Shown here: positions 1 to 64,000 of the stretch, piece after piece
Layout: each line of letters opens with the position of its first letter
How positions within the stretch are numbered: the first letter of the stretch is position 1
Source of the DNA: Hyphomonadaceae bacterium
GTDB lineage: Bacteria > Pseudomonadota > Alphaproteobacteria > Caulobacterales > Hyphomonadaceae
Direction: 5' to 3'
Assembly: GCA_022760335.1 (NCBI GenBank)
Contig: JALEGE010000024.1
Span: forward strand, 1-64,000
Length of the DNA stretch: 64,000 nt
Position numbers and translations under genes: made by a program
The notes under the pieces: model-generated
Seen by the model: the letters and a program-made list of their open reading frames with translations, nothing else
The model's database searches: none
What the model was told of the DNA's origin: nothing

Positions 1-447
1 CTCGCCGGCCTCGTTCTCCACGGTCAGGACCGGGTTTGCCGGCGAGGGCCGAAACCCGGTTGCCCTGTGACCGAAATGCATGCGGGCGCCGGATCTCATT
101 GCGCAGTCAACAAGCGTCTCGTCGAACTGGTCGCGACGGACCTGATAGACTGTTGCCGGACCGGACGAGGACTTCTTGCGGAAATCTATCGTCTCGGTTT
201 CCCCGTCACGCCAGAAGACGGCGCCATCCTTGAACTGGAAATTGCAGGCTTCGACCTCTGCCAGCATGCCCGCTTCTTCCATCAGGGTGACACACATGGG
301 CAGCAGACTCTCGCCGATCGAAAAGCGCGGGAAATGCTGACTTTCGAAGACCTCCACCTGCCAGCCCCTGGAGGCGAGCAATGACGCGGCGATTGATCCG
401 GATGGACCTGCGCCGATAATGGAAACATCACAAGATTTCTGTTTCAC
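1..447 (-). CDS. FAD-dependent oxidoreductase, halogenase-like (partial, runs off left edge)
   Basis: Read on the minus strand from a GTG at 447, the product begins with a Rossmann FAD-binding motif (IIGAGPSGS), then the FPRFSIGESLLP stretch typical of the flavin-dependent tryptophan-halogenase-like family, including the flavoproteins of aryl polyene and flexirubin clusters. About 149 residues are visible; the C-terminal part lies outside the window. The start overlaps the end of the upstream MMPL gene by 20 bp, so the two are translationally coupled in one operon. The halogenase-specific WxWxIP motif is not in the visible part, so the reaction (halogenation, or oxidation/reduction of a polyene intermediate) cannot be decided. 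The family is clear; the exact start is less so. Confidence 0.75.
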   Translation of the reverse strand, partial: MKQKSCDVSIIGAGPSGSIAASLLASRGWQVEVFESQHFPRFSIGESLLPMCVTLMEEAGMLAEVEACNFQFKDGAVFWRDGETETIDFRKKSSSGPATVYQVRRDQFDETLVDCAMRSGARMHFGHRATGFRPSPANPVLTVENEAGE

Positions 448-2671
448 CCAGGCTTTCCCCGCGACTGGACTGCCCCAAGAGCAGAATTGTGTAACTCAAG
501 GCGCAAACAACACCTGTCGCAACCGTTATTCCAAAGCTTTGCACCGGAAACGTATCGCTAAGGCTGAGCAGGCCCATGGAAACTTCCGTTGTTGCAGCGC
601 CGATCAAAACGGAGGCAAGAGTCCAGTTCTCCCGGCGCGTGCGCGATTCCCAGAAAAAGGCTGCATAATCAATCCCGATACCGAACAGGACCATGCCGGC
701 TGCAACGGAGAAAAATGAGACCGGCATGCCGAAAAGGCAGGGAATGAAGATACCGCCCAGCATGGCGGCACAAGGACACAAGACGACCAGAGCCGATCTC
801 GGGTCTCTGAAAATCAGGACGACGGCGATCATCGCAATCACCGAGGCGATCGAGAGTGAGACCCCTGTCAGGTGGCGATAACGGGCAAAGGCGTCGGAAT
901 AGGTTGATGGGATGTCGACCAGATGCGCATTGTCACCAAGCGCGGGTGTGGGACCAGAAGCGAGGCTGACCGGAGCGACCAGAAAGTGTTTTCCGTCGTC
1001 TGTTTCCAGATGCAGTTGGTTCAGCCAGTCCGGGCGAACGGCAGCGGCCTGTGTGGCCGGTTCAGCCTCTCTCAGTCCGAACATTTCACGGGCTGCTCCA
1101 AGGTAGGGTGCTTCCAGTCTGTCTGCGATGACGGCGCGCGCTGCGGCACGTTTTTCCTGGGAAGGATCGAACCGTGAGAAACGAGCTCCACTGATCTGGT
1201 CCGCACCAAGAATGCCGGCAGCTGTTTCCTCAGCACGTTTCGCCTCGTTCAGCGTGGCTCCCTGAGAGACGAGATAGAGGTCTGCCGGGCTTGTGTTGAG
1301 CAAGCGCGCAATCTGGGCTTCCTCAGCGAGCAATTGTGCGTCGCGCGGCTGGAACCTGCGCACATCGTCGAGCGTGGTGTGGCGCGCTATTCCAAGTACG
1401 GTCAGGCCTGCAAACAGGGCTGAGCAGGCGATCAGAACGGGTCTGTATCCGATCAAGCGCCCTGCCCTTTCCGCCCGCACGGTCCATGCCTGCTTTCTAG
1501 GACCGCGATTGGAGGGAGGTGTATCAAACGGGATGAGAACCCATTGCACCAGTAGCCAGGCAGAGACGATCCCGCTGACCGCGAAAACCGCCAGTTGGGC
1601 CAACATGCCGACATTCAAAAACAGCAGGCCGGCAAATCCAATCACCGTCGTCAGCATGGAAACGGTCAGCGGGCGGCGAATGAGTAAGCGGCTTGTCTGC
1701 GCATCCGGCCAGTCATTGCTGAAGCGGGCGGCCATGGCGTGAACGGCGTAGTCCGCGACAATCCCGACAAGCGTCGCCGCAAAGACCAGGACCAGAAGAT
1801 GCACTTTCGGGAAGACGAGCAGGGTCGCGCTCAGACCAGCAAGGATGGAAGATCCGATCAGAAGAGATACGAGCACGAGTGAGCCGAGCCGCCGAAAGGC
1901 GAAGAGAAATATGAGAATGACCCCAGCCAGGCTGATACTGCCAATCAAGGTGACTTCGCGCTTGGCCGAGGCTGCACCATGGGCGGCGTGAAAGACGGCC
2001 CCCATGCGCACCAGCCGGACACCCTGCCCGCTCCAGTCCGCCTGCCAGGCCGACAGGATATCGGCAATTGCCGACTGGGTTTCAAACGCACCGGCAGGTG
2101 AAGTTAGCCGCCCGGTCAGGAGCGCGTCCTGTGTGCCGGCCGCGCCCAGCTCGCCTGACAGGCAATCGGCCAGGCGATAGGTCAGCAGGAAGGGGTCGGC
2201 CTGCAACTGTTCGCCAGTGACCGGGATTCCGACCCCGAAAACCTGCCCAATGGCTGAGCGCCAGACCTGCTCTGCGGTTTCCTCGGTAAACTCGGCTGCG
2301 GAAGCCTCGCACAGGATTTCTCGGCGATTTTCGAAGATCCATCGCCCCGTTGCGCTCGTGTCAGCCTGGTCGTCAATGAACAGGTTGGCCGCAACAAGTT
2401 GGGCTTGCAGGGCTGTACGCGCGGTCTTTGCGCGTTCCGGCGAGTCGGCTTCGACCAGAAAGGCGACACGGTCGGAAAAGACAGAAGACAGGACCCCGGC
2501 AACCTGCTGGGCCTGCTTTTGCTCATCTGCATGTGGCAGGATGGATTGCAGATCGGTATCGAAAACCGGGGTCGGGGCTGAAAAACGAGCCGTGAGGATG
2601 CCGCCACACACCAACAGCAGGGCGAGAAACACCAACAGCGCGCGCGGCTTTTCTGAGCCCGGCGCGTCCAA
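428..2671 (-). CDS. MMPL/RND-family exporter
   Basis: The 747-residue protein has the duplicated plan of RND/MMPL transporters: an N-terminal membrane segment (about residues 10-28), a large periplasmic loop, a block of five or more hydrophobic segments, and then the same plan again, ending in a second hydrophobic block. MMPL proteins of aryl polyene clusters are thought to move lipid-linked product across the inner membrane. The start is a TTG directly after the stop of the LolA-like gene, in the same frame, with a GGAG sequence 8 nt upstream in the end of that gene. The order acyltransferase, thioesterase, LolA-like, MMPL, flavoprotein supports export of an acylated aromatic or polyene lipid. 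Confidence 0.85.
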   Translation of the reverse strand: MDAPGSEKPRALLVFLALLLVCGGILTARFSAPTPVFDTDLQSILPHADEQKQAQQVAGVLSSVFSDRVAFLVEADSPERAKTARTALQAQLVAANLFIDDQADTSATGRWIFENRREILCEASAAEFTEETAEQVWRSAIGQVFGVGIPVTGEQLQADPFLLTYRLADCLSGELGAAGTQDALLTGRLTSPAGAFETQSAIADILSAWQADWSGQGVRLVRMGAVFHAAHGAASAKREVTLIGSISLAGVILIFLFAFRRLGSLVLVSLLIGSSILAGLSATLLVFPKVHLLVLVFAATLVGIVADYAVHAMAARFSNDWPDAQTSRLLIRRPLTVSMLTTVIGFAGLLFLNVGMLAQLAVFAVSGIVSAWLLVQWVLIPFDTPPSNRGPRKQAWTVRAERAGRLIGYRPVLIACSALFAGLTVLGIARHTTLDDVRRFQPRDAQLLAEEAQIARLLNTSPADLYLVSQGATLNEAKRAEETAAGILGADQISGARFSRFDPSQEKRAAARAVIADRLEAPYLGAAREMFGLREAEPATQAAAVRPDWLNQLHLETDDGKHFLVAPVSLASGPTPALGDNAHLVDIPSTYSDAFARYRHLTGVSLSIASVIAMIAVVLIFRDPRSALVVLCPCAAMLGGIFIPCLFGMPVSFFSVAAGMVLFGIGIDYAAFFWESRTRRENWTLASVLIGAATTEVSMGLLSLSDTFPVQSFGITVATGVVCALSYTILLLGQSSRGESLGETEIL

Positions 2672-3229
2672 TTATTCTACTCCGAAGACCACATTGACCG
2701 CATCGCCGTTCGGCTGGTGGATGGTTATCTCCTCAAGCTCGGTACAGCCCTTGAGGGTCAGGGAGGTGAGATGGGGAGAGACGGTTTCGCTTTTTGGAGC
2801 AAGCTCGGTCGTCCACCCATCCTCGGCGAGTTCATACATGGTCCTGGTATAATAGCTCTCCGATGCGGAAAGATCCCCGCGCATGATCGCGAGAAGTCCG
2901 GTCTCGGTCAGGATCGGATTGCCTGCGCCGCTGGAATTGAGCGGCGTTTCGGGACCGCCCATCACGGACTGGAAGATACCGTCTTCTGTAACGCGGGTGC
3001 TGATCTCGACCGGGGCTGTCACGGTCCAGACAACGCTGTTCTCTGATACAACAACCGTCCCATTCGAGATGATGGGGCGGTCAACGCCTGACAAGGTCCG
3101 CGTTTGCGTAAAAGCCTGCTCGCCGACCAGCGCGGCCATGGTTTCCGGAGGCGGGCAGGTCTCCTCGGCCACCGCCATCACTGACAGCGCGGCCAAGCCC
3201 GCCAAGACAATACCGCTTTTAAGCATCAT
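2672..3229 (-). CDS. LolA-like periplasmic lipid carrier
   Basis: A 185-residue exported protein starting MMLKSGIVL with an Ala-rich signal peptide (cleavage about residue 22). Then comes a beta-rich domain in the style of outer-membrane lipoprotein carrier LolA and of the LolA-like protein of aryl polyene clusters, which ferries product between the membranes. An upstream ATG would add 16 residues. I chose the ATG at 3229 because it overlaps the thioesterase stop as ATGA and puts the signal peptide at the N-terminus. It is followed without a gap by the MMPL exporter. The fold assignment rests on context and general sequence character more than on a diagnostic motif. Confidence 0.65.
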   Translation of the reverse strand: MMLKSGIVLAGLAALSVMAVAEETCPPPETMAALVGEQAFTQTRTLSGVDRPIISNGTVVVSENSVVWTVTAPVEISTRVTEDGIFQSVMGGPETPLNSSGAGNPILTETGLLAIMRGDLSASESYYTRTMYELAEDGWTTELAPKSETVSPHLTSLTLKGCTELEEITIHQPNGDAVNVVFGVE

Positions 3230-3645
3230 GACAGATAAGGCTCCAGTTTCTGGCGCAGGACAGGCGGGGTTTCCCAAAGCATTTCGCCGGTCGCGGCGTC
3301 AACGGCAACCTGCACTGTGTGCCCGGTGCAAAGGCGCTGATCGGTCGCTTTATCCCATATTGTGAACTGGACCTTGAGCCGGTTTTCCCACTCTACAAGG
3401 TCAGCGCGAATAAGGATCTGCATCCTGAAGAGGATTGGCTTGGCATAACGGATCTTCAACTCGATGACCGGCCAGGCGAAGCCGGAGTCGTTCATCTGCG
3501 GGTAGCTGTAGTTGATCTTCTCCATCAGGGCGACGCGGGCGATCTCGAAGAAGTCGGCATGGTTGCCGTGCCAGACAATATTCATTGGATCCAGATGGTG
3601 GAACTGGACCTGCGTTTCCGCTTCAGCTGAAAGAATTGCGCGCAT
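3226..3645 (-). CDS. Acyl-CoA/acyl-ACP thioesterase (hotdog, 4HBT/YbgC type)
   Basis: The 139-residue length and the motif HHLDPMNIVWHGNHADFFE (about residues 16-34) are those of the 4-hydroxybenzoyl-CoA thioesterase/YbgC hotdog family. The aspartate in LDPMNIVWH is the usual catalytic residue. Expected role: release of an acyl group from CoA or ACP during assembly of the cluster's lipid. The gene starts on the last base of the acyltransferase stop (TGATG) and its own stop overlaps the LolA-like start, which indicates tight translational coupling. Confidence 0.85.
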   Translation of the reverse strand: MRAILSAEAETQVQFHHLDPMNIVWHGNHADFFEIARVALMEKINYSYPQMNDSGFAWPVIELKIRYAKPILFRMQILIRADLVEWENRLKVQFTIWDKATDQRLCTGHTVQVAVDAATGEMLWETPPVLRQKLEPYLS

Positions 3646-4694
3646 CAGCTTGCTGTCTCCTTTCCAGCCTGAATAGTGTCTGAAGGCTCCACCTCGCCTG
3701 ACCGGGCGCTGAACTCATCCCAGTAATCGTAGAAGTTGAACCACTGATAGGGCGCCTGCTTCACCGCGTCAGTCAGAAAATCCACATAGGTTTGCGCATA
3801 TCCGCGGATGGCATTCAGGCGATTGCGCCTTGGCAAGGTCACTTGATCCGCAATCTTCCGAAAGATGATCCGGAAGGGTTTCTCGTCCCGAGTTCGAATA
3901 CAGACAAGAAAGTACACTGGGCACTTCAGGGCCGAGGCGAGCACATAGGGCCCAACTGGAAAAAGAGCAGTATCGCCGAGGAAATCGCTGGTGATCGCGT
4001 CATCGGTCTTGCGGTCGCGTGGCGGTAGCCTGTCTGCCGCCATGACAACCCATTCGCCCCGCTCAACCGCTGCAGACAGCTCCATTGCGGTCGGAACATC
4101 GATGGAACTGACTTCAATAATGTTGACACTGGACGTCGGGGAAAACCGCTTGATCACATTATTGTAGTTCTGCGCATTCTCTGTGTGCATCAGGACGGTC
4201 ACAGCGAAACGGTTTTCGACGGTTGCAACAGCGCGGATCAGTTCCGGATTGCCGAGATGGGCCGTCAGAACTAGCCCGCCGCGACCCGAAGATTTTGCCG
4301 CTGAAAACTCCGGATCGTCGGCGCCTTCGACATCCTTGGCGGCAATGCCGCCGGTCCATCCCGCGAGCTTGTCGATCAGCGAGCCGGCAAAAGTCATGAA
4401 GTGATGAAAGGACGACCAGAGGCTTGGTTTCCTGTCCAGCATGCCGAGGCGATAAGAGCGTTTGAGATAGGCTTGGGAGGATTTGCGAGCGGCTTCACCG
4501 GTGAAGAAATAAAACAGAATCGCCGGTGAGATAATGATCAGCGTAACTGTTCGGCCTGCCAGCTTGTAAAGCCATGCAGCAAAAAGCACCCAGAACTGGG
4601 TTCCTCTTTCCGACTGTTTTTCCCAGTTGTCCGCCAATCGACCGCTCCGTTGATCTCTAGGCCTTGCATGCTTTGGAGCGGGCAATGCAAGCAA
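3645..4694 (-). CDS. LpxL-like lysophospholipid/lipid A acyltransferase
   Basis: A 349-residue member of the LpxL/HtrB acyltransferase family. The early segment NWEKQSERGTQFWVLFAAWL is the typical beginning of these enzymes in aryl polyene clusters. There is one membrane segment near residues 45-65, an AHLGNPEL stretch corresponding to the HX4D/E-type acyl transfer motif, and a conserved AADRLPPRDR segment. The likely role is acylation of the cluster's lipid or glycolipid at the inner membrane. The first 22 or so residues look poorly conserved, so the true start may lie closer to NWEKQ. It is the first gene of the visible operon; its upstream side is a short gap and a lipoprotein gene. Confidence 0.8.
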   Translation of the reverse strand: MLALPAPKHARPRDQRSGRLADNWEKQSERGTQFWVLFAAWLYKLAGRTVTLIIISPAILFYFFTGEAARKSSQAYLKRSYRLGMLDRKPSLWSSFHHFMTFAGSLIDKLAGWTGGIAAKDVEGADDPEFSAAKSSGRGGLVLTAHLGNPELIRAVATVENRFAVTVLMHTENAQNYNNVIKRFSPTSSVNIIEVSSIDVPTAMELSAAVERGEWVVMAADRLPPRDRKTDDAITSDFLGDTALFPVGPYVLASALKCPVYFLVCIRTRDEKPFRIIFRKIADQVTLPRRNRLNAIRGYAQTYVDFLTDAVKQAPYQWFNFYDYWDEFSARSGEVEPSDTIQAGKETAS

Positions 4695-4818
4695 GAAATT
4701 CCCTCATGCGGATCTGACATGATGCAGCCCGCGACCAGTTCAGGGATGTTCTCAACTTGAAGGCAGGGCCGGGACACAGCGCAATGATGTCCCGGCTGCG
4801 CTCAAAATGGATCAGCGA

Positions 4819-5208
4819 TCATTCCGCGCGTGCAAGATCGCTTTGAAGATTGGCGATCCAGCGATTATAGTTGCGATGGATCGTCTTGTCGGACGCGTCG
4901 TAGAGCATGTTTTCGCTGTCGACATAGTCGAAGGAATAGCTGTCGGCATCATATGAAATATTGATGGTCACAGAGTGCTGGCCGACATCGGCATTCGGTT
5001 TGATGAACTGGGCCGTAATCGCGCCCGGTTCTTCATCAACAACCTGCCAGCCGCGGCCGCGAAGCGTGGACTTGATCGCAGTGCTGACGCCAGCTTCGCC
5101 ACCCTCAACACTGATCGGCATGTCCTGAATCTGCATGAGCGGCTTTTCCCGCATGGAGCATGCGGTCAGCATGAGCGTTGCGGCTGCAAGTACGAAAACT
5201 CGTTTCAT
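4819..5208 (-). CDS. Small outer-membrane-type lipoprotein
   Basis: A 129-residue protein beginning MKRVFVLAAATLMLTACS: a classic lipoprotein signal with lipobox LTAC, lipidated Cys at about residue 17. The remainder is a small alpha/beta domain with GRGWQVVDEEPGAITAQF and a Tyr-rich end (IHRNYNRWIANLQSDL). I recognise this pattern from small proteobacterial lipoproteins of unknown function. The longer reading frame (start at 5349) is rejected because it would bury the signal peptide. It sits 124 bp upstream of the acyltransferase gene on the same strand and could be co-transcribed or independent. A role beyond envelope location cannot be read. Confidence 0.75.
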   Translation of the reverse strand: MKRVFVLAAATLMLTACSMREKPLMQIQDMPISVEGGEAGVSTAIKSTLRGRGWQVVDEEPGAITAQFIKPNADVGQHSVTINISYDADSYSFDYVDSENMLYDASDKTIHRNYNRWIANLQSDLARAE

Positions 5209-6015
5209 GGTCTGTATCCCACCCTGGATCCGTCTTCTGGAAGGCACTGTTTCACAGCCATTTCGATCGCGCAAAACCGAAGAGATCAAAGCGCGTCGAA
5301 TGCCGTTCTTCCAATTACCGCGTGTAGAGGAAGGCAGCTCTGGAATCAATCCTGATCGGGGTGATCGCAGTCTACTGCGAACTCATCTCCAGCATCGCTT
5401 GATGCTCACAGTTTGACACAATCAAAACTCAATATTCGCAGAGATTGTTGCGGTGGCGGGGGGGTTAATCTCGCGAGACTGGTGTTAGCTGTGCTGCTTA
5501 TGAGTCACCATCCTCGGCACTGTCCAGCCTCGCAAACTCAAGGGCTGCCTCCATGAGGGCATGGCGCATGTCACTGCGGCCCGACTGGTTGATCGTGCCC
5601 GTCAGGGTGAGGTTGCTTTGCGGGCAATGGAAAGTGAATGAGCCCCAATGCGATGTGTCCATGAAGGATGAAATGGTCATAGACTGAGGCACGCGTAGCG
5701 GCGAAAACGGGACATAGCGCGTTCTCGTCATCGGAAAGACCGGTGGTGCGAGGTCTCGCAAGAATTGTTAAACAGCGACCGGTTACCTGGCGGTCAGCTT
5801 TGCCGATCTGGATCATCGCAGCGCGACATGTGCCGAATCCTCTCCGCCCCCAGATGTCTCTCAGCGCCAAGAGTGGTCGAAAATTCGGCAAATGCCAATC
5901 TTCTAGCCCATTGTCTGACCTGTATTGTGCGCCACGAAACCCGACTTGGCGGTTTCTGTTGTCGCCTGCACTGATCTGATGTCTTTAAGGTCAGCTTTGA
6001 ATGGTCAAAGTCTTC
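5209..6015. other. Intergenic region without a convincing gene
   Basis: About 800 bp between the lipoprotein and the porin. Short overlapping reading frames exist on both strands (for example 87 codons at 5498-5761, minus), but none has a signal peptide, known motif, good ribosome site or convincing codon pattern, and part of that frame lies in a diverged repeat shared with 31185-31290. I see no gene I can support up to the hairpins at 6016. Confidence 0.5.
5720..5822. repeat. Diverged intergenic repeat, copy 1
   Basis: About 100 bp that aligns, with gaps, to 31185-31290. Both copies carry CGTTCTCGTC near the start, then GGTGCGAGGTCT, GCAAG and TTGT in the same order and at similar spacing, then a GTTA-CTG stretch and CCGATC. 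Identity by eye is about 65-70 percent. The nature of the element is unknown. Confidence 0.5.
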
Positions 6016-6052
6016 GCGCCCGAAGCAGGGCGCAGTTCTTCGGTGATGAAGA
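6016..6052 (+). promoter_or_regulatory. Tandem hexaloop stem-loops, candidate NasT (ANTAR) leader target
   Basis: Two adjacent perfect stem-loops, each with a six-nucleotide loop. The first is GCGCCC, loop GAAGCA, GGGCGC (6016-6033). Three nucleotides later comes TCTTC, loop GGTGAT, GAAGA (6037-6052). Two tandem stem-loops with hexanucleotide loops are the known RNA target of ANTAR antiterminators, with G at loop position 4 conserved, as seen here; position 1 is usually A but is G in both loops here. A weaker GC stem (about CCGGGC/GCCTGG, near 6067-6085) followed by a pyrimidine-rich run lies downstream and could be the attenuator. The porin, nasT and nasS follow, so this may be autogenous control by NasT. 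Confidence 0.5.
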
Positions 6053-6151
6053 TGTGAACCCGTCCGGGCCGCTGCTGCCTGGGCTTACCTTCTTCATGCT
6101 GGCTCGCCCCCAAACTGACAGCTGCGGCCAGCTCCGATCCGAGGACTGATC

Positions 6152-7384
6152 ATGTCTGCAACCAAATATCTCCGCGCCGGGCTCGTGCCGGTCGCTCTTT
6201 TGTCTACGTCCATTCTGAATGTCGCCCAAGCTGAGGAAACCGCCTCTGCCTGGGAGACGGCACTTGCCGAAACCAAGCCGATCTTCAATGCCCGCCTGCG
6301 TTATGAAGGCGTGGACCAGGACGGGCTTCCCGAGGAAGCAAGCGCGCTAACCTATCGCCTGCGCGCCGGCCTGGAGACCGGAAAGTTCCTGGACACCAAG
6401 TTTCTCGTCGAATTCGATCATATCGACGACTTTGTCGATGACTTCAATTCCACCATCAATGGCAAGACCATGTACCCGGTCGTGGCCGATCCGAATGCCA
6501 CCGAACTGAACCGCATCCAGCTCACAAACACCTCGCTGCCAGACACCACAATCACGCTCGGCCGCCAGCGCATCGGGCTCGATGATGCCCGTTTTGTCGG
6601 CAATGTCGGCTGGCGCCAGAATGAGCAGACCTTTGATGGCCTGCGCATCCAGAACACCTCGCTCGGCGACCTGAAAGTCGACTTTACCTATATCACCCAG
6701 GTCAACCGCATCTTTGGGGATGATTCCCCGATCGGCCGTTGGGACGGTGACACCTATCTCCTCAATCTCAGCCACCCGACGCCGATCGGCAAGCTGACAG
6801 GGTTCGCCTACAATGTGGATGTGGACAATGCCGGCGGTGTCTTCTCCTCACAGACCATCGGCGCACGGCTCGCCGGCAAACAGCCGGTTGGTCCCGGCGA
6901 GTTGGGCTATGCCCTGTCCTATGCGACCCAGTCCGACTATGGCTCCAGCAACCTGGACTACACCGCAGACTACTATCTCGTGGAAGGCAGCTACACTGTA
7001 GACGCCTTTACAGGCGGGCTCGGCATCGAGGTGCTCGGCGGAGATGATCAGCGCGGATTCCAGACCCCGCTTGCTACGCTGCACAAATTCCAGGGCTGGG
7101 CAGACAAGTTTTTGACCACTCCGGCCACGGGCGTGGAAGATATTTATGCAAAAGCTGGCTACAAGGTCGGGGATGTCGGCCCGCTCAGTGGCCTGAACCT
7201 CACCGCCGTCTATCATGATTTCACTGCAGACGTTGGAGGGGCGGACTACGGTAGCGAACTCAATCTCGCAGCGTCTGCAAAATGGGACTCAGTCAGGATA
7301 ACCCTGAAATTTGCGGATTATAGCGCGGATGACATCGCAACAGATACCAGCAAGTTCTGGATCCAGTTCGACTTCGCTCTCTGA
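6152..7384 (+). CDS. Outer-membrane beta-barrel porin (alginate-export-like), nitrate locus
   Basis: A 410-residue protein with a signal peptide ending near VAQAEE (residue 29), then alternating beta-strand pattern throughout: RLRYEGVDQ, TYRLRAGLETG, TLGRQRIGLDDARF, and amphipathic strands with Tyr/Phe ends up to the C-terminus FWIQFDFAL. The RLRY/GRQ pattern is that of the alginate_exp barrel family. It is followed after 19 bp by nasT, so it is probably co-expressed as the outer-membrane entry for nitrate or nitrite. The C-terminal residue is Leu where porins usually end in Phe or Trp, with Phe two positions earlier. Confidence 0.75.
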   Translation: MSATKYLRAGLVPVALLSTSILNVAQAEETASAWETALAETKPIFNARLRYEGVDQDGLPEEASALTYRLRAGLETGKFLDTKFLVEFDHIDDFVDDFNSTINGKTMYPVVADPNATELNRIQLTNTSLPDTTITLGRQRIGLDDARFVGNVGWRQNEQTFDGLRIQNTSLGDLKVDFTYITQVNRIFGDDSPIGRWDGDTYLLNLSHPTPIGKLTGFAYNVDVDNAGGVFSSQTIGARLAGKQPVGPGELGYALSYATQSDYGSSNLDYTADYYLVEGSYTVDAFTGGLGIEVLGGDDQRGFQTPLATLHKFQGWADKFLTTPATGVEDIYAKAGYKVGDVGPLSGLNLTAVYHDFTADVGGADYGSELNLAASAKWDSVRITLKFADYSADDIATDTSKFWIQFDFAL

Positions 7385-7403
7385 AGAGCAGGCACCCGAA
7401 CTG

Positions 7404-8036
7404 ATGTCTGAGCAGGGCGTGGTCGTAAAGGCCGCGCCCCTTTGCGTTTTGCTGATTGATGAAGACCCCGAGCGCGCACGCCAGGTCGAAGACGGGCTGA
7501 TCGCCAATGCCGTTGTCCACACCGCGACCGCCACCCATGGCCGGGTCCTGCTCGATCTCATCGCCCGGATCAGCCCCGATGTGATCATCATGGATTGCAA
7601 TTCCCCCGATCGCGACACGATCGAAAGCCTGCGTCTGGTCGCCCAGTCCAATCCCAAGCCCATCGTCATGTTTGTGGAGGAAGAAGGCGGCGACCGGATG
7701 CACGACGCTATTGAGGCGGGCGTCAGCGCCTATGTGATCGACGGGCTGAAGCCCAAACGCGTCCAGCCGCTGATCGACACGGCCATTGCTCGCTTCCGGC
7801 ATATGGATGGCCTGCGCAATGAGCTGAAGAAGACCAAGGAAGACCTCGCCGCCCGCAAGGTGATCGAACGCGCCAAGGGGCTCCTGATGCAGCATCATGG
7901 CATGACGGAGGATCAGGCCTTTTCCTCAATGCGCACCATGTCCCAACAACAGGGCAAGCCACTCAAGGATGTCGCGGAAAACGTGCTGACCATTGTCGGC
8001 ATGCTGTCCGGCAAGACCGGAAAGGCAGACGAGTGA
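7404..8036 (+). CDS. nasT: NasT-type ANTAR transcription antiterminator
   Basis: A 210-residue protein with a receiver-like domain (LLIDEDPERAR near residue 20, VIIMDCNSPD near residue 60) and a C-terminal ANTAR RNA-binding domain with the hallmark ARKVIERAKGLLMQHHGMTEDQAF. NasT binds tandem hairpins in mRNA leaders and lets transcription of nitrate/nitrite reductase genes continue; without nitrate, NasS holds it inactive. I chose the ATG at 7404, just after the porin stop; the open frame extends further upstream but only inside the porin gene. The stop shares one base with the nasS start (TGATG). Candidate targets are the stem-loops at 6016-6052 and in the nrtA leader. Confidence 0.92.
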   Translation: MSEQGVVVKAAPLCVLLIDEDPERARQVEDGLIANAVVHTATATHGRVLLDLIARISPDVIIMDCNSPDRDTIESLRLVAQSNPKPIVMFVEEEGGDRMHDAIEAGVSAYVIDGLKPKRVQPLIDTAIARFRHMDGLRNELKKTKEDLAARKVIERAKGLLMQHHGMTEDQAFSSMRTMSQQQGKPLKDVAENVLTIVGMLSGKTGKADE

Positions 8037-9316
8037 TGGCCACTTCCCTAACCCTCGGTTTCGCCCAACTCACCGATTGCGCACCGCTCGCGGTTGCGAA
8101 GGAACGCGGCGCTTTTACCGCGCATGGTTTGGATGTGACGCTGAAGCGTTTCGTCTCCTGGGCCGCCATGCGCGATGCGCTCGGGACTGGCGCGATTGAC
8201 GGCGCGCACATGCTCTCACCTATGGTCGTGGCCTCGGCGGCCGGCGTCGGGCCGTTTCCACGTGAATTTACTTCCGCCTTCACACTGAACCTCAATGGCA
8301 ATGCAATCACGGTATCGACGGCCCTTTTTGAGGCCATGGCGGGGATGGCGCCGGACACCATCACGCGTCGTCCGCTGTCTGCCTACGCGCTGAAAATGGT
8401 CATCGACCGGCGTAAGGAAGATGGGCTGGAGCCGCTCACTTTCGCTCATGTCTATCCCCATTCCATGCATGCGCTGGAATTGCGCTATTGGCTGGCAGCG
8501 GCCGGGATCGACCCGATGCGTGACCTCAAACTGGTTGTCGTGCCCCCGTCGCTGGTGGTGGATGCGCTCGCGTCGGGTCAGATCGATGGGTATTGCGTTG
8601 GCGAGCCCTGGAACAATGCCGCCGTCGTGGCGGGCATCGGGCGCACCCTCATCACCTCCGGAGAGATTTGGTCCAACGGGCCGGAAAAGGTGCTCGCCGT
8701 GCGCGAAAGCTGGGCCAGCGCCAATCATGAGACGCATCTGAAATTGCTCGCGGCACTATCGGAAACCTGCGCCTGGCTCGATGAAATGGACAACCGGATC
8801 ACGGCGGCGCAGATCATTTCCACCCCGGATTATGTCAATGCGCCCTTCGATGAAGTGGTCGGATCGCTCACCGGCAAGAACCGCCAGACCGGCGGTGAGT
8901 TGCGGGTCGACATGCCAGACTTCAACGTGTTCCACCGCTATGCCGCAAACTTCCCCTGGCGCTCGCATGCCAAATGGATTCTCTCCCAGATGATCCGTTG
9001 GGGCGAGGCACCCGCCGATATCGACACAGGCGCCGTGGCGAAGGCCGCCTTCCGGCCTGACATTTATTGCGAGGCGGTGAAACCTCTCGGCGTTGCCTGT
9101 CCAGGCGCGGATGAGAAACTGGAAGGCGTGCATTCTCATGCCTGGCTTCTCAAGGATGCAAGTGAAGCCGTCGCCATGGGCCCTGACCTGTTCCTCGATC
9201 GGCGCGTGTTCGATCCGTCCAATCTCGATGGCTATATTTCCAGCTTCTCGGTGCGCGATCAGGAAAGCCGCCTCGGCGCGCTTGATACCAGCCAGGTCAG
9301 TAGCCTCGCGAAATAG
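8036..9316 (+). CDS. nasS: NasS-type nitrate sensor (NrtA-like cytoplasmic protein)
   Basis: A 426-residue NrtA/CmpA-family nitrate-binding domain without a signal peptide: it begins directly with LTLGFAQLTDCAPLAVAKERGAF. The lack of an export signal and the immediate coupling to nasT identify it as the sensor NasS, which sequesters NasT until nitrate binds. Sequence features shared with the periplasmic NrtA in this window include [38 protein letters not shown] and PDFNVFHRY. A GTG three bases earlier is an alternative start. The gene ends the porin-nasT-nasS unit; a hairpin lies 49 bp downstream. Confidence 0.9.
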   Translation: MATSLTLGFAQLTDCAPLAVAKERGAFTAHGLDVTLKRFVSWAAMRDALGTGAIDGAHMLSPMVVASAAGVGPFPREFTSAFTLNLNGNAITVSTALFEAMAGMAPDTITRRPLSAYALKMVIDRRKEDGLEPLTFAHVYPHSMHALELRYWLAAAGIDPMRDLKLVVVPPSLVVDALASGQIDGYCVGEPWNNAAVVAGIGRTLITSGEIWSNGPEKVLAVRESWASANHETHLKLLAALSETCAWLDEMDNRITAAQIISTPDYVNAPFDEVVGSLTGKNRQTGGELRVDMPDFNVFHRYAANFPWRSHAKWILSQMIRWGEAPADIDTGAVAKAAFRPDIYCEAVKPLGVACPGADEKLEGVHSHAWLLKDASEAVAMGPDLFLDRRVFDPSNLDGYISSFSVRDQESRLGALDTSQVSSLAK

Positions 9317-9364
9317 CAAATCCTGGAGCCTCTTGAGGTTCAGCAGAATCGTATATGCGCTGCA

Positions 9365-9386
9365 GACACCTGCGAAGGCAGGTGTC
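9365..9386 (+). repeat. Intergenic inverted repeat (hairpin)
   Basis: GACACCTGC, loop GAAG, GCAGGTGTC: a perfect 9-bp stem just after nasS. There is no T-run, so it is not a classic terminator. It may slow or stabilise the 3' end of the nasTS transcript, or be a small dispersed repeat. A second hairpin, CCCCGC-TGTT-GCGGGG, lies at about 9437-9452. Both sit between the convergent nasS and cobA genes. Confidence 0.6.
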
Positions 9387-9494
9387 CATGGACCAATCTA
9401 GCAACCGGGAGTGCTTGGGGTATCTTTCGCCCATGGGTCCCCGCTGTTGCGGGGATTCGCGGATATCTACTGCGTCCGCCGAAACCTGAAATGC

Positions 9495-10247
9495 TCAGAC
9501 CCGCTCGGCGACGGGCAGTGCCGCCTCAGCCTCGGCAGCGCTCAGCGGATAGCGGATAAAGAGGATGGCCGGGTTCTTCACGCCCTGCTCGCGGGCATCG
9601 AGCGCCAACCGGTCCAGCCGCGAACGCGTCCAGCGGCAATCGGGCTTGCCGACATTTTCGATCCAGTCAGCGGGCAGATGGCCGGGAATGCCTCGCGCCA
9701 TCAGGGCGGTCTGGATGCGCCAGGCCTGCGCCACGCTCATATAGAAGGCGACGCACACGCCGGGCTTCACGAGCTCGGCCCAGTCCGGCTCCTTGTCCTT
9801 TTCCGCAGATCGCCCTGTGGTGACGACAAAACTCTGCAGCTCAGCGCGTTCGGTCACTGTGATCGCACTCTCGGCAGCAGCAGCCAGCGCGGCGGTGACA
9901 CCGGGCACAATCTCGATTTCCGCGTCGAGGGAAACGGCGACGGCAATCTCCTCTGCGGCCCGGCCAAAGATCATCGGATCACCGGATTTCAGGCGGGCCA
10001 CACGGCGGCCCTCCGCAAGGGCCTCGCGCAGGAGCGTGTTGATATCGGCCTGCTGGCGCCCGCCATCGGTGCACTGCTTGCCGACATAACAAAGCTCCGC
10101 AGAAGGGCTCGCATGTCCCAACACCTCCGGGTCGACCAGCCTGTCATAGAGGATGAGATCGGCCTCGGCGATGCGTTGCACCGCACGAAGGGTGAGCAGG
10201 TCCGCCGCGCCAGGACCACATCCGATAAGGGAGAGTTTTCCAGTCAT
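9495..10247 (-). CDS. cobA: Uroporphyrinogen-III C-methyltransferase (SUMT)
   Basis: A 250-residue protein with the SUMT signature: LIGCGPGAADLLTLRAVQ at the N-terminus, LILYDRLVD, then RLKSGDPMIFGRAAEE and EIVPGVTAA (S-adenosylmethionine site). It methylates uroporphyrinogen III to precorrin-2, the precursor of siroheme needed by the siroheme nitrite reductase NirB encoded in the same operon. The start at 10247 lies 5 bp after the nasA stop. An open frame extends upstream inside nasA but lacks SUMT character. Last gene of the minus-strand nitrate operon. The CysG dehydrogenase/ferrochelatase domain is absent, so siroheme completion must be encoded elsewhere. Confidence 0.92.
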   Translation of the reverse strand: MTGKLSLIGCGPGAADLLTLRAVQRIAEADLILYDRLVDPEVLGHASPSAELCYVGKQCTDGGRQQADINTLLREALAEGRRVARLKSGDPMIFGRAAEEIAVAVSLDAEIEIVPGVTAALAAAAESAITVTERAELQSFVVTTGRSAEKDKEPDWAELVKPGVCVAFYMSVAQAWRIQTALMARGIPGHLPADWIENVGKPDCRWTRSRLDRLALDAREQGVKNPAILFIRYPLSAAEAEAALPVAERV

Positions 10248-10251
10248 GATC

Positions 10252-12948
10252 CTACTCCGCCGCGATGGTTTGGGATTGGGCGTGCTCGGCCTTGAAGCGC
10301 TCAAGCATGGCGCGGATTTCAGGCTTGCAGGAGCCGCAATTGGTGCCCGCGCCCGTCGCCGCGCCAATGCCATCCACGCTGAGCGCGCCGGCATGGACCG
10401 CCTCCTGAATGGCGGCGCTGCCGACGCCCAGACAGGAACAGATGATCTTGCCGGCGGACTTGCCCATGGCCGGGCGCCCCGCCAGCAAGCCGATCCGCGT
10501 TTCGCCATCAATGGGCAGGTCCAGCAGGCCCGCCAGCCAGGTCCGGTCGGCCTCAACCGGGCCATTGGAAGAGGCAATGATGGCAGCTTCAAGCCGGTCG
10601 CCCTGAACCAGGGCGCGCCCAAGCTGGTCGTGCCGGCTCGAAAGCTGGAGCGCCTCGTCCGCCGGGATCGCCTTGCCGAGCCAGTCTGACATTTCCGCCG
10701 AGCCCGCCAGTTCGTAGCGCCAGCCCGATCCGGCCTTGGCAACGGCCCAATAGTCCAGTTCGCTCAGAAGCTCTGGCGTCAGCGCCTCGCGCGTCACCAT
10801 GAAGCCAAACCAGGCCGCTTTCAGGGGCGCGATGAAGACGGTCCCATGCTTGGACTCCGGCTGGCCCGAAACAGGATCCGTATTCGGCGCGACAAGGGCA
10901 TCGACCCTGCCGCTGGAGCTGTAACGGTCGGTCCAGTGCATGGGCGCGAACACCGTGCCTGGTTGCGCACGATCAGTAATGAGCACGCGCAAGACGGCGC
11001 GGCCATAGGCATTGGTCAATTCGGCCAGACTGGCAGGTGCCAGGCCGATCTTGTCCGCATCCTTCGGGTGCACTTCCAGAAATGGCTCGGCAATATGGGC
11101 AGACAACCGGGTCGATTTCCCGGTGCGCGTCATGGTGTGCCAATGGTCGCGCACGCGGCCTGTATTCAGGATGAAGGGCGTGGCCGGGCCGGGCTGCGAA
11201 GCCGCCGGGCGGTAGGGCGTCGCGACGAAGCGGGCGCGCCGGTCTGGCGTATAGAACTGGCCGTCTGCGAAGAAGCGGTGATGATCCCCAGTTCCTGCAC
11301 CGGGGCGCGCGCGGCCCGCAGGCTTCGGCCACTGATATGGCTCCAGCGCGTCATAGTCTGCTTTACTGATCTCGGCATCCGCGCCGATATCGAAGTCACG
11401 GCTGTCATTGTTTTCGAAAGCCGAGAGGGCGGCATATTCGCGATAGATGTCTGCGGGCGAGCCGAACTCGAACCCGTCAAAGCCCATGCGCCGGGCGACC
11501 TCGCAGACCGCCTGCCAATCATGGCGCGCCTCGCCGGGGGCCTTCAGGAAACTGCGCTGTCGGGAGATGCGCCGTTCGGAGTTTGTCACCGTGCCGGTCT
11601 TTTCGCCCCAGCCCGTGGCCGGCAGGGCGATATTGGCGAGTTTCACCGTGTCGGAATTGGCCACCACTTCGGAGACCACCACAAGCGGACAGGCCGCGAT
11701 GGCCGCCTTCACGCGGTCGGCATCGGGCAGCGAGACAACCGGATTGGTCGCCATGATCCAGAGCGCCTTGACCTCCCCGCGATGAACCGCCTCGAACAGG
11801 TCCACCGCTTTCAGGCCGGGCTCTGTCGCCATGTTCGGCGCGTTCCAGAAGCGCTTCACCCTGTCGACATCTTCCGGCGCGAAATCCATATGCGCGGCGA
11901 GCTGGTTGGCGAGCCCGCCGACCTCGCGCCCGCCCATGGCATTGGGTTGGCCGGTGACGGAGAAAGGTCCACAGCCCGGCTTGCCGATGCGGCCCGTCAC
12001 CAGATGGCAATTGAGGATGGCATTGACCTTGTCTGAGCCCGCCGAGGACTGGTTCACGCCCTGGGAATAGATGGTGACAGTGCGCGGGGTCTCTGCGAAC
12101 CAGCCGAAGAATTTTGCAATGTCCCCAGCGGCGATGCCGGTGTCGCGTGCGAGTTCTGCCCGGCTCAACGGTGCTATGGCGGCGAGCGCTTCATCCAGGC
12201 CGCGTGTATATCTCTCGACAAAGGCAACATCGCCGGCTTCGGAGCCTGCGAGATGCGCGAAGAGGGCGTTGAACAAGAGGACATCCGCACCCGGACGGAT
12301 CGGCAGGTGCAGGTCTGCGGCATCGGTCGTGGCGGTCTTGCGCGGGTCTATGATGACCAGCCGTGTACCCCGCTTTTTCCGGGCGGCGAGGATACGGCTG
12401 TGCAGGATCGGGTGGCACCAGGCGAGATTGCTGCCGACCATGACGATGAGGTCGGCTTCTTCCAAGTCTTCATAACAGCCCGGCACCGTGTCGGCCCCAA
12501 AGGCGCGCTTGTGCCCCACCACGGAGGAGGCCATGCAGAGCCGGGAATTGGTGTCGATATTGGCCGAGCCGATAAAGCCCTTCATCAGCTTGTTGGCGAC
12601 ATAATAATCCTCGGTGAGGATCTGCCCGGAAACATAGAGCGCCACACTGTCGGGGCCATGCTCGGCAATGGTCTCGGAGAACCCCTTGGCGATCTGATCC
12701 AGCGCGATGTCCCAGTCGGCTCGCTTTCCGTCCACGGAGGGATACAGCAGTCTTTCCTCAAGGCTGAGCGTTTCGCCCAGCGCCGAGCCCTTCGAGCAGA
12801 GCTTGCCGAAATTGGAGGGATGTGCCGGATCACCGCGCACGCTGGCGCTTTCTCCGCTCACATCCGGCGTGACGCGCACGCCGCAGCCCACGCCACAATA
12901 GGGGCAGGTGGTCGCCGTTTCGGCCGGCCGGTTGTTGCGCGCGCCCAC
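10252..12948 (-). CDS. nasA: Assimilatory nitrate reductase, catalytic subunit
   Basis: An 898-residue molybdopterin oxidoreductase. The N-terminal CPYCGVGCG with Cys15, Cys18, Cys22 and Cys51 (LCSKG) binds a [4Fe-4S] cluster. The body has the bis-MGD domains (SRLCMASSVVGHKRAFGAD, YSQGVNQSSAGSDK, GQPNAMGGREVGGLAN). The C-terminal 50-60 residues are a BFD-like [2Fe-2S] domain (ICSCLGVG ... GTNCGSCKPEI), the usual ending of bacterial NasA/NarB-type assimilatory enzymes, which reduce nitrate to nitrite in the cytoplasm. The start is GTG at 12948, 6 bp after nirD. There is no Tat signal, which fits an assimilatory rather than periplasmic enzyme. Confidence 0.95.
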   Translation of the reverse strand: MGARNNRPAETATTCPYCGVGCGVRVTPDVSGESASVRGDPAHPSNFGKLCSKGSALGETLSLEERLLYPSVDGKRADWDIALDQIAKGFSETIAEHGPDSVALYVSGQILTEDYYVANKLMKGFIGSANIDTNSRLCMASSVVGHKRAFGADTVPGCYEDLEEADLIVMVGSNLAWCHPILHSRILAARKKRGTRLVIIDPRKTATTDAADLHLPIRPGADVLLFNALFAHLAGSEAGDVAFVERYTRGLDEALAAIAPLSRAELARDTGIAAGDIAKFFGWFAETPRTVTIYSQGVNQSSAGSDKVNAILNCHLVTGRIGKPGCGPFSVTGQPNAMGGREVGGLANQLAAHMDFAPEDVDRVKRFWNAPNMATEPGLKAVDLFEAVHRGEVKALWIMATNPVVSLPDADRVKAAIAACPLVVVSEVVANSDTVKLANIALPATGWGEKTGTVTNSERRISRQRSFLKAPGEARHDWQAVCEVARRMGFDGFEFGSPADIYREYAALSAFENNDSRDFDIGADAEISKADYDALEPYQWPKPAGRARPGAGTGDHHRFFADGQFYTPDRRARFVATPYRPAASQPGPATPFILNTGRVRDHWHTMTRTGKSTRLSAHIAEPFLEVHPKDADKIGLAPASLAELTNAYGRAVLRVLITDRAQPGTVFAPMHWTDRYSSSGRVDALVAPNTDPVSGQPESKHGTVFIAPLKAAWFGFMVTREALTPELLSELDYWAVAKAGSGWRYELAGSAEMSDWLGKAIPADEALQLSSRHDQLGRALVQGDRLEAAIIASSNGPVEADRTWLAGLLDLPIDGETRIGLLAGRPAMGKSAGKIICSCLGVGSAAIQEAVHAGALSVDGIGAATGAGTNCGSCKPEIRAMLERFKAEHAQSQTIAAE

Positions 12949-12954
12949 AGCCCG

Positions 12955-13287
12955 TCAGCCTGCACTGGCTTTGAGAAAGACGCGCTGATTCTCGCGAACT
13001 TCCACCGGATAGGTGCGTACACATCCTGTGTCGGCGCCGCGCGCCTGCCCGGTTTCCAGATCGATGATCAGGGCGTGCAGCGGGCAGGTCACGCCTGTGT
13101 CATGCACAATGCCTTCGCTCAGCGGTCCGCCCTTGTGCGGGCAGCGATTGTTGATCGCATAGATGGTATTGCTCGCGGTACGGAAGATGGCGATTTCATC
13201 TTCGTCCAGTTTCACACGGCGCGCCCCGCGCAGGGGGATATCGGCTAGCCCGCACAGGTCGATCCAGGTTTCGGTCGTCATGCTCAT
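12955..13287 (-). CDS. nirD: Nitrite reductase small subunit (Rieske-type)
   Basis: A 110-residue NirD with an intact Rieske motif: Cys49-Pro-His51 (CPHKGGPLSEG) and Cys68-x2-His71 (CPLHAL), so it should hold a [2Fe-2S] cluster. It partners NirB in six-electron reduction of nitrite to ammonium. It lies 3 bp after nirB and 6 bp before nasA. A second ATG at residue 3 is an alternative start. Confidence 0.93.
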   Translation of the reverse strand: MSMTTETWIDLCGLADIPLRGARRVKLDEDEIAIFRTASNTIYAINNRCPHKGGPLSEGIVHDTGVTCPLHALIIDLETGQARGADTGCVRTYPVEVRENQRVFLKASAG

Positions 13288-13290
13288 CGC

Positions 13291-15729
13291 CTATTTCGCC
13301 AGTTCGAGGGGTTGGAATTCATGCGCATCCGTCCCGCCTGTGGCGCGCTCCGCCCACGGATCGGATTGCGAGAATTGTTGGGAATACCGGAACCGTTCCA
13401 CGAGCGCAGCACGGTTTTCTGCGTCCTCGACAATCTGCTCACGGACTTTATCGATGCCGACACGGGCCGACCATTTGTAGATGCGCTCCAGATAGAAGCC
13501 CCGCTCGCGATAGAGCTGCAGGATGGCGGTGCACATCTCGATGGCTTCGTCTTCGGTCGTCACCTTGGTCAGGAGATCAGTGGCGCGCACTTCCATGCCC
13601 GCCGCGCCAGCAAAGTGGATCTCATAGCCGCTATCGACACAGACGACGCCGATATCCTTGCAGGTGGCCTCGGCGCAATTGCGCGGGCAACCGGATACGG
13701 CCAGCTTCACCTTGTGCGGCGTCCATGAGCCCCACATCAGCTTTTCCAGCTTGATGCCGAGTCCGGTGGAATCCTGCGTGCCCACGCGGCACCAGTCCGA
13801 GCCAACGCAGGTCTTCACCGTGCGCAGCGACTTGCCATAAGCATGGCCGGAGACCATGCCGGCGGCGTTGAGATCGGCCCAGACGGCGGGCAGGTCTTCC
13901 TTTTTCACGCCCAGCATATCGATGCGCTGGCCGCCAGTATATTTCACCGTCGGGATCTTGAACTTGTCGACCACATCGGCGATGGCGCGCAGTTCATCCG
14001 CGCTCGTCACCCCGCCCCAGGCGCGCGGGACGACGGAATAAGTGCCGTCCTTCTGGATATTGGCGTGGACGCGCTCATTGATGAAGCGGGACTGGCCATC
14101 ATCGGTGTATTCCCCCGGCCAGGCGGCGAGCAGGTAATAGTTCAGCGCCGGACGGCATTTGGCGCAGCCGCAGGAGGTCTTCCAGCCCAGCTCCTGCATC
14201 ACGGCCGGGATGGATTTCAGCTCCTGAGAGAGGATCAGGCGGCGCACATCATCATGGCCAAGATCGGTGCAGCCGCACACGGTTTTCTTGGCGGGGGCAA
14301 CGAAGGCATCGCCGAGCTTGTAGGCGAGCAGGCTCTCTACCAGGCCGGTACAGGTGCCGCAGGAGGAAGATGCCTTGGTGCAGGCGCGCACGCCTTCGAG
14401 ATCGGCCAGGCCGTTCTCATCGATTGCGGTGAGGATCTGACCCTTTGATACGCCGTTACAGCCGCAGATCTCTGCCTCATCCGGCAAGGCTGCAACGGCC
14501 GCCATAGGGTCCAGCGGGGTCCCTCCGGCATAGGACTGGCCGAAGATGAGCGTGGCGCGCTCATCATCGGCGATAGGCTCGCCGGTCTTGATCTTGTCGA
14601 AGAACCAGGCCCCGTCGGAGGTCTCGCCATAGAGCACCGCACCGATCAGGCAGCCATCCTTGAGCACAAGGCGCTTGTAGATGCCGCGCGCCGGGTCGCG
14701 GAACACCACTTCGTCGCGATCCTCACCATCGGCGAAGTCGCCGGCGGAGTAGAGGTCCACGCCGGTCACCTTCAGCTTGGTGGCGGTTTCTGTGTGAATG
14801 AAAGCCGGTTCTGTGTCGCCAGTCAGCGCCTGGGCGCAGATCTTGGCTTGCTCAAAGAGCGGCGCGACCAGCCCGTAGCAATTGCCCTCGAATTCGACGC
14901 ATTCCCCGATGGAAGAGATGGCCGGGTCGGAGGTCTGCATCCGGGCATCGACCTTTATGCCGCGTCCGACATCCAGCCCCGCTTGCTTGCCGACAGCCAC
15001 ATTCGGTCGAATGCCGACGGCCATAACCACGAGGCTTGCCGGGATCTCGGTGCCATCGTCGAGCCGCACACCTTCGACCTTGCCGTCACCGAAGATTTCC
15101 TTCGAGTTGACACCGGTGCGGATGTCGATGCCGCGCGTGGAAAGCTCCTTTTCGAGCAGGTAGCCCGCTGAGGGGTCGAGCTGGCGTTCCATCAGGGTTG
15201 GCGCCAGGTGGAGGACGGTCACGTCCATGCCGCGCAGGCGCAGACCCGCCGCCGCCTCAAGCCCGAGTAGGCCGCCGCCAATGACCACAGCGCGCGCGCC
15301 CGGCTCGCAGGCCGCGATCATCGCGTCGGTATCGTCGGCATCACGATAGGCCAGCACGCCGGGCAGATCATGGCCCGGCAGGGGGATGATGAAGGGGTTG
15401 GACCCGGTCGCGATGACAAGGCGGTCATAGGCCACCTCGCCCTTCTCGCCGATCACGACCTTGCGGTCGCGATCAATATCCACAACCCGCTCCCCGAACC
15501 GGCAGGCGACCTTGTTCTCGGCATACCAGGCGTCGTCATGGGTGACGATTTCGCCATAGCTCTTCTCGCCCGACAGCACCGGCGAGAGCATGATGCGGTT
15601 ATAGGTCCCGCGCGGTTCGGCATTGAACAGGGTCACCTCATAGGCGGCTGGGTCCACCTTGAAGAGGTGTTCCAGCAAGCGCCCGGCGGCCATGCCGGCA
15701 CCGATAATGACAAGCTTTTGTTGGGCCAT
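13291..15729 (-). CDS. nirB: NAD(P)H-nitrite reductase large subunit
   Basis: An 812-residue NirB. The N-terminal FAD/NAD(P)H domain begins MAQQKLVIIGAGMAAGRLL and carries a second dinucleotide motif near VVIGGGLLGLEAA. Two BFD-like [2Fe-2S] segments follow (EICGCNGVSKGQILTAI and CGCTDLGHDDVRRL). The C-terminal ferredoxin-like half has the siroheme/[4Fe-4S] cysteines CVGSDWC and SGCPRNCAEATCKD. It reduces nitrite to ammonium with electrons from NAD(P)H. I prefer the ATG at 15729; a frame 21 bp longer overlaps the GAF gene. It is encoded with its cofactor gene cobA in one operon. Confidence 0.94.
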   Translation of the reverse strand: MAQQKLVIIGAGMAAGRLLEHLFKVDPAAYEVTLFNAEPRGTYNRIMLSPVLSGEKSYGEIVTHDDAWYAENKVACRFGERVVDIDRDRKVVIGEKGEVAYDRLVIATGSNPFIIPLPGHDLPGVLAYRDADDTDAMIAACEPGARAVVIGGGLLGLEAAAGLRLRGMDVTVLHLAPTLMERQLDPSAGYLLEKELSTRGIDIRTGVNSKEIFGDGKVEGVRLDDGTEIPASLVVMAVGIRPNVAVGKQAGLDVGRGIKVDARMQTSDPAISSIGECVEFEGNCYGLVAPLFEQAKICAQALTGDTEPAFIHTETATKLKVTGVDLYSAGDFADGEDRDEVVFRDPARGIYKRLVLKDGCLIGAVLYGETSDGAWFFDKIKTGEPIADDERATLIFGQSYAGGTPLDPMAAVAALPDEAEICGCNGVSKGQILTAIDENGLADLEGVRACTKASSSCGTCTGLVESLLAYKLGDAFVAPAKKTVCGCTDLGHDDVRRLILSQELKSIPAVMQELGWKTSCGCAKCRPALNYYLLAAWPGEYTDDGQSRFINERVHANIQKDGTYSVVPRAWGGVTSADELRAIADVVDKFKIPTVKYTGGQRIDMLGVKKEDLPAVWADLNAAGMVSGHAYGKSLRTVKTCVGSDWCRVGTQDSTGLGIKLEKLMWGSWTPHKVKLAVSGCPRNCAEATCKDIGVVCVDSGYEIHFAGAAGMEVRATDLLTKVTTEDEAIEMCTAILQLYRERGFYLERIYKWSARVGIDKVREQIVEDAENRAALVERFRYSQQFSQSDPWAERATGGTDAHEFQPLELAK

Positions 15730-15743
15730 TGTGCCGGCTCCCC

Positions 15744-16673
15744 TCAGCAATACCAGGCGACGACGTGCGACAGCTCGCCGGCCTGATGGATTGGCAGGGC
15801 AACAACGGACGCGTAGCCGGCTGTTTCCACGCTGGAGCTTGAAACCACCGGCAGCCCTGTGCCGAGGGCGCGCCCGATCACGCCGCGAAAGGCATAGACC
15901 TTTTGCGGCGCCTCATCGTCCCAGAGCTTGCCGTCTCTTTCGCAGATGCCATCGGCGAGGATCGCCGCACCGGACGAGCCGACCTTGGCCGCGCGCGCAT
16001 CCCAGATCTCAAACCGCCGCGCGATGGGTGTGCCTCTGGCCGAGAGCAGCGTCAGGACGATGTCCTGGTCGCCCGGCACGGGAACCGGCAGGCCAAGCCC
16101 GGTGGTCAGGCCCGCCCGGCCCGCACTGTCAGCGCGCACGAAGCGATAGCCGGAGCCGAGATCGCGGAACAGCATTGGCGTGGAAGCTGCCCAGACACCG
16201 CCCGGCAGGCCCTGCCCGCGCGGGAAATGAGTATGCTGGGAGACCCATTCGAAATGCTTGGCCGCGCCATAATAGCCCTCTTGCAGCAGCATCATGCCAT
16301 TGGTGTCGGCCCAGACTTCGATCGCGCCCATGCGGGTCTCATCATCGCTGCACAGGACGACCAGGACAGCCTTGAGTTCATCGCCAGCGAAGACGGGGAT
16401 CGCGACACCGGAGGTAAGTCCGGCCTGCTTGGCCGCATCCTGGCGTTTGAAATAGGAGCCATCCATGGATTTGAGCACAATCGGCCTGGCATCAGCCCAG
16501 GCCTTGCCGGGCAGGCCTTCGCCCTTCTCGAAGCTTTCCTGGCGGGAGGCTTCGGCAAACTCGTCAAGCGAGCCGTAATTGCCCTCGCCGAGGACGAGCT
16601 TGCCATCTTCGGGCACCCAGACTTCCGAGACAGAAATGAAGGTACGGGTGGTTGCTTCAACTGCGGTATCCAT
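15744..16673 (-). CDS. Tandem GAF-domain protein in nitrate operon, function unknown
   Basis: A 309-residue soluble protein with two visibly related repeats. Around residues 19-60 it has EVWVPEDGKLVLGEGNYG followed by GEGLPGKAW, and around residues 118-165 EVWADTNGMMLLQEGYYG followed by GQGLPGGVW. Each is followed by an Ala/Gly-rich segment leading to a hydrophobic strand (GLTSGVAIPVF; GLTTGLGLPVPV). This GEGLPGxxW pattern is that of GAF-type ligand-binding domains. A third, weaker unit may form the C-terminus. The start overlaps the ATPase stop by one base, so it is translated from the nitrate operon. It could sense a nitrogen compound, redox state or a nucleotide and act on the transporter or reductase. 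I know no standard gene name for it. Confidence 0.7.
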   Translation of the reverse strand: MDTAVEATTRTFISVSEVWVPEDGKLVLGEGNYGSLDEFAEASRQESFEKGEGLPGKAWADARPIVLKSMDGSYFKRQDAAKQAGLTSGVAIPVFAGDELKAVLVVLCSDDETRMGAIEVWADTNGMMLLQEGYYGAAKHFEWVSQHTHFPRGQGLPGGVWAASTPMLFRDLGSGYRFVRADSAGRAGLTTGLGLPVPVPGDQDIVLTLLSARGTPIARRFEIWDARAAKVGSSGAAILADGICERDGKLWDDEAPQKVYAFRGVIGRALGTGLPVVSSSSVETAGYASVVALPIHQAGELSHVVAWYC

Positions 16674-18385
16674 CAGGCCGCCTCCGTCTCTGTCTTGGTG
16701 TCAGGGTCAGGCTCTGCGGGCGTTTTGTGTGCGCCCTTTTCATACTCTTCGAGAAAATTGAGGACCTGCTCGCGATAGAGATAATAGTCGGGGTGTTCGA
16801 GCAGGGCCTTGCGGGTGCGCGGGCGCGGAATGTCGATTTCCATCACCTTGCCGATGCGGGCATTGGGGCCATTGGTCATCATGATCACGCGGTCAGCCAG
16901 CAGGATGGCCTCATCGACATCATGGGTCACGCAAGCGGCCGTCACCTGGGTGCGCTGCCAGACTTCCATCAACACTTCCTGCAGCTCCCAGCGCGTCAGG
17001 CTGTCGAGCATGCCGAAGGGCTCATCAAGCAGGAGGAGCTTGGGCGAGAGCGCGAAAGCGCGGGCGATGCCGACACGCTGGCGCATGCCGTTGGAGAGCT
17101 CGGCGGCGAGCTTGTCCATCGCGTCGCCCAGCCCGACCTTGTGCAGATAGTATTCTACCACCTGCTCACGCTCGGCGCGCGTTGCGTCCGGGTAGACCCG
17201 GTCGACCCCCACGGCAACATTCTGTTTCGCCGTCAGCCAGGGGAAGAGGGATGGGGCCTGAAAGACCACGGCGCGCTCAGGGCCGGCGGTCGCGACTTCC
17301 TTATTGTCGAGGATGATCCCGCCGCGGCTCACCTCATTGAGGCCTGCCGTCATGGTCAGCACGGTAGACTTTCCGCACCCGGAATGGCCGATGATCGAGA
17401 CAAACTCTCCCTTCTTCACCTTGATGTCGAAGCCTTCGACCACGGTGAGTGGCCCCTTCGGCGTGGGATAAACCTTGCTGACATCGGAATATTCCAGATA
17501 GCGCTCTTCATTCATGCCCGAGGTTTCAGACGCCTGGCGGTAAGCCTTCGGCTTGCCCAGCGTGATCGGGGTCACGTCCGGCAGGGGCGGCTCGACCTGG
17601 GCGCGCTTCTTGGCCACGCCGACATCCATCAGATAGGCCGTCACATCCCGGCGTAGCGTCTTGTAGCCCTCATCATGGTTCATCGCAGTGCGCTCGCGCG
17701 GGCGCGGCAGGTCCACTTTGAAGGAGGGACCAAACGTGGCGTTCGGACCCGGATTGAGCGGGATGATCCGGTCGGCCAGCAGGATGGCTTCGTCCACATC
17801 ATTGGTGATCAGCACCACCGTTTTTCGGTCCTGTTCCCAGATCGAGGTGATCTCGTCCTGCAGATTGGCACGCGTCAGAGCGTCGAGCGCCGAGAGCGGC
17901 TCATCAAGCAGCAGCACTTTCGGGTCCATGGCAAGCGAGCGGGCCACCGCCACACGCTGGCGCATGCCGCCTGAAAGTTCGGCCGGGCGCCGGTCAACGG
18001 CATGGCTGAGGCTCACCATGTCGATATATTTCTGCGCCCGGCCGTTCCGCGCGGCCTTGCTTTCGCCGGGAAACACAGCGTCCACAGCCAGGCGGATATT
18101 CTCCTTCACCGTCATCCAGGGCATCAGGGAATAGGACTGGAAGCAGACGGCGCGGTCCGGCGCGGGACCTTCCACCGCCTCGCCCTTGAAGAGCACTTCG
18201 CCCTTATCAGGGAATTCGAGGCCGGCCATCAGGTTGATCAGGGTCGATTTGCCCGAGCCGGAAAAACCGACAATCGCAACGAATTCGCCCTCTTCGACCG
18301 CGAGATCGATATCGCTCAGGACGTCCACACGTTCAGCATCTTCACCGAACCATTTGGACACATTCTTCAGTTCAAGCAGTGCCAT
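16673..18385 (-). CDS. Nitrate ABC transporter, fused double ATPase (NrtC/NrtD-type)
   Basis: A 570-residue protein with two complete ABC ATPase domains in tandem. Domain 1 (about 1-255) has Walker A GFSGSGKST, signature LSGGMRQRVAVARSLA and Walker B VLLLDEPLSALD. Domain 2 (about 290-550) has Walker A GHSGCGKST, signature LSNGMRQRVGIARAFA and Walker B LLLLDEPFGMLD. In cyanobacteria NrtC and NrtD are separate subunits, with NrtC carrying an NrtA-like domain; here both ATPases are joined and there is no extra solute-binding domain. It energises nitrate/nitrite import with NrtB and NrtA. It follows nrtB by 12 bp and overlaps the GAF gene by 1 bp. Confidence 0.92.
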   Translation of the reverse strand: MALLELKNVSKWFGEDAERVDVLSDIDLAVEEGEFVAIVGFSGSGKSTLINLMAGLEFPDKGEVLFKGEAVEGPAPDRAVCFQSYSLMPWMTVKENIRLAVDAVFPGESKAARNGRAQKYIDMVSLSHAVDRRPAELSGGMRQRVAVARSLAMDPKVLLLDEPLSALDALTRANLQDEITSIWEQDRKTVVLITNDVDEAILLADRIIPLNPGPNATFGPSFKVDLPRPRERTAMNHDEGYKTLRRDVTAYLMDVGVAKKRAQVEPPLPDVTPITLGKPKAYRQASETSGMNEERYLEYSDVSKVYPTPKGPLTVVEGFDIKVKKGEFVSIIGHSGCGKSTVLTMTAGLNEVSRGGIILDNKEVATAGPERAVVFQAPSLFPWLTAKQNVAVGVDRVYPDATRAEREQVVEYYLHKVGLGDAMDKLAAELSNGMRQRVGIARAFALSPKLLLLDEPFGMLDSLTRWELQEVLMEVWQRTQVTAACVTHDVDEAILLADRVIMMTNGPNARIGKVMEIDIPRPRTRKALLEHPDYYLYREQVLNFLEEYEKGAHKTPAEPDPDTKTETEAA

Positions 18386-18397
18386 TTCAGCCTCCCC

Positions 18398-19534
18398 TCA
18401 GCGTGTTGCGGTGTGGGTGAACATGGTCTGCAGGGCGAACATCACACGATCGAGCAGGAAGCCGATAATGCCGATGGTGAGCACTGCAACGATGATCTTG
18501 GCGAGCGACTGGGAAGACCCGTTCTGGAACTCATCCCAGACGAATTTCCCGAGGCCGGGGTTCTGCGCGAGCATTTCCGCCGCGATTAGCACCATCCAGC
18601 CCACGCCCAGCGACAAGCGCATGCCGGTGAAGATCAGCGGCAGGGCCGAAGGCAGGATCAGCTTGGTGATCTGCGTACTCGGCTTCAGCTTCAGCACCTT
18701 GCCGACATTGACCAGATCCTTGTCGACAGAGGCCACGCCCAGCGCGGTGTTGATCAGCGTCGGCCAGAGCGAGCACAGCGTCACCGTGATCGCCGAGGTG
18801 AGGAAGGACTTGGAAATCCCGGAGTCGGTGGCCACAGTCGCGGAGACGACCATTGTCACGATGGGCAGCCAGGCCAGCGGCGAGACCGGCTTGAAGATCT
18901 GGATCAGCGGGTTGAAGGCCGCATTCATCGCTGTGGACATGCCCATCAGGATGCCGAGCGGCGCAGCGATGACCACAGCCAGGAAGAAGCCGAAGAACAC
19001 GGTCTGCAGGCTGGTCCAGATCTGCTGGTAATAGGTCGATTTGCCGGTATAGGACGCGCTTGCCACTTCATCGCCGCGGCCGGCGGCAATCAGAGCATCA
19101 TTGCGGGCCGCCTGGCGCTCATAAAAGGCATCAGCGCGCTCCATTTCCTGGGCATGATCCGCATGCAGCACCTGGGCCTGCTCCCAGACCTCAACTGGTC
19201 CCGGAATGGCGCCGAGTGAGGTCTTCACCTGCGGAGCCAGGACGCCCCAGGCCCCCAGGAAAACCAGAATGGCGATCACCGGGATAAGCAGGCGCTCAGT
19301 CAGGAGCGGCAGGTTGCGTTTGGGGCTGTCGCCTGCTGCCATCATGAGAAGCGGCGTTACCCATGAGAGGGCGAAGACATCGAGGAATTTCGATGCACGA
19401 TTGATGAGCGAGAAGATCTTTTCCTGGCGTTCCGCCTTGGCGGCGGAGGCGGCGGTCGCTTCGGCCTCAGTGGGTTCAGTCACCGGGCCTGCACCCGTGG
19501 GTTCATCGACCTTTTTCAAAGCAGTATTTCCCAT
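18398..19534 (-). CDS. nrtB: Nitrate ABC transporter permease
   Basis: A 378-residue BPD-type permease. There is a charged N-terminal tail with an Ala/Glu-rich stretch, an early membrane segment around LLIPVIAILVFLGAWGVLAP, a long periplasmic insert (about residues 105-165: LHADHAQEMERADAFYERQ), and then the permease core with the EAA-type loop (AEMLAQNPGLGKFVWDEFQ). It belongs to the SsuC/NrtB group for nitrate, taurine and bicarbonate. I chose the ATG at 19534; the open frame upstream reads through the nrtA-nrtB gap without a good start. Inner-membrane partner of NrtA and the double ATPase. Confidence 0.9.
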   Translation of the reverse strand: MGNTALKKVDEPTGAGPVTEPTEAEATAASAAKAERQEKIFSLINRASKFLDVFALSWVTPLLMMAAGDSPKRNLPLLTERLLIPVIAILVFLGAWGVLAPQVKTSLGAIPGPVEVWEQAQVLHADHAQEMERADAFYERQAARNDALIAAGRGDEVASASYTGKSTYYQQIWTSLQTVFFGFFLAVVIAAPLGILMGMSTAMNAAFNPLIQIFKPVSPLAWLPIVTMVVSATVATDSGISKSFLTSAITVTLCSLWPTLINTALGVASVDKDLVNVGKVLKLKPSTQITKLILPSALPLIFTGMRLSLGVGWMVLIAAEMLAQNPGLGKFVWDEFQNGSSQSLAKIIVAVLTIGIIGFLLDRVMFALQTMFTHTATR

Positions 19535-19607
19535 CTTGTCAGACTCCGATGGTTCGAGATTGGAGGGAGATGGGCCGGCGCTCTGCCGGCCCAAACAGAC
19601 CATCAGG

Positions 19608-21071
19608 TCAGTCGTTCACAACGGCGCCAGAGGACACGGTTTGCGTGCCTTTCAGGCCGATGGTGAGACTGTCGAGATAGGCGTTCGGCGCACGGCCATC
19701 ATAGGTGATGCCGTCGATGAACTCGGCCGTAGCCGGCTTGTAGCCATCGGTCTCCCAGGGGAAATCGGCTTCATCGGCGAGGCCATCTTCGACCAGCGAG
19801 CGCGCCGCATCGAGATAGATGTCCGGGCGGTAAACCTCGCGCGCCGTGGCATCATACCAGGCATCGTCCTTGGCTTCGGCAATCTGGCCCCAGCGGCGCA
19901 TCTGGGTGAGATACCAGACCGCGTCGGAATAGTAGGGATAGGTCGCGTTATAGCGGAAGAAGACGTTGAAATCGGGCACGTCGCGCTTGTCGCCGCGCTC
20001 ATATTCGAAGGTGCCTGTCATCGAGTTGGCGATCACCTCGGCATCCGCGCCGACATATTCAGAGCGGGCCAGGATCTCCACGGCCTCTTCGCGATTGGCG
20101 TTGTCGTTCTCGTCCAGCCAGATCGCCGCGCGGATCAGGGCGCGGGTGACGGCCTTGGTCGTGACCGGGTTTTCCTCGGCGAAGTCGGCATTGATACCGA
20201 ACACCTTTTCCGGATTGTCCTTCCAGATTTCATAGTCGGTGATCACCGGCACGCCGATGCCCTTGAACACGGCTTGCTGGTTCCACGGCTCGCCAACGCA
20301 GTAGCCATAAATAGTGCCGGCTTCGAGCGTGGCGGGCATTTGCGGCGGCGGTGTCACCGAGAGCAGCGCATCAGCTTCGATCTGGCCGGACACATCATCA
20401 GGCGAGTAGAATCCGGGATGGATATCGCCGGCTGCCAGCCAGTAGCGCAGCTCGTAATTGTGGGTCGAGACCGGGAACACCATGCCCATATTGAAAGGCT
20501 TGCCTTCAGCGGTGTACTGATCGACCACCGGCTTGAGCGCCTCGGCGCTGATCGGGTGCACCGGGCGGCCATCTTCCATGGTCGGAATGTTCGGCTTCAT
20601 GGCCTCCCAGACCTCGTTGGACACGGTAATGCCGTTGCCGTTGAGATCCATGGAGAAGGGCGTGACGATATGGGCTTCGGTGCCGTAGCCGATCGTGGCC
20701 GCCAGCGGCTGACCGGCCAGCATGTGGGCGCCGTCCAGTTCGCCATCGATCACGCGGTCGAGCAGGACTTTCCAGTTCGCCTGCGGTTCCAGCGTGACAT
20801 AGAGGCCCTCATCCTCGAAGAAGCCTTTCTCATAGGCAATGGCGAGCGGCGCCATGTCGGTGAGCTTGATGAAGCCGAATTTCAGTTCGGTCTTCTCAAG
20901 GCCTTCCATGGGAATGATGATCGGTGTTGCCGAGGCGCTCGGGGTGTCGGTGGCCGGGGCTTCCGGTCCGCTGCCGCCACATCCGGAGAGGGCGAGCGCA
21001 ACCAGGGCGACAGAGCCGCCCAGGAGGGAACGACGGGAAAAGGGTGTCTTGGTGTTTGACAGAAGGGTCAT
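19608..21071 (-). CDS. nrtA: Nitrate-binding lipoprotein of ABC transporter
   Basis: A 487-residue NrtA-family solute-binding protein. The N-terminus has a twin-arginine motif (SRRSLLGG) followed by a hydrophobic stretch and the lipobox ALSGC, so it is probably Tat-exported and lipid-anchored. The mature part begins with a low-complexity Pro/Ala/Thr linker, then the nitrate-binding domain ([65 protein letters not shown]). It is the first gene of the minus-strand operon nrtA-nrtB-nrtCD-gaf-nirB-nirD-nasA-cobA. Its leader carries hairpins and an NtrC-type site, described separately. Confidence 0.93.
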
Positions 21072-21175
21072 GTGTTTCGGTCCGCGATGCTGTGCAGCGC
21101 CAGTTGGCGCGTGCTGTGAAAAACTTTCTGGAACGGATCTGGCGTTGAGAGCAGCCAGTCGCTCGACACTCGAAA

Positions 21176-21218
21176 GTCCTTCGGCGGACGTCGATATGAC
21201 CTATGACGACATCGTCAT
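21176..21218 (-). promoter_or_regulatory. nrtA leader stem-loops, candidate NasT target
   Basis: On the minus strand, about 105-150 nt before the nrtA ATG, two stem-loops can form. The first is ATGAC, loop GATGTC, GTCAT (part of a 16-bp palindrome on the plus strand, ATGACGACATCGTCAT, 21203-21218). The second is GTCC, loop GCCGAA, GGAC (21176-21189). Both have six-nucleotide loops with G at position 4, as in the hairpins before the porin. The stems are short and loop position 1 is G rather than the usual A. The palindrome could instead be a protein operator. Confidence 0.35.
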
Positions 21219-21301
21219 GCACTCCCCTGCCACGAGACAGCAAAAGTTATCAAGTGGGCTCATTTCGCTGATGCGAGAAAATTTTAACTTTCCCATTGGA
21301 C

Positions 21302-21316
21302 GCACAACTATCGTGC
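21302..21316. promoter_or_regulatory. NtrC-type binding site upstream of nrtA
   Basis: GCAC-AACTATC-GTGC is a perfect match to the NtrC site pattern GCAC-N7-GTGC, extended to a CGCAC/GTGCG inverted repeat at 21301-21317. It lies about 230 bp upstream of the nrtA start, a distance usual for an enhancer-like activator. This fits general nitrogen control (NtrB/NtrC) on top of nitrate-specific NasS/NasT control. A sigma-54 -24/-12 element with correct spacing was not found between the site and the gene. Confidence 0.55.
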
Positions 21317-21568
21317 GGAGTCGACTGCAAAATGGGCAATTCATGGTCTTGCCGGACTAGATTGAGCTCTGGAAGAGCGCTCCTAGAAGCAAGGAAAGTC
21401 ATGGATCTGGACAGTCGAAAACCCGTGTGTCCGCCTTTTGGCGCAAAATCCGGTGGCAATTCGAAGCGGCTGATGACCACCAAGATTGGCGGTGGTGCGG
21501 AGAATGTCCTCTATGTGTTCGACATGATCTGCAAATATATGGCGGGTTTTGGCAAGTATTGCATGCGC
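21317..21568. other. Intergenic region, no supported gene
   Basis: Between the NtrC-type site and the repeat at 21569 a 104-codon plus-strand frame exists, but it reads through the repeat and has no motif or export signal. I do not call a gene here. Confidence 0.5.
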
Positions 21569-21674
21569 CTAGAGCATCGGGCGTTCTATGTGAAATGCTT
21601 GATGCTCTAGGTTTTTGTGGTCGCACCGGTTTTGCGAAAAACCGGAGTCCACTTTTTCGCCCGTCGCTCTAAAA
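21569..21674. repeat. 106-bp intergenic repeat, copy 1
   Basis: Nearly identical to 63208-63314. The first 45 bp form an inverted repeat (AGAGCATC ... GATGCTCT, with an inner arm GCGTT-type pairing). The second half contains CCGGTTTT, GCGA, AAAACCGG (perfect 8-bp stem in this copy), then GGAGTCCACTTTTTCGC and ends in GCTCTAAA. The compact double-hairpin design without coding potential suggests a dispersed palindromic repeat element of the genome. Confidence 0.85.
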
Positions 21675-21751
21675 CGGCCATAGCCCCCACGCGTCGTCAA
21701 AGGGGCTGATCTGAAGTTTCGCCACAAGTTCGCACGGCAGGCGATGTTTCT

Positions 21752-24451
21752 TTACCCACCATATATGGCATAGCCGGCCCAGTGACGGGGATGGTGATAG
21801 CGGGTCTGGCTCTCATCCTGAAGGAGGGTCTCGATTGCGCTGCGCAGAGCCTGCGGCACGGGCAAACCGGTTTCTCCGCCATGCAGAGCCAGCACGGAGG
21901 GTACAAAGCCGGATGTGAACCCGTCCTCAACTTCGAAATGTGTTGCCAGGATGGAGCGGGCCCCCGCCTGAAGAAAACCGAGTGTCAGACCGGAAAACAT
22001 CTCGCCGCGCGGTGCGCCGCTCGGCCCGGCCGTACTGCATCCTGACAGAATCACCAGATCGACATTCATCGGGATGCGCGCGATCTCGCCGGCGGTCAAA
22101 AGCCCATCATATTCCGACTGGCTGTCGGAGGCCGATTGAGTGGGTGTGAAGACTAGCGCCGGCTGGTCGAGGGAAAAATCCTCCGCCGACAGGGCATGCG
22201 TAGCGATCAGCAGGGTTTGCGCTGCCGACCAGTCCCGATTGGTAAAACGCTCTTCGGTGAATGCATCCGCGATCAGGCTCTCGGCACGCGGCCCTTCCAG
22301 AGCTTCCACTTGCTTCAACTCGCGATATGCACCCGGAAGGCCATCCAGGTTCAGGACCTGGGCACGGTCGCCGCTCGGATCGGCATTCCGGAAACGGCTG
22401 GCAAGGCTCGAGGGCGACAAGGTGCGATCAGCATCAACTGCCATCAGGGCACGGCAGTCTTCCCCACTATAACGGCCGAGACATGGCGCGCCGGCCAAGA
22501 CAAGCTTTCCGGCCGCGCTGCGACCTGTTCGTTGCCTGCGTGTCGCGATCAAGGCCTGAGCGGACGGTGTGTAGATCAAGGCCTTGGACTGGCCGAGCCA
22601 GTCCATCTCGGCAAAGTCGGCACCTGGCTCTGGCGCCGAGCGCAAAAGCGCCCCCATTGGCAGGGCAGCATGGGTGCGCGCGGCGTTGATGATCCAGGTT
22701 TGGCTTGGATCAAGCAGTTCGGCCGCGGGGCCAAAAACCCGCTGATAATATGCGTGCGCCTGTTCAGGATCAAAGACAGGGGGCTCGATCGCAACCTCCT
22801 GCAAGTTTATGCCCTTGCCATCACACAAGAGGGGCGCGGCGTCTGTGAGACTGTTGCGGATATTGCTGATGAGGCCGCAAGCCTCTCCATTCGCAAACTC
22901 GGCGACATGAACCCATTTTGCCTCGCGCGTCACCACGACGACATAAAGGTCGGTGTAAAGTGATGTGATCAGAATATAGGCCTCGCCCTCGCTCAGAACA
23001 TTCTGGAGCTCGGCCACAGACGCACCATCGGTCCGCCAAAGCCTGTCGAACAAGGGATCGGCATCTGCAATCCAGTCGCTCAGATCGTCAATTTCCGCTG
23101 CGAGGTCTGCCTTTGCCTCTAGCAGGCGGCTCGGAGCGTCAGCGACCGATCCGGTGCTGCGCCAGATATCCAGCTGCGACTCAAGGCCCCGCCATTGTTG
23201 GCGAAGATCGCGGCGGCGTTTGGCAGCGTCCAGAATCTCAGGCGCACGCCCTGCGGCATCCTGCGAGGCCAAAAACATCGCGTGAGACATGGCGGTCATC
23301 TTGTTGAGCTGTGCCACCTGGAAGATACGTTCAAAGGTCGCGTCCGGCAGGTCGCCCGAGTGGGTCTCGCCATTCAGTACGGCTTCGAGCATGGCCACAC
23401 TGGCAAAGGTCAGGCCGGCATGAGCGTCAGGGACAGGCCCATTCATGTCCAGCATGGCGCGCTCATAATAGGCCATGATCACTTCGATTGCCGTATCTCC
23501 CCAGGCCAATGCCTCTTCATGGCGTCCTGTCCGCTGGGTGTAGTAGGTCATAAATGTTGCAAGTGCGGCGTAATCACGGCCACGATCGAGGCCGAGTTGC
23601 TCCATCAAGGCGAGCCCTTCGCCGAGATGGGCCACAGCCTCTTCCCGCAAATCCATATTCCATTCCACCCGGGAGAGGGCTTCAAGATAGATCGCCGTTC
23701 CGTAGTCATCTCCTTCCAGGCGCTCTTCAGCGACAGCCTTTAGGGCATACTCCCTTGCCAACTGCTCATGGACTTCGGCCCCTTCATCCTCATGAACACG
23801 TTTTTCCACACCGATCTGACGATGGATCCGCGAAAGCCACACAAACAACGCCCCCCGCGTGTCATGGGACACACTTGCCCCTGCGCGCGCAGCAATATCT
23901 TCTGCTCTCTCGATGGGCTCAAGCGGTGCGTATCTATCATCGCCATCGGTCAGCACGACCGCGCGCTGGACCAGCAAGGTCACCGCCAGGTCCGGGTCGG
24001 CCTGTTCAAGATCCTCCCGCAGAGCCAGTGCAGAGACGGTCATCTGGTCGGCTGCAGCGACATCCCCAAGCCAGTAAAGCGTTTCCGCCAGCATTGCCCG
24101 TGACCGAGCCTCGTAAAGGGTGTTGCCACGCTCGGAAAAAGCGGCAAGCGCGCGTTCCTCGACAAGGGCAGCGGCCTGCAGGTCTTCCAACATATGAAAA
24201 AGGTCGCTTGCCTCCTGTGTGATGGCATGGAGTTCCTCGGCGCTGGCTTGCGCGTCGATTGCAGCCGCCTGGCGCTGGCGCAGAAACTCACCCGCAGCAG
24301 CCCAGTCGGAGTCGCGTTTGATCGCCTCTACTTCTTCCTGCCAGGCATAGGCCTCATCGCCTGAAGACGGCTCAGGCGACAGATGGGCGCAGCCGGCCAC
24401 ACCGATGAAAAACGCAATCAGGAGAGCGAAAAGAAGGGGATGTCGTGTCAT
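21752..24451 (-). CDS. CHAT-domain (caspase-like) lipoprotein with TPR-like repeats
   Basis: An 899-residue protein with a lipoprotein signal (hydrophobic run ending GVAGC, Cys21). A long helical repeat region follows (about 40-450; TPR-type pattern, for example AMLAETLYWLGDVAAADQMTV). The C-terminal CHAT peptidase domain has catalytic His752 in IATHAL and Cys805 in LSGCSTA, and ends RHWAGYAIYGG as CHAT domains do. TPR-CHAT proteins are caspase/separase-clan proteases often activated by partner proteins. A lipid anchor would place this one in the envelope, unlike the cytoplasmic CRISPR-linked Csx29-type proteins. It precedes nothing on its strand and follows a small lipoprotein gene by 3 bp, so the two form an operon. 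A two-component pair is transcribed divergently. Confidence 0.88.
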   Translation of the reverse strand: MTRHPLLFALLIAFFIGVAGCAHLSPEPSSGDEAYAWQEEVEAIKRDSDWAAAGEFLRQRQAAAIDAQASAEELHAITQEASDLFHMLEDLQAAALVEERALAAFSERGNTLYEARSRAMLAETLYWLGDVAAADQMTVSALALREDLEQADPDLAVTLLVQRAVVLTDGDDRYAPLEPIERAEDIAARAGASVSHDTRGALFVWLSRIHRQIGVEKRVHEDEGAEVHEQLAREYALKAVAEERLEGDDYGTAIYLEALSRVEWNMDLREEAVAHLGEGLALMEQLGLDRGRDYAALATFMTYYTQRTGRHEEALAWGDTAIEVIMAYYERAMLDMNGPVPDAHAGLTFASVAMLEAVLNGETHSGDLPDATFERIFQVAQLNKMTAMSHAMFLASQDAAGRAPEILDAAKRRRDLRQQWRGLESQLDIWRSTGSVADAPSRLLEAKADLAAEIDDLSDWIADADPLFDRLWRTDGASVAELQNVLSEGEAYILITSLYTDLYVVVVTREAKWVHVAEFANGEACGLISNIRNSLTDAAPLLCDGKGINLQEVAIEPPVFDPEQAHAYYQRVFGPAAELLDPSQTWIINAARTHAALPMGALLRSAPEPGADFAEMDWLGQSKALIYTPSAQALIATRRQRTGRSAAGKLVLAGAPCLGRYSGEDCRALMAVDADRTLSPSSLASRFRNADPSGDRAQVLNLDGLPGAYRELKQVEALEGPRAESLIADAFTEERFTNRDWSAAQTLLIATHALSAEDFSLDQPALVFTPTQSASDSQSEYDGLLTAGEIARIPMNVDLVILSGCSTAGPSGAPRGEMFSGLTLGFLQAGARSILATHFEVEDGFTSGFVPSVLALHGGETGLPVPQALRSAIETLLQDESQTRYHHPRHWAGYAIYGG

Positions 24452-24454
24452 TTT

Positions 24455-25096
24455 TCAGTTCGTTATGAAGAGAATTTCCAGCAGGTCAGGGTTTTCGGTT
24501 TCAATCTGAACAGAGACAGGTCTCGCGCCGTCAGCCTGCCAGCGACAGATCTGCCGGATCTTGTCCGGATCGCTGCACTGGACGCCTAGTGTGTCAGTCT
24601 GAAGGATCGAAAGCGCATAAGAGGCCCCAGGTTCAGACTCGGTATAAATGATGGCAGGCAAGTCCGCCTGGAAGAGGATCTCCTCCGAAAACGGCGCCGT
24701 TCGGGAGACCTGCAAGTGCCTCACGACCGGTCCGTTTACGCGCCCGCGCGTGCGGCGGGCTTCGATCCGGTCCAGATATGCCAGCGCCAGCGTGTCCGTG
24801 CCCGCTGCCTGGCGCGCCATGTCGAGCATTTCCTCGGGCGAGAGCACACCGCCAGGCAGGTCACCTGCAGGTTGCCAACTGCCGAGAGACAAAGCCCGCA
24901 TCTCGGCTGCCAAACCCATCACCACCGGCTCATTGGATTTCTGGCCACGCACAAACAGCCGGTCTGCAGCGGCGAGCTCATCTTCGATTTGGCTGAAACT
25001 GTCTTCCATGAGAGGAGCGGCGCGGTCTGCACCTGAATGCATGCAGGAGGCAAGCAAGACGCAAAGGGCTGTAAGCAGCATTGCGGTCTTGGTCAT
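24455..25096 (-). CDS. Lipoprotein encoded with CHAT protease
   Basis: A 213-residue protein beginning MTKTAMLLTALCVLLASCM: signal peptide with lipobox LASC. The mature part has an acidic helical stretch, then a beta-rich C-terminal half (VVRHLQVSRTAPFSEEILFQADLPAIIY; ICRWQADGARPVSVQIE) with Cys residues at VQCSD and ICRW that could pair. I recognise no family. It lies 3 bp upstream of the CHAT lipoprotein gene in the same operon, so it may be its partner, substrate or inhibitor. Confidence 0.75.
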   Translation of the reverse strand: MTKTAMLLTALCVLLASCMHSGADRAAPLMEDSFSQIEDELAAADRLFVRGQKSNEPVVMGLAAEMRALSLGSWQPAGDLPGGVLSPEEMLDMARQAAGTDTLALAYLDRIEARRTRGRVNGPVVRHLQVSRTAPFSEEILFQADLPAIIYTESEPGASYALSILQTDTLGVQCSDPDKIRQICRWQADGARPVSVQIETENPDLLEILFITN

Positions 25097-25226
25097 ATTC
25101 TGGCCAGTCCTTGCGCAACGGTGCGTCGCGCACCCATCATATCCTGACCCCTTATTTCAGTGTTCTCTGGGCAGTTGCAAGCTATGCTCATCAATCAAAT
25201 TGTTTCATTTTTGCTGGCACTTGCTG

Positions 25227-25931
25227 ATGACCCCTGCATCCAATATTCACATTCTGCTTCTGGAAGATGAAACGGCTTGGGCAATTCAGGTCCAGGAGGT
25301 GGCGGATGAACTGGGCTGGCAAGTTGAATGGCACCGGGATTTGCCCGACGCGCTGGCGGCGGCACTAGACCGAGTGTTCGATCTTGTCATCATCGACCGC
25401 CAGATCGATGGCCAGGTTGACGGCCTGTCGCTCCTGGAAGCGTTCCGGAAATATGAAGTGACTCCGCTGACCCTGGTCGTCAGCCAACTGGGCGCAACCC
25501 ATGAACGTGTTGCCGGACTGAGCGCCGGGGCCGATGACTATCTGCCCAAACCCTATGACAAGACCGAGCTCAAAGCGCGCCTGGTTGCGCTGGCGCGCCG
25601 CAGCGGTCTGTGGTCGGACTATCCCACAGTCTGCCGTCTCGGCGCATTGGAAGTTCGCCAGCATGCGCGCACCGCCACATGGAAGGGCGAGAGCGTGCGC
25701 ATCCCTGAACAGCTGTTCGATCTGCTCTGGCTGTTTGTCTCCAATCGCAATGCCACGCTTTCCCGGGAGATGATCTGGCGGGAGGTCTGGACAGATTTCC
25801 AAGGCCTGGACCCGCAGGCCAATACGATCGAGGTTGCGATAGGCAGGTTGCGGCGCATCCTTGCCGATGTCACCGGACGCAACATGATCAAGAGCGTACG
25901 CGGACAGGGCTATCGGTGGGCGGATGACTAG
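25227..25931 (+). CDS. OmpR-family response regulator
   Basis: A 234-residue protein with an N-terminal receiver domain (acidic pair in LLLEDE, phospho-acceptor Asp57 in VIIDRQI, Lys in LPKPYD) and a C-terminal winged-helix DNA-binding domain (RIPEQLFDLLWLFVSNRNATLSREMIW; TIEVAIGRLRRIL; IKSVRGQGYRW). The ATG at 25227 gives a normal receiver N-terminus; longer frames run back through the divergent lipoprotein gene. Its stop overlaps the kinase start by 8 bp. The 130-bp gap to the divergent CHAT operon is a likely target site. Confidence 0.92.
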   Translation: MTPASNIHILLLEDETAWAIQVQEVADELGWQVEWHRDLPDALAAALDRVFDLVIIDRQIDGQVDGLSLLEAFRKYEVTPLTLVVSQLGATHERVAGLSAGADDYLPKPYDKTELKARLVALARRSGLWSDYPTVCRLGALEVRQHARTATWKGESVRIPEQLFDLLWLFVSNRNATLSREMIWREVWTDFQGLDPQANTIEVAIGRLRRILADVTGRNMIKSVRGQGYRWADD

Positions 25932-27267
25932 GCTGGGCGTCTCGCCGCTTGTTTCCCGGATCGCACTGCTCCTGACCGGGATTTTTGCAGCCGCGCTGAT
26001 CGCAGCGGGAACGGCAAGCTGGTTTTTCATCTCCAAAACCTATGATGCGCAATTGCGCCGGGAGATTGCTGCGGATGCGGCTGAGCTGAAACAGCGTGTG
26101 GAACGGCTCAGAATTGTCGCGGTCATTGATGCCATCGATTATCGCCTGGCCAAGAGCTTTGGGACAGGAAGCGATGTGGTCTACCTCCTGGTCGATGCTC
26201 AAGGCGAGGTGATTACCGGCAATCTCGATGCTTGGCCGGCCGACATGCCGCCAGCCGCCCCGTGGGCCCGTTTCGCACTTTTCCGCCAGGGGGAGTCCGT
26301 TCAGATTCTCGCCCATATGGAAGAGATCGACGGCCATTACTGGCTCCTGACCGGCCGTACCCTGGCCTCGGCGGAACGGTTCCAGCGTGCCGCAGCCTTT
26401 ATCCTTTGCGCCGTGGGCGGCTTGTCGATCCTGGGCTCGGCCCTACTGACCATCCTGTTCAGCCGCGTCCTGGCCGCACGGTTTGAGACCGTGACACAGG
26501 CCTTGGAGGCATTTGGCCGTGGCGATGCCAATGCGCGCAGCAATCTGCAAGGCCATGACGAGATCGCCCGGCTCTCAGCTGGTGTTGACAGATTGTTGGT
26601 GACTGTCGATCGCCAGCTCTATCATCTGCGCAATATTTCCAGGGTGATCGCACATGAATTCCGCTCCCCGCTCTCACGGGTGCGTTCCCAACTGGCGTCT
26701 ATTGATCCAGTTCCTGCCGCTATGGAAGCCGAACTTGCCGAAGCACAGGAGGAGTTGGCCGGCCTGCTCGCCCTGTCCAATCAATTGCTTGAAATCGCCG
26801 AATATGAGTCCAACGCTTCCGTACATTCTGAGGAGGTGAGCCTGCCGGGCATCGTTCAGAGGATTGCAAGCCTACTGGACCCCGTGGCCGAGGAAAGAAG
26901 CATAGAGCTGCGCGTCGATGCGGCTCCGGCAATGGTGCGGGGAGAGCCAGCCTTGCTCGAGCGTTTGCTTGCAAACCTGCTCGAAAACGCCCTTGAAGCG
27001 ACGCCACCAGGCGGGCAAATCACTTGCGCGTGCGGGACTGACGCCAGCAGTGCCTTCTTGCAGGTCCGCGACTCCGGGCCGGGTGTGCAGGCCCAGACGC
27101 TGGACGAATTGATCTCGCAACAAGCCGCACTTCGCATATCCTCTCCGCAACCGGGAAGTCATGGCATTGGGCTGCGCCTTGTGCGCGCCATCGCCTTGCG
27201 TCACGGCGCGAGGGTGACGCTGGGAAATGTATCGGACGGATTCGCTGTTCAGGTGAATTTCCCCTGA
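25924..27267 (+). CDS. Sensor histidine kinase
   Basis: A 447-residue membrane kinase: TM1 (about 12-35), periplasmic sensor (about 36-155), TM2 (about 157-180), HAMP-like linker (ETVTQALEAFGRGDANAR), HisKA with His244 in IAHEFRSPLSRVR, and a HATPase domain (N box LLANLLENALEA, G1 VRDSGPG, G2 GSHGIGLRLVRAI). The proline at H+4 is kept. It is coupled to the OmpR-type regulator and is followed by the lipoprotein genes at 27424 and 27753, suggesting control of an envelope programme. Confidence 0.92.
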   Translation: MTRLGVSPLVSRIALLLTGIFAAALIAAGTASWFFISKTYDAQLRREIAADAAELKQRVERLRIVAVIDAIDYRLAKSFGTGSDVVYLLVDAQGEVITGNLDAWPADMPPAAPWARFALFRQGESVQILAHMEEIDGHYWLLTGRTLASAERFQRAAAFILCAVGGLSILGSALLTILFSRVLAARFETVTQALEAFGRGDANARSNLQGHDEIARLSAGVDRLLVTVDRQLYHLRNISRVIAHEFRSPLSRVRSQLASIDPVPAAMEAELAEAQEELAGLLALSNQLLEIAEYESNASVHSEEVSLPGIVQRIASLLDPVAEERSIELRVDAAPAMVRGEPALLERLLANLLENALEATPPGGQITCACGTDASSAFLQVRDSGPGVQAQTLDELISQQAALRISSPQPGSHGIGLRLVRAIALRHGARVTLGNVSDGFAVQVNFP

Positions 27268-27423
27268 TATTTCGGCGCATTAGAGCCCGAACCTGAAAAT
27301 CAATGTCAGGAATCCCAAAACAGTTGAGCACACCTGCCAGCTCATGAATTGTCTATCCGGGCCGGCTGTTTCGGCAGCCATTCGGGGAAGCAAATCCCCA
27401 CGCATTTTTCGGAGGGACCTGTG

Positions 27424-27756
27424 GTGTCTTGTCTGTTCAGGAAAGCTGGAACTTTACTTCTCGCGGCAGGCATGGCGATCAGCCTCAGCGCCTGCGGGGG
27501 CATGTCAAATGAAGCCCAGGCCGTTGCCGACGCCTGCGTGGAAATCGGCCAAGCGCAAAAATCGGTCTGCACATGCTTTGCCCGTGAGGCCAGCAAGGAG
27601 CTTTCAAAAGACGAACTTGCCTCGCTGAGCCAACTGATCGGCGACCCGACAGGGATGAAGTCGGTCGACATAATGTTGGAATCGGCCAGCGATGAAGGTG
27701 CAAGCCTGTTGCGCTTGGGCAATATCAGCGAGCGCGCCATGGGAGCCTGCTCATGA
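27424..27756 (+). CDS. Small Cys-containing lipoprotein
   Basis: A 110-residue product starting at a GTG 7 nt after GGAGGG. The signal is FRKAGTLLLAAGMAISLSACGG with lipobox LSAC. The mature part has ADACVEIGQAQKSVCTCFAREAS, a C-x10-C-x-C pattern, then a helical end. A longer frame from 27349 is rejected because it would bury the signal. It resembles the small secreted protein at 35274 in having a CxC pair. The stop overlaps the next start (ATGA). Function unknown. Confidence 0.7.
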   Translation: MSCLFRKAGTLLLAAGMAISLSACGGMSNEAQAVADACVEIGQAQKSVCTCFAREASKELSKDELASLSQLIGDPTGMKSVDIMLESASDEGASLLRLGNISERAMGACS

Positions 27757-29864
27757 GCCCCCGCCGCGTCTTGCTCGCCAGCTCTGCGATAGTCGTGTCG
27801 TTTGCCGTGGCGGCCTGCGGCGGCGATCCTGAGGAAAAGAGTGCTGCAGAGCTTGAAAAGGCATATGAAACCTGGACAGACGCCAAGGCCGACTCGCGCC
27901 TGACCCGCCGATTGAACGGCTATGAACAAGCCATCGAAACCGCAGAAAACGTCCTGGAGCGCTACCCGGAAACCGAGGCTGGCGAGCGGCTTGCCCGCTA
28001 CGGCGCGTGGAGCGGTGTGGATATGGAGGCCTGGCGCACGGCCCATGACGATCTGGCAGACAAACTGCCCTGCATCGAGAAGCCGGACGCGGCATGCCTG
28101 GCCGACTATGCGATCAGCCCGGCGGGTGAAGGCAGCACGCCGCGCAGCCGGAATGGCGAGATACAACCGGCCGTCAATGCCGCCTGCACAGGCGATGCAC
28201 AGGGGGCCCGCGCCGCGCTCTCGAAATTCCAGGCAAACGGACAAGCCTATCGTACAAACCTGATCCAGACGGCCATGATGGCCGCCGATTGCGGTGAGGA
28301 TGGCGTTGTCGCCGATCTGGTCGCCACAGCCGTCGATAGCGACAATGCCACCGGCCAGATGCGCGTGCAGAACCTTGCCCAGATCCTGGCAACTCCCCGT
28401 CTACGCCCTGGCTGGGCACATACAGCCGATGCCATGCTCACGCATATTGAAGCGAGCAATTTACCCGAGCAGATTGCGGCCAATGGACTGTTCGCCGCCA
28501 TGCCCGCCTATGCCGGTGCGGGACAGCCTGACAAGGCGCTGGCTATACATCGCCAGGTGGCTGGCGAAATGGGCTATCGGGTGAATGTCAATGACACGGT
28601 TGTCGAGTTGCTGGCCAATGGAGGCGCAGAGATCGCACTGGCCGAGCCGTTCCGGCAAACAACACTTGGCAACCATAATACCGACATGTTCGCGCGCGCC
28701 TTGCTGCAAGTCATGGCCGATGCGGGTCTGACCGGTGTCACAGACCATGAGCGCGCAACAGGGCGGTTCGCATCTCGTCCAGCATACGCTTTGCGCAGCG
28801 ATCCACAGGATGTGCTCGTCCCGATCACGGACCCAGTCAGGCGCGCGGCACTCAAGGCCAGGCTGGAGGATTTCCAGCTTGCCATCACCGCAGCCATCCA
28901 GGCCGGTGAAGGCAACCCGATTAACAGCATCACTTTCCAGGAAGCGCAGTATCTGATCGCCTTGATCTATCTACGCCTGGGAGAGCCTGAAACGGCGGCA
29001 AGCCTTGTTGAAGCGGCAGCAGATATCCCGTCATCTCGCCGCAATGGTCAGAATTACACCCCGCCCTATGATGTCACCTACTGGCTGGCGACGGGTGATC
29101 TCGATGCAGCACTTGAAGCCACTCGGCGGAATATCGGCATGGTGAATGAACGGGTTGCCCAGGAATTCGGCCAGGCCGGGCGCGCCAGTGAGGCACAGGC
29201 CGTTATCGGTCACCTCCTCAATGCCAGCATGCAAACGGGCAATCAGCCGTCGCTCAGTCTCTCTTTTGCAGAAGGGCTGATCGAAGCTGGCCAGCCTGGC
29301 GACGCCATGCCCATGATCGTCTCGCTCCGCGGCGAGTACCGGAACTCCGCACACTCAGACCGCGTTTTTCTCGCCCTTGTCAGCGCGCTTGCCGCGCAAG
29401 GGGATATCTCCTCGCTGGAGGCGCTGGACGTCCCCAGCACAACAGGCGCTCGTTCTGAAGACCAGATCGCCTTCCTGGCCGCCAAGGCGGAAGGGCTGAT
29501 CAAGCGCGGCAATGATGCAGAGATCCGCACGGCCCTTGAAGCGCTCTATGCCTATGCCGAAACCGCCGAACCGAGCCAAGGCGATTCCACGCTGCGGATC
29601 CTGCAGTCAACAGGCACATTCGGAGCGAACCGGGCCTTCCTTATGGAGCCGGCGCGGGTCGCCCTGGAAGGCGGATTGATCGATCTCGGGCTCGATTATT
29701 ATGAGCGTGGCGGGCGCTGGAACTCTGCCCCGCTGGTGGCCGCAGCCAAAACCACGACCAGTCAGGCAGACCGCACCAGGCTGCTCACGGCCGCATATGA
29801 CACAAGTGACGATGCGTTTGCCGCCACGGCCTGGGGCATCTTGCAATCTTTGGGGGAGAGCTGA
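27753..29864 (+). CDS. Large lipoprotein with alpha-helical (TPR-like) repeats
   Basis: A 703-residue protein with lipoprotein signal MSPRRVLLASSAIVVSFAVAAC (Cys22). The remainder is almost wholly helical, with recurring Ala/Leu-rich helix pairs typical of TPR/SEL-like scaffolds (for example AQYLIALIYLRLGEPETAASLVEAA; FAEGLIEAGQPGDAMPMI; YYERGGRW at the end). There is no catalytic motif. It is probably a periplasmic-side scaffold. It overlaps the small lipoprotein by 4 bp and sits in the kinase-led operon opposite the CHAT operon, so both strands of this island encode helical-repeat lipoproteins. Confidence 0.75.
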   Translation: MSPRRVLLASSAIVVSFAVAACGGDPEEKSAAELEKAYETWTDAKADSRLTRRLNGYEQAIETAENVLERYPETEAGERLARYGAWSGVDMEAWRTAHDDLADKLPCIEKPDAACLADYAISPAGEGSTPRSRNGEIQPAVNAACTGDAQGARAALSKFQANGQAYRTNLIQTAMMAADCGEDGVVADLVATAVDSDNATGQMRVQNLAQILATPRLRPGWAHTADAMLTHIEASNLPEQIAANGLFAAMPAYAGAGQPDKALAIHRQVAGEMGYRVNVNDTVVELLANGGAEIALAEPFRQTTLGNHNTDMFARALLQVMADAGLTGVTDHERATGRFASRPAYALRSDPQDVLVPITDPVRRAALKARLEDFQLAITAAIQAGEGNPINSITFQEAQYLIALIYLRLGEPETAASLVEAAADIPSSRRNGQNYTPPYDVTYWLATGDLDAALEATRRNIGMVNERVAQEFGQAGRASEAQAVIGHLLNASMQTGNQPSLSLSFAEGLIEAGQPGDAMPMIVSLRGEYRNSAHSDRVFLALVSALAAQGDISSLEALDVPSTTGARSEDQIAFLAAKAEGLIKRGNDAEIRTALEALYAYAETAEPSQGDSTLRILQSTGTFGANRAFLMEPARVALEGGLIDLGLDYYERGGRWNSAPLVAAAKTTTSQADRTRLLTAAYDTSDDAFAATAWGILQSLGES

Positions 29865-29899
29865 CGGCCAGAAGCCGTCGCGCACGCGGAGGAATGAAT

Positions 29900-30646
29900 A
29901 TGAACACCACACTGAAATCGCTTTTGCTGGCAGGCCTGATGGGACTAGGCCAACCCGCGCTGGCGCAAACCGGAGATAGCCCGCCCGCCTATGATGTGCG
30001 CGGGGTCGTCATGGGCATGACGCCGGATGTTGCCGATGCGCATTTCCGGGAGCTCGGCTGGGAAATTATCGATGAAAAGGCCTTCATCATACAGGATACA
30101 GGCGAGGAATTCGTCGCCTCGCGCACCTATGCGGTAACCGATCGATCGGAGAACCAGGACCAGGTGGAGCTGGATTTTTCCCGCCCCCCCGTCTCACCGC
30201 ATGTGATCCGCCTGTTTCGCACCTATAAGCCCTATCCCGCAGACTTCATGATCCAGCCAAAACTCTTGCCCCTTGACCAAATGGAAAGCTCCGTTCTCGG
30301 CAAGTATGGCACGGCACAATACAGGGAAACTCGTACGGCCGGTGAGATCTACAGGTGGAGCAGCGACCCGGACGCGACGCGCTGTGCGGCATATACAAAT
30401 GGGCATTTCCGTATCGTACCAAACAGCGGCCGCGCTCCAGTACCAGACTGTCATGGCGAGCACCTGAGTGTAACCTTGCAGTTTCAGAGGCAGAATATCG
30501 GCCCGACACTGAGCAAGGCAACATTTGAGCTGGTCGAGGTCGATGAGTTCCGTGTCGATTACATGCGCTTCCAGTCCTATCTCGCCGATATCCAGACCCA
30601 GAAGGAACGCGAGCAAACCCAAGGCGCCGAAGCTCCGCCGCTTTAA
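29900..30646 (+). CDS. Secreted protein of unknown function
   Basis: About 248 residues with a signal peptide (LLLAGLMGLGQPALAQT, cleavage after ALA). The mature part opens with YDVRGVVMGMTPDVADAHFRELGWEI, a pattern seen in small periplasmic proteins where MxxxxA marks a helix that packs on a beta sheet. It has a single Cys pair (CAAY and DCHG) that may be a disulfide. The second ATG (29900) has better spacing to GGAGG (7 nt) than the first at 29894. It lies 35 bp after the helical lipoprotein gene in the same direction. Confidence 0.7.
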   Translation: MNTTLKSLLLAGLMGLGQPALAQTGDSPPAYDVRGVVMGMTPDVADAHFRELGWEIIDEKAFIIQDTGEEFVASRTYAVTDRSENQDQVELDFSRPPVSPHVIRLFRTYKPYPADFMIQPKLLPLDQMESSVLGKYGTAQYRETRTAGEIYRWSSDPDATRCAAYTNGHFRIVPNSGRAPVPDCHGEHLSVTLQFQRQNIGPTLSKATFELVEVDEFRVDYMRFQSYLADIQTQKEREQTQGAEAPPL

Positions 30647-30688
30647 CAGCCTTTACGCTCTGAAACGGTATTCTCGCAGGAGATCCAG

Positions 30689-31180
30689 ATGAAAAATCAC
30701 GTTGTTGACGGCACAATCGAAGTGCTTGGGGATTATCTCGCCACTGGACGTCAGGACAAGTCCGTCGAGATGAAGAAATACGCATACATCCAGTTCCGGG
30801 AAACTGGCGGCGATGAAGTGCTGGTGAAGAATGTAACCGTGCCGGTGGATGTCGACCGTATTCTGGAGCCCGGCGCAACTGGCTTGTTCCTGATTTCGAA
30901 ATCCACTTTTCCGCCCTCGCGATCCCTGCTCGCGGCCAAAGTGGGAGATCGCGAAGCCGTGAACGAATATGTTCTGGGTGGTGCCGGCAGCTATGTTGGT
31001 GCTTATCTGCAGTTTTTGGTGCTGCTCATTCCTTGCATCTTATTGAGTTTCATCATGATCGGGATACCCATGGCCATGATCGTAATCTGGATGATGATCC
31101 GCTATCCGGCCTGGATGGCCAATCTGCGTAACGTAGCCATGAATGCCGGCTTCAATCTGAAACGGGCGAAATCTATTTAA
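30689..31180 (+). CDS. Two-segment membrane protein of unknown function
   Basis: A 163-residue protein: a soluble N-terminal part (about 1-105; beta-rich, VVDGTIEVLGDYLATGR, KNVTVPVDVDRIL), then one or two hydrophobic segments (YLQFLVLLIPCILLSFIMIG and MAMIVIWMMIRYPAW), and a short basic tail. A good ribosome site (AGGAG) lies 8-12 bp upstream. Last gene of the plus-strand run. No family recognised. Confidence 0.65.
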   Translation: MKNHVVDGTIEVLGDYLATGRQDKSVEMKKYAYIQFRETGGDEVLVKNVTVPVDVDRILEPGATGLFLISKSTFPPSRSLLAAKVGDREAVNEYVLGGAGSYVGAYLQFLVLLIPCILLSFIMIGIPMAMIVIWMMIRYPAWMANLRNVAMNAGFNLKRAKSI

Positions 31181-31184
31181 TCGT

Positions 31185-31290
31185 ACGTTCTCGTCGTCTG
31201 AAGCATTGGTGCGAGGTCTTGCAAGGCTTGTCGAGATAGCGCCCTGTTATCTGAGCGACCGGGGTTCCCGATCCACCTCTCCGCGCGTAC
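31185..31290. repeat. Diverged intergenic repeat, copy 2
   Basis: This copy aligns with 5720-5822 (see there). It begins 5 bp after the stop of the membrane-protein gene and carries CGTTCTCGTC, GGTGCGAGGTCT, GCAAG and TTGT in the same order. The rest of the 200-bp gap up to 31380 holds no gene I can support. Confidence 0.5.
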
Positions 31291-31379
31291 CAAGAACGGA
31301 GCCTGTCCATCACGTTTCCCGTGGTTCGCCGTGGTTTTCAGAGCTTTCTTCAGCAATTTCAAGGTGGAGACCCGGATAA

Positions 31380-32561
31380 TCAGGGAAGTCGATACAGTAT
31401 CGAGCTGCGGTTCAACGACCAGCATTCACTGGAGTCATCGCTGCAGAGGGGAGCTTCCTGGCCGAAGGAAAGTGTTTTCACGCTGGCGGACGCGCGGATG
31501 CGTTCGCGGATTTTCTTGAGCCGGTCACCAACGGTCTCTTCCGGCAAGTCCGGATCCCCACGATGGATGAGCAGGTACCGCGCCCTGGCGGCTTCCACTT
31601 CTCCCTCCTGAGATGCCTTTTCAATGGCGTCTTCTATCGCCTCCAGCAGCGGATCAAGCGGGACCATGCCGATTTCTTCTGTCCCGTCGCGGTTGAGGAT
31701 CACAGTCGGATCCAGCATGATCGGTAATTCTGGCGCAGGGGCGACATAGGGCTCGCCCGATGGGTCGGTCTCGACGCTGCCTCCGCGCAGCAGGACTGGG
31801 TAATCCAGGATCAGGCCACGCGAGAAAGGCAGAGGGATGATCGCAGGATCCTGCACGCGTGCAGGCCCGCCTTCGACGATGACGAGAACATCATCGGCAT
31901 TGTCTGATGCAAACGGGTCGTGCGCGCGGAAGGCCTTCACATTGTCGCTAAAGTCCTGGCCGGCCAGTTGCTGCCAATCCTTGTCGTAAACATAGGAGCC
32001 AGAGCCCCAGACAAGGCCAACACGTTGGGGGCAGGAGATTTTTTTCCAATCACTGGTTCGCGTCCCAGCCGCTTCCACTGCAGTTGCGCTTGCCGCATCG
32101 AGCCCCCCGTTGGTGCGCCCCCCACCCTGCCCGGTTCCTTTGTGTTGATTGTCGGTACAAGCGTCATCTTCATCCACCGCGCTCAATGGCCCGCTCGGCA
32201 GATAGCCTTCCTCCAGAGCAAAGAGTGTGACAGCAGGCGTGGCGAAAGCTTCCCTGACAGGCAGATAATTCTCACCTTGAAGAACGAGGAAATGGCTGTC
32301 CCAGCCGCCGATGGAAGGCGGAAGGGGCCAAGGCTCATTGCTGACTGGCCCACGCTTCTCCTCGGCATCGTCGCCTTGAGACTGTCTATTCAACTCGTTG
32401 ATGACGGCGAGGAAATCCCGGGCAGCTGTCAGGGATGGATCATCGCTATAGTCGACCGCCTCCTCGGAATTTTCGGGATTTTCCTGGCCGGAAGCCGTCC
32501 CGCCACCTAGCATGCCCGTGGCAAACAAGCCCGCCAGCATGAAGCTGGAAACATATCTCAT
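31380..32561 (-). CDS. Secreted protein of unknown function
   Basis: A 393-residue protein with a signal peptide ending GTASGQ (about residue 25). The mature part is acidic, with a Gly-rich low-complexity stretch (GTGQGGGRTNGG) and a single-Trp block YVYDKDWQQLAG. The C-terminal third has a charged helix (LLEAIEDAIEKASQEGEVEAARARYLL). Cys residues occur at DACTD, SCPQR, LCSDDSSECW and could form disulfides. No family recognised. It is the last gene of a three-gene minus-strand group with 32563 and the VWA gene. Confidence 0.65.
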   Translation of the reverse strand: MRYVSSFMLAGLFATGMLGGGTASGQENPENSEEAVDYSDDPSLTAARDFLAVINELNRQSQGDDAEEKRGPVSNEPWPLPPSIGGWDSHFLVLQGENYLPVREAFATPAVTLFALEEGYLPSGPLSAVDEDDACTDNQHKGTGQGGGRTNGGLDAASATAVEAAGTRTSDWKKISCPQRVGLVWGSGSYVYDKDWQQLAGQDFSDNVKAFRAHDPFASDNADDVLVIVEGGPARVQDPAIIPLPFSRGLILDYPVLLRGGSVETDPSGEPYVAPAPELPIMLDPTVILNRDGTEEIGMVPLDPLLEAIEDAIEKASQEGEVEAARARYLLIHRGDPDLPEETVGDRLKKIRERIRASASVKTLSFGQEAPLCSDDSSECWSLNRSSILYRLP

Positions 32562-32562
32562 T

Positions 32563-33222
32563 CTAGTTCCCCTGGCCGAGAATATCAGCGAGCCCGCCAG
32601 GCAGGTTGGAAAGGTCTGGCCCGTCCGACACAGTCATGTTCTGGTAGAGCGTATAATTCTCATCTGCGCCGCCGGAGGTGCGGTCCACAGAGGTCGCGCT
32701 CTGGCCCATGCCCATCACCGATTGCTCCAGCATCAGCCAATCGCTTGTGAAGCAGGCCGTCCCCATCATGGGCGAGGAATAGACCGTGCATCCCTCTCCG
32801 GCGACCGTATTGGTTTCACCGGTGGGCGACATGTTCATGGCCTCAAGAAAACTTGCGCCGAGCTCTTCCGGGCTGGCATCTTCCATCGCATCCGCCAGGC
32901 CGGCATACATGGGATTGGTCGTTTGTGTGGCGGTGTTGGACTGCAGGTCAATCGTATAGATCGTGTCACCGATTGTGATGGTGTGCGTGGTCTGGGTCTG
33001 GCTGAATCCGCCAAAACCAATTGAGACGTCCTGTATTTCATAGGATTCATAGCCAAAGTCGCGATGGCAACGGGTCACCGTGCCCGACTGCATCTGGCCG
33101 TTCATCTCGTAAGTAACACAGGCTTTCTCGACGGGGTGAAGCTTCGGCGTGTCGGGATTGGCGAAAGCGGGGGCGGCTGAGATGGCCAGCATGGAAGAAA
33201 CGGCAAGACTGCGCAGCAACAT
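32563..33222 (-). CDS. Secreted protein of unknown function
   Basis: A 219-residue protein with signal peptide MLLRSLAVSSMLAISAAPAFA (cleavage AFA). The mature domain is rich in Thr, Ser, Met and Gly, with four Cys (ACVTYE, RCHRD, GCTVYS, ACFTSD) that could form two disulfides, and a beta-strand pattern (HTITIGDTIYTIDLQS). It sits 14 bp downstream of the VWA gene and 1 bp upstream of the next gene, so it is in one operon with both. Function unknown. Confidence 0.65.
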   Translation of the reverse strand: MLLRSLAVSSMLAISAAPAFANPDTPKLHPVEKACVTYEMNGQMQSGTVTRCHRDFGYESYEIQDVSIGFGGFSQTQTTHTITIGDTIYTIDLQSNTATQTTNPMYAGLADAMEDASPEELGASFLEAMNMSPTGETNTVAGEGCTVYSSPMMGTACFTSDWLMLEQSVMGMGQSATSVDRTSGGADENYTLYQNMTVSDGPDLSNLPGGLADILGQGN

Positions 33223-33236
33223 GGGGGCTCCAGGAA

Positions 33237-35114
33237 TTACGAGTTGAGTTCGAGTGTGACAGCGTGCTGGGCACCTGCTGTGATGGTGATTTCCTGCGGG
33301 GCAAAATCCCCGGCCGTGGACCAGCCTTCCACCAGATACCGCCCCGGAAGCAGCTTACGGGCCTCTCCCGGCTGGAAGATCCCGCCAATGATCGGCTGAC
33401 CGTCAAGTGCGGTGACGAAAGCCCGGTCCGGTATGGTGGTGTAAGCCTCGGATGGCGCATAGGAGACGGTGAGTTCGCCCACGGGCTTCGGCTCCAATGT
33501 CGCCGTGACGGTCTCATCCGCCGCGATTGTCACGTCCAGCGGATCGAAATGGGCCGTGCGGTCATAGCCGTGTACGCGGTACGCGCCTGGCGCCACTGGG
33601 ATTGCGCCGCCCGGCGTGGCATAGCTTCTCCCGCCCCGGTCAAGGGATTCCAGGAAGGCCCGGTTGGGCTGGGCGACATAGTTGAAGGGATCCCCGCCAT
33701 ATTCGATGGTCAGGAAACCGGCCGCGAGGGGAACTGTCAGGGGCTCCCCATCATTGGTGAGGGTCACCTCCACCGGAACGAGTGGCAGGTTCTGATCATC
33801 TGAGCGCAGCTCATATGTGCCCGGCTGTATGGTCTCTCCATTGGTGGCATGCAGGGTGTAGAGCTTCTCACCCGCGCGCCACAGTTCCGAGGCGCGCTTG
33901 ATGGTTTCGCCATCTGGCAGCGTGAACTGGATATAGGCCTTGATGGTCTGCGTCAGGTCGTAGACCAGATCGGTATGCGCGCCGGCCTCAAGAGTTTGCG
34001 TCAGGGTGAGTTCATTGTCGGCATTGGGCGCGGTGCGGAAGTTGTAGGTGCCTTCCCGGGCAAAGGCGACATCGCCCGGCCGAAAGCTGAACACCTCCTC
34101 GCTATCCTGATAGGCGCGGATCAGGGCGCCGGAATGGGGCTCGCCCATCTCAAGGAAGCTGGCCGAGACCGAAGCCGGGCGCGGAACTTCCAGCGTCAGG
34201 GACATCACACCCGGCTCGGAGACACTCACACTCGTTTCGACGAGGGTGTAGGCCGAACCATCGGCGAGCCGCGCGCCGGCCTCGATCACATAGTCTCCCG
34301 GGCCGGGGACAAGATTGACCCCATACCCCTTGGTTTCCACCTCGCTCAGAATGCTTGCATCCTGGCGCAATTGCCCTATGCCGCGCAGGCTTTCGCCGGT
34401 CTCGTCGATGAGGTCGAGTGCAATGGCATATGTGATGGGCTGCGGCACAGGATCGGGCTCAGCCATGGCGGTGCTGGCATCGGTGAGCGCCTCATTGAAG
34501 GCCAGCTCGCTGTCGGCGTCGAAATACTGCCCGCCGGAGACATCCGCGATGCAGGTCATGGCCGTGCGCTCCAGATCGCTGAGGCCCACACCCACCACAT
34601 GAACCTGGACATCCACGCCCGCGCTCTGCCAGTCGCGCATCAGATCGCACGGGTCAGCGTCGCAGGTTTCAATCCCATCGCTGATCAGCAGGATATCACC
34701 CGGCCCGCCGCCCAGATCTTCCAGACCCTGGCTGAGCGACCATGTGATCGGCGTCATGCCGGTGGGGCGAATGTCTTCCAGGGCCGACTGGATGGACGCC
34801 GCCCCCGTTTCTGCCGTCTGAAACGGCACCAGAAGCTCGCTGTCGCGGCAATCATCCCGGTAGCGATGGCCATAGGCGCGAAAGGCCACGTCGCGTTCCC
34901 CGATCCCAGTCGCGATAAACTCGGAAATGGCGTTTCGGGCCGCCGCATATTTACGCGATGCATCTGACAATTCTCCCCACATGGAGTTTGACGAGTCGTA
35001 GATCACGAGCACCTTATTGTCCGGGGCTGGCGCTGGATCTGTTTGTTCCGCCAGGGCGGCAGGCCAGCAAAGACACAGGGCGGCGATCATAATCGCCTTG
35101 AACACTACTTGCAT
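33237..35114 (-). CDS. Secreted VWA-domain protein with beta-sandwich repeats
   Basis: A 625-residue protein: signal peptide (MQVVFKAIMIAALCLCWPAALA), then a von Willebrand A domain with a complete MIDAS motif (Asp40-x-Ser42-x-Ser44 in YDSSNSMWG, Thr in TGMTPI, Asp in LISDGIETCDADPC). Several related beta-rich modules follow from about residue 215 to the end, each with a Gly-rich turn such as PGDYVIEAG, PGTYELRSD, PGAYRVHGY and PGRYLVEGW. The repeated PGxYxVxG pattern suggests carboxypeptidase-regulatory-like or Ig-like modules. The VWA head probably binds a protein ligand through a divalent metal. The start at 35114 places the signal peptide correctly; the frame is open further upstream. Confidence 0.8.
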   Translation of the reverse strand: MQVVFKAIMIAALCLCWPAALAEQTDPAPAPDNKVLVIYDSSNSMWGELSDASRKYAAARNAISEFIATGIGERDVAFRAYGHRYRDDCRDSELLVPFQTAETGAASIQSALEDIRPTGMTPITWSLSQGLEDLGGGPGDILLISDGIETCDADPCDLMRDWQSAGVDVQVHVVGVGLSDLERTAMTCIADVSGGQYFDADSELAFNEALTDASTAMAEPDPVPQPITYAIALDLIDETGESLRGIGQLRQDASILSEVETKGYGVNLVPGPGDYVIEAGARLADGSAYTLVETSVSVSEPGVMSLTLEVPRPASVSASFLEMGEPHSGALIRAYQDSEEVFSFRPGDVAFAREGTYNFRTAPNADNELTLTQTLEAGAHTDLVYDLTQTIKAYIQFTLPDGETIKRASELWRAGEKLYTLHATNGETIQPGTYELRSDDQNLPLVPVEVTLTNDGEPLTVPLAAGFLTIEYGGDPFNYVAQPNRAFLESLDRGGRSYATPGGAIPVAPGAYRVHGYDRTAHFDPLDVTIAADETVTATLEPKPVGELTVSYAPSEAYTTIPDRAFVTALDGQPIIGGIFQPGEARKLLPGRYLVEGWSTAGDFAPQEITITAGAQHAVTLELNS

Positions 35115-35273
35115 CGCGGCGGAACCTCTTGTCGCGTGGCCTGCCTGTGTTCCGCAAATCCGCGCCCGAACCAACTCGTACAGATGCACTAGTCAGCTCG
35201 CGGATAGGGCAAGCGCCCTAATTGGCAGCCAGGCCTGGTTGCGCCCCATTAGGCGGCCAAACAGGAGACATAT

Positions 35274-35621
35274 ATGAGACTGAAACTGCTGTCCTCCGGA
35301 GCCTTGCTTGGTGCCATTGCCGCGCTCGCCGCGCCGCCGGCTTCGGCGAGCTATATGGAAAACTGCAAGGCCCTGATTGCCGATTGGGATGCCTGCCGCA
35401 CCAAGGGCGAAGCCTGCAAATCCGAGCAGGAGGCGATCGAGACCGAATGCAAATGCCATGCGCAGAAAGGCGATGAGTGGGAGCTTGTCATGGCCGCGGT
35501 CGGCAAGGACAATGTCTGCGAAACCGAATGGCCGCCAACCGACATTCCAGACTCCTCCCCTCCGCCGCATGAAACGCGCGACAATCCCGGTTCAGAGCCG
35601 GAGGTTCGCACCCCGAACTGA
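35274..35621 (+). CDS. Small secreted Cys-rich protein
   Basis: A 115-residue protein with a signal peptide ending PPASAS. The core has the Cys pattern of [21 protein letters not shown], and TECKCHAQ, plus one later Cys (DNVCE), and the tail is rich in Pro, Ser and Glu (disordered). It is divergent from the VWA gene, with a 159-bp gap between the two signal peptides. The CxC pair recalls the lipoprotein at 27424. Function unknown. Confidence 0.65.
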
Positions 35622-35671
35622 TGCCCCCCTCAGGCCTGCCAACACCTTTGCCTTTGTGTTACGAGCACACC

Positions 35672-36301
35672 ATGAGTAGTGCCATGAAAATCCTGCTGGT
35701 GGATGATCATCCCGTCTTTCGCAATGGCATGATGGTGATGCTCGGCAAACTGTTTGCCGGCGCTGAGATTGTCGAGATTGGCGACCATCCAAAGCTGGTC
35801 GAGGCGGTTGCCAATCCCGCGCCGCCGGACCTTGTCCTGCTCGATCTGGTGTTCCCCGGCTTTGATCCGCAAAAGGATTTCCCCGCATTACGCCGCCGCC
35901 TGCCGCTGACGCCGATTGTGGCGGTCAGCATGGTGTCGGACTTTTCCATTGTCGATGACATCATGGCCGCCGGCGCGAACGGATTTGTCTCCAAGACAGC
36001 CCGCCCGGACTCCATGTCGGCAGCCTTTCTTTCGGTGATGGATGGCGAGACCGTGGTGTTGAAGGCTTCCAGCGATGCCACGCCATTCTCGCAAGGCGAG
36101 GACGCACTCAGTGCCCTGACCAACCGGCAGATCGAAGTGTTGCGCTTCATCTGCCGGGGCCTGTCGAACAAGGAAATCGCCCGCGAGCTTGATATCTCTC
36201 CCTACACGGTGCGCATCCATGTCTCAGCGCTGCTCAAGACGCTTGGTGTGCAGAGCCGGTCTGCGGCTGCCTCGCTGGCCAGCTCACGAGGCTTTGTTTG
36301 A
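35672..36301 (+). CDS. LuxR/NarL-family response regulator
   Basis: A 209-residue protein with a receiver domain ([10 protein letters not shown]; phospho-acceptor Asp58 in [10 protein letters not shown]; Lys in FVSKTARP) and a C-terminal HTH of the LuxR type ([28 protein letters not shown]). The ATG at 35672 is used; another ATG 12 bp later is possible. Its 3' end overlaps that of the hybrid kinase by 18 bp in convergent orientation. The kinase is the obvious partner, although it has its own receiver. Confidence 0.88.
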
Positions 36302-38062
36302 ACTCGCCAGCGCATTGAGCAGCGCCGACCGCAACTGGGCGGGCCGGATCGGCTTGTGCAAAAGCGGGATGCCGCGCTCGGCAACGGCGAGCTGCATCTC
36401 CTTTGAGGTGTGGCCGGAAATCATGATGGTCGGGACGGTGCCAGTCGCTGTCTCGGCCAGTCCGTCAATGACATCCAGACCGGTCATGCTGGGCGAAAGC
36501 TCATAGTCACAAATGATCACATCTGGTGCGTGTTCACCAATGGACTCCGGTGTGGACAAGGATTTAACACGACATCCCCAGCGGGTCAGAAGCAACTCGG
36601 TCGCCGCCAGGGTGGCCGGATCATCGTCGACCACCACGATGCTCGCGGCCTCAAAGTTCCCCGCCTGCGCCCCCCGGGGCTGAGGGAGACTGGCCTCATT
36701 GCCATCCGCGCGTTCAAACCCGTTGATTGAAAAGACCGAGCCGCGCCCTTCGCGTGAAACCAGACTGATATTGAGCCCCAGCTCATCGGCCACGCGCTGC
36801 ACAATGGAGAGGCCAAGCCCCAGCCCCGGCGTTGCCTTCGCCCCCATGCGGGCGCTGTCGAGCCGGGCGAACTCCTTGAAGATGCGTTGTTGCTCATCTG
36901 CGGGAATGCCCCTGCCCGTGTCGCAGACCTGGATCGAAACGCCTCCGCCACGCCGCCGGCAGCCGATCAGCACATCCTGCCCCTCGGAATGGCGAATGGC
37001 ATTCGAAACAAGGTTTTGCAGCATGCGCCGAACCAGCACGGGGTCGCTGCGGAGCTTCAGGCGCGTCGGCGCGATGTGGAGCGTGACATCGCACGCACGG
37101 GCGACCAGTTCGAAATCGCGCTGCAGTTCCACAAACAGATCCATCGCATTGAACACGCTGATGCGCGGCTGAACCCCGCCCGTATCGAGCAAAGAGACAT
37201 CAAGAAGCGAGTCGAAGAGCTTGGTCAGCACGTCCAGAGACTGGCGCACCCGGCCCATGATCTCCTCATGCTCTTCGGGCGTTTCCGCATCCGGTAGGGT
37301 TTCCACATACAGGCTGATCGCATGCAGCGGCTGGCGCAGGTCGTGACTGGCCTGCGCGAGAAAGCGCGACTTTGAGAGATTGGCCTCATCGGCCGCCTCG
37401 CGCGCCCTTTCCAGTTCAACGGCTTGTTGCTGAAGGTCGCGCAAGAGGCCGTCTTTCTCGATCTGGAGACGGAAGGCCTGGAGCATGAAGTCATTGATCT
37501 TGCGCGCCAGCGAAACCAGCACGACCACATAGAGCAGGATCAGCCCGCCGGAGAGCCAGTTGCTGAGCCCGCCTTCCAGCATGTAGCGCACGCCCAGCGG
37601 CACCATGCCCGGCAAGACGGATGTATAGCATGTGCGCAGGCGCATGCCCTGGGTTCCCACGGCGCTGAGCGACATACCGCCCATAACGAAGGTCAGGAAC
37701 AACTGTTTGGCCGGCTCCCCGCTGGGGAACAGCATCAGGCCGGCAAATCCCCACATGCAGCCGACCCAGAAAGCCAGCCGGTCAAACTCGTGGCGCGCGT
37801 CCAGAACGCTCTCATCGCTCCAATCTTCACGCGCCACACGGCTCGACAGCCGCAATTGCAGGAGGATCGGAATGGCGAGACCGGCGGCGAAGAAAGCACA
37901 TCGCCAAATGGGCACTGAGGTCGACGCCACCACGGCGATGAGAATGCCGACCAGAATATGCATGCCGCTGGCAAGCCGGTTCCGGTCCAGCAGCATCCTC
38001 AATGCATGGACTTCGAGTTCTTCGTCTCTCGCGGTTACGAAATTCGGGTCGGATTTTCTCAT
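36284..38062 (-). CDS. Hybrid sensor histidine kinase/response regulator
   Basis: A 592-residue protein: an N-terminal membrane part with about five to six hydrophobic segments (residues 33-190), a coiled linker ([25 protein letters not shown]), HisKA with His240 in [12 protein letters not shown], a HATPase domain ([31 protein letters not shown]) and a C-terminal receiver (VVVDDDPA, Asp519 in [10 protein letters not shown], Lys in LLHKPIRP). The HDLRQPL box is that of the hybrid kinases often paired with LuxR-type regulators, like the neighbour at 35672. There is no clear periplasmic sensor; the sensing part is probably in the membrane. Confidence 0.9.
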
Positions 38063-38103
38063 AGATGATGTCAGTCTAATGCGAAGCCGTCTCTAATAAC
38101 ATC

Positions 38104-38360
38104 CTTCGAGCACCTCGCCTTCATGATCAAATGCGCACCAGAGATAATGGATCTTGGCGCCGATTGTGATGAACACCCCACCCATGTGCCAGCGCCATTG
38201 GGGAACACGGCGTATTGCTTGTGCTCGCTGTTTCTTGATCTCAGGCGCGAAGATCGATCCGAAGCGAAAGCGGGAAACGGACGCACAATATGACCGCGAG
38301 ACGAATGATCTGTGGTGACGTCTTGAAGTAGCGGTACGGCGACTTGCTTATGGTGCAGTC
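38104..38360 (-). pseudogene. IS6-family transposase remnant
   Basis: The minus strand encodes SPYRYFKTSPQIIRLAV followed by RFPLSLR, which matches the very start of IS6/IS26-type transposases. A frame change follows, and after a deletion of the expected NVEDLL...HETVR segment the sequence resumes as FGSIFAPEIKKQRAQ, WRWHMGG and HYLWCAFDHEGEVLE. It is then truncated around 38104, before most of the DDE catalytic part. The deletion junction appears to lie at a short CGCTTCGG-like sequence. It is non-functional and marks a past insertion between the hybrid kinase and the TonB receptor. I did not find terminal inverted repeats. Confidence 0.75.
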
Positions 38361-38600
38361 AAGATATGACGCCTCGTGCTGCCCAGGCGTCCTGACGAGT
38401 CCCTTCATGTTTACCAAAAACGGACAGCGTCCTGACGGCGTGGTGCTGCATGTGCACAAATTTTTGTGCGCGCGCACACATATTTGCCCGAAGCTTAGTC
38501 ATACCCCCCACGATGCAGGACTTATTTCATAAGATAACTATCCGAATGATGAGGCGTCGGACTCTTTCACGCAGGTTTGTATGTCGAAGAGGACGTCCCG
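38361..38600. other. Upstream region of TonB receptor
   Basis: 240 bp between the transposase remnant and the receptor start. It is more AT-rich than its surroundings near 38455-38550, as expected for a promoter region; TGTGCACA at 38452-38459 is a small palindrome. No gene is supported. Confidence 0.4.
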
Positions 38601-40943
38601 ATGGCCAGAGTCTTAAGATCCGTCGCTTGTGTAGCAGTTACTGCAGTTTGTAATTTCCTTCCCCTGCATGTCGCGGTCGCGCAGGAAGGAGTTGATGACG
38701 CCGAAGCACGCCTTGATGCGGTCGTCGTTGAAGGCCGGCGTGTGTCAACGGTGGATCAGGCAATCGGGACTGGCCAAGCCTCGAACACAGTCGCAGTGAC
38801 GCGCGAGGAACTCCTTTCCGCACCGGCTGGGATCTCGGGCCTGAAAATGCTGGAGACCCTGCCGGGCTTCAATGTACAGACCGATGGCGCACTCGGGCTT
38901 TACGAATTCGGCAACTCTGTCACGGTACGTGCCTTCAATCTGCAGCAGATCGGCTTCGTCCTGGATGGCGTGCCGATGGGGCGGTCCGATGCCTTTGGCG
39001 GCAGTCCGATCTTCCGCTATGTCGACAATGAGAACCTCGCGTCGGTCGTGGCCTCGCCCGGTGCCGGCGATGTCTCGTTGCCGAGCTATGCCTCGCTTGG
39101 TCCGATCGTGTCCTACAACTCCGTCGAGCCATCGGAGGAATTGGGTGGGATGCTGGCTTATACCGCCGGCGAGTACGGACTTGAACGCAGTTTCATCAAG
39201 CTGGAAACCGGTCAGATCGGCGGCTTTTCAGCCTATGCCAGCCGGTCCAAGACAGATTCTGATCTCTGGCGTGGAGCGGGAAGCATCGACCGCGAGCATA
39301 TCGAGGCGAAACTGAAATATGAGTTCAGCGACGTCACCGCACTGACGTTCGGCTATGTCGCAAATGAATTCTTTGATTATGATTCCCCTTCGGCGCCTGA
39401 GACCTTCTTCGAGAATGACTATTACCTTGGCTATACTGGCACGATCCCGGACGGTTGCATTATGCCATATACAGATGCCGCCGGTGACCTGATCTATCCA
39501 TTTGACTATAATGGCGATGGCGTCGCAGACGAGAATGATTTCTCGCCAACTTTCATCGGCGGGACCTGTACCAATTACTATCAGGATCGCATCAATATCC
39601 GCCAGGATGCGCTCTACCACCTGAATTTCGAGACCGAGATCACTGAGGGTCTTGACCTGACCGCAACTTATTACTTCGAAGACAAGGATGGTTTCGGGGT
39701 CTCGCCCGACGGTTTCTCCAACACACTTTCCAACTATACTGAACAGGCCGCTGCCGGCCTTGACGTGGTCTTTCCGCGTGGTGTTCAGTACGGCCTGTCG
39801 GAAGTGGGTGGCGAGCGCGAAGGCTTCCTTGCCGGCCTGAGCTGGGATATCGCCAACCACACCATCGAAGTCGGTGGCTGGATTGAGGATGAGACCTACA
39901 ACCGCACACAGCTGCGCCTCAACAAGGTCGGCGGTTCCCAGGATGGCGCCGTGTTGTTTGACGAGGTGGCCTATTATCGTCGTGACTATACCTCCACTCG
40001 CGAAGCGACCCAGCTTTACATCAAAGACACGATCAGCCTGCTCGACGACCGGCTGAATGTCGAGCTTGGCGCAAAAAGCCTGAGCGTGGACTATTCGCTT
40101 GATGGATATCGCGACTTTGACGACTACTCACTTGCTGGCGGCATGCCCGGCTATGGCCCACAATTCATTGAAGCTGACTATGAAGAAAGCTTCCTGCCCA
40201 TGGTCGGGGCCGTCTATGAGCTGAATGCAACCGATCAGGTCTTTGCCTCCTGGTCGCAAAACTTCGCTCTGCCGCGCGGCGCCGACGATATCTTCGACAA
40301 TGCCACATCGACGCCGCTGGCTGCGCCTGCTGGCGAAGAATCGGAGAATTTTGAACTCGGTGTGCGCACAAACCGGCCTTCCTTCTTTGGCGCTGCGGCG
40401 CTGTTCTACACCACATTCGACAATCGTCTTCTGGCCGGCAATGTCATCAATCCCGCAACCCAACAGCCCGAAGCCTTCTATTTCAATGGCGGCGAGACCA
40501 GTGCCTATGGCCTGGAACTGTCAGGTGTCTACCAGCCCGACATTTTCGATGACCAAGTCTATTTCACAGGCAATCTCACCTACAACAAGACCGAGGACGA
40601 GGATGGGTTCACACTGGCTGACAGCCCGGAATGGCTGTTCACCGGCGGGGTGACTTATGAGCCCACGCCCTGGCTCGTGGCCAATATATCTACAAAATAC
40701 ACCAGTGAGCGCTATGCGACCTTCACCGAAACGGGTGAAATGGAAGCATTTGCAGTGTTTGACGGCTATGTGGATGTCGGTGGCCCCAATGGATTTGGCC
40801 TGCCGGACACCATCAGCTTCCGTTTGAATGTCAGCAACATTCTCGACGAAGAAGTGCCAACCGCCTTCGTTTTTGCCGGCGCGCAGTTCTTCCGCCCGCT
40901 GAACCCGCGCACCGTGCAGGCCACCGTGTCGGTCCAGTTCTGA
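38601..40943 (+). CDS. TonB-dependent outer-membrane receptor
   Basis: About 780 residues. Signal peptide MARVLRSVACVAVTAVCNFL ending VAVAQ; the plug domain begins near LDAVVVEGRRVSTVD with GISGLKMLETLPGFNVQTDG and VRAFNLQQIGFVLDGVPMG; the rest is a 22-strand barrel ending in FRPLNPRTVQATVSVQF with C-terminal Phe. The upstream TTG at 38577 is less likely than ATG 38601, which places the signal peptide first. It heads a run with dipeptidase, permease and aminotransferase, which suggests uptake of a peptide or modified amino acid that is then processed in the periplasm. Confidence 0.88.
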   Translation: MARVLRSVACVAVTAVCNFLPLHVAVAQEGVDDAEARLDAVVVEGRRVSTVDQAIGTGQASNTVAVTREELLSAPAGISGLKMLETLPGFNVQTDGALGLYEFGNSVTVRAFNLQQIGFVLDGVPMGRSDAFGGSPIFRYVDNENLASVVASPGAGDVSLPSYASLGPIVSYNSVEPSEELGGMLAYTAGEYGLERSFIKLETGQIGGFSAYASRSKTDSDLWRGAGSIDREHIEAKLKYEFSDVTALTFGYVANEFFDYDSPSAPETFFENDYYLGYTGTIPDGCIMPYTDAAGDLIYPFDYNGDGVADENDFSPTFIGGTCTNYYQDRINIRQDALYHLNFETEITEGLDLTATYYFEDKDGFGVSPDGFSNTLSNYTEQAAAGLDVVFPRGVQYGLSEVGGEREGFLAGLSWDIANHTIEVGGWIEDETYNRTQLRLNKVGGSQDGAVLFDEVAYYRRDYTSTREATQLYIKDTISLLDDRLNVELGAKSLSVDYSLDGYRDFDDYSLAGGMPGYGPQFIEADYEESFLPMVGAVYELNATDQVFASWSQNFALPRGADDIFDNATSTPLAAPAGEESENFELGVRTNRPSFFGAAALFYTTFDNRLLAGNVINPATQQPEAFYFNGGETSAYGLELSGVYQPDIFDDQVYFTGNLTYNKTEDEDGFTLADSPEWLFTGGVTYEPTPWLVANISTKYTSERYATFTETGEMEAFAVFDGYVDVGGPNGFGLPDTISFRLNVSNILDEEVPTAFVFAGAQFFRPLNPRTVQATVSVQF

Positions 40944-40950
40944 GGAAAGG

Positions 40951-42321
40951 ATGATGCTTCGACACTGCTTGCCGCATGGCACCGTCATGGCTGCAATCTG
41001 GGGATTGGCGGCATGCGCCGCCAGTCCTGTATCAACGCAAGGAAACCTGGCTGCACCACCCGTGCAGGATGCAGCCATAAAGGCTGACGAAACCGCACCG
41101 GAAGCGCCTGACCGGGCGGTTTCCGATGTGGTCTGGTCTGCACACGATGCGGCGATCACACTGGACAGCCATCTCGACACTCCGATGCTTCTGGAGTTGC
41201 CCGGTTTCGATATCACTGAGCGCCATGATCCCCTGCGCGATTACTCCCAAGTAGATCTGCCTCGCATGATAGAGGGCGGCCTGGATGGCGGCTTCTGGGT
41301 GATCTACACACCGCAAGGCCCGCTGAGCGAGACCGGCTATAAGGCCGCGCGCAATGCCGCGCTGATGCGAGCTGTCGCCATACAGCGTATGCTGGCAGCG
41401 TATCCGGAGCATTTCGAATTGGCGTTGAGCCCACAAGATGCCGAGCGCATTGAAGAGGCGGGCAAACGGATTGTCTTTCAGAGTATCGAGAACTCCTATC
41501 CCCTCGGCGAGGATCTCTCGCTTCTCGATACGTTTTATGCGCTTGGCGTTCGCATGCTGGGACCTGTGCATTTTGCCAACAATCAGTTCGCTGACAGCGC
41601 GACCGACATAAAAGGCGCAACCTGGGACGGCCTGTCTCCGCTTGGCGAGGAGCTTGTGCGAAAGGCCAACCGGATGGGAATCATTCTGGATGCCAGCCAT
41701 GCGAGCGATGCGACGTTCGATGACATGATCGAGCTGTCTGGCGCACCGATCATATTGTCTCATTCAGGCGCCAAGGCGGTATTCGATCATCCGCGCAATA
41801 TCGATGATGCGCGTCTCATACAGCTGGCGGAGGCTGGCGGCGTGATCCAGATGAATGCGCTCGGTGCCTATCTGAAGGCCCTGCAGCAGGAGCCTGCACG
41901 TCAGGAGGCCTATCGCGAGCTTTTTCAGTCCTTCGCCAATATCTCCTCCATGACGGAGGAAGAGTATACTGCTCTGTTGGAAAAACGCCGCGAGATAGAT
42001 GCCCGGTTTCCCGCCGATATGGCTGATTTCGAGGACTATATGGACCACTTCTTACATGTCCTGGACCTGATCGGACCGGAGCATGTCGGCGTGGGGGCTG
42101 ACTGGGATGGCGGCGGTGGCGTCGTCGGTATGCGCGATATTGCGGCATTCCCGATGCTTACAGAGCGCCTTCTTTCAGAAGGCTACAGTAGTGATGAAAT
42201 TGAGCTGATATGGGGCGGTAATTTGTTGCGTGTGCTTGGCGAGGTCCAGGCATATGCGGCTGAACTAGCCGTTGCCGAAGCGGCAGAAGATATCGATTCG
42301 GAGGCTGGCGATGCTGATTGA
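40951..42321 (+). CDS. Membrane dipeptidase (peptidase family M19), lipoprotein
   Basis: A 456-residue protein with a lipoprotein-type signal (WGLAACAAS). The M19 renal-dipeptidase domain shows its zinc ligands: HxD in TLDSHLDTP, Glu in FQSIENSYPLG, His in ILDASHAS and His in ILSHSGAK, plus the late GVGADWDGGGG segment. M19 enzymes cleave dipeptides, including those with a C-terminal D-residue or dehydro-residue and Cys-Gly. It starts 7 bp after the receptor stop and overlaps the permease by 11 bp, so it processes the likely ligand of that receptor. Confidence 0.9.
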   Translation: MMLRHCLPHGTVMAAIWGLAACAASPVSTQGNLAAPPVQDAAIKADETAPEAPDRAVSDVVWSAHDAAITLDSHLDTPMLLELPGFDITERHDPLRDYSQVDLPRMIEGGLDGGFWVIYTPQGPLSETGYKAARNAALMRAVAIQRMLAAYPEHFELALSPQDAERIEEAGKRIVFQSIENSYPLGEDLSLLDTFYALGVRMLGPVHFANNQFADSATDIKGATWDGLSPLGEELVRKANRMGIILDASHASDATFDDMIELSGAPIILSHSGAKAVFDHPRNIDDARLIQLAEAGGVIQMNALGAYLKALQQEPARQEAYRELFQSFANISSMTEEEYTALLEKRREIDARFPADMADFEDYMDHFLHVLDLIGPEHVGVGADWDGGGGVVGMRDIAAFPMLTERLLSEGYSSDEIELIWGGNLLRVLGEVQAYAAELAVAEAAEDIDSEAGDAD

Positions 42322-43225
42322 GATTTTGCCTTTCGTCCTGACCATGCTGGTCGCAGGCGCGTTGGCAGGTTTTGTCGCCGGTCTGTTCGGGATTGGCGGC
42401 GGTTTTGTCGTGGTGCCGACACTTGCTGCTGTATTTTCATTGCTGGCCGCCGACACTGATGCCGACGCGGTAGACAAGACCATGCACATGGCCATTGGCA
42501 CCTCGCTGGCGACCATTATTTTCACCTCGATCAGATCGGTGCATTCGCACGCCAAGCGGGGCGCGGTCGATTTCGAGATCCTCAAGAGCTGGGCGCCCTA
42601 TGTGGTGATCGGTGTGGCCATCGGTATGGCGTTGGCCCGTTTCATGGACGGGCGCGGGCTGAGCCTGCTCTTCGGCATTGGCGTTTTTGTCATGGCCTGG
42701 CATTTCCTGTTTCCGGTCCTCTCGCGCAGGGCACCGTTGACACCGACCATGCCAACCGGTGTGCTTCGGGGCGGGCTGGGCAGTTTCCTGGGCGGCTTTT
42801 GCGCCTTGCTCGGGATTGGCGGTGGAACGCCAGCCGTCCTGATCATGACACTCAGTGGCCAGCCCATTCACCGCGCCATCGCGACAGCGGCCGGTTTCGG
42901 GACCTTGATCGCCATTCCCGGCGCGATCGGCTCGGTCCTGATCGGACTTGGCGAGGAGGGATTGCCTTATGGCTCGGTCGGCTATGTGAACCTGATCGCG
43001 CTGGCAGGCATTGCCGGCATGAGTGTGCTAACGGCCCCGCTCGGTGTTGCCGTGGCCCACAGTCTGGACCCCGGCCGTCTGCGCCGTGTGTTCGGCATTT
43101 ATTTGCTCGTCACATCCAGTCTCATGCTCTTCAATGCATTCGCACCTGAACGAAACAACGACTCGCCTGCGCTCCCGCACGCAACAGCAATCCAATCGCA
43201 AGGAGGAATTGAAAGTGGCATATGA
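42311..43225 (+). CDS. TauE/SafE-family membrane permease
   Basis: A 304-residue protein with about eight hydrophobic segments in two homologous halves. Each half carries the Gly-rich TauE/SafE motif: GLFGIGGGFVVVPTL near residue 25 and CALLGIGGGTPAVLIM near residue 175. Members move sulfite, sulfoacetate, thiosulfate or related organic anions. The ATG at 42311 gives a normal first membrane segment; the longer frame starts inside the dipeptidase gene. Overlaps on both sides (11 bp each) indicate one transcript with the dipeptidase and the aminotransferase. Confidence 0.88.
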   Translation: MLIEILPFVLTMLVAGALAGFVAGLFGIGGGFVVVPTLAAVFSLLAADTDADAVDKTMHMAIGTSLATIIFTSIRSVHSHAKRGAVDFEILKSWAPYVVIGVAIGMALARFMDGRGLSLLFGIGVFVMAWHFLFPVLSRRAPLTPTMPTGVLRGGLGSFLGGFCALLGIGGGTPAVLIMTLSGQPIHRAIATAAGFGTLIAIPGAIGSVLIGLGEEGLPYGSVGYVNLIALAGIAGMSVLTAPLGVAVAHSLDPGRLRRVFGIYLLVTSSLMLFNAFAPERNNDSPALPHATAIQSQGGIESGI

Positions 43226-44372
43226 CATTTCCAGACGCAGGCTCTTCGGGACCGGGCTTGCAGGTCTCGGGCTCGCCGGCTGTGCATCGACCGGCGCGAC
43301 TTCACTTTCCACGGCAACAGAGGCCGCCTTTCCGCCTGGCGCGGCAGAGCCGGACATATTCGGCCCGCCCGCAGGTCTCGCCATGCTGGCGCGCAACGAA
43401 AATCCGTATGGTCCGGCACCTTCGGCTCTGAGCATGCTCAGCAAGGCGGCGGAAAAGGGGGCCTATTATACCTCCTTTGAAGCCATGGAGACCTTGGCGT
43501 CGCTGATCGCTGAGCGCCATGGGCTGGAGCCCGAGCAGATTGTGGTTACGACGGGGTCCGGAGAGGCGCTGAGCGCACTGGCGCTGATGTATGGGCCGAA
43601 CGGACCGATTGTGGCCCCACGGCTGTTCTGGGACACGACCGCACTTTACGCCGCCAATCTGGGCCTTGCCAACATCCAGCGCGTCGCACTGACGCCAGAT
43701 ATGGGGATCGACCTGCCTGCTATCGAGGCCGCTGTCACGGCTGAAACCGGGATGGTGCAATTGTGCAATCCCAACAATCCGACAGCGCTCGTTCTGCCCG
43801 GAGAGACCATCCGTCCCGCCGTGGCGCGGATGTCGGAAAAGACAACCGTCGTGGTCGACGAGGCTTATATCGAACTGGCCGACGATCCGGCCGGAACCAC
43901 TTGCATTCCATTGGTGAAGGAAGGCAAGGACGTCATTATCACCCGCACCTTCTCGAAGATCTACGGCATGGCCGGCATTCGCGTTGGCTATACAATCTCA
44001 TCGGCCGAGACAGCTGAGAAGATCCGCGCGACGGCCATGTCCTGGACCCCATCGACCTCCTTTGCCGCAGCGATAGGCTGCTATGACGACGAGGCATTCC
44101 TGCACATGTCGCGGCGCAAGATTGTCGAGGCAAGAGAGATGGTGACAACAACCCTGGATACGCTTGGGCTGACCTATCTGCCCTCGCAGACAAACTTCGT
44201 GTATTTCCAGAGCGGCAAACCCGCCAATGATGTGCAGGCGGCCCTGCTCGAAAAGCAAATCGCCATCCGCGGACAATATATGGATTACACGTCCTGGAGC
44301 CGCGTCTCCATGGGCAAACTGGAGGATGTTGAACGATTCTGCCGCGCCTTGCCCGCGGTGATCGGTGCATAG
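43215..44372 (+). CDS. Exported PLP-dependent aminotransferase (class I/II, HisC-like)
   Basis: A 385-residue protein starting at a GTG 8 nt after AGGAGG. The N-terminus (residues 7-23) has a twin-arginine motif (RRRLFG), a hydrophobic stretch and lipobox LAGC, so it is probably exported folded with its cofactor through Tat and lipid-anchored. The catalytic domain is a fold-type I aminotransferase: LARNENPYGPAP, TTGSGEALSAL, CNPNNPTA, DEAYIEL and the PLP lysine Lys248 in TRTFSKIYGMAGIRVGY. Closest in pattern to histidinol-phosphate aminotransferases, but a periplasmic one must act on another amino acid, perhaps a product of the neighbouring dipeptidase. It overlaps the permease stop by 11 bp. 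Confidence 0.88.
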   Translation: MAYDISRRRLFGTGLAGLGLAGCASTGATSLSTATEAAFPPGAAEPDIFGPPAGLAMLARNENPYGPAPSALSMLSKAAEKGAYYTSFEAMETLASLIAERHGLEPEQIVVTTGSGEALSALALMYGPNGPIVAPRLFWDTTALYAANLGLANIQRVALTPDMGIDLPAIEAAVTAETGMVQLCNPNNPTALVLPGETIRPAVARMSEKTTVVVDEAYIELADDPAGTTCIPLVKEGKDVIITRTFSKIYGMAGIRVGYTISSAETAEKIRATAMSWTPSTSFAAAIGCYDDEAFLHMSRRKIVEAREMVTTTLDTLGLTYLPSQTNFVYFQSGKPANDVQAALLEKQIAIRGQYMDYTSWSRVSMGKLEDVERFCRALPAVIGA

Positions 44373-44884
44373 ATCGGCTGCCCCGGCATCCGGAAGACAG
44401 CTCCGGATGCCGGTGGAAGTTGAATATCGACCCCGCCTCTAGCAGCAAATATTGCCAAACTCGTCAGGCGGCGAGGTGCCCGCGACACTCTGTGAGGGCG
44501 GCGCTTGTAGTGACTTGAACCTGGTGCGCAGCGCTCGATGCATCTCCAATGATTGAAAAGATCGCGGGAGAGGCATGGGGCGCGCTTTCCTGTTTGTCTC
44601 CGTATCGCTTCGCTCAGATGAGACGCGCTCATGGCTGTAGAGCTGCTGCAGCCCTGAGCGCGATCCATGTGAGGGCGAAGCCCGATACGGGATCAAAACA
44701 AAGACTCAGCCCTGAGCGCGATCCATCGCGAAGGGCGCCAGGTCGAAGTGGGGATCCAACAAGGAAAACCGGCCCTCGTCCTTCGACTTCGCTCAGGATG
44801 AGGGCTGTGATGTAGCAAGCTAAACACAACCGGCTCCAGCTGAGCCGTGCCGCCATGTTCGGCCAAGCCAAATCCCAGAAATGG
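44373..44884. repeat. Intergenic region with short direct repeats
   Basis: A 500-bp region without a supported gene. The 20-mer CAGCCCTGAGCGCGATCCAT occurs twice, at 44649-44668 and 44707-44726. Nearby, CTTCGACTTCGCTCAGGATG (from 44780) resembles a small repeat seen between genes in many alphaproteobacteria. These are probably remains of dispersed repeat elements. Confidence 0.55.
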
Positions 44885-44921
44885 AAACAGGGGAACAGCT
44901 AAGGCCGTTCCCCTGTTTTTT
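44885..44921 (+). terminator. Rho-independent terminator
   Basis: AAACAGGGGAAC (44885-44896) and GTTCCCCTGTTT (44907-44918) form a perfect 12-bp stem around a 10-nt loop, and six T residues run from 44916. On the plus strand this is a strong terminator after the receptor-dipeptidase-permease-aminotransferase run. On the minus strand it lies 50 bp past the stop of the second receptor and could serve both. Confidence 0.85.
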
Positions 44922-44971
44922 AGTACTATGGCAGAGAATCTTGCGCTACTTTTAGCAGCACATGCCACACT

Positions 44972-47632
44972 TTAGAATTCGGCGCTGACGCGGGCATAGT
45001 AGAAGCCACCCTGCCAATCGACGATCAGCCCCGATTCATAGACCCGGCCACAGCAGGCATCGCCGATCGATTTGTCGGCCTCATCGGGATATTCGTCAAA
45101 GACGTTACGCGCTCCCAGAGACAGCTTGACCAGGTCCGTCGCCTGCCAGCTACCTTCAAGGTCGATCATTACGACCGGATCGTACTCCTGGATGTTGCCA
45201 TCCGCACCGCCGCTGTCGGAATTCTCGTGGCTGCCATAATAATTGGCGCGCCCGAGAACGGTGAATGATCCGAACTCATGTGTCGCCGTGATTGCGCTAC
45301 GCCACTTCGGATCATAATTCTCGAAATCATAGCGGCTTTCGGCATTGAAGAGATCCGTCACATCGCCGTCGAACTCGGTTTGGTTATAGTTCAGCGACCC
45401 GACGAAGCTGGTGTTCGAGCCGTCATAGAATGAGGTCGAGTAGGTTCCCACAACATCAACACCTTGCGTTGTCGTGTCGAAGGCATTGGTGAAGTAGAAT
45501 ACACCGCCGATCGATTCCGCGCCGACAACACCGGCATCGACCAAAGCGACATAGTTGTCATACGCCACTCCAGTGGTTGGATCAGAGGAGACGTCCTGGG
45601 TCGAGATGGCGTTCACACGGTCTTCGAGGTCGATCTGGTAGGCGTCCACCGTCAACGTGAAGGCATCCCAGTTGGTCGTTAAGCCAAGTGTGTAGTTGGT
45701 CGACTTTTCAGGCTCCAGCGGCGTCGCACCGAGGGCCTGGGCAACCGGGCCGCCGGCCGGGAAGAGGCCGGTCGCGACCGGGAAGCCGTTCGGCAGGCGG
45801 GTCGAGACATTGGTCGTACCCTGCTGTCCGGGCGTCGGAGCCCGGAACCCGGTACCAACTGACCCGCGAACCGCGAAGTTCGGCGTGAACTCATACCGGC
45901 CAGCGACCTTCCAGACCACTTCGGAATCGAAGTCCGAATAATCCTCAAACCGCACCGCGCCCTGCAGGAAGAGGGCATCCGTCACATCCGCGCTGACATC
46001 GATATAGGCGGCATAGGAATCACGGGTGTATTCGCCCGAAAATTCCGGCGAGTAACCCGGGAAACCATTCGAGCCGACCCCGACCACCCGGTAAACCGGC
46101 TCAAGCCCGGGGATGCCGTCGTCTTCAATGCCATCTCCGTCCGAATCGTTCTCGGTGTAGTTGGCACAGTCCAGGTCAGCGATCCCGGCACCGGCAGCTG
46201 TCGGCAAGTAGGTATCGGTACAGAAATCCCAGGGATCCACACCGGCATAAGGGCCTGCCGCATAGGAGGCCATATCCCCACCAACCAGTTCGTAGGATTC
46301 ATCCATATAACTGAGACCGAACGCGAAAAGCAGCGGGCTGGAAAACCCTACTTCAAAGGACTGGCCGAAATCCGCCTGGAACTGGAGTTCCTCGTTGATC
46401 AGATCGCCGGGATTGAAGCTCGTTGGCGACATGTTGCCGAGAGACGGGTTTACCGTATTCTTCAGCGTGTAGGAGATCTCATTCGAGCCGAAGCGGCCGG
46501 ATAAATCCCAGGTGAAGCCACCTTCGGTCTCCCCCTTGATCCCGCCAAGCAGGGAGTAGTCCGTCACCTCACCGAAAAAGCGCGGCGTGAAACCGCCTGG
46601 AAAGAAGAATAGCGGCGACCATAGCGAACCATCCTCGAGGCGGAGATTCTCAATCGTGCCATTTCCGGGAAAACGGTAGAAGAAGCTGCCATCGGCTTCC
46701 GATGTCGAATAGTTTCCGAAGCTGTAGAGTTCAGCAAAGCCCAGATCATAGCCGGCATTGTAGAACAGCCGGAAGCCGCTGGATTCCGGCTGCCCCCAAG
46801 GCTGGACGACGTCGCCGAAACCGATATTCGCGTCCGGCAGGCCGGCCGTATAGGTGTCGATGTCATAGCCGGCCACCATGGTGTTGATCGGACCTGGAAA
46901 GGCCGGGTTATTCGGATCGGTACAGGCCCAGAGTTCGCAATAGGGCTCTGACCGGCTCGTCGCCTCGGCATCGGAGTATTCGGCCGAAATACTGAGGAAG
47001 CCGTCCTCACCAATTGGCAGGCCGATATTGCCGGCCACGATGTACTCCGTGCCGTCGCCTTCATAGTACTGGCCAGTTTGAGCCGTTAGCGTAACGCCTT
47101 CGGCATTGTCCTTCAGGATGAAATTGATGACACCGGCAATGGCGTCGGAGCCATACTGAGCAGCTGCACCATCGCGCAGAACTTCAACGGATTTGAGCGC
47201 CGTGGACGGGATGGTCGCAAGGTCAGGACCCTGCGTGCCGGATCCGCCAATCGACACCAGAGCCGCACGATGGCGCCGCTTGGAGTTGACAAGCACAAGA
47301 GTCTTGTCGGTCGGCAGGCCGCGCAGCGAGGCTGGACGGATGAAGGTACCGCCATCCGATATAGGCTGGCGGGCCAGCGTATAGGACGGCACGAGCGTCT
47401 TCAGGACATCATTGGTATCGATGAATGAAACAGCATCAATCGCCTCTTCGTTGAAGACGTCGATTGGTACCGGACTATCAGAGACTGTGCGCGGCTGACC
47501 GCGACCGCCGGTGACGACAATGGTCTCCTGTACGGATTCTTCATCCGCAGGAGCCTGTTGTGCGTGTACCGGACTGGCAAAGGCAGCTGCGGCGATACCG
47601 CAGAGCAGGATACACTTGAATGAACTTCGCAT
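44972..47632 (-). CDS. TonB-dependent outer-membrane receptor
   Basis: An 886-residue protein with a signal peptide ending SPVHAQ, then a TonB box region (ETIVVTGGRGQ) and plug domain (SDSPVPIDVFNEEAID; PASLRGLPTDKTLVLVNSKRRHR; LKSVEVLRDGAAAQYGSDAIAGVINFIL). The 22-strand barrel ends DWQGGFYYARVSAEF with C-terminal Phe. The RGLPTDKTLVLVNGKRRH-type pattern is common in receptors of marine alphaproteobacteria and sphingomonads. Convergent with the aminotransferase operon; shared terminator at 44885. Ligand unknown. Confidence 0.9.
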   Translation of the reverse strand: MRSSFKCILLCGIAAAAFASPVHAQQAPADEESVQETIVVTGGRGQPRTVSDSPVPIDVFNEEAIDAVSFIDTNDVLKTLVPSYTLARQPISDGGTFIRPASLRGLPTDKTLVLVNSKRRHRAALVSIGGSGTQGPDLATIPSTALKSVEVLRDGAAAQYGSDAIAGVINFILKDNAEGVTLTAQTGQYYEGDGTEYIVAGNIGLPIGEDGFLSISAEYSDAEATSRSEPYCELWACTDPNNPAFPGPINTMVAGYDIDTYTAGLPDANIGFGDVVQPWGQPESSGFRLFYNAGYDLGFAELYSFGNYSTSEADGSFFYRFPGNGTIENLRLEDGSLWSPLFFFPGGFTPRFFGEVTDYSLLGGIKGETEGGFTWDLSGRFGSNEISYTLKNTVNPSLGNMSPTSFNPGDLINEELQFQADFGQSFEVGFSSPLLFAFGLSYMDESYELVGGDMASYAAGPYAGVDPWDFCTDTYLPTAAGAGIADLDCANYTENDSDGDGIEDDGIPGLEPVYRVVGVGSNGFPGYSPEFSGEYTRDSYAAYIDVSADVTDALFLQGAVRFEDYSDFDSEVVWKVAGRYEFTPNFAVRGSVGTGFRAPTPGQQGTTNVSTRLPNGFPVATGLFPAGGPVAQALGATPLEPEKSTNYTLGLTTNWDAFTLTVDAYQIDLEDRVNAISTQDVSSDPTTGVAYDNYVALVDAGVVGAESIGGVFYFTNAFDTTTQGVDVVGTYSTSFYDGSNTSFVGSLNYNQTEFDGDVTDLFNAESRYDFENYDPKWRSAITATHEFGSFTVLGRANYYGSHENSDSGGADGNIQEYDPVVMIDLEGSWQATDLVKLSLGARNVFDEYPDEADKSIGDACCGRVYESGLIVDWQGGFYYARVSAEF

Positions 47633-47982
47633 TGAATTTCCCCGGATTTTGCAGGATTCCGACTGTGGGAAGCGTCATAAGTTCAGCCGCAATGCAGCCC
47701 TGAGCAGGCTGTCATTGTGGCGACATACGAGCCGTACAGTCGTTGATTGAACAAGATTTGATCTCAAACCGGCACGCTTAGCGTTTAAGCGTCCTGTGGC
47801 CCCTCAATGAGCCCGGTTTATGGTTCGCCGTTGAACGCTGCCAATCGAGACGAATGTAACGCATGCGTAAATAAGGCGGCTGTTACAGATGAACTGCTTT
47901 TACTGCTTCAGCCTAAGTTTTGTGCGTCGCAACATAATGCAGGGTCAGAATTCTCGCAGTCGCGAATGCCGACAAGCATGTC
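47633..47982. other. Intergenic region, promoter side of TonB receptor
   Basis: 350 bp between the receptor start and the ANTAR regulator stop. It is more AT-rich than the genes, with no gene or strong hairpin that I can support. It should contain the receptor promoter. Confidence 0.45.
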
Positions 47983-48630
47983 TCAGTTCTGATCCCGATA
48001 TGATCTGGCAGTTCCGGCGAGGCCAATGACCGTCTTGGCAATGTCGAGCACGGTTCGCCCCTGCGTCATGGCCAGCCGTCGCATAGTCTCATAGGCATCT
48101 GCTTCCCTCAGACCTTGCTGTTCCATGAGCAAGCCCTTTGCACGTTCTATGGTCTTGCGCGCGGACAGTGCATTTTTCGACTCGATGACTTCCTTCTGCA
48201 GGGCGGACAAGATCCGGTACCGCTCAAGCGCTGCCTCACAGATCAATGCAATTCTGTCGGGAGCCAGGCCGGCAACGACAAAGGCGCTGGCACCTTTACG
48301 TACATACTGGCCGACCGCAGTGGAGGATGCACTGTCGACGAAGATCACGACAGGCAGTGTCAGTGCATTGACAATGGTTTCGAAAGCCCTGGCAAAATCG
48401 TCAGCAGGTCTGTCAGCACCGAGAATGACAAGGTCTGCGGCACTTTTTTGCGCCTGGTTGATGATGATACCGGGTTCCAGTCGATCGATGACAAAAACCG
48501 CGCGTACGGCATCAAGTCCCGATACAAGAACCTGCCGGCGTACTTCTGTGGGATCGGCCACAAGCACGGTCTTGTCCGACAAGGCTCGTTGATCGAGCGG
48601 GATTTCCGGAGGTGTGTGCATCGGTTGCAA
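47983..48630 (-). CDS. Orphan ANTAR-domain response regulator
   Basis: A 215-residue protein: a receiver-like N-terminal domain (TVLVADPTEVRRQVLVSG; LVILGADRPADD, where the usual phospho-Asp stretch is altered) and a C-terminal ANTAR domain with ARKTIERAKGLLMEQQGLREADAYETMRR. Same architecture as NasT in this window, but with no sensor protein beside it. By family it should bind tandem hexaloop hairpins in leader RNAs. A second ATG three codons later is possible. Its signal and targets are not visible here. Confidence 0.88.
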   Translation of the reverse strand: MQPMHTPPEIPLDQRALSDKTVLVADPTEVRRQVLVSGLDAVRAVFVIDRLEPGIIINQAQKSAADLVILGADRPADDFARAFETIVNALTLPVVIFVDSASSTAVGQYVRKGASAFVVAGLAPDRIALICEAALERYRILSALQKEVIESKNALSARKTIERAKGLLMEQQGLREADAYETMRRLAMTQGRTVLDIAKTVIGLAGTARSYRDQN

Positions 48631-48823
48631 GTCTTGTTGAGGTCACTCAAGAAATCGTCACCGCTTCATATTGGAAAGCCCTTTTCGCACCACGATGATT
48701 GGGAAATTGAACATTGACAATTTTATGTTCACTGTTGCCAGTACAACAGTCAGCGGTATTTTCATGTGCCAACGATACAGGACGTATAAGGATCGTTTCA
48801 AAGAGGGCAGAAGAACATGCTCC

Positions 48824-49032
48824 GTCGCTCATGTCTCGCTGGAAAACGCAGAGGCCTATGCGATCTGGGTCGGCGCAGCCTGCCCGACCCCGAAGCGGAG
48901 TATGAATATGCCGCGCGCGCTGGACGTGTCGGCGCTGACTATGCCCGGGGTGATGGTCTGACGCCCGGCGGCCAGCACAGAGCCAATACCTGGCACGGCG
49001 TTTTCGCCTTCGTGGTCTATGGCGCGCGTTGA
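48824..49032 (+). pseudogene. FGE-sulfatase (SUMF1-type) gene fragment, frameshifted
   Basis: One plus-strand frame encodes VAHVSLENAEAYAIWVG. After a one-base shift near 48876 another frame continues with SLPDPEAEYEYAARAG, then DYARGDGLTPGGQHRANTW. Together these match the central part of the formylglycine-generating-enzyme family, whose usual reading is VSWEDAEAYxxW...RLPTEAEWEYAARGG. Neither the beginning nor the catalytic Cys-containing C-terminal part is present. A dead fragment next to the left edge of the CRISPR-Cas locus. Confidence 0.75.
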
Positions 49033-49225
49033 AGGGCGCCTCTCCTGACAGCGCCTTCGATTTTGAACTTCACCCACCTGCTTGTAGTGCGCCCCAGAAC
49101 TGGTCGTTGTTGCTATGGAATTGATAAGGTCTCACCTTTGGTGTTTGCTCTGCAAGAATTCCTTCAGCAACGGAATTCCGGTTGGCTTGAGTCACCGCTG
49201 ATCCATCACGCCCCGGGGATTATCC
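49033..49225. other. Upstream region of cas3
   Basis: About 190 bp between the FGE fragment and cas3. CTGACAGCGCCTT at 49045-49057 recurs at 59047-59059, just beyond the CRISPR array. A/T-rich stretches near 49110-49170 could hold the cas3 promoter. No coding sequence supported. Confidence 0.45.
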
Positions 49226-51787
49226 GTGTTCAACTGGCCTGGAAAATCCAATAGCGACGAGATGTTTCATCCAGCGGCGCTGCACATGCTGGATGTCGGC
49301 GCCTGCGCACTGGAGCTTGGCTTCCCACGCCAGGTTCGGGATCTGGGGGACGAGGTCTGCAATGCGCTCGGCCTTCTCATCGCCGTGCACGACCTTGGTA
49401 AATTCTCGAATGCGTTTCGGTCACAAATACGCGATGGGGCACGACCGCCATCATGGGCGCGCCATTGGGAACTCAGCGATGTGCTTTTTGATGAACATGA
49501 CGCCCTCTTTGCGGAGGCCTTCAATCAGCACCCCAAAGACTCCGGAACGCTCGGCCGCCGACATCGGAGCGTTCGCAAGCAATTCTACAAAGCCGTGGCC
49601 TGGCACCACGGGCGCGTTTCCAGTGGGGGAGAACACTCCGCCCAGCTGAAGTATATCGGCGAAGATGCGCTTGCCGATTCGAAGGGGTTCCTTGAGCTGG
49701 CCATACCGCTGTTCGGTGGCATGGACTTGTCCAGGCTGGAGCTGGCACAGGCGAAAACGCTGTCCTGGCTTGTGAACGGACTGACCTCACGCGCGGACTG
49801 GCTCGCCTCAAATACCACTTGGTTTCCCTTTCAGACCGAGCCCATTGCGCTTGATACGTACTGGAACATCGCCCGTGAGCGCGCCCGCATCGCAGCAAGG
49901 GAATCCGGCCTGGCAGGCGCATCGCCATCGGCGTCTCTTAGCGGGAGCACGCTGGTCGGTGGGCACGAACTTCGGCCCATGCAGGCCGCCGTGGAGGCGG
50001 CCGAGTTGCCTGATGGCCCCGTCCTCGCCCTGATTGAGGATGCGACCGGGTCGGGCAAGACGGAGGCGGCGTTGATGCTCGCCCATCGCATGATGCAGGC
50101 GGGCAAAGGAAAGGGGCTGTTCTTCGCCCTGCCGACAACTGCAACGGCCGATAGCATGTTCGCCAGGATGGAAGGTCAGGTCCGATCGCTGTTCGATGGC
50201 ACGCCATCGCTCTCCCTTGCTCATGGCAGGGCCTGGCTGAACGACAGATTTGCAGAACTGAAAGGTGCCCGGGTGAGCGGATCTCCCGAAGCCTCGTGCG
50301 CAGAATGGCTGGCGGCTGACCGCCGCCGGGCGCTTTTCGCCGAAATTGGCGTGGGGACGGTGGACCAGGCTCTTATGGGCGTCCTTCCGACACGTTTCCA
50401 GGCGATGCGACTGGCCGCGCTCTCTGAACGGATCATCATTGTCGATGAAGCTGCCTTTGGTCCTTATATGGCGCGGGAGGCGGAAGCGCTGCTTGAAGCG
50501 CAGGCGGCGTTCGGCGGTTCCGCGATAGTCATGACGGCGACCCTGCCGCTAGCCCTGCGCAAGAGATATGCCGCGAGCTTTGCGCGTGGGGCGGACGCGG
50601 CCGTTAAGGACCTGGATGATGCGAGTTGGCCAGCGCTCAGCCTCGTATCGAAGCACGGTGTTTCCCAGACATCCGTGACGCCAGTCTCGGCTACGTGTCG
50701 ATCGGTCAAGGTTCGACGGCTTGCCGATCGGGAAGCCGCACTGAACTTGCTTGCTGATGCGGCCAGCAAGGGTGCGGCCTGCATCTGGGTGCGAAACGCG
50801 GTGGACGAGGCGGTCGATGCGACCCTGGCGCTCCGGGCACGGGGTATCGAGGCCGACCTCCTCCATGCCCGCTTCACCCTGTATGACAGGGCCAAGCGGG
50901 AGGCCGATATGCTGCGGCTTTATGGCAAGGACCGCGCGCCACGCCCTGGGCGCGTTCTGGTCGCAACGCAGGTCATCGAAAGCTCGCTTGACCTCGATGC
51001 CGACGTGATGGTCAGCGATCTGGCCCCCATGGACAGTCTGATCCAGCGCGCAGGCCGGCTTTGGCGGCACATGGACAGACGCCCGGCCGATGAGCGCGCG
51101 ACAGCCAAGTCGGTTCTCCACATCCTGTCACCTGATCCTGGCATGGTCACCTCGAACTGGCTTGAACCCACGCTTGGAAAGGGCGCCTGGGTCTATCCAG
51201 CCGATCACCAGTGGCGCACGGCAAACATGCTGTTTCGTGAAGGCGAGATCAGGACGCCGGAACGGTTGCGATCGCTGATGGAGGCTGTCTATGGAGAGGA
51301 AGGCGACATTGCCGAAATGCCTGAACGGCTTTGCGCGGCCGAACAGGAAGCCGAAGGCCAACGGTTCGGTGAACGCAGCTCTGCGAACATGAACGTGATC
51401 GAGCTGTCGAGAGGCTTTTCCTCGGTCAGCAATGGCCTCAGCCAGGATGACCCGGCTGTCGGCACGCGGCTGGGCGAACCCCAGATACCTCTGAAGCTTT
51501 ACCGGATGGAGGCCGATGGGCCGGTCTGGTGGTCGGGCCGCGCAGGCCGCCGCGATGAGGCGCTGAGCACGATCCAGCTTCGCGAGACCCTGTTTAACCG
51601 GAACATCGGTGCGGACCAGCGCGGTACGATCCCGGGCGAAGCCGAACCGCTGGTGGCAGACTGGAAAGACTGGCAGCGCGCCGAAGGCCTCGTGGCGCGG
51701 GTGAATGACGATGGCAGCCTGGAAGGGCTGCCGGGCTTGCATTATTCGCCGGAGGCTGGTTTAAATGTGGTCCCGTTATCGGGCTGA
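49226..51787 (+). CDS. cas3: CRISPR-associated helicase-nuclease Cas3 (type I-E)
   Basis: An 853-residue protein with an N-terminal HD nuclease domain (HPAALHMLDVG, VHDLGKFSNAF, AWHHGRVS) and an SF2 helicase (Walker A EDATGSGKTEAAL, motif II VDEAAFGPYM, MTATLP, and late motifs ATQVIESSLDLDADVMVSDL and QRAGRLWRH). It degrades DNA marked by Cascade. The GTG start at 49226 gives the family's usual opening (W-GKS...HPAxxHMLDV). Its last codons and stop (51785-51787) lie inside a degenerate CRISPR repeat, and a candidate promoter is embedded in its final 50 bp. It is separated from cse1 by 319 bp. Confidence 0.95.
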   Translation: MFNWPGKSNSDEMFHPAALHMLDVGACALELGFPRQVRDLGDEVCNALGLLIAVHDLGKFSNAFRSQIRDGARPPSWARHWELSDVLFDEHDALFAEAFNQHPKDSGTLGRRHRSVRKQFYKAVAWHHGRVSSGGEHSAQLKYIGEDALADSKGFLELAIPLFGGMDLSRLELAQAKTLSWLVNGLTSRADWLASNTTWFPFQTEPIALDTYWNIARERARIAARESGLAGASPSASLSGSTLVGGHELRPMQAAVEAAELPDGPVLALIEDATGSGKTEAALMLAHRMMQAGKGKGLFFALPTTATADSMFARMEGQVRSLFDGTPSLSLAHGRAWLNDRFAELKGARVSGSPEASCAEWLAADRRRALFAEIGVGTVDQALMGVLPTRFQAMRLAALSERIIIVDEAAFGPYMAREAEALLEAQAAFGGSAIVMTATLPLALRKRYAASFARGADAAVKDLDDASWPALSLVSKHGVSQTSVTPVSATCRSVKVRRLADREAALNLLADAASKGAACIWVRNAVDEAVDATLALRARGIEADLLHARFTLYDRAKREADMLRLYGKDRAPRPGRVLVATQVIESSLDLDADVMVSDLAPMDSLIQRAGRLWRHMDRRPADERATAKSVLHILSPDPGMVTSNWLEPTLGKGAWVYPADHQWRTANMLFREGEIRTPERLRSLMEAVYGEEGDIAEMPERLCAAEQEAEGQRFGERSSANMNVIELSRGFSSVSNGLSQDDPAVGTRLGEPQIPLKLYRMEADGPVWWSGRAGRRDEALSTIQLRETLFNRNIGADQRGTIPGEAEPLVADWKDWQRAEGLVARVNDDGSLEGLPGLHYSPEAGLNVVPLSG
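51737..51766 (+). promoter_or_regulatory. Candidate promoter for guide RNA inside the cas3 end
   Basis: TTGCAT (51737-51742), 17-bp spacing and TTTAAA (51760-51765) would start a transcript near 51772, within the first degenerate repeat. The -35 matches the consensus at three positions and the -10 at four. Weak alone; its position is what makes it notable. Confidence 0.35.
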
Positions 51788-51852
51788 CCCAGTATGTCTG
51801 GGAGTCGCTTCGACAGTGGCTGTGTAGTCCCCCGCAACGCGGGGCTAAGGTA
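51763..51852 (+). ncRNA. Degenerate minimal CRISPR: CreA-like guide RNA
   Basis: Repeat-like unit 1 (51763-51791) keeps a small CCCG-TTAT-CGGG stem and the 8-nt 3' handle CTGACCCA (array handle CTGAACCG, 6 of 8 identical). A spacer-like segment of exactly 32 nt follows (51792-51823). Unit 2 (51824-51852) has TCCCCCGC-AAC-GCGGGGCT against TCCCCCGC-ACCT-GCGGGGCT of the array repeat, so its Cas6e hairpin is nearly intact. The spacer-like segment starts GTATGTCTGGGAGT, repeated exactly at 51850-51863. Cas6e processing would give a crRNA-like guide able to lead Cascade to that site. This is the plan of creA antitoxin genes, known to derive from minimal CRISPRs. Processing and function are inferred. 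Confidence 0.75.
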
Positions 51853-51901
51853 TGTCTGGGAGTTCAAGAGGGTTGACAAAGCCTGACCTCAGGCGTAAAC
51901 A
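51850..51901 (+). promoter_or_regulatory. Promoter overlapping a guide target with AAG PAM
   Basis: The 32-nt target defined by the seed match covers 51850-51881. It is preceded by AAG (51847-51849), the preferred type I-E PAM in E. coli. Target positions 1-14 match the spacer-like segment perfectly; later positions do not. A perfect -35 box TTGACA lies inside the target (51873-51878), and 17 bp further is TAAACA (51896-51901) as a -10. Cascade bound here would block RNA polymerase. The partial match favours binding without Cas3 cleavage. Confidence 0.65.
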
Positions 51902-51904
51902 AAA

Positions 51905-52092
51905 AAACCCGGCACCGAGATGAGCTTAGAAATCATACCTCGGCGCCGGGTCAACTTGTACTCAAACAAACGGAGGCAGATCCAGTTATGACCTTAAGCG
52001 CCTAGGCTGTTTGATGGGCTGGATATAGTCTAGCCCATCAACAGCCGCAAACAAAATTTCGCGCCGCCTCGCGCGGCATTGAATTTATTTTG
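51905..52092 (+). ncRNA. Structured RNA with mini-ORF: CreT-like toxin candidate
   Basis: From the promoter above, the transcript would fold a 5' hairpin (CCCGGC-A-CCGAG at 51908-51919 with CTCGG-C-GCCGGG at 51939-51950, inner ATGA/TCAT pairs). An open linker follows with GGAGG (51972-51976) and the mini-ORF at 51988. Next is a long hairpin (GGCTGTTTGATGGGCT, 52005-52020, with AGCCCATCAACAGCC, 52032-52046, one bulged T). Last comes a short GC stem (52063-52077) followed by an A/T-rich run that could terminate transcription before cse1. Known CreT toxins are small RNAs whose mini-ORF sequesters a rare tRNA. A cas-operon leader is the alternative. Confidence 0.55.
51988..52005 (+). CDS. Five-codon mini-ORF (M-T-L-S-A) with rare TTA codon
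   Basis: ATG-ACC-TTA-AGC-GCC-TAG, 11 nt after GGAGG, with its stop touching the strong hairpin at 52005. TTA is very rare in GC-rich genomes such as this one, so ribosomes initiating here could tie up the rare leucine tRNA. It is too short to be an ordinary protein gene; translation is unproven. Confidence 0.45.
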   Translation: MTLSA

Positions 52093-52106
52093 CAACTAAC
52101 ACTCTC

Positions 52107-53690
52107 ATGAACCTCAACCTGATTTCAGACCCGTGGATCCCCGTACGCACACGGCAGGGCAAGCGGGTGATCGCGCCTCATGAAATTGCCGATCCGGACG
52201 TCCTGTTTCCGGACTGGCCGCGGCCGGATTTCAACCTGAACACGCTGGAGCTTCTTATCGGTCTGGTGAGCCTCGCCGTAGCGCCTCAGGAGGAACACGA
52301 ATGGTACGAGATTGGAGCGGAGATAGACCCTTCGTCGCTGGCGAAGCACCTGGCTCCGCTTACGCCCTTCTTCAACCTGCTGGGCGATGGTCCTTATCGC
52401 TTCATGCAGGACCTGGACGACATTGAGGGCTCCGCCAACCCCGCTGAAGCCCTGCTGATCGATGCCGCTGGCGAGAATACCAGCAAGAAGAACGCCGATC
52501 TCATGGTGCATCGGGGGCGCCATGAAGGTTTCGACCTGCCGACCGCTGCCATCGCCCTTTATACACTGCAGAACAGTGCCCCCTCCGGCGGCGCAGGCAA
52601 TCGCACCAGCCTGCGCGGTGGCGGGCCCCTCACCACGCTGGTTATCCCCAATGACGCCCCAACGCTCTGGGATATTGTCTGGACCAATGTCCCCATTGGC
52701 ACGTCCTGCCAGGACGAGGCGTCCATAAAGGCCGCCCTGCCCTGGTGCCGACCAACGCGCACCTCAGAGAAGGGCACTGGAGAGGTCACCTCCCCCCCGA
52801 ACAGTGAGAAGCGAATATCACCTGAAGTCTTCTTCGGCATGCCGCGACGCATTCGGCTGCGCGCGACTGAAGGCCTCGTGACAGGCTGGGCGCAAGTCCC
52901 CTGGGGGACGAACTATTCCCACTTTATCCATCCACTGAGCCCCTATTATGCGAACGAGAAGGGCAAACCGCACGATCCTCCGCTACTCCCGATCCACCCC
53001 AAGCCCGGAACGCTCAGCTATCGCGACTGGCTCGGCCTCAGCCTCAGGCGCCCTCCCGGTGAAGGCGGCGAGGTCGCACGATGCGTCCAGGAGGCCGAAG
53101 CAAAGCTCGACCGAGACGACGCCCAAAACCGCCTTCTGGTGGCTGGCTGGTCGATGAAAAACATGACGCCCGTGGACTTTCAGTGGAGCGAAATCCCGCT
53201 GCAGCTTGGCATGTCTCCTGATGCGGAAGACACGGCCCGGCAAATGGTGGATGCCGCCAGCCTCGCCGCATCCTTCCTCGTCAAACAGCTCGGTGTCGCA
53301 CTGAACCTCGAGGCAGGTGACGCCGCCGCCATCGCGCCAGAGCGCGAGGCGTTCTTCCATGACACCCAAAGCGCGTTCGAGGAGGCGCTGTTGCATCTCG
53401 CACGCGGCGGCGATGCTGATCAACTGGCTCAGCTGAAGGCGGAATGGTTCCGCACGATCGAACGCGCTGCCCTTCGGCGATTCGATGCTGCGGTTCTGCC
53501 GGGGCTTGCCTTGCGCGACATCTCTCACCCGTCCCAGCGTGCCGATGCGAAGAAAATCCCCCCCGGCTCAGCTGAGGCTGTGGCCCGGGCGCGCGAAAGC
53601 CTGCGCAAACAGCTCTGGAGCAAGAAAATGCTGACCGACACGCTCGGCGTCGCGAAAGAACAAATCACCAAGAGCAAGGAGGTCGCATGA
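52107..53690 (+). CDS. cse1: Cascade large subunit Cse1 (Cas8e/CasA)
   Basis: A 527-residue Cse1/CasA-family protein. It opens MNLNLISDPWIPVRTRQGKR, the standard Cse1 beginning (LLxDPWIPV), continues with LELLIGLVSLAVAPQ and NLLGDGPYRFMQDL, and ends in a helical C-terminal bundle. It recognises the PAM and helps open target DNA, then recruits Cas3. The stop overlaps the cse2 start as ATGA. It is the first gene of the Cascade operon, after the regulatory gap. Confidence 0.95.
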   Translation: MNLNLISDPWIPVRTRQGKRVIAPHEIADPDVLFPDWPRPDFNLNTLELLIGLVSLAVAPQEEHEWYEIGAEIDPSSLAKHLAPLTPFFNLLGDGPYRFMQDLDDIEGSANPAEALLIDAAGENTSKKNADLMVHRGRHEGFDLPTAAIALYTLQNSAPSGGAGNRTSLRGGGPLTTLVIPNDAPTLWDIVWTNVPIGTSCQDEASIKAALPWCRPTRTSEKGTGEVTSPPNSEKRISPEVFFGMPRRIRLRATEGLVTGWAQVPWGTNYSHFIHPLSPYYANEKGKPHDPPLLPIHPKPGTLSYRDWLGLSLRRPPGEGGEVARCVQEAEAKLDRDDAQNRLLVAGWSMKNMTPVDFQWSEIPLQLGMSPDAEDTARQMVDAASLAASFLVKQLGVALNLEAGDAAAIAPEREAFFHDTQSAFEEALLHLARGGDADQLAQLKAEWFRTIERAALRRFDAAVLPGLALRDISHPSQRADAKKIPPGSAEAVARARESLRKQLWSKKMLTDTLGVAKEQITKSKEVA

Positions 53691-54247
53691 TGGGGGAGGC
53701 GACAAAAATCAACGTCGCGAAGATCGCGTCAGACTGGTGGAAGCAGTGTTGTAGCCTCAAGAACCCGGCTGGTCATGGCGGCGCGCGCCAATTTCGTGCC
53801 GCCTGCAGAAGGCTCCGGTCACCCATGGAAGCCTACAGGCTGGAGCAAACTATTCTCCTGCATCGTGAACTCGCCAAAGCGGCATATTTGCGCGGCGACG
53901 AACCGGACTCCCGCGTGGGGCTGATCGCGGGCCTGCTTGGCCAAGTTGAATGCATTGAAGCCGACGGCCCTGAAAAGAGCTTTGCCGCATTTCTCATGGG
54001 CAAAGGCGATCCTCCCAAGGTATCGCCCATGCGCTTTCAGAAACTTGTCCGCGCCAATGTAGGCGAGCTGATGACGCCGCTCCGCCGCACCCTCGCCCAG
54101 ATCGAGTTCCGGTGCGATCCGGGCCGGCTCGCCAGTGATCTCTTCTTTTGGGGTGACGACGTGAAGGCGCGCTGGTGCCTGCAATATTATGGCGACACCC
54201 AGCCGCCCCACCTCTCAAACACCGCTTCCGAGGAGACCCCGGCATGA
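53687..54247 (+). CDS. cse2: Cascade small subunit Cse2 (Cas11e/CasB)
   Basis: A 186-residue, mostly helical protein of the Cse2/CasB family: WWKQCCSLKN and ARQFRAACRRLRSPMEAY near the start, RVGLIAGLLGQVE in the middle and FWGDDVKARWCLQYYG at the end. Two copies form the inner belly of Cascade and stabilise the R-loop. ATGA overlaps on both sides. Confidence 0.93.
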   Translation: MMGEATKINVAKIASDWWKQCCSLKNPAGHGGARQFRAACRRLRSPMEAYRLEQTILLHRELAKAAYLRGDEPDSRVGLIAGLLGQVECIEADGPEKSFAAFLMGKGDPPKVSPMRFQKLVRANVGELMTPLRRTLAQIEFRCDPGRLASDLFFWGDDVKARWCLQYYGDTQPPHLSNTASEETPA

Positions 54248-55326
54248 GCTTTTTCCAGTTCGACTATCTGACTGTCTACCCGCCCTCCAACCCGAACCGC
54301 GATGACCAGGGCCGACCGAAAACAGCCTTTTTTGGCGGCGTTCCGCGCCTGCGCCTGTCGAGTCAGTCGATCAAGCGCGCGGTGCGGATGTCGGATGTCA
54401 TGCAGACCGCGCTCACTGGAAACCTGGGGGATCGCACGCGCAGGGCGTCCAATGGCATCCGCAAGGCATTGCTTGAGGAGGGCGTGCCTGAAGACAAGGC
54501 CCGGGAGGCGGCGATCGCTGTTGCGGGCGTGTTCGGCAAGCTCTCGGCAAAGGATGATGAAAAAGGCGCATCGGCGGAGAAGCCTGACGTGTTGACCGCC
54601 CAGCTCGCTTTCATCTCACCGCAGGAATACGACGCCGCGCTTGACGCTGCCCGGCGCCTGACTGCAGGCGAAGAAGACGCCAAGAAGGACCTCGCCCAGA
54701 AGATCCTCACCACAGCGGATACCGCCGTTGATATCGGGATGTTTGGCCGGATGCTGGCTGACCAGCCAGGCTTCAACCGTGAAGCCGCTGTGCACGTCTC
54801 CCATCCCATTACCACGCACAAAGCCGACGTGGAGGACGATTACTACACCGCTGTCGACGATCTCAACACGCGCGAGCAGACAGGCGCAGGCTTCGTCGGC
54901 GAGGCGGGGTTCGGGTCGGGGGTCTACTATCTGCATGTCACAATCGATGAAGACTTGCTGCTCAAGAATCTCGGCGGTGAGGCTCAACGCGAGCTGGCAG
55001 CGCGCGCCATCGCCGCCGTTGCGGAGGGGTTTGCAACTGCGTCACCATCGGGGAAACGGGCGAGTTTCGCGCACGCGCCCCGTGCCGGCGTCATTCTGGC
55101 CCGCCATGGCAAGCAGCAGCCTATGGACCTGACCGGTGCTTTCCTCAAACCCGTGCAGGGACAAGACCTGCTCGCGGCATCCGAAACGGCCCTCAACGAA
55201 ACGCTGACCCGGATGGAAGGCATCTATGGCCCATCCGCTGATTCGGACTATCGTGTTTCCTTGCCCAAGGAAGAAGGATCACTGGACGGCCTGAAGCGCT
55301 GGATCGCGGAACGGGTTCATGGCTGA
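54244..55326 (+). CDS. cas7e: Cascade backbone Cas7e (CasC/Cse4)
   Basis: A 360-residue protein beginning MSFFQFDYLTVYPPSNPNRDD and with the family's RLRLSSQSIKRAVRMS segment, TADTAVDIGMFGRML and a central ITTHKADVEDDYYTAVDDL loop. Six copies form the crRNA-binding backbone. The ATG at 54244 overlaps the cse2 stop; the longer frame upstream is inside cse2. The stop overlaps cas5e by 8 bp. Confidence 0.95.
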   Translation: MSFFQFDYLTVYPPSNPNRDDQGRPKTAFFGGVPRLRLSSQSIKRAVRMSDVMQTALTGNLGDRTRRASNGIRKALLEEGVPEDKAREAAIAVAGVFGKLSAKDDEKGASAEKPDVLTAQLAFISPQEYDAALDAARRLTAGEEDAKKDLAQKILTTADTAVDIGMFGRMLADQPGFNREAAVHVSHPITTHKADVEDDYYTAVDDLNTREQTGAGFVGEAGFGSGVYYLHVTIDEDLLLKNLGGEAQRELAARAIAAVAEGFATASPSGKRASFAHAPRAGVILARHGKQQPMDLTGAFLKPVQGQDLLAASETALNETLTRMEGIYGPSADSDYRVSLPKEEGSLDGLKRWIAERVHG

Positions 55327-56068
55327 GACGGTTGCCTTCAGCCTTTATGGTGCGTTCGGCGCTTTCGGGGGACCGGCGGGCTATACGCGGCGCGGAACGC
55401 AGATGGAACCTTCGCGCTCTGGCCTGCTCGGCATTTGTGCTGCAGCCCTCGGCATTCCGCGAGACGACAAGGACCGTCAGGCCGCCCTTTCAGCTTGGAG
55501 ATTCGCTTGTGCCCGCATCGAACCCTTGCGATCCCGCCAGCGTGTCATCCGCGACTATAACACAGCACAGACGGTGCACCGGAAGGTCAGGACTCCTCGA
55601 ACCCGGCGGGACGCAATATTGCGAGGCCGCGTGAACGACGCCATCCATACAGAGATCACCCAGCGCGACTACCTTACCGACTGCGCCTTTGCCATAGCGG
55701 CCTGGGGCGGCGATACCGAAGGCCTTGCCGCAGCGTTGAAACGTCCGGTCTTCGCGCCCTTTCTCGGACGCAAATCATGCCCGCTCTCTGCGCCGATGGA
55801 TCCGAAAGTCATCGAAACCGATATGCCCTGGGCCGCTTTCGCGCATCTGCGTTGCCCGCCTTGGTTCGGCGAAGGACGGATCGAGCGGATCACCTGCGAC
55901 CCACTTGGTCCAGCCCTGGCTGGCAGCCGCATTATCTCCACCTCCCACGCTTATGACGAGCCGGGCGCGCGCAGCACATGGTCCTTCCACCGGCGCGCCG
56001 TTGAAACCCGAAAGCTGGACTCCGCGATCATCCTTCCACTCGCCACAGTGGATGAGGCGCCAGCATGA
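55319..56068 (+). CDS. cas5e: Cascade subunit Cas5e (CasD)
   Basis: A 249-residue Cas5e: LYGAFGAFGGPAGYTRRGTQMEPSRSGLLG at the N-terminus (Cas5 RRM with the characteristic G-rich turn and PSxSGLLG), RDYNTAQTVHRK, then FLGRKSCPLSAPMDPK. It binds the 5' handle of the crRNA, here the CTGAACCG end of each repeat. Overlaps cas7e by 8 bp and cas6e by 4 bp. Confidence 0.95.
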   Translation: MAETVAFSLYGAFGAFGGPAGYTRRGTQMEPSRSGLLGICAAALGIPRDDKDRQAALSAWRFACARIEPLRSRQRVIRDYNTAQTVHRKVRTPRTRRDAILRGRVNDAIHTEITQRDYLTDCAFAIAAWGGDTEGLAAALKRPVFAPFLGRKSCPLSAPMDPKVIETDMPWAAFAHLRCPPWFGEGRIERITCDPLGPALAGSRIISTSHAYDEPGARSTWSFHRRAVETRKLDSAIILPLATVDEAPA

Positions 56069-56784
56069 CCCATTATCTTTCCCGCCTGACGCTGTCGCGA
56101 GACCCTTCCATCAAATCGGTCGCTCCGCTCCTCAACCCATCGCCCGGCACCAATCACGGTCACGCGGCTTCCGCCCACCACCGTCTCGTTTGGAGTGCGT
56201 TCAGTGATGGCAGCGATGCGCCAAGGGACTTTCTCTGGCGGGCTGAGGACCGGGGCGCGTTCTATGTGCTGTCGGCCACACCGCCGAAACAAAGCGCCTT
56301 GTTCGAGGCCGCCGAAATCAAGCCTTTCGACCCGGCCCTCTTCCCCGGAGACCGTCTCGATTTCAGGCTGAGGGTTCATGCCACTGTCAACACGCCAATC
56401 CCGGGCGGCAAGCGGGGCAAGCGCCACGATATCGTCATGCAACGGCTGCACGGCGTCCCCAAAGATGAACGAGCCGGGAAACGCATGGACGTCGCAGAAG
56501 CCGCTGCGATCGACTGGCTTGATATGCAAGGTAGCCGGAATGGGTTCTCGCTTTTGCGTCCACGCGATCCAGACATCCGCCTCGTTCAAGACTACCACGT
56601 TCTCGATATCCCGCGCAAAGCCGTATTCGCCAACAAGCGTGATCACCGCATGCGCGTCGGCGTCCTCGATCTGGAGGGCCGCCTGGAGGTCACCAATCCG
56701 ATGGCGTTCCTCAGCCGCCTTTATGGCGGTTTTGGGCGGGCAAAAGCGTTCGGCAATGGTCTCATGCTGATCAGGCGCGCCTGA
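56065..56784 (+). CDS. cas6e: crRNA endoribonuclease Cas6e (CasE)
   Basis: A 239-residue Cas6e: catalytic-type His in AHHRLVWSAFSD (about residues 38-40), followed by FLWRAEDRGAFYVLS, and the C-terminal Gly-rich loop GGFGRAKAFGNGLMLIRRA that contacts the RNA hairpin. It cuts at the 3' base of each repeat hairpin. The near-intact hairpin of the element at 51824-51852 should be a substrate. Confidence 0.95.
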   Translation: MTHYLSRLTLSRDPSIKSVAPLLNPSPGTNHGHAASAHHRLVWSAFSDGSDAPRDFLWRAEDRGAFYVLSATPPKQSALFEAAEIKPFDPALFPGDRLDFRLRVHATVNTPIPGGKRGKRHDIVMQRLHGVPKDERAGKRMDVAEAAAIDWLDMQGSRNGFSLLRPRDPDIRLVQDYHVLDIPRKAVFANKRDHRMRVGVLDLEGRLEVTNPMAFLSRLYGGFGRAKAFGNGLMLIRRA

Positions 56785-56790
56785 CGCCCG

Positions 56791-58006
<1,216 letters not shown>

Positions 58007-58089
58007 CGATAGGTACATATGAGTCAATTTTGGTTGGTAGCTGTTTGACATTGCAAAAATGCGAATCCTTTCAATAGGTTTCAGGAAGA
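58007..58089 (+). promoter_or_regulatory. CRISPR leader
   Basis: An A/T-rich 83-bp stretch between cas2 and the first perfect repeat (GTTTGACATTGCAAAAATGC is part of it). TTGACA at 58046-58051 is a perfect -35 box that could drive pre-crRNA. Its position next to cas2, with the degenerate repeat at the opposite end of the array, marks it as the leader side. Confidence 0.7.
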
Positions 58090-59033
58090 GTGTCCCCCGC
58101 ACCTGCGGGGCTGAACCGTGAGCCGGGAAGAGGCTGAGGAAATCCTGACCGTGTCCCCCGCACCTGCGGGGCTGAACCGACATATCAGGAAGCCGAGAAG
58201 GTGCGCCAGGAGTGTCCCCCGCACCTGCGGGGCTGAACCGGCCCCGCCCTTGGTGGGCCAGGTGTCTTCCCCGTGTCCCCCGCACCTGCGGGGCTGAACC
58301 GCGAGCGCGCCCAGTTCGGTGGCGCTCAGGCCAGTGTCCCCCGCACCTGCGGGGCTGAACCGGGCGAGGAGTTCGACGACTATGTCGAGGCGACGTGTCC
58401 CCCGCACCTGCGGGGCTGAACCGGTGACCGCCTCACCGGGCCTCGCCCAGCCATGGTGTCCCCCGCACCTGCGGGGCTGAACCGTTGAGAAACGGGTGAC
58501 CGGCGTGGCGCCGCGCGTGTCCCCCGCACCTGCGGGGCTGAACCGTCATCGTCTGCCGGAACAGTGTCGGTGAGCAAGTGTCCCCCGCACCTGCGGGGCT
58601 GAACCGGCGACGTCTTCGTCGGCGAGGTTCGCTGCCGCGTGTCCCCCGCACCTGCGGGGCTGAACCGCCAGACCTGTCGCGCGGAAGCGGTGTCAATGCG
58701 TGTCCCCCGCACCTGCGGGGCTGAACCGGACAGGGATTTGCCGTTCAGCGCCCAGCTTTCGTGTCCCCCGCACCTGCGGGGCTGAACCGGATATTCCAAC
58801 GGAATCCGCTTCGCGCGCAGAGTGTCCCCCGCACCTGCGGGGCTGAACCGAGCACAGCCAGCCTCTCGGCTCACCTCCCCTCGTGTCCCCCGCACCTGCG
58901 GGGCTGAACCGCACTACACAGCGGTCATTGACGGCGTGCTATAGTGTCCCCCGCACCTGCGGGGCTGAACCGCGGCCGCAGAACATTGCCAAGATGTTGC
59001 CGGAGTGTCCCCCGCACCTGCGGGGCTGTATTC
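58090..59033 (+). CRISPR. CRISPR array, type I-E, 16 repeats and 15 spacers
   Basis: Repeats of 29 bp begin GTGTCCCCCGCACC, with a CCCCGCA/TGCGGGG stem, and end GGGCTGAACCG. They start every 61 bp at 58090, 58151, 58212 and so on to 59005. All spacers are 32 bp and I saw no duplicates. Fifteen repeats look identical; the last (59005-59033) ends GCTGTATTC instead of GCTGAACCG, as expected for the oldest, trailer-end repeat. Transcription should run rightward from the leader. The uniform repeats and spacers suggest an array that was active recently. Confidence 0.98.
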
Positions 59034-59152
59034 GGAGCCACTTCCTCTGACAGCGCCTTTGGCACTGTCGGTTGACGATGATCTCATAGCCGTTTCTGAG
59101 CGCTTCCAATTCAGTGTTTGCAGTCGACTGATCCTGACGAGATAATGTGGTC
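59034..59152. other. Trailer and upstream region of LysR gene
   Basis: About 120 bp after the degenerate repeat. It includes CTGACAGCGCCTT (59047-59059), also found left of cas3, and the probable promoter of the LysR gene. No gene. Confidence 0.5.
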
Positions 59153-60073
59153 ATGGACACTGCATGGCTCCAAGACTTCCTCGAATTGTCTGAGACGCGG
59201 AACTTCTCTCGTGCTGCGGAGATCCGGAATCTCTCTCAATCGGCGTTCAGCCGCCGCATCCAGATGCTGGAGGAGTGGATTGGATGTCCACTGGTTGAAC
59301 GCCATTCCCGCCACACCAGGCTGACCGCTGCTGGAGAGACCCTGAAACCCATTGCGGAAGAAATCGTTCGCCAGGTTCATACCGCCCGCCATCGTGCAAT
59401 CGAGGCGACAAGAGCAGAAGAGACATCCCTGCGCATCTGTTCCACCCACGCACTGTCCATTGCCTTCCTGCCATCCTGGCTGCGCACACTGGACGAAACC
59501 TATGAAACCACGCAGCTGGTCAGCCTTGTCGCCGACGGGCTCGCGGGCAGTCTGAAAACCTTCGGACGCGGCGATGCACAATTCCTCGTCTGCTACCATC
59601 ACGGCATTGCACCGCCCCCGCTCTCGACTCAGTATCATGATTATCTGACCATCGGACACGACACAGTGCAGCCCGTCAGTGCCGCCTCTGGCAAAAAGCC
59701 CGCACACGAGATCATCAAAGGCGCTACGATCCCTCTGCTCGCCTATGGTTCGGGATCGGGTATCGGCCAGATCCTCTCCGCCTTCCTCGCTGCACCCCCT
59801 TTTCCCTGCCATTTCGAGCCGTTCTTCCGCTCACCGGTCGCGGCCGTGCTCCTGCAGATGGCGAAGGACAGAAAGGGCGTGGCATGGCTTCCAGGCAGCC
59901 TCACCAGGCCAGATCTTGAACAGGGCAAGCTCGTAGCGGCGGCTGACCCGGACTGGACCGTTCCACTGGATATCCGGATTTACCGTCCAAGGGCGCGCCA
60001 GAGCCCGGCAGCGGAGACATTCTGGGCTCGAACCCGGGAGCTGGCATTCGAGGTGTCTGCGTCCGACGCATGA
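59153..60073 (+). CDS. LysR-family transcriptional regulator
   Basis: A 306-residue LysR protein: N-terminal winged HTH (WLQDFLELSETRNFSRAAEIRNLSQSAFSRRIQMLEEWIG) and a C-terminal effector-binding domain. The ATG at 59153 gives the usual LysR beginning; an in-frame GTG lies 6 bp earlier. It is 80 bp upstream of the LeuC-like gene in the same direction, so it probably controls that operon in response to a substrate or intermediate. Confidence 0.9.
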   Translation: MDTAWLQDFLELSETRNFSRAAEIRNLSQSAFSRRIQMLEEWIGCPLVERHSRHTRLTAAGETLKPIAEEIVRQVHTARHRAIEATRAEETSLRICSTHALSIAFLPSWLRTLDETYETTQLVSLVADGLAGSLKTFGRGDAQFLVCYHHGIAPPPLSTQYHDYLTIGHDTVQPVSAASGKKPAHEIIKGATIPLLAYGSGSGIGQILSAFLAAPPFPCHFEPFFRSPVAAVLLQMAKDRKGVAWLPGSLTRPDLEQGKLVAAADPDWTVPLDIRIYRPRARQSPAAETFWARTRELAFEVSASDA

Positions 60074-60153
60074 ATTGATGCGTCATTTGCATCACTAAAC
60101 CACACGAAATACCGCTAGTTTCAAGGCTGTGAACTGATAAAGCTGGATCGCTG

Positions 60154-61572
60154 ATGCTCGCGCCGAAAACCCTGTATGACAAACTCGTCGATGCTCACAC
60201 TGTCTGCAACCTGGACGAGGCCGGACAGGAAATCCTGCTCTATGTCGATCGCACTGTGCTCAATGAATACACCAGCCCGCAGGCTTTCACGGGGCTGCGC
60301 GAGGCCGGGCGGAAAGCGTGGCGCCCAGAAACGGCGCTCGGAGTTGTCGATCATGTCAACTCGACCCGGCCAGCCCGGATAACCCTGATTGGTGGCGAGC
60401 AGGATATCCAGTCGGAGTATTTCGCGCGCAACTGCCGCGATTTCGACATTGAGCTTTTTGACCTGTTTCACCGTCAGCAGGGCATCGAACATGTCGTGAT
60501 GCCGGAGCTCGGGCTCGTCCTGCCGGGCCTGGTGATAGCAGCAGGGGACAGCCATACAACCACTTATGGCGCCTTCGGCTCCCTGGGCTTCGGCATTGGC
60601 ACATCTGATATCGAGCATCTTCTGGCGACTCAGACACTCGTCTACCGGCGCCTGAAGAACATGCTGATCCGCGTGGAGGGAGATCTGCCTGTCGGGGTTA
60701 CCGCGAAGGATCTGATCATGTCGGTCATTCGCAAGATCGGCGCGGCCGGCGCCAGCGGATTTGCCGTGGAGTTCGCCGGACAAGCGATCGACCGACTCTC
60801 GATGGAAGGCCGCATGACGATGTGCAACATGGCTGTCGAATGCGGCGCGCGAGGCGCCCTGGTCGCACCCGACCAGAAGACCTTCGATTATATTTCGGGT
60901 AAGCCAAGGGCGCCCAGTGGCGAAGACCTGGCTGCGGCCCTGACCGCATGGACAGATCTGCGCTCCGATCCAGAGGCAGGGTTTGACGAAACCGTCACCC
61001 TCGAGGCCAGCGCCATTGAACCCATGGTCAGTTGGGGAACCAGCCCGGACCAGGCCGCCCCGATCTCAGCCCGTATTCCCGATCCGGAGCGCGAAACGGA
61101 TCCCGACCGCAAGCGCGACGCGATTCGGGCACTCGACTATATGGGCCTCGAGCCTGGCATGGATCTGCGCGCCATCCGCATTGATCACGCCTTTATCGGC
61201 TCGTGCACAAATGCGCGGATCGAGGATCTGCGCGCGGCAGCTGCCATTCTGAAAGGGCGCAAGGTCGCATCCGGTGTCCACGCCATCATTGTGCCAGGTT
61301 CCAGCGAAGTGCGGCGTATGGCCGAAGCCGAAGGTCTCGACCGCATCTTCATCCAGGCCGGTTTCGAGTGGCGCCAGTCGGGGTGTTCCATGTGCCTTGC
61401 CATGAATGACGATGTCGTGGCGCCCGGTGAGCGGTGCGCCTCCAGTACCAACCGCAATTTCGAAGGCCGACAGGGCGCGGGCGCCCGTACACATCTCATG
61501 AGCCCAGCCATGGTCGCGGCCGCTGCGGTGGCCGGACGGCTCAGCGATATCCGATCACTGGGGAGCAACTGA
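60154..61572 (+). CDS. LeuC-like dehydratase large subunit (aconitase family)
   Basis: A 472-residue aconitase-superfamily protein of the 3-isopropylmalate dehydratase large-subunit type: TLYDKLVDAHTV at the start, LVDHVNST-type segment (GVVDHVNSTRP), VVIAAGDSHTTTYGAFG, and [4Fe-4S] cysteines in GSCTNARIEDL and SGCSMCLAMN. Linkage to a LysR regulator and a 2-hydroxyacid dehydrogenase, not to leuA or leuB, suggests a catabolic paralog acting on a substituted malate (such as citramalate or dimethylmalate) rather than leucine synthesis. Substrate not determinable here. Confidence 0.88.
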   Translation: MLAPKTLYDKLVDAHTVCNLDEAGQEILLYVDRTVLNEYTSPQAFTGLREAGRKAWRPETALGVVDHVNSTRPARITLIGGEQDIQSEYFARNCRDFDIELFDLFHRQQGIEHVVMPELGLVLPGLVIAAGDSHTTTYGAFGSLGFGIGTSDIEHLLATQTLVYRRLKNMLIRVEGDLPVGVTAKDLIMSVIRKIGAAGASGFAVEFAGQAIDRLSMEGRMTMCNMAVECGARGALVAPDQKTFDYISGKPRAPSGEDLAAALTAWTDLRSDPEAGFDETVTLEASAIEPMVSWGTSPDQAAPISARIPDPERETDPDRKRDAIRALDYMGLEPGMDLRAIRIDHAFIGSCTNARIEDLRAAAAILKGRKVASGVHAIIVPGSSEVRRMAEAEGLDRIFIQAGFEWRQSGCSMCLAMNDDVVAPGERCASSTNRNFEGRQGAGARTHLMSPAMVAAAAVAGRLSDIRSLGSN

Positions 61573-62198
61573 TGCGTTTCGAACCTTTCGTCTGCGAAAA
61601 AGCCCATATTGCGGCCCTGCCTGCGGCCAATATCGACACCGATGTGATCATGCCGAAAACCTTCCTGAAAGGGATCGACAGGAAAGGATTGGATGTCGGG
61701 GCCTTCCATCACCTGCGGTTCGCATCCGACGGTGTGCCAAGGGCTGATTTCGTTCTCAATCAGGCGCCCTGGACACAAGCGAAATTCCTGGTGACCGGCG
61801 AAAATTTCGGCTGCGGCTCCAGCCGCGAACATGCGGTCTGGGGACTTCTTCAACTCGGGATCCGCGCCGTCGTCGCCCAGTCCTTTGGCGGGATCTTCTT
61901 TGACAATTGCGCACGCAATGGCCTCCTCGCCATCGAATCCGATGAGGCCGATGTCGAACGCCTCTCACGCCATGCGAACGCCGGTAAAGAGATCACGATC
62001 GATCTCGATTCACAATCCATCATCACCCCCGGCGAGACCATCGGCTTCGACATCGGTGAACGCCGGAAGTTCATGCTGATGAATGGCCTCGACGCGATCG
62101 GTATCACGCTGAAGCGGCGCGACGAGATCGCTTCATTTGAAAACGAATATCTCGGCCAACGGAAGTGGCTGGCAGGTAAAGGAGTATCAGCGGCATGA
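61572..62198 (+). CDS. LeuD-like dehydratase small subunit
   Basis: A 208-residue swivel-domain partner of the LeuC-like protein: NIDTDVIMPKTFLKG near the start, FGCGSSREHAVWGL in the middle (the swivel-domain signature), and a C-terminal RRDEIASFE. The start shares one base with the large-subunit stop (TGATG). The stop overlaps the next gene as ATGA. Confidence 0.9.
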   Translation: MRFEPFVCEKAHIAALPAANIDTDVIMPKTFLKGIDRKGLDVGAFHHLRFASDGVPRADFVLNQAPWTQAKFLVTGENFGCGSSREHAVWGLLQLGIRAVVAQSFGGIFFDNCARNGLLAIESDEADVERLSRHANAGKEITIDLDSQSIITPGETIGFDIGERRKFMLMNGLDAIGITLKRRDEIASFENEYLGQRKWLAGKGVSAA

Positions 62199-63211
62199 GC
62201 ACGCCCCCCCGGAAAGTCGTCGTCACCCAGAAATTCTTCGATGATGATGCGATCGCCTTCCTGAAAGCCAACCGATGCGAGGTGGAGATTGCCCAGCTGC
62301 CGGAAGGCACCTCCGAGGCCCAGCTTTCGCCCGATCAGATCGAGGGCCTGCTTGCTGGCGCAGGCGGCTGGATTGTCGGGCATGCCCGGATCACCCGCGA
62401 GGTGCAAACGCGCCTGCCGGATCTCGCCATTGTCTCCCGCCGTGGTGTCGGCTTCGAGAAGGTTGACACTGAGGCCGCAGAAGATCTCGGCAAGGTTGTG
62501 ACGATCGCGGCGGGTGGCAATGATGCCTCCGTGGCCGATCAGGTCATCGGCATGATGATCTCTATCGGACGGCGCTTCCGCGAAGCCCAGGAGGCAATGA
62601 ATGACGGCAGCTGGAACATCCTTGTCGGCACGGAACTTTATCGCAAGACGGTCGGCATTGTTGGACTCGGTCGGATCGGGCGAAGCCTGGCAAAGCGGCT
62701 GCAGGGTTTTGAGGCCAGGGTCCTGGTCTGTACTCCAAATCTCTCGGCAACTGATATTGCCGAGTTTGGTCTTATCGAAAGCGATTTCGACAGTATCGTC
62801 GAGCAGGCGGACTATATCTCGGTCCATGCTCCGCTCACGGATGAAACCCGCCATCTCTTCAATACTGATGTCTTCGCCCGGATGAAACGGTCTGCCGTGC
62901 TGATCAATACCGCCCGCGGCGGCCTGGTCAGCGATGCCGACCTGCTCGCAGCCCTTGAAAGCAAGCAGATCCTCGGTGCTGGGCTGGATGTCTATGAAAG
63001 CGAAACCAACCCGGCCCTCAAGCCGGTGACCGAAGCCCTCATCAAACTGCCAAACGTGATCGCCGCACCGCATGCAGGCGCCTCGACGGATGAGGCGCTC
63101 AAGCGGACCAACATGATCGCGGCGCAATGTGCTGTGGATGTGCTCGATGGCCGGGATCCGCCAGCCCAATGCGTTGTCGCCGACGGTCGCAAGACCATTG
63201 TCAGCAACTAG
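62195..63211 (+). CDS. D-2-hydroxyacid dehydrogenase (SerA-like)
   Basis: A 338-residue NAD-dependent D-isomer 2-hydroxyacid dehydrogenase: Rossmann motif GLGRIG at 157-162, catalytic Arg241 (NTARGGLV), Glu268/Glu270 (LDVYESE) and His293 (APHAGAS). There is no C-terminal ACT domain, so it is a short enzyme rather than a regulated phosphoglycerate dehydrogenase. In this operon it probably reduces or oxidises the 2-oxo/2-hydroxy acid of the dehydratase pathway. Its TAG stop (63209-63211) is supplied by the first bases of the repeat that begins at 63208. Confidence 0.88.
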   Translation: MSTPPRKVVVTQKFFDDDAIAFLKANRCEVEIAQLPEGTSEAQLSPDQIEGLLAGAGGWIVGHARITREVQTRLPDLAIVSRRGVGFEKVDTEAAEDLGKVVTIAAGGNDASVADQVIGMMISIGRRFREAQEAMNDGSWNILVGTELYRKTVGIVGLGRIGRSLAKRLQGFEARVLVCTPNLSATDIAEFGLIESDFDSIVEQADYISVHAPLTDETRHLFNTDVFARMKRSAVLINTARGGLVSDADLLAALESKQILGAGLDVYESETNPALKPVTEALIKLPNVIAAPHAGASTDEALKRTNMIAAQCAVDVLDGRDPPAQCVVADGRKTIVSN

Positions 63212-63314
63212 AGCATCGGGCGTTGTATGTGAAACGCTCGATGCTCTATGTTTTTTGTGGTCGCGCCGGCTCATGCGAAAAACCGGAGTCCACTTTTTCG
63301 CCTGGCGCTCTAAA
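63208..63314. repeat. 107-bp intergenic repeat, copy 2
   Basis: Counterpart of 21569-21674. AGAGCATC...GATGCTCT forms a long stem with one mismatch. The CCGGTTTT/AAAACCGG stem seen in copy 1 is partly lost here (CCGGCTCA). The end TTTTTCGC...GCTCTAAA is shared. It separates the dehydrogenase from the convergent oxidase gene. Confidence 0.85.
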
Positions 63315-63328
63315 CAGCAAGAAGGCAC

Positions 63329-64000
63329 TCAGGCCTCGGGCAAAACCTTGCCTGGATTGAGCAAATTATGCGGGTCAAGGGTCGTCTTGATCTGACGCAT
63401 GAGCGCGATCTCTTCGGAATTCCGTGACAGCGGCAACCATTCGAGCTTGTCCAGCCCGATGCCATGCTCGGCCGACACCGATCCACCAAGCGCCGCAAGG
63501 GGCTTGTAGACGAGTTCCTTCGCCTGATGGATCGTTTCCGAATTGCATGGGCGCGGGGACACCATGACGTGCAGATTGCTGTCCCCGATATGGCCGAAAA
63601 CAGCCATGCGCGCGTCTTCACCGCAAGCCTGGTGAAGCTGTTCATCAAGACCGGAGATATAGTCATCCATCATTATGATGGGCAGACTGACATCGAAGGC
63701 CACCCCTGGCATGAATGCGTGCACAAGCCCTTCGATATCCTCGCGAATACCCCATATCGCATCGCGCTGGGCTTTCGAGGATGCGATCACAGCATCAGCT
63801 GCGATGCCGGCTTCGATCGCGGTGCCGAGCACCTCTGTGAACAGGGCTTCGTCAGCCTCCGGATCATTCCCCGTGATCTCGACGACAATGTAGAAATCGT
63901 GGCCCGCAACGAGCGGCGGCTTGTGGCGGCCACTCTGGACGCCGATGACCTGATAATAGTTGTTCCACATCACCTCGAAAGAGCTGAGCATGCCCGCGAA
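63329..64000 (-). CDS. FAD-linked oxidase, C-terminal part (D-lactate dehydrogenase type; cut by window)
   Basis: About 223 residues of the C-terminal FAD-oxidase domain (GlcD/D-lactate dehydrogenase family): VVEITGNDPEADEALF, FGHIGDSNLHVMV (the conserved metal/substrate His stretch) and SAEHGIGLDKLEWL, ending DPHNLLNPGKVLPEA, the family's usual end. The N-terminal PP-loop FAD domain lies beyond the right edge. It oxidises a D-2-hydroxy acid to the 2-oxo acid. Convergent with the D-2-hydroxyacid dehydrogenase operon, so the two may share a pathway. Confidence 0.85.
   Translation of the reverse strand, partial: FAGMLSSFEVMWNNYYQVIGVQSGRHKPPLVAGHDFYIVVEITGNDPEADEALFTEVLGTAIEAGIAADAVIASSKAQRDAIWGIREDIEGLVHAFMPGVAFDVSLPIIMMDDYISGLDEQLHQACGEDARMAVFGHIGDSNLHVMVSPRPCNSETIHQAKELVYKPLAALGGSVSAEHGIGLDKLEWLPLSRNSEEIALMRQIKTTLDPHNLLNPGKVLPEA

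Follow-up and report, generated by a model that had tools for sequence, protein, structure and literature searches.

The porin-nasT-nasS genes of this member of the Hyphomonadaceae are preceded by two tandem hexaloop hairpins that are, with high probability, the elements bound by NasT in an antitermination leader; NasT would antiterminate both the nitrate operon and porin-nasT-nasS, and hence control itself. In the window (the whole stretch of 64,000 nucleotides that was analysed), hairpin A (6016-6033, + strand; GCGCCC-GAAGCA-GGGCGC) consists of six perfect pairs and hairpin B (6037-6052, + strand; TCTTC-GGTGAT-GAAGA) of five; both loops carry G at positions 1 and 4 (G1 and G4), and the hairpins are separated by the three nucleotides AGT (6034-6036). 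A sequence-only reading had placed these perfect stems, their loops and their spacing correctly to the base, and had noted G at loop position 4 and G rather than A at position 1. A descriptor of two hexaloop hairpins with GNNGNN loops, a C-G closing pair and a spacing of 3-15 matched the window three times (the porin leader at 6016-6052, the nrtA leader, and 42085-42124), compared with 0.23 matches per window in dinucleotide shuffles. Hairpins A and B are genuine and conserved, and well beyond what chance would produce.

The gene context is that of a NasS-NasT system. An outer-membrane porin-like gene (6152-7384, + strand; weak sub-threshold Pfam match to Alginate_exp) is followed by nasT (7311-8036, + strand; receiver and ANTAR domains, Pfam ANTAR 5e-21, start codon uncertain) and by nasS, encoding an NrtA-like nitrate sensor (8033-9316, + strand; NMT1_2 7e-79), and the three genes overlap in sequence one after another. 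An ANTAR protein thus lies beside an NrtA-like sensor, with linked genes for nitrate uptake and reduction in the nrtA-nrtB-nrtCD-GAF-nirB-nirD-nasA-cobA operon (9495-21071, - strand), which starts at 21071. The order of porin-nasT-nasS facing the nitrate operon is kept in Henriciella, Ponticaulis, Hyphomonas and Hirschia. The GAF-domain-matching protein encoded within the operon between nrtCD and nirB (15744-16673, - strand) is kept at this place in L031 and L035, with no counterpart detected at that position in L032 and L034. A sigma-70 promoter was not recognised, and a search for NtrC sites gave matches at chance level only.

In form, the leader resembles the ANTAR-target RNAs of the eutP, nasF and amiE leaders: a pair of stem-loops, each with three or more base pairs and a six-base loop carrying G4 (GAAGCA and GGTGAT), precedes a stem of attenuator type, and the genome encodes an ANTAR protein. 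It differs from them in having G1 in both loops, a C-G closing pair throughout, a 3-nt spacer and possibly a third hairpin. As ANTAR RNAs in publications carry A1 and G4 (PMC3369931, PMC8164766), the earlier assignment to the form of an ANTAR RNA target holds for the two hexaloop stems with G4 and fails for the A1 of the consensus, and because of this missing A1 the porin leader is described here as a variant and not as a canonical member. Judged by its sequence features, this ANTAR-like variant very probably works like an ANTAR target. Rfam scans returned no relevant family at either gathering or relaxed thresholds.

The hairpin pair is conserved in relatives, and its absence there was one of the outcomes that the sequence-only reading had named as evidence against itself. 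Both A and B are kept in seven leaders, namely those of the window, L045, L046 (Henriciella pelagia), L047-L049 (Ponticaulis-type) and L050 (Hyphomonas CY54), with a nearly constant A-B spacing and with G4 wherever both hairpins are present. Stem A occurs among these as GCGCCC/GGGCGC, GCACCC/GGGTGC, GCATTC/GAGTGC and GCCTTC/GAAGGC, so that across Henriciella, Ponticaulis and Hyphomonas three pairs are changed on both sides while 100% of cells remain paired, compared with 40-62% when the pairing is slid by 1-3 columns; this test rests on five distinct rows and has modest power. The stem of hairpin B is invariant in the seven leaders and shows no covariation. A covariance model built from the leaders of four relatives, with the window left out, found 6016-6051 as its single strong match in the genome (45.9 bits, E 3e-8; next match 20.2), part of its strength being plain sequence conservation. 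Elsewhere the element is looser: the pair is more widely spaced in Hirschia SP140 and Hyphomonas ih12, as in the L051 porin leader with TCCGCC-ATTGAA-GGCGGA and GCCC-GATGAT-GGGC separated by 15 nt, and the leaders of L034 and L052 hold a partial element only.

A further hexaloop hairpin, absent from the sequence-only reading, lies 5 nt upstream of hairpin A (5995-6010, + strand; CTTTG-AATGGT-CAAAG; loop A1 and G4, closing pair G-C). The spacers of 3 nt between A and B and of 5 nt between the upstream hairpin and A compare with 5-12 nt in eut leaders and 2-25 nt accepted in a later survey of ANTAR RNAs (PMC3369931, PMC8164766), and in the eutP leader of E. faecalis shortening of the spacer to 3 nt damaged induction (PMC3369931). 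Perhaps the working NasT target is the upstream hairpin together with A, or an array of all three, with B serving mainly as the attenuator switch. The A1 and G4 of the AATGGT loop and its eut-like distance from A speak for this arrangement, as do the Hirschia and ih12 leaders, in which an A/G-loop hairpin stands beside a GATG-loop hairpin with no third, and the leader of a porin homologue in L141, where hexaloop hairpins form an array exceeding two. Yet the upstream hairpin is clean only in the window, L045 and L046; Ponticaulis and Hyphomonas CY54 keep A and B while the upstream element is not a clean hexaloop, and its G-C closing pair departs from the C-G of every other site here; this alternative appears rather unlikely. 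In the L141 leader, three tandem AATGGC hairpins are followed by an AGCGAT hairpin and a T-run terminator, and arrays of more than two hexaloop hairpins appear plausible from such sequences.

The link to NasT comes from the nitrate operon. The nrtA leader carries an equivalent pair (21218-21176, - strand; ATGAC-GATGTC-GTCAT, 13 nt, GTCC-GCCGAA-GGAC) that is missing from the earlier note, again with G1 and G4 in both loops. This pair is found in all ten nrtA leaders compared (the window and nine relatives, from genomes with this NasT type), always with G1 and G4, and its stems vary as CGCGGT/GCCGCG, GCAGT/GCTGC, GCAGC/GCTGT and TGTGAC/GTCACA. A model built from four relatives finds this pair once in the genome with 62 bits, the next match scoring 21.3; the best weaker match (L172), where a dihydrolipoamide dehydrogenase-like gene begins, was taken as chance. 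NasT binds the nasA leader RNA in Paracoccus (PMC3795266), and operons of the nrtA-nirBD-nasA kind are under NasT control (PMC3795266, PMC5424462). Because its loops are common to the leader of this kind of operon, the porin leader is tied to NasT. Neither model recovered the site of the other leader, since sequence and spacing outweigh the loops in both; the two sites were therefore compared by the loop descriptor. The porin and nrtA leaders were modelled separately, as automatic joint alignment mis-registered the loops.

The same recurrence bears on the idea that the hairpins serve the processing or stability of the porin mRNA, or form a DNA palindrome site, unlinked to NasT. Stem A is indeed palindromic as DNA, but G1, G4 and the C-G closing pair recur before nrtA, at an operon of a kind known to be under NasT control, and almost nowhere else in the window, and the loops hold conserved positions while the stems covary, which makes such a role very improbable.

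How the leader might act is suggested by its predicted folds. The attenuator-like stem that had been reported after the hairpins is present at 6062-6069/6077-6084 (+ strand; GTCCGGGC/GCCTGGGC, loop CGCTGCT, two G-T pairs). In a competing fold (6046-6097, + strand), ATGAAGA at 6046-6052 pairs with TCTTCAT at 6091-6097 around this stem, so that hairpin B is disrupted in the most stable fold of the window leader, which is 6.6 kcal/mol better than the fold with B enforced. The corresponding advantage is 4.9-7.1 in Ponticaulis-type leaders and 1.9 in L045, and there is none in L046 and L050, where hairpin B is inside the best fold; mutual exclusion of hairpin B and the downstream fold is thus, as far as the modelled folds go, not general. 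In the nrtA leader (21118-21182, - strand), GAAGGACTTTC pairs with GAAAGTTTTTC in a fold that overlaps the second hairpin. This pairing appears in the folds of the window and L109, L100 has a like fold with an altered UUUUG/CAAAA version, and L108 has the same pairing potential with a different best fold.

Alternatively, NasT could act through the leader on translation or on Rho-dependent termination, with no intrinsic terminator involved. In the window the U tract after the attenuator is poor and terminator prediction did not pick it up, L046 and L050 lack a competing fold, and a predicted terminator is missing in most actinobacterial ANTAR RNAs (PMC8164766). Against these points, L045 and Ponticaulis show terminator-like stems with T runs immediately downstream of hairpin B, and the leader lies some 100 nt ahead of the start codon of the porin gene, a long way from the ribosome site; we regard this mode as improbable. 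Antitermination by the leader is likely in the light of the predicted folds, with some room for another mode; G1, the 3-nt spacer, the poor U tract, the folds of L046 and L050, the invariant stem B and the different spacing in Hirschia count against the reading of the leader as a NasT antitermination target.

Hexaloop pairs also occur at a second ANTAR locus of the window. An ANTAR-domain gene (47983-48630, - strand) lies directly before a gene for a TonB-dependent receptor (44972-47632, - strand), and between them is a hexaloop pair (47836-47798, - strand; GTTC-AACGGC-GAAC, 9 nt, GGCTC-ATTGAG-GGGCC), each loop having A1 and G4. Across Hyphomonadaceae the two genes stay together (L036, L040-L044, L089-L097), and hexaloop pairs lie 173-182 nt before the receptor gene in L043, L089-L091, L093 and L097, so that the receptor looks like another ANTAR-controlled uptake gene on these sequence grounds. 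Adjoining the second ANTAR gene are type I CRISPR-Cas-like genes (49226-54247, + strand) for a Cas3-like helicase and Cse1/Cse2-like proteins, as read from their translations only.

G1 is the rule in the porin and nrtA leaders of this clade, and it coincides with an altered NasT. In EutV (PDB 6WSH, 6WW6), G4 stacks on Tyr164, A1 is uncontacted, M172A abolishes RNA binding and Y164A costs 55-fold (PMC8934654). When the clade NasT is aligned to EutV, the equivalents of the G4-contacting residues (R142, K149, E160 and an aromatic residue at 164) are kept, but the canonical contacts Tyr164 and Met172 are replaced by Phe and Gln (PMC8934654). The ten NasTs with Gln172 form one clade (support 100/96), and all other NasTs read here have Met at this position. 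Hexaloop pairs with G4 in both loops were counted in 300-base leaders with position 1 left free: Gln172 genomes gave GG 14, AG 4 and AA 0 (expected GG 0.1), three of the four AG cases including the upstream AATGGT hairpin, and Met172 genomes gave AA 10, AG 6, GA 3 and GG 2 (expected AA 0.2, GG 0.7). Close relatives with Met172 and A1 loops include Hellea, Hyphomonas ih12 (nrtA), G224 and a Rhodospirillaceae MAG.

Two simple rules do not survive these comparisons. That Phe164 goes with G1 is excluded by Hellea (Phe164, Met172, A1 loops), and a strict rule that Met172 means A1 is excluded by G1 loops in L156, L057 and some TonB leaders. The porin leader of L156, from a genome with a Met172 NasT, has G1 and G4 in its loops GCCGAT and GATGAA and is an exception to the co-change, and the ih12 porin leader is also G1-looped despite Met172. 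A causal tie between residue 172 and loop position 1 is at most tentative, because there is a single evolutionary change on each side, several of the leaders are near copies and G1 occurs in some Met172 genomes. It is conceivable, though we lean slightly against it, that a Hyphomonadaceae NasT branch switched its hexaloop recognition, with Met172 changing to Gln together with A1 to G1 in both target loops, which would make them an ANTAR-RNA pair that is natural and perhaps orthogonal, and that this NasT is connected to its own operon and to the porin. In Met172 genomes, too, porin homologues have hexaloop pairs in front of them (Hellea L055, Rhodospirillaceae MAG L196, and L141), and these sequences support porin control by NasT.

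In the proposed antitermination mechanism, transcription would start upstream of the hairpins. Without nitrate, NasS would hold NasT, the nascent leader would fold into the attenuator using the 3' arm of hairpin B, and little porin-nasT-nasS would be produced. With nitrate, free NasT would bind the hexaloops of A and B, and perhaps also the upstream one, hairpin B would stay formed, and transcription would enter porin, nasT and nasS. As the same NasT would act on the nrtA leader, nitrate would bring about outer-membrane passage, expression of the assimilation operon and more of its regulator. The earlier suggestion that NasT controls its own operon and the porin is supported by the position of the leader, the pair conserved in relatives and the equivalent pair before nrtA.

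Like the NasS-NasT systems of nas operons in Paracoccus denitrificans, Bradyrhizobium and others, the system described here has nasT-nasS near nitrate transport and reduction genes and hairpins in the leader of the structural operon. A literature search, with most subscription journals outside its reach, found no paper on clade-wide G1 loops with Gln172, nor on a NasT-type leader before nasTS. Searches for ANTAR RNAs in publications assume A1 and G4, and target groups like this one may be missed. In this clade, moreover, nature provides a test case for the function of an ANTAR domain that lacks the methionine found to be essential in EutV. Finally, while nasTS of P. denitrificans is under NtrBC control (PMC5424462), nasTS and the porin here lie behind a NasT-type leader, which suggests that in these organisms a nitrate regulator and an outer-membrane pore share an antitermination leader on which the regulator itself would act.
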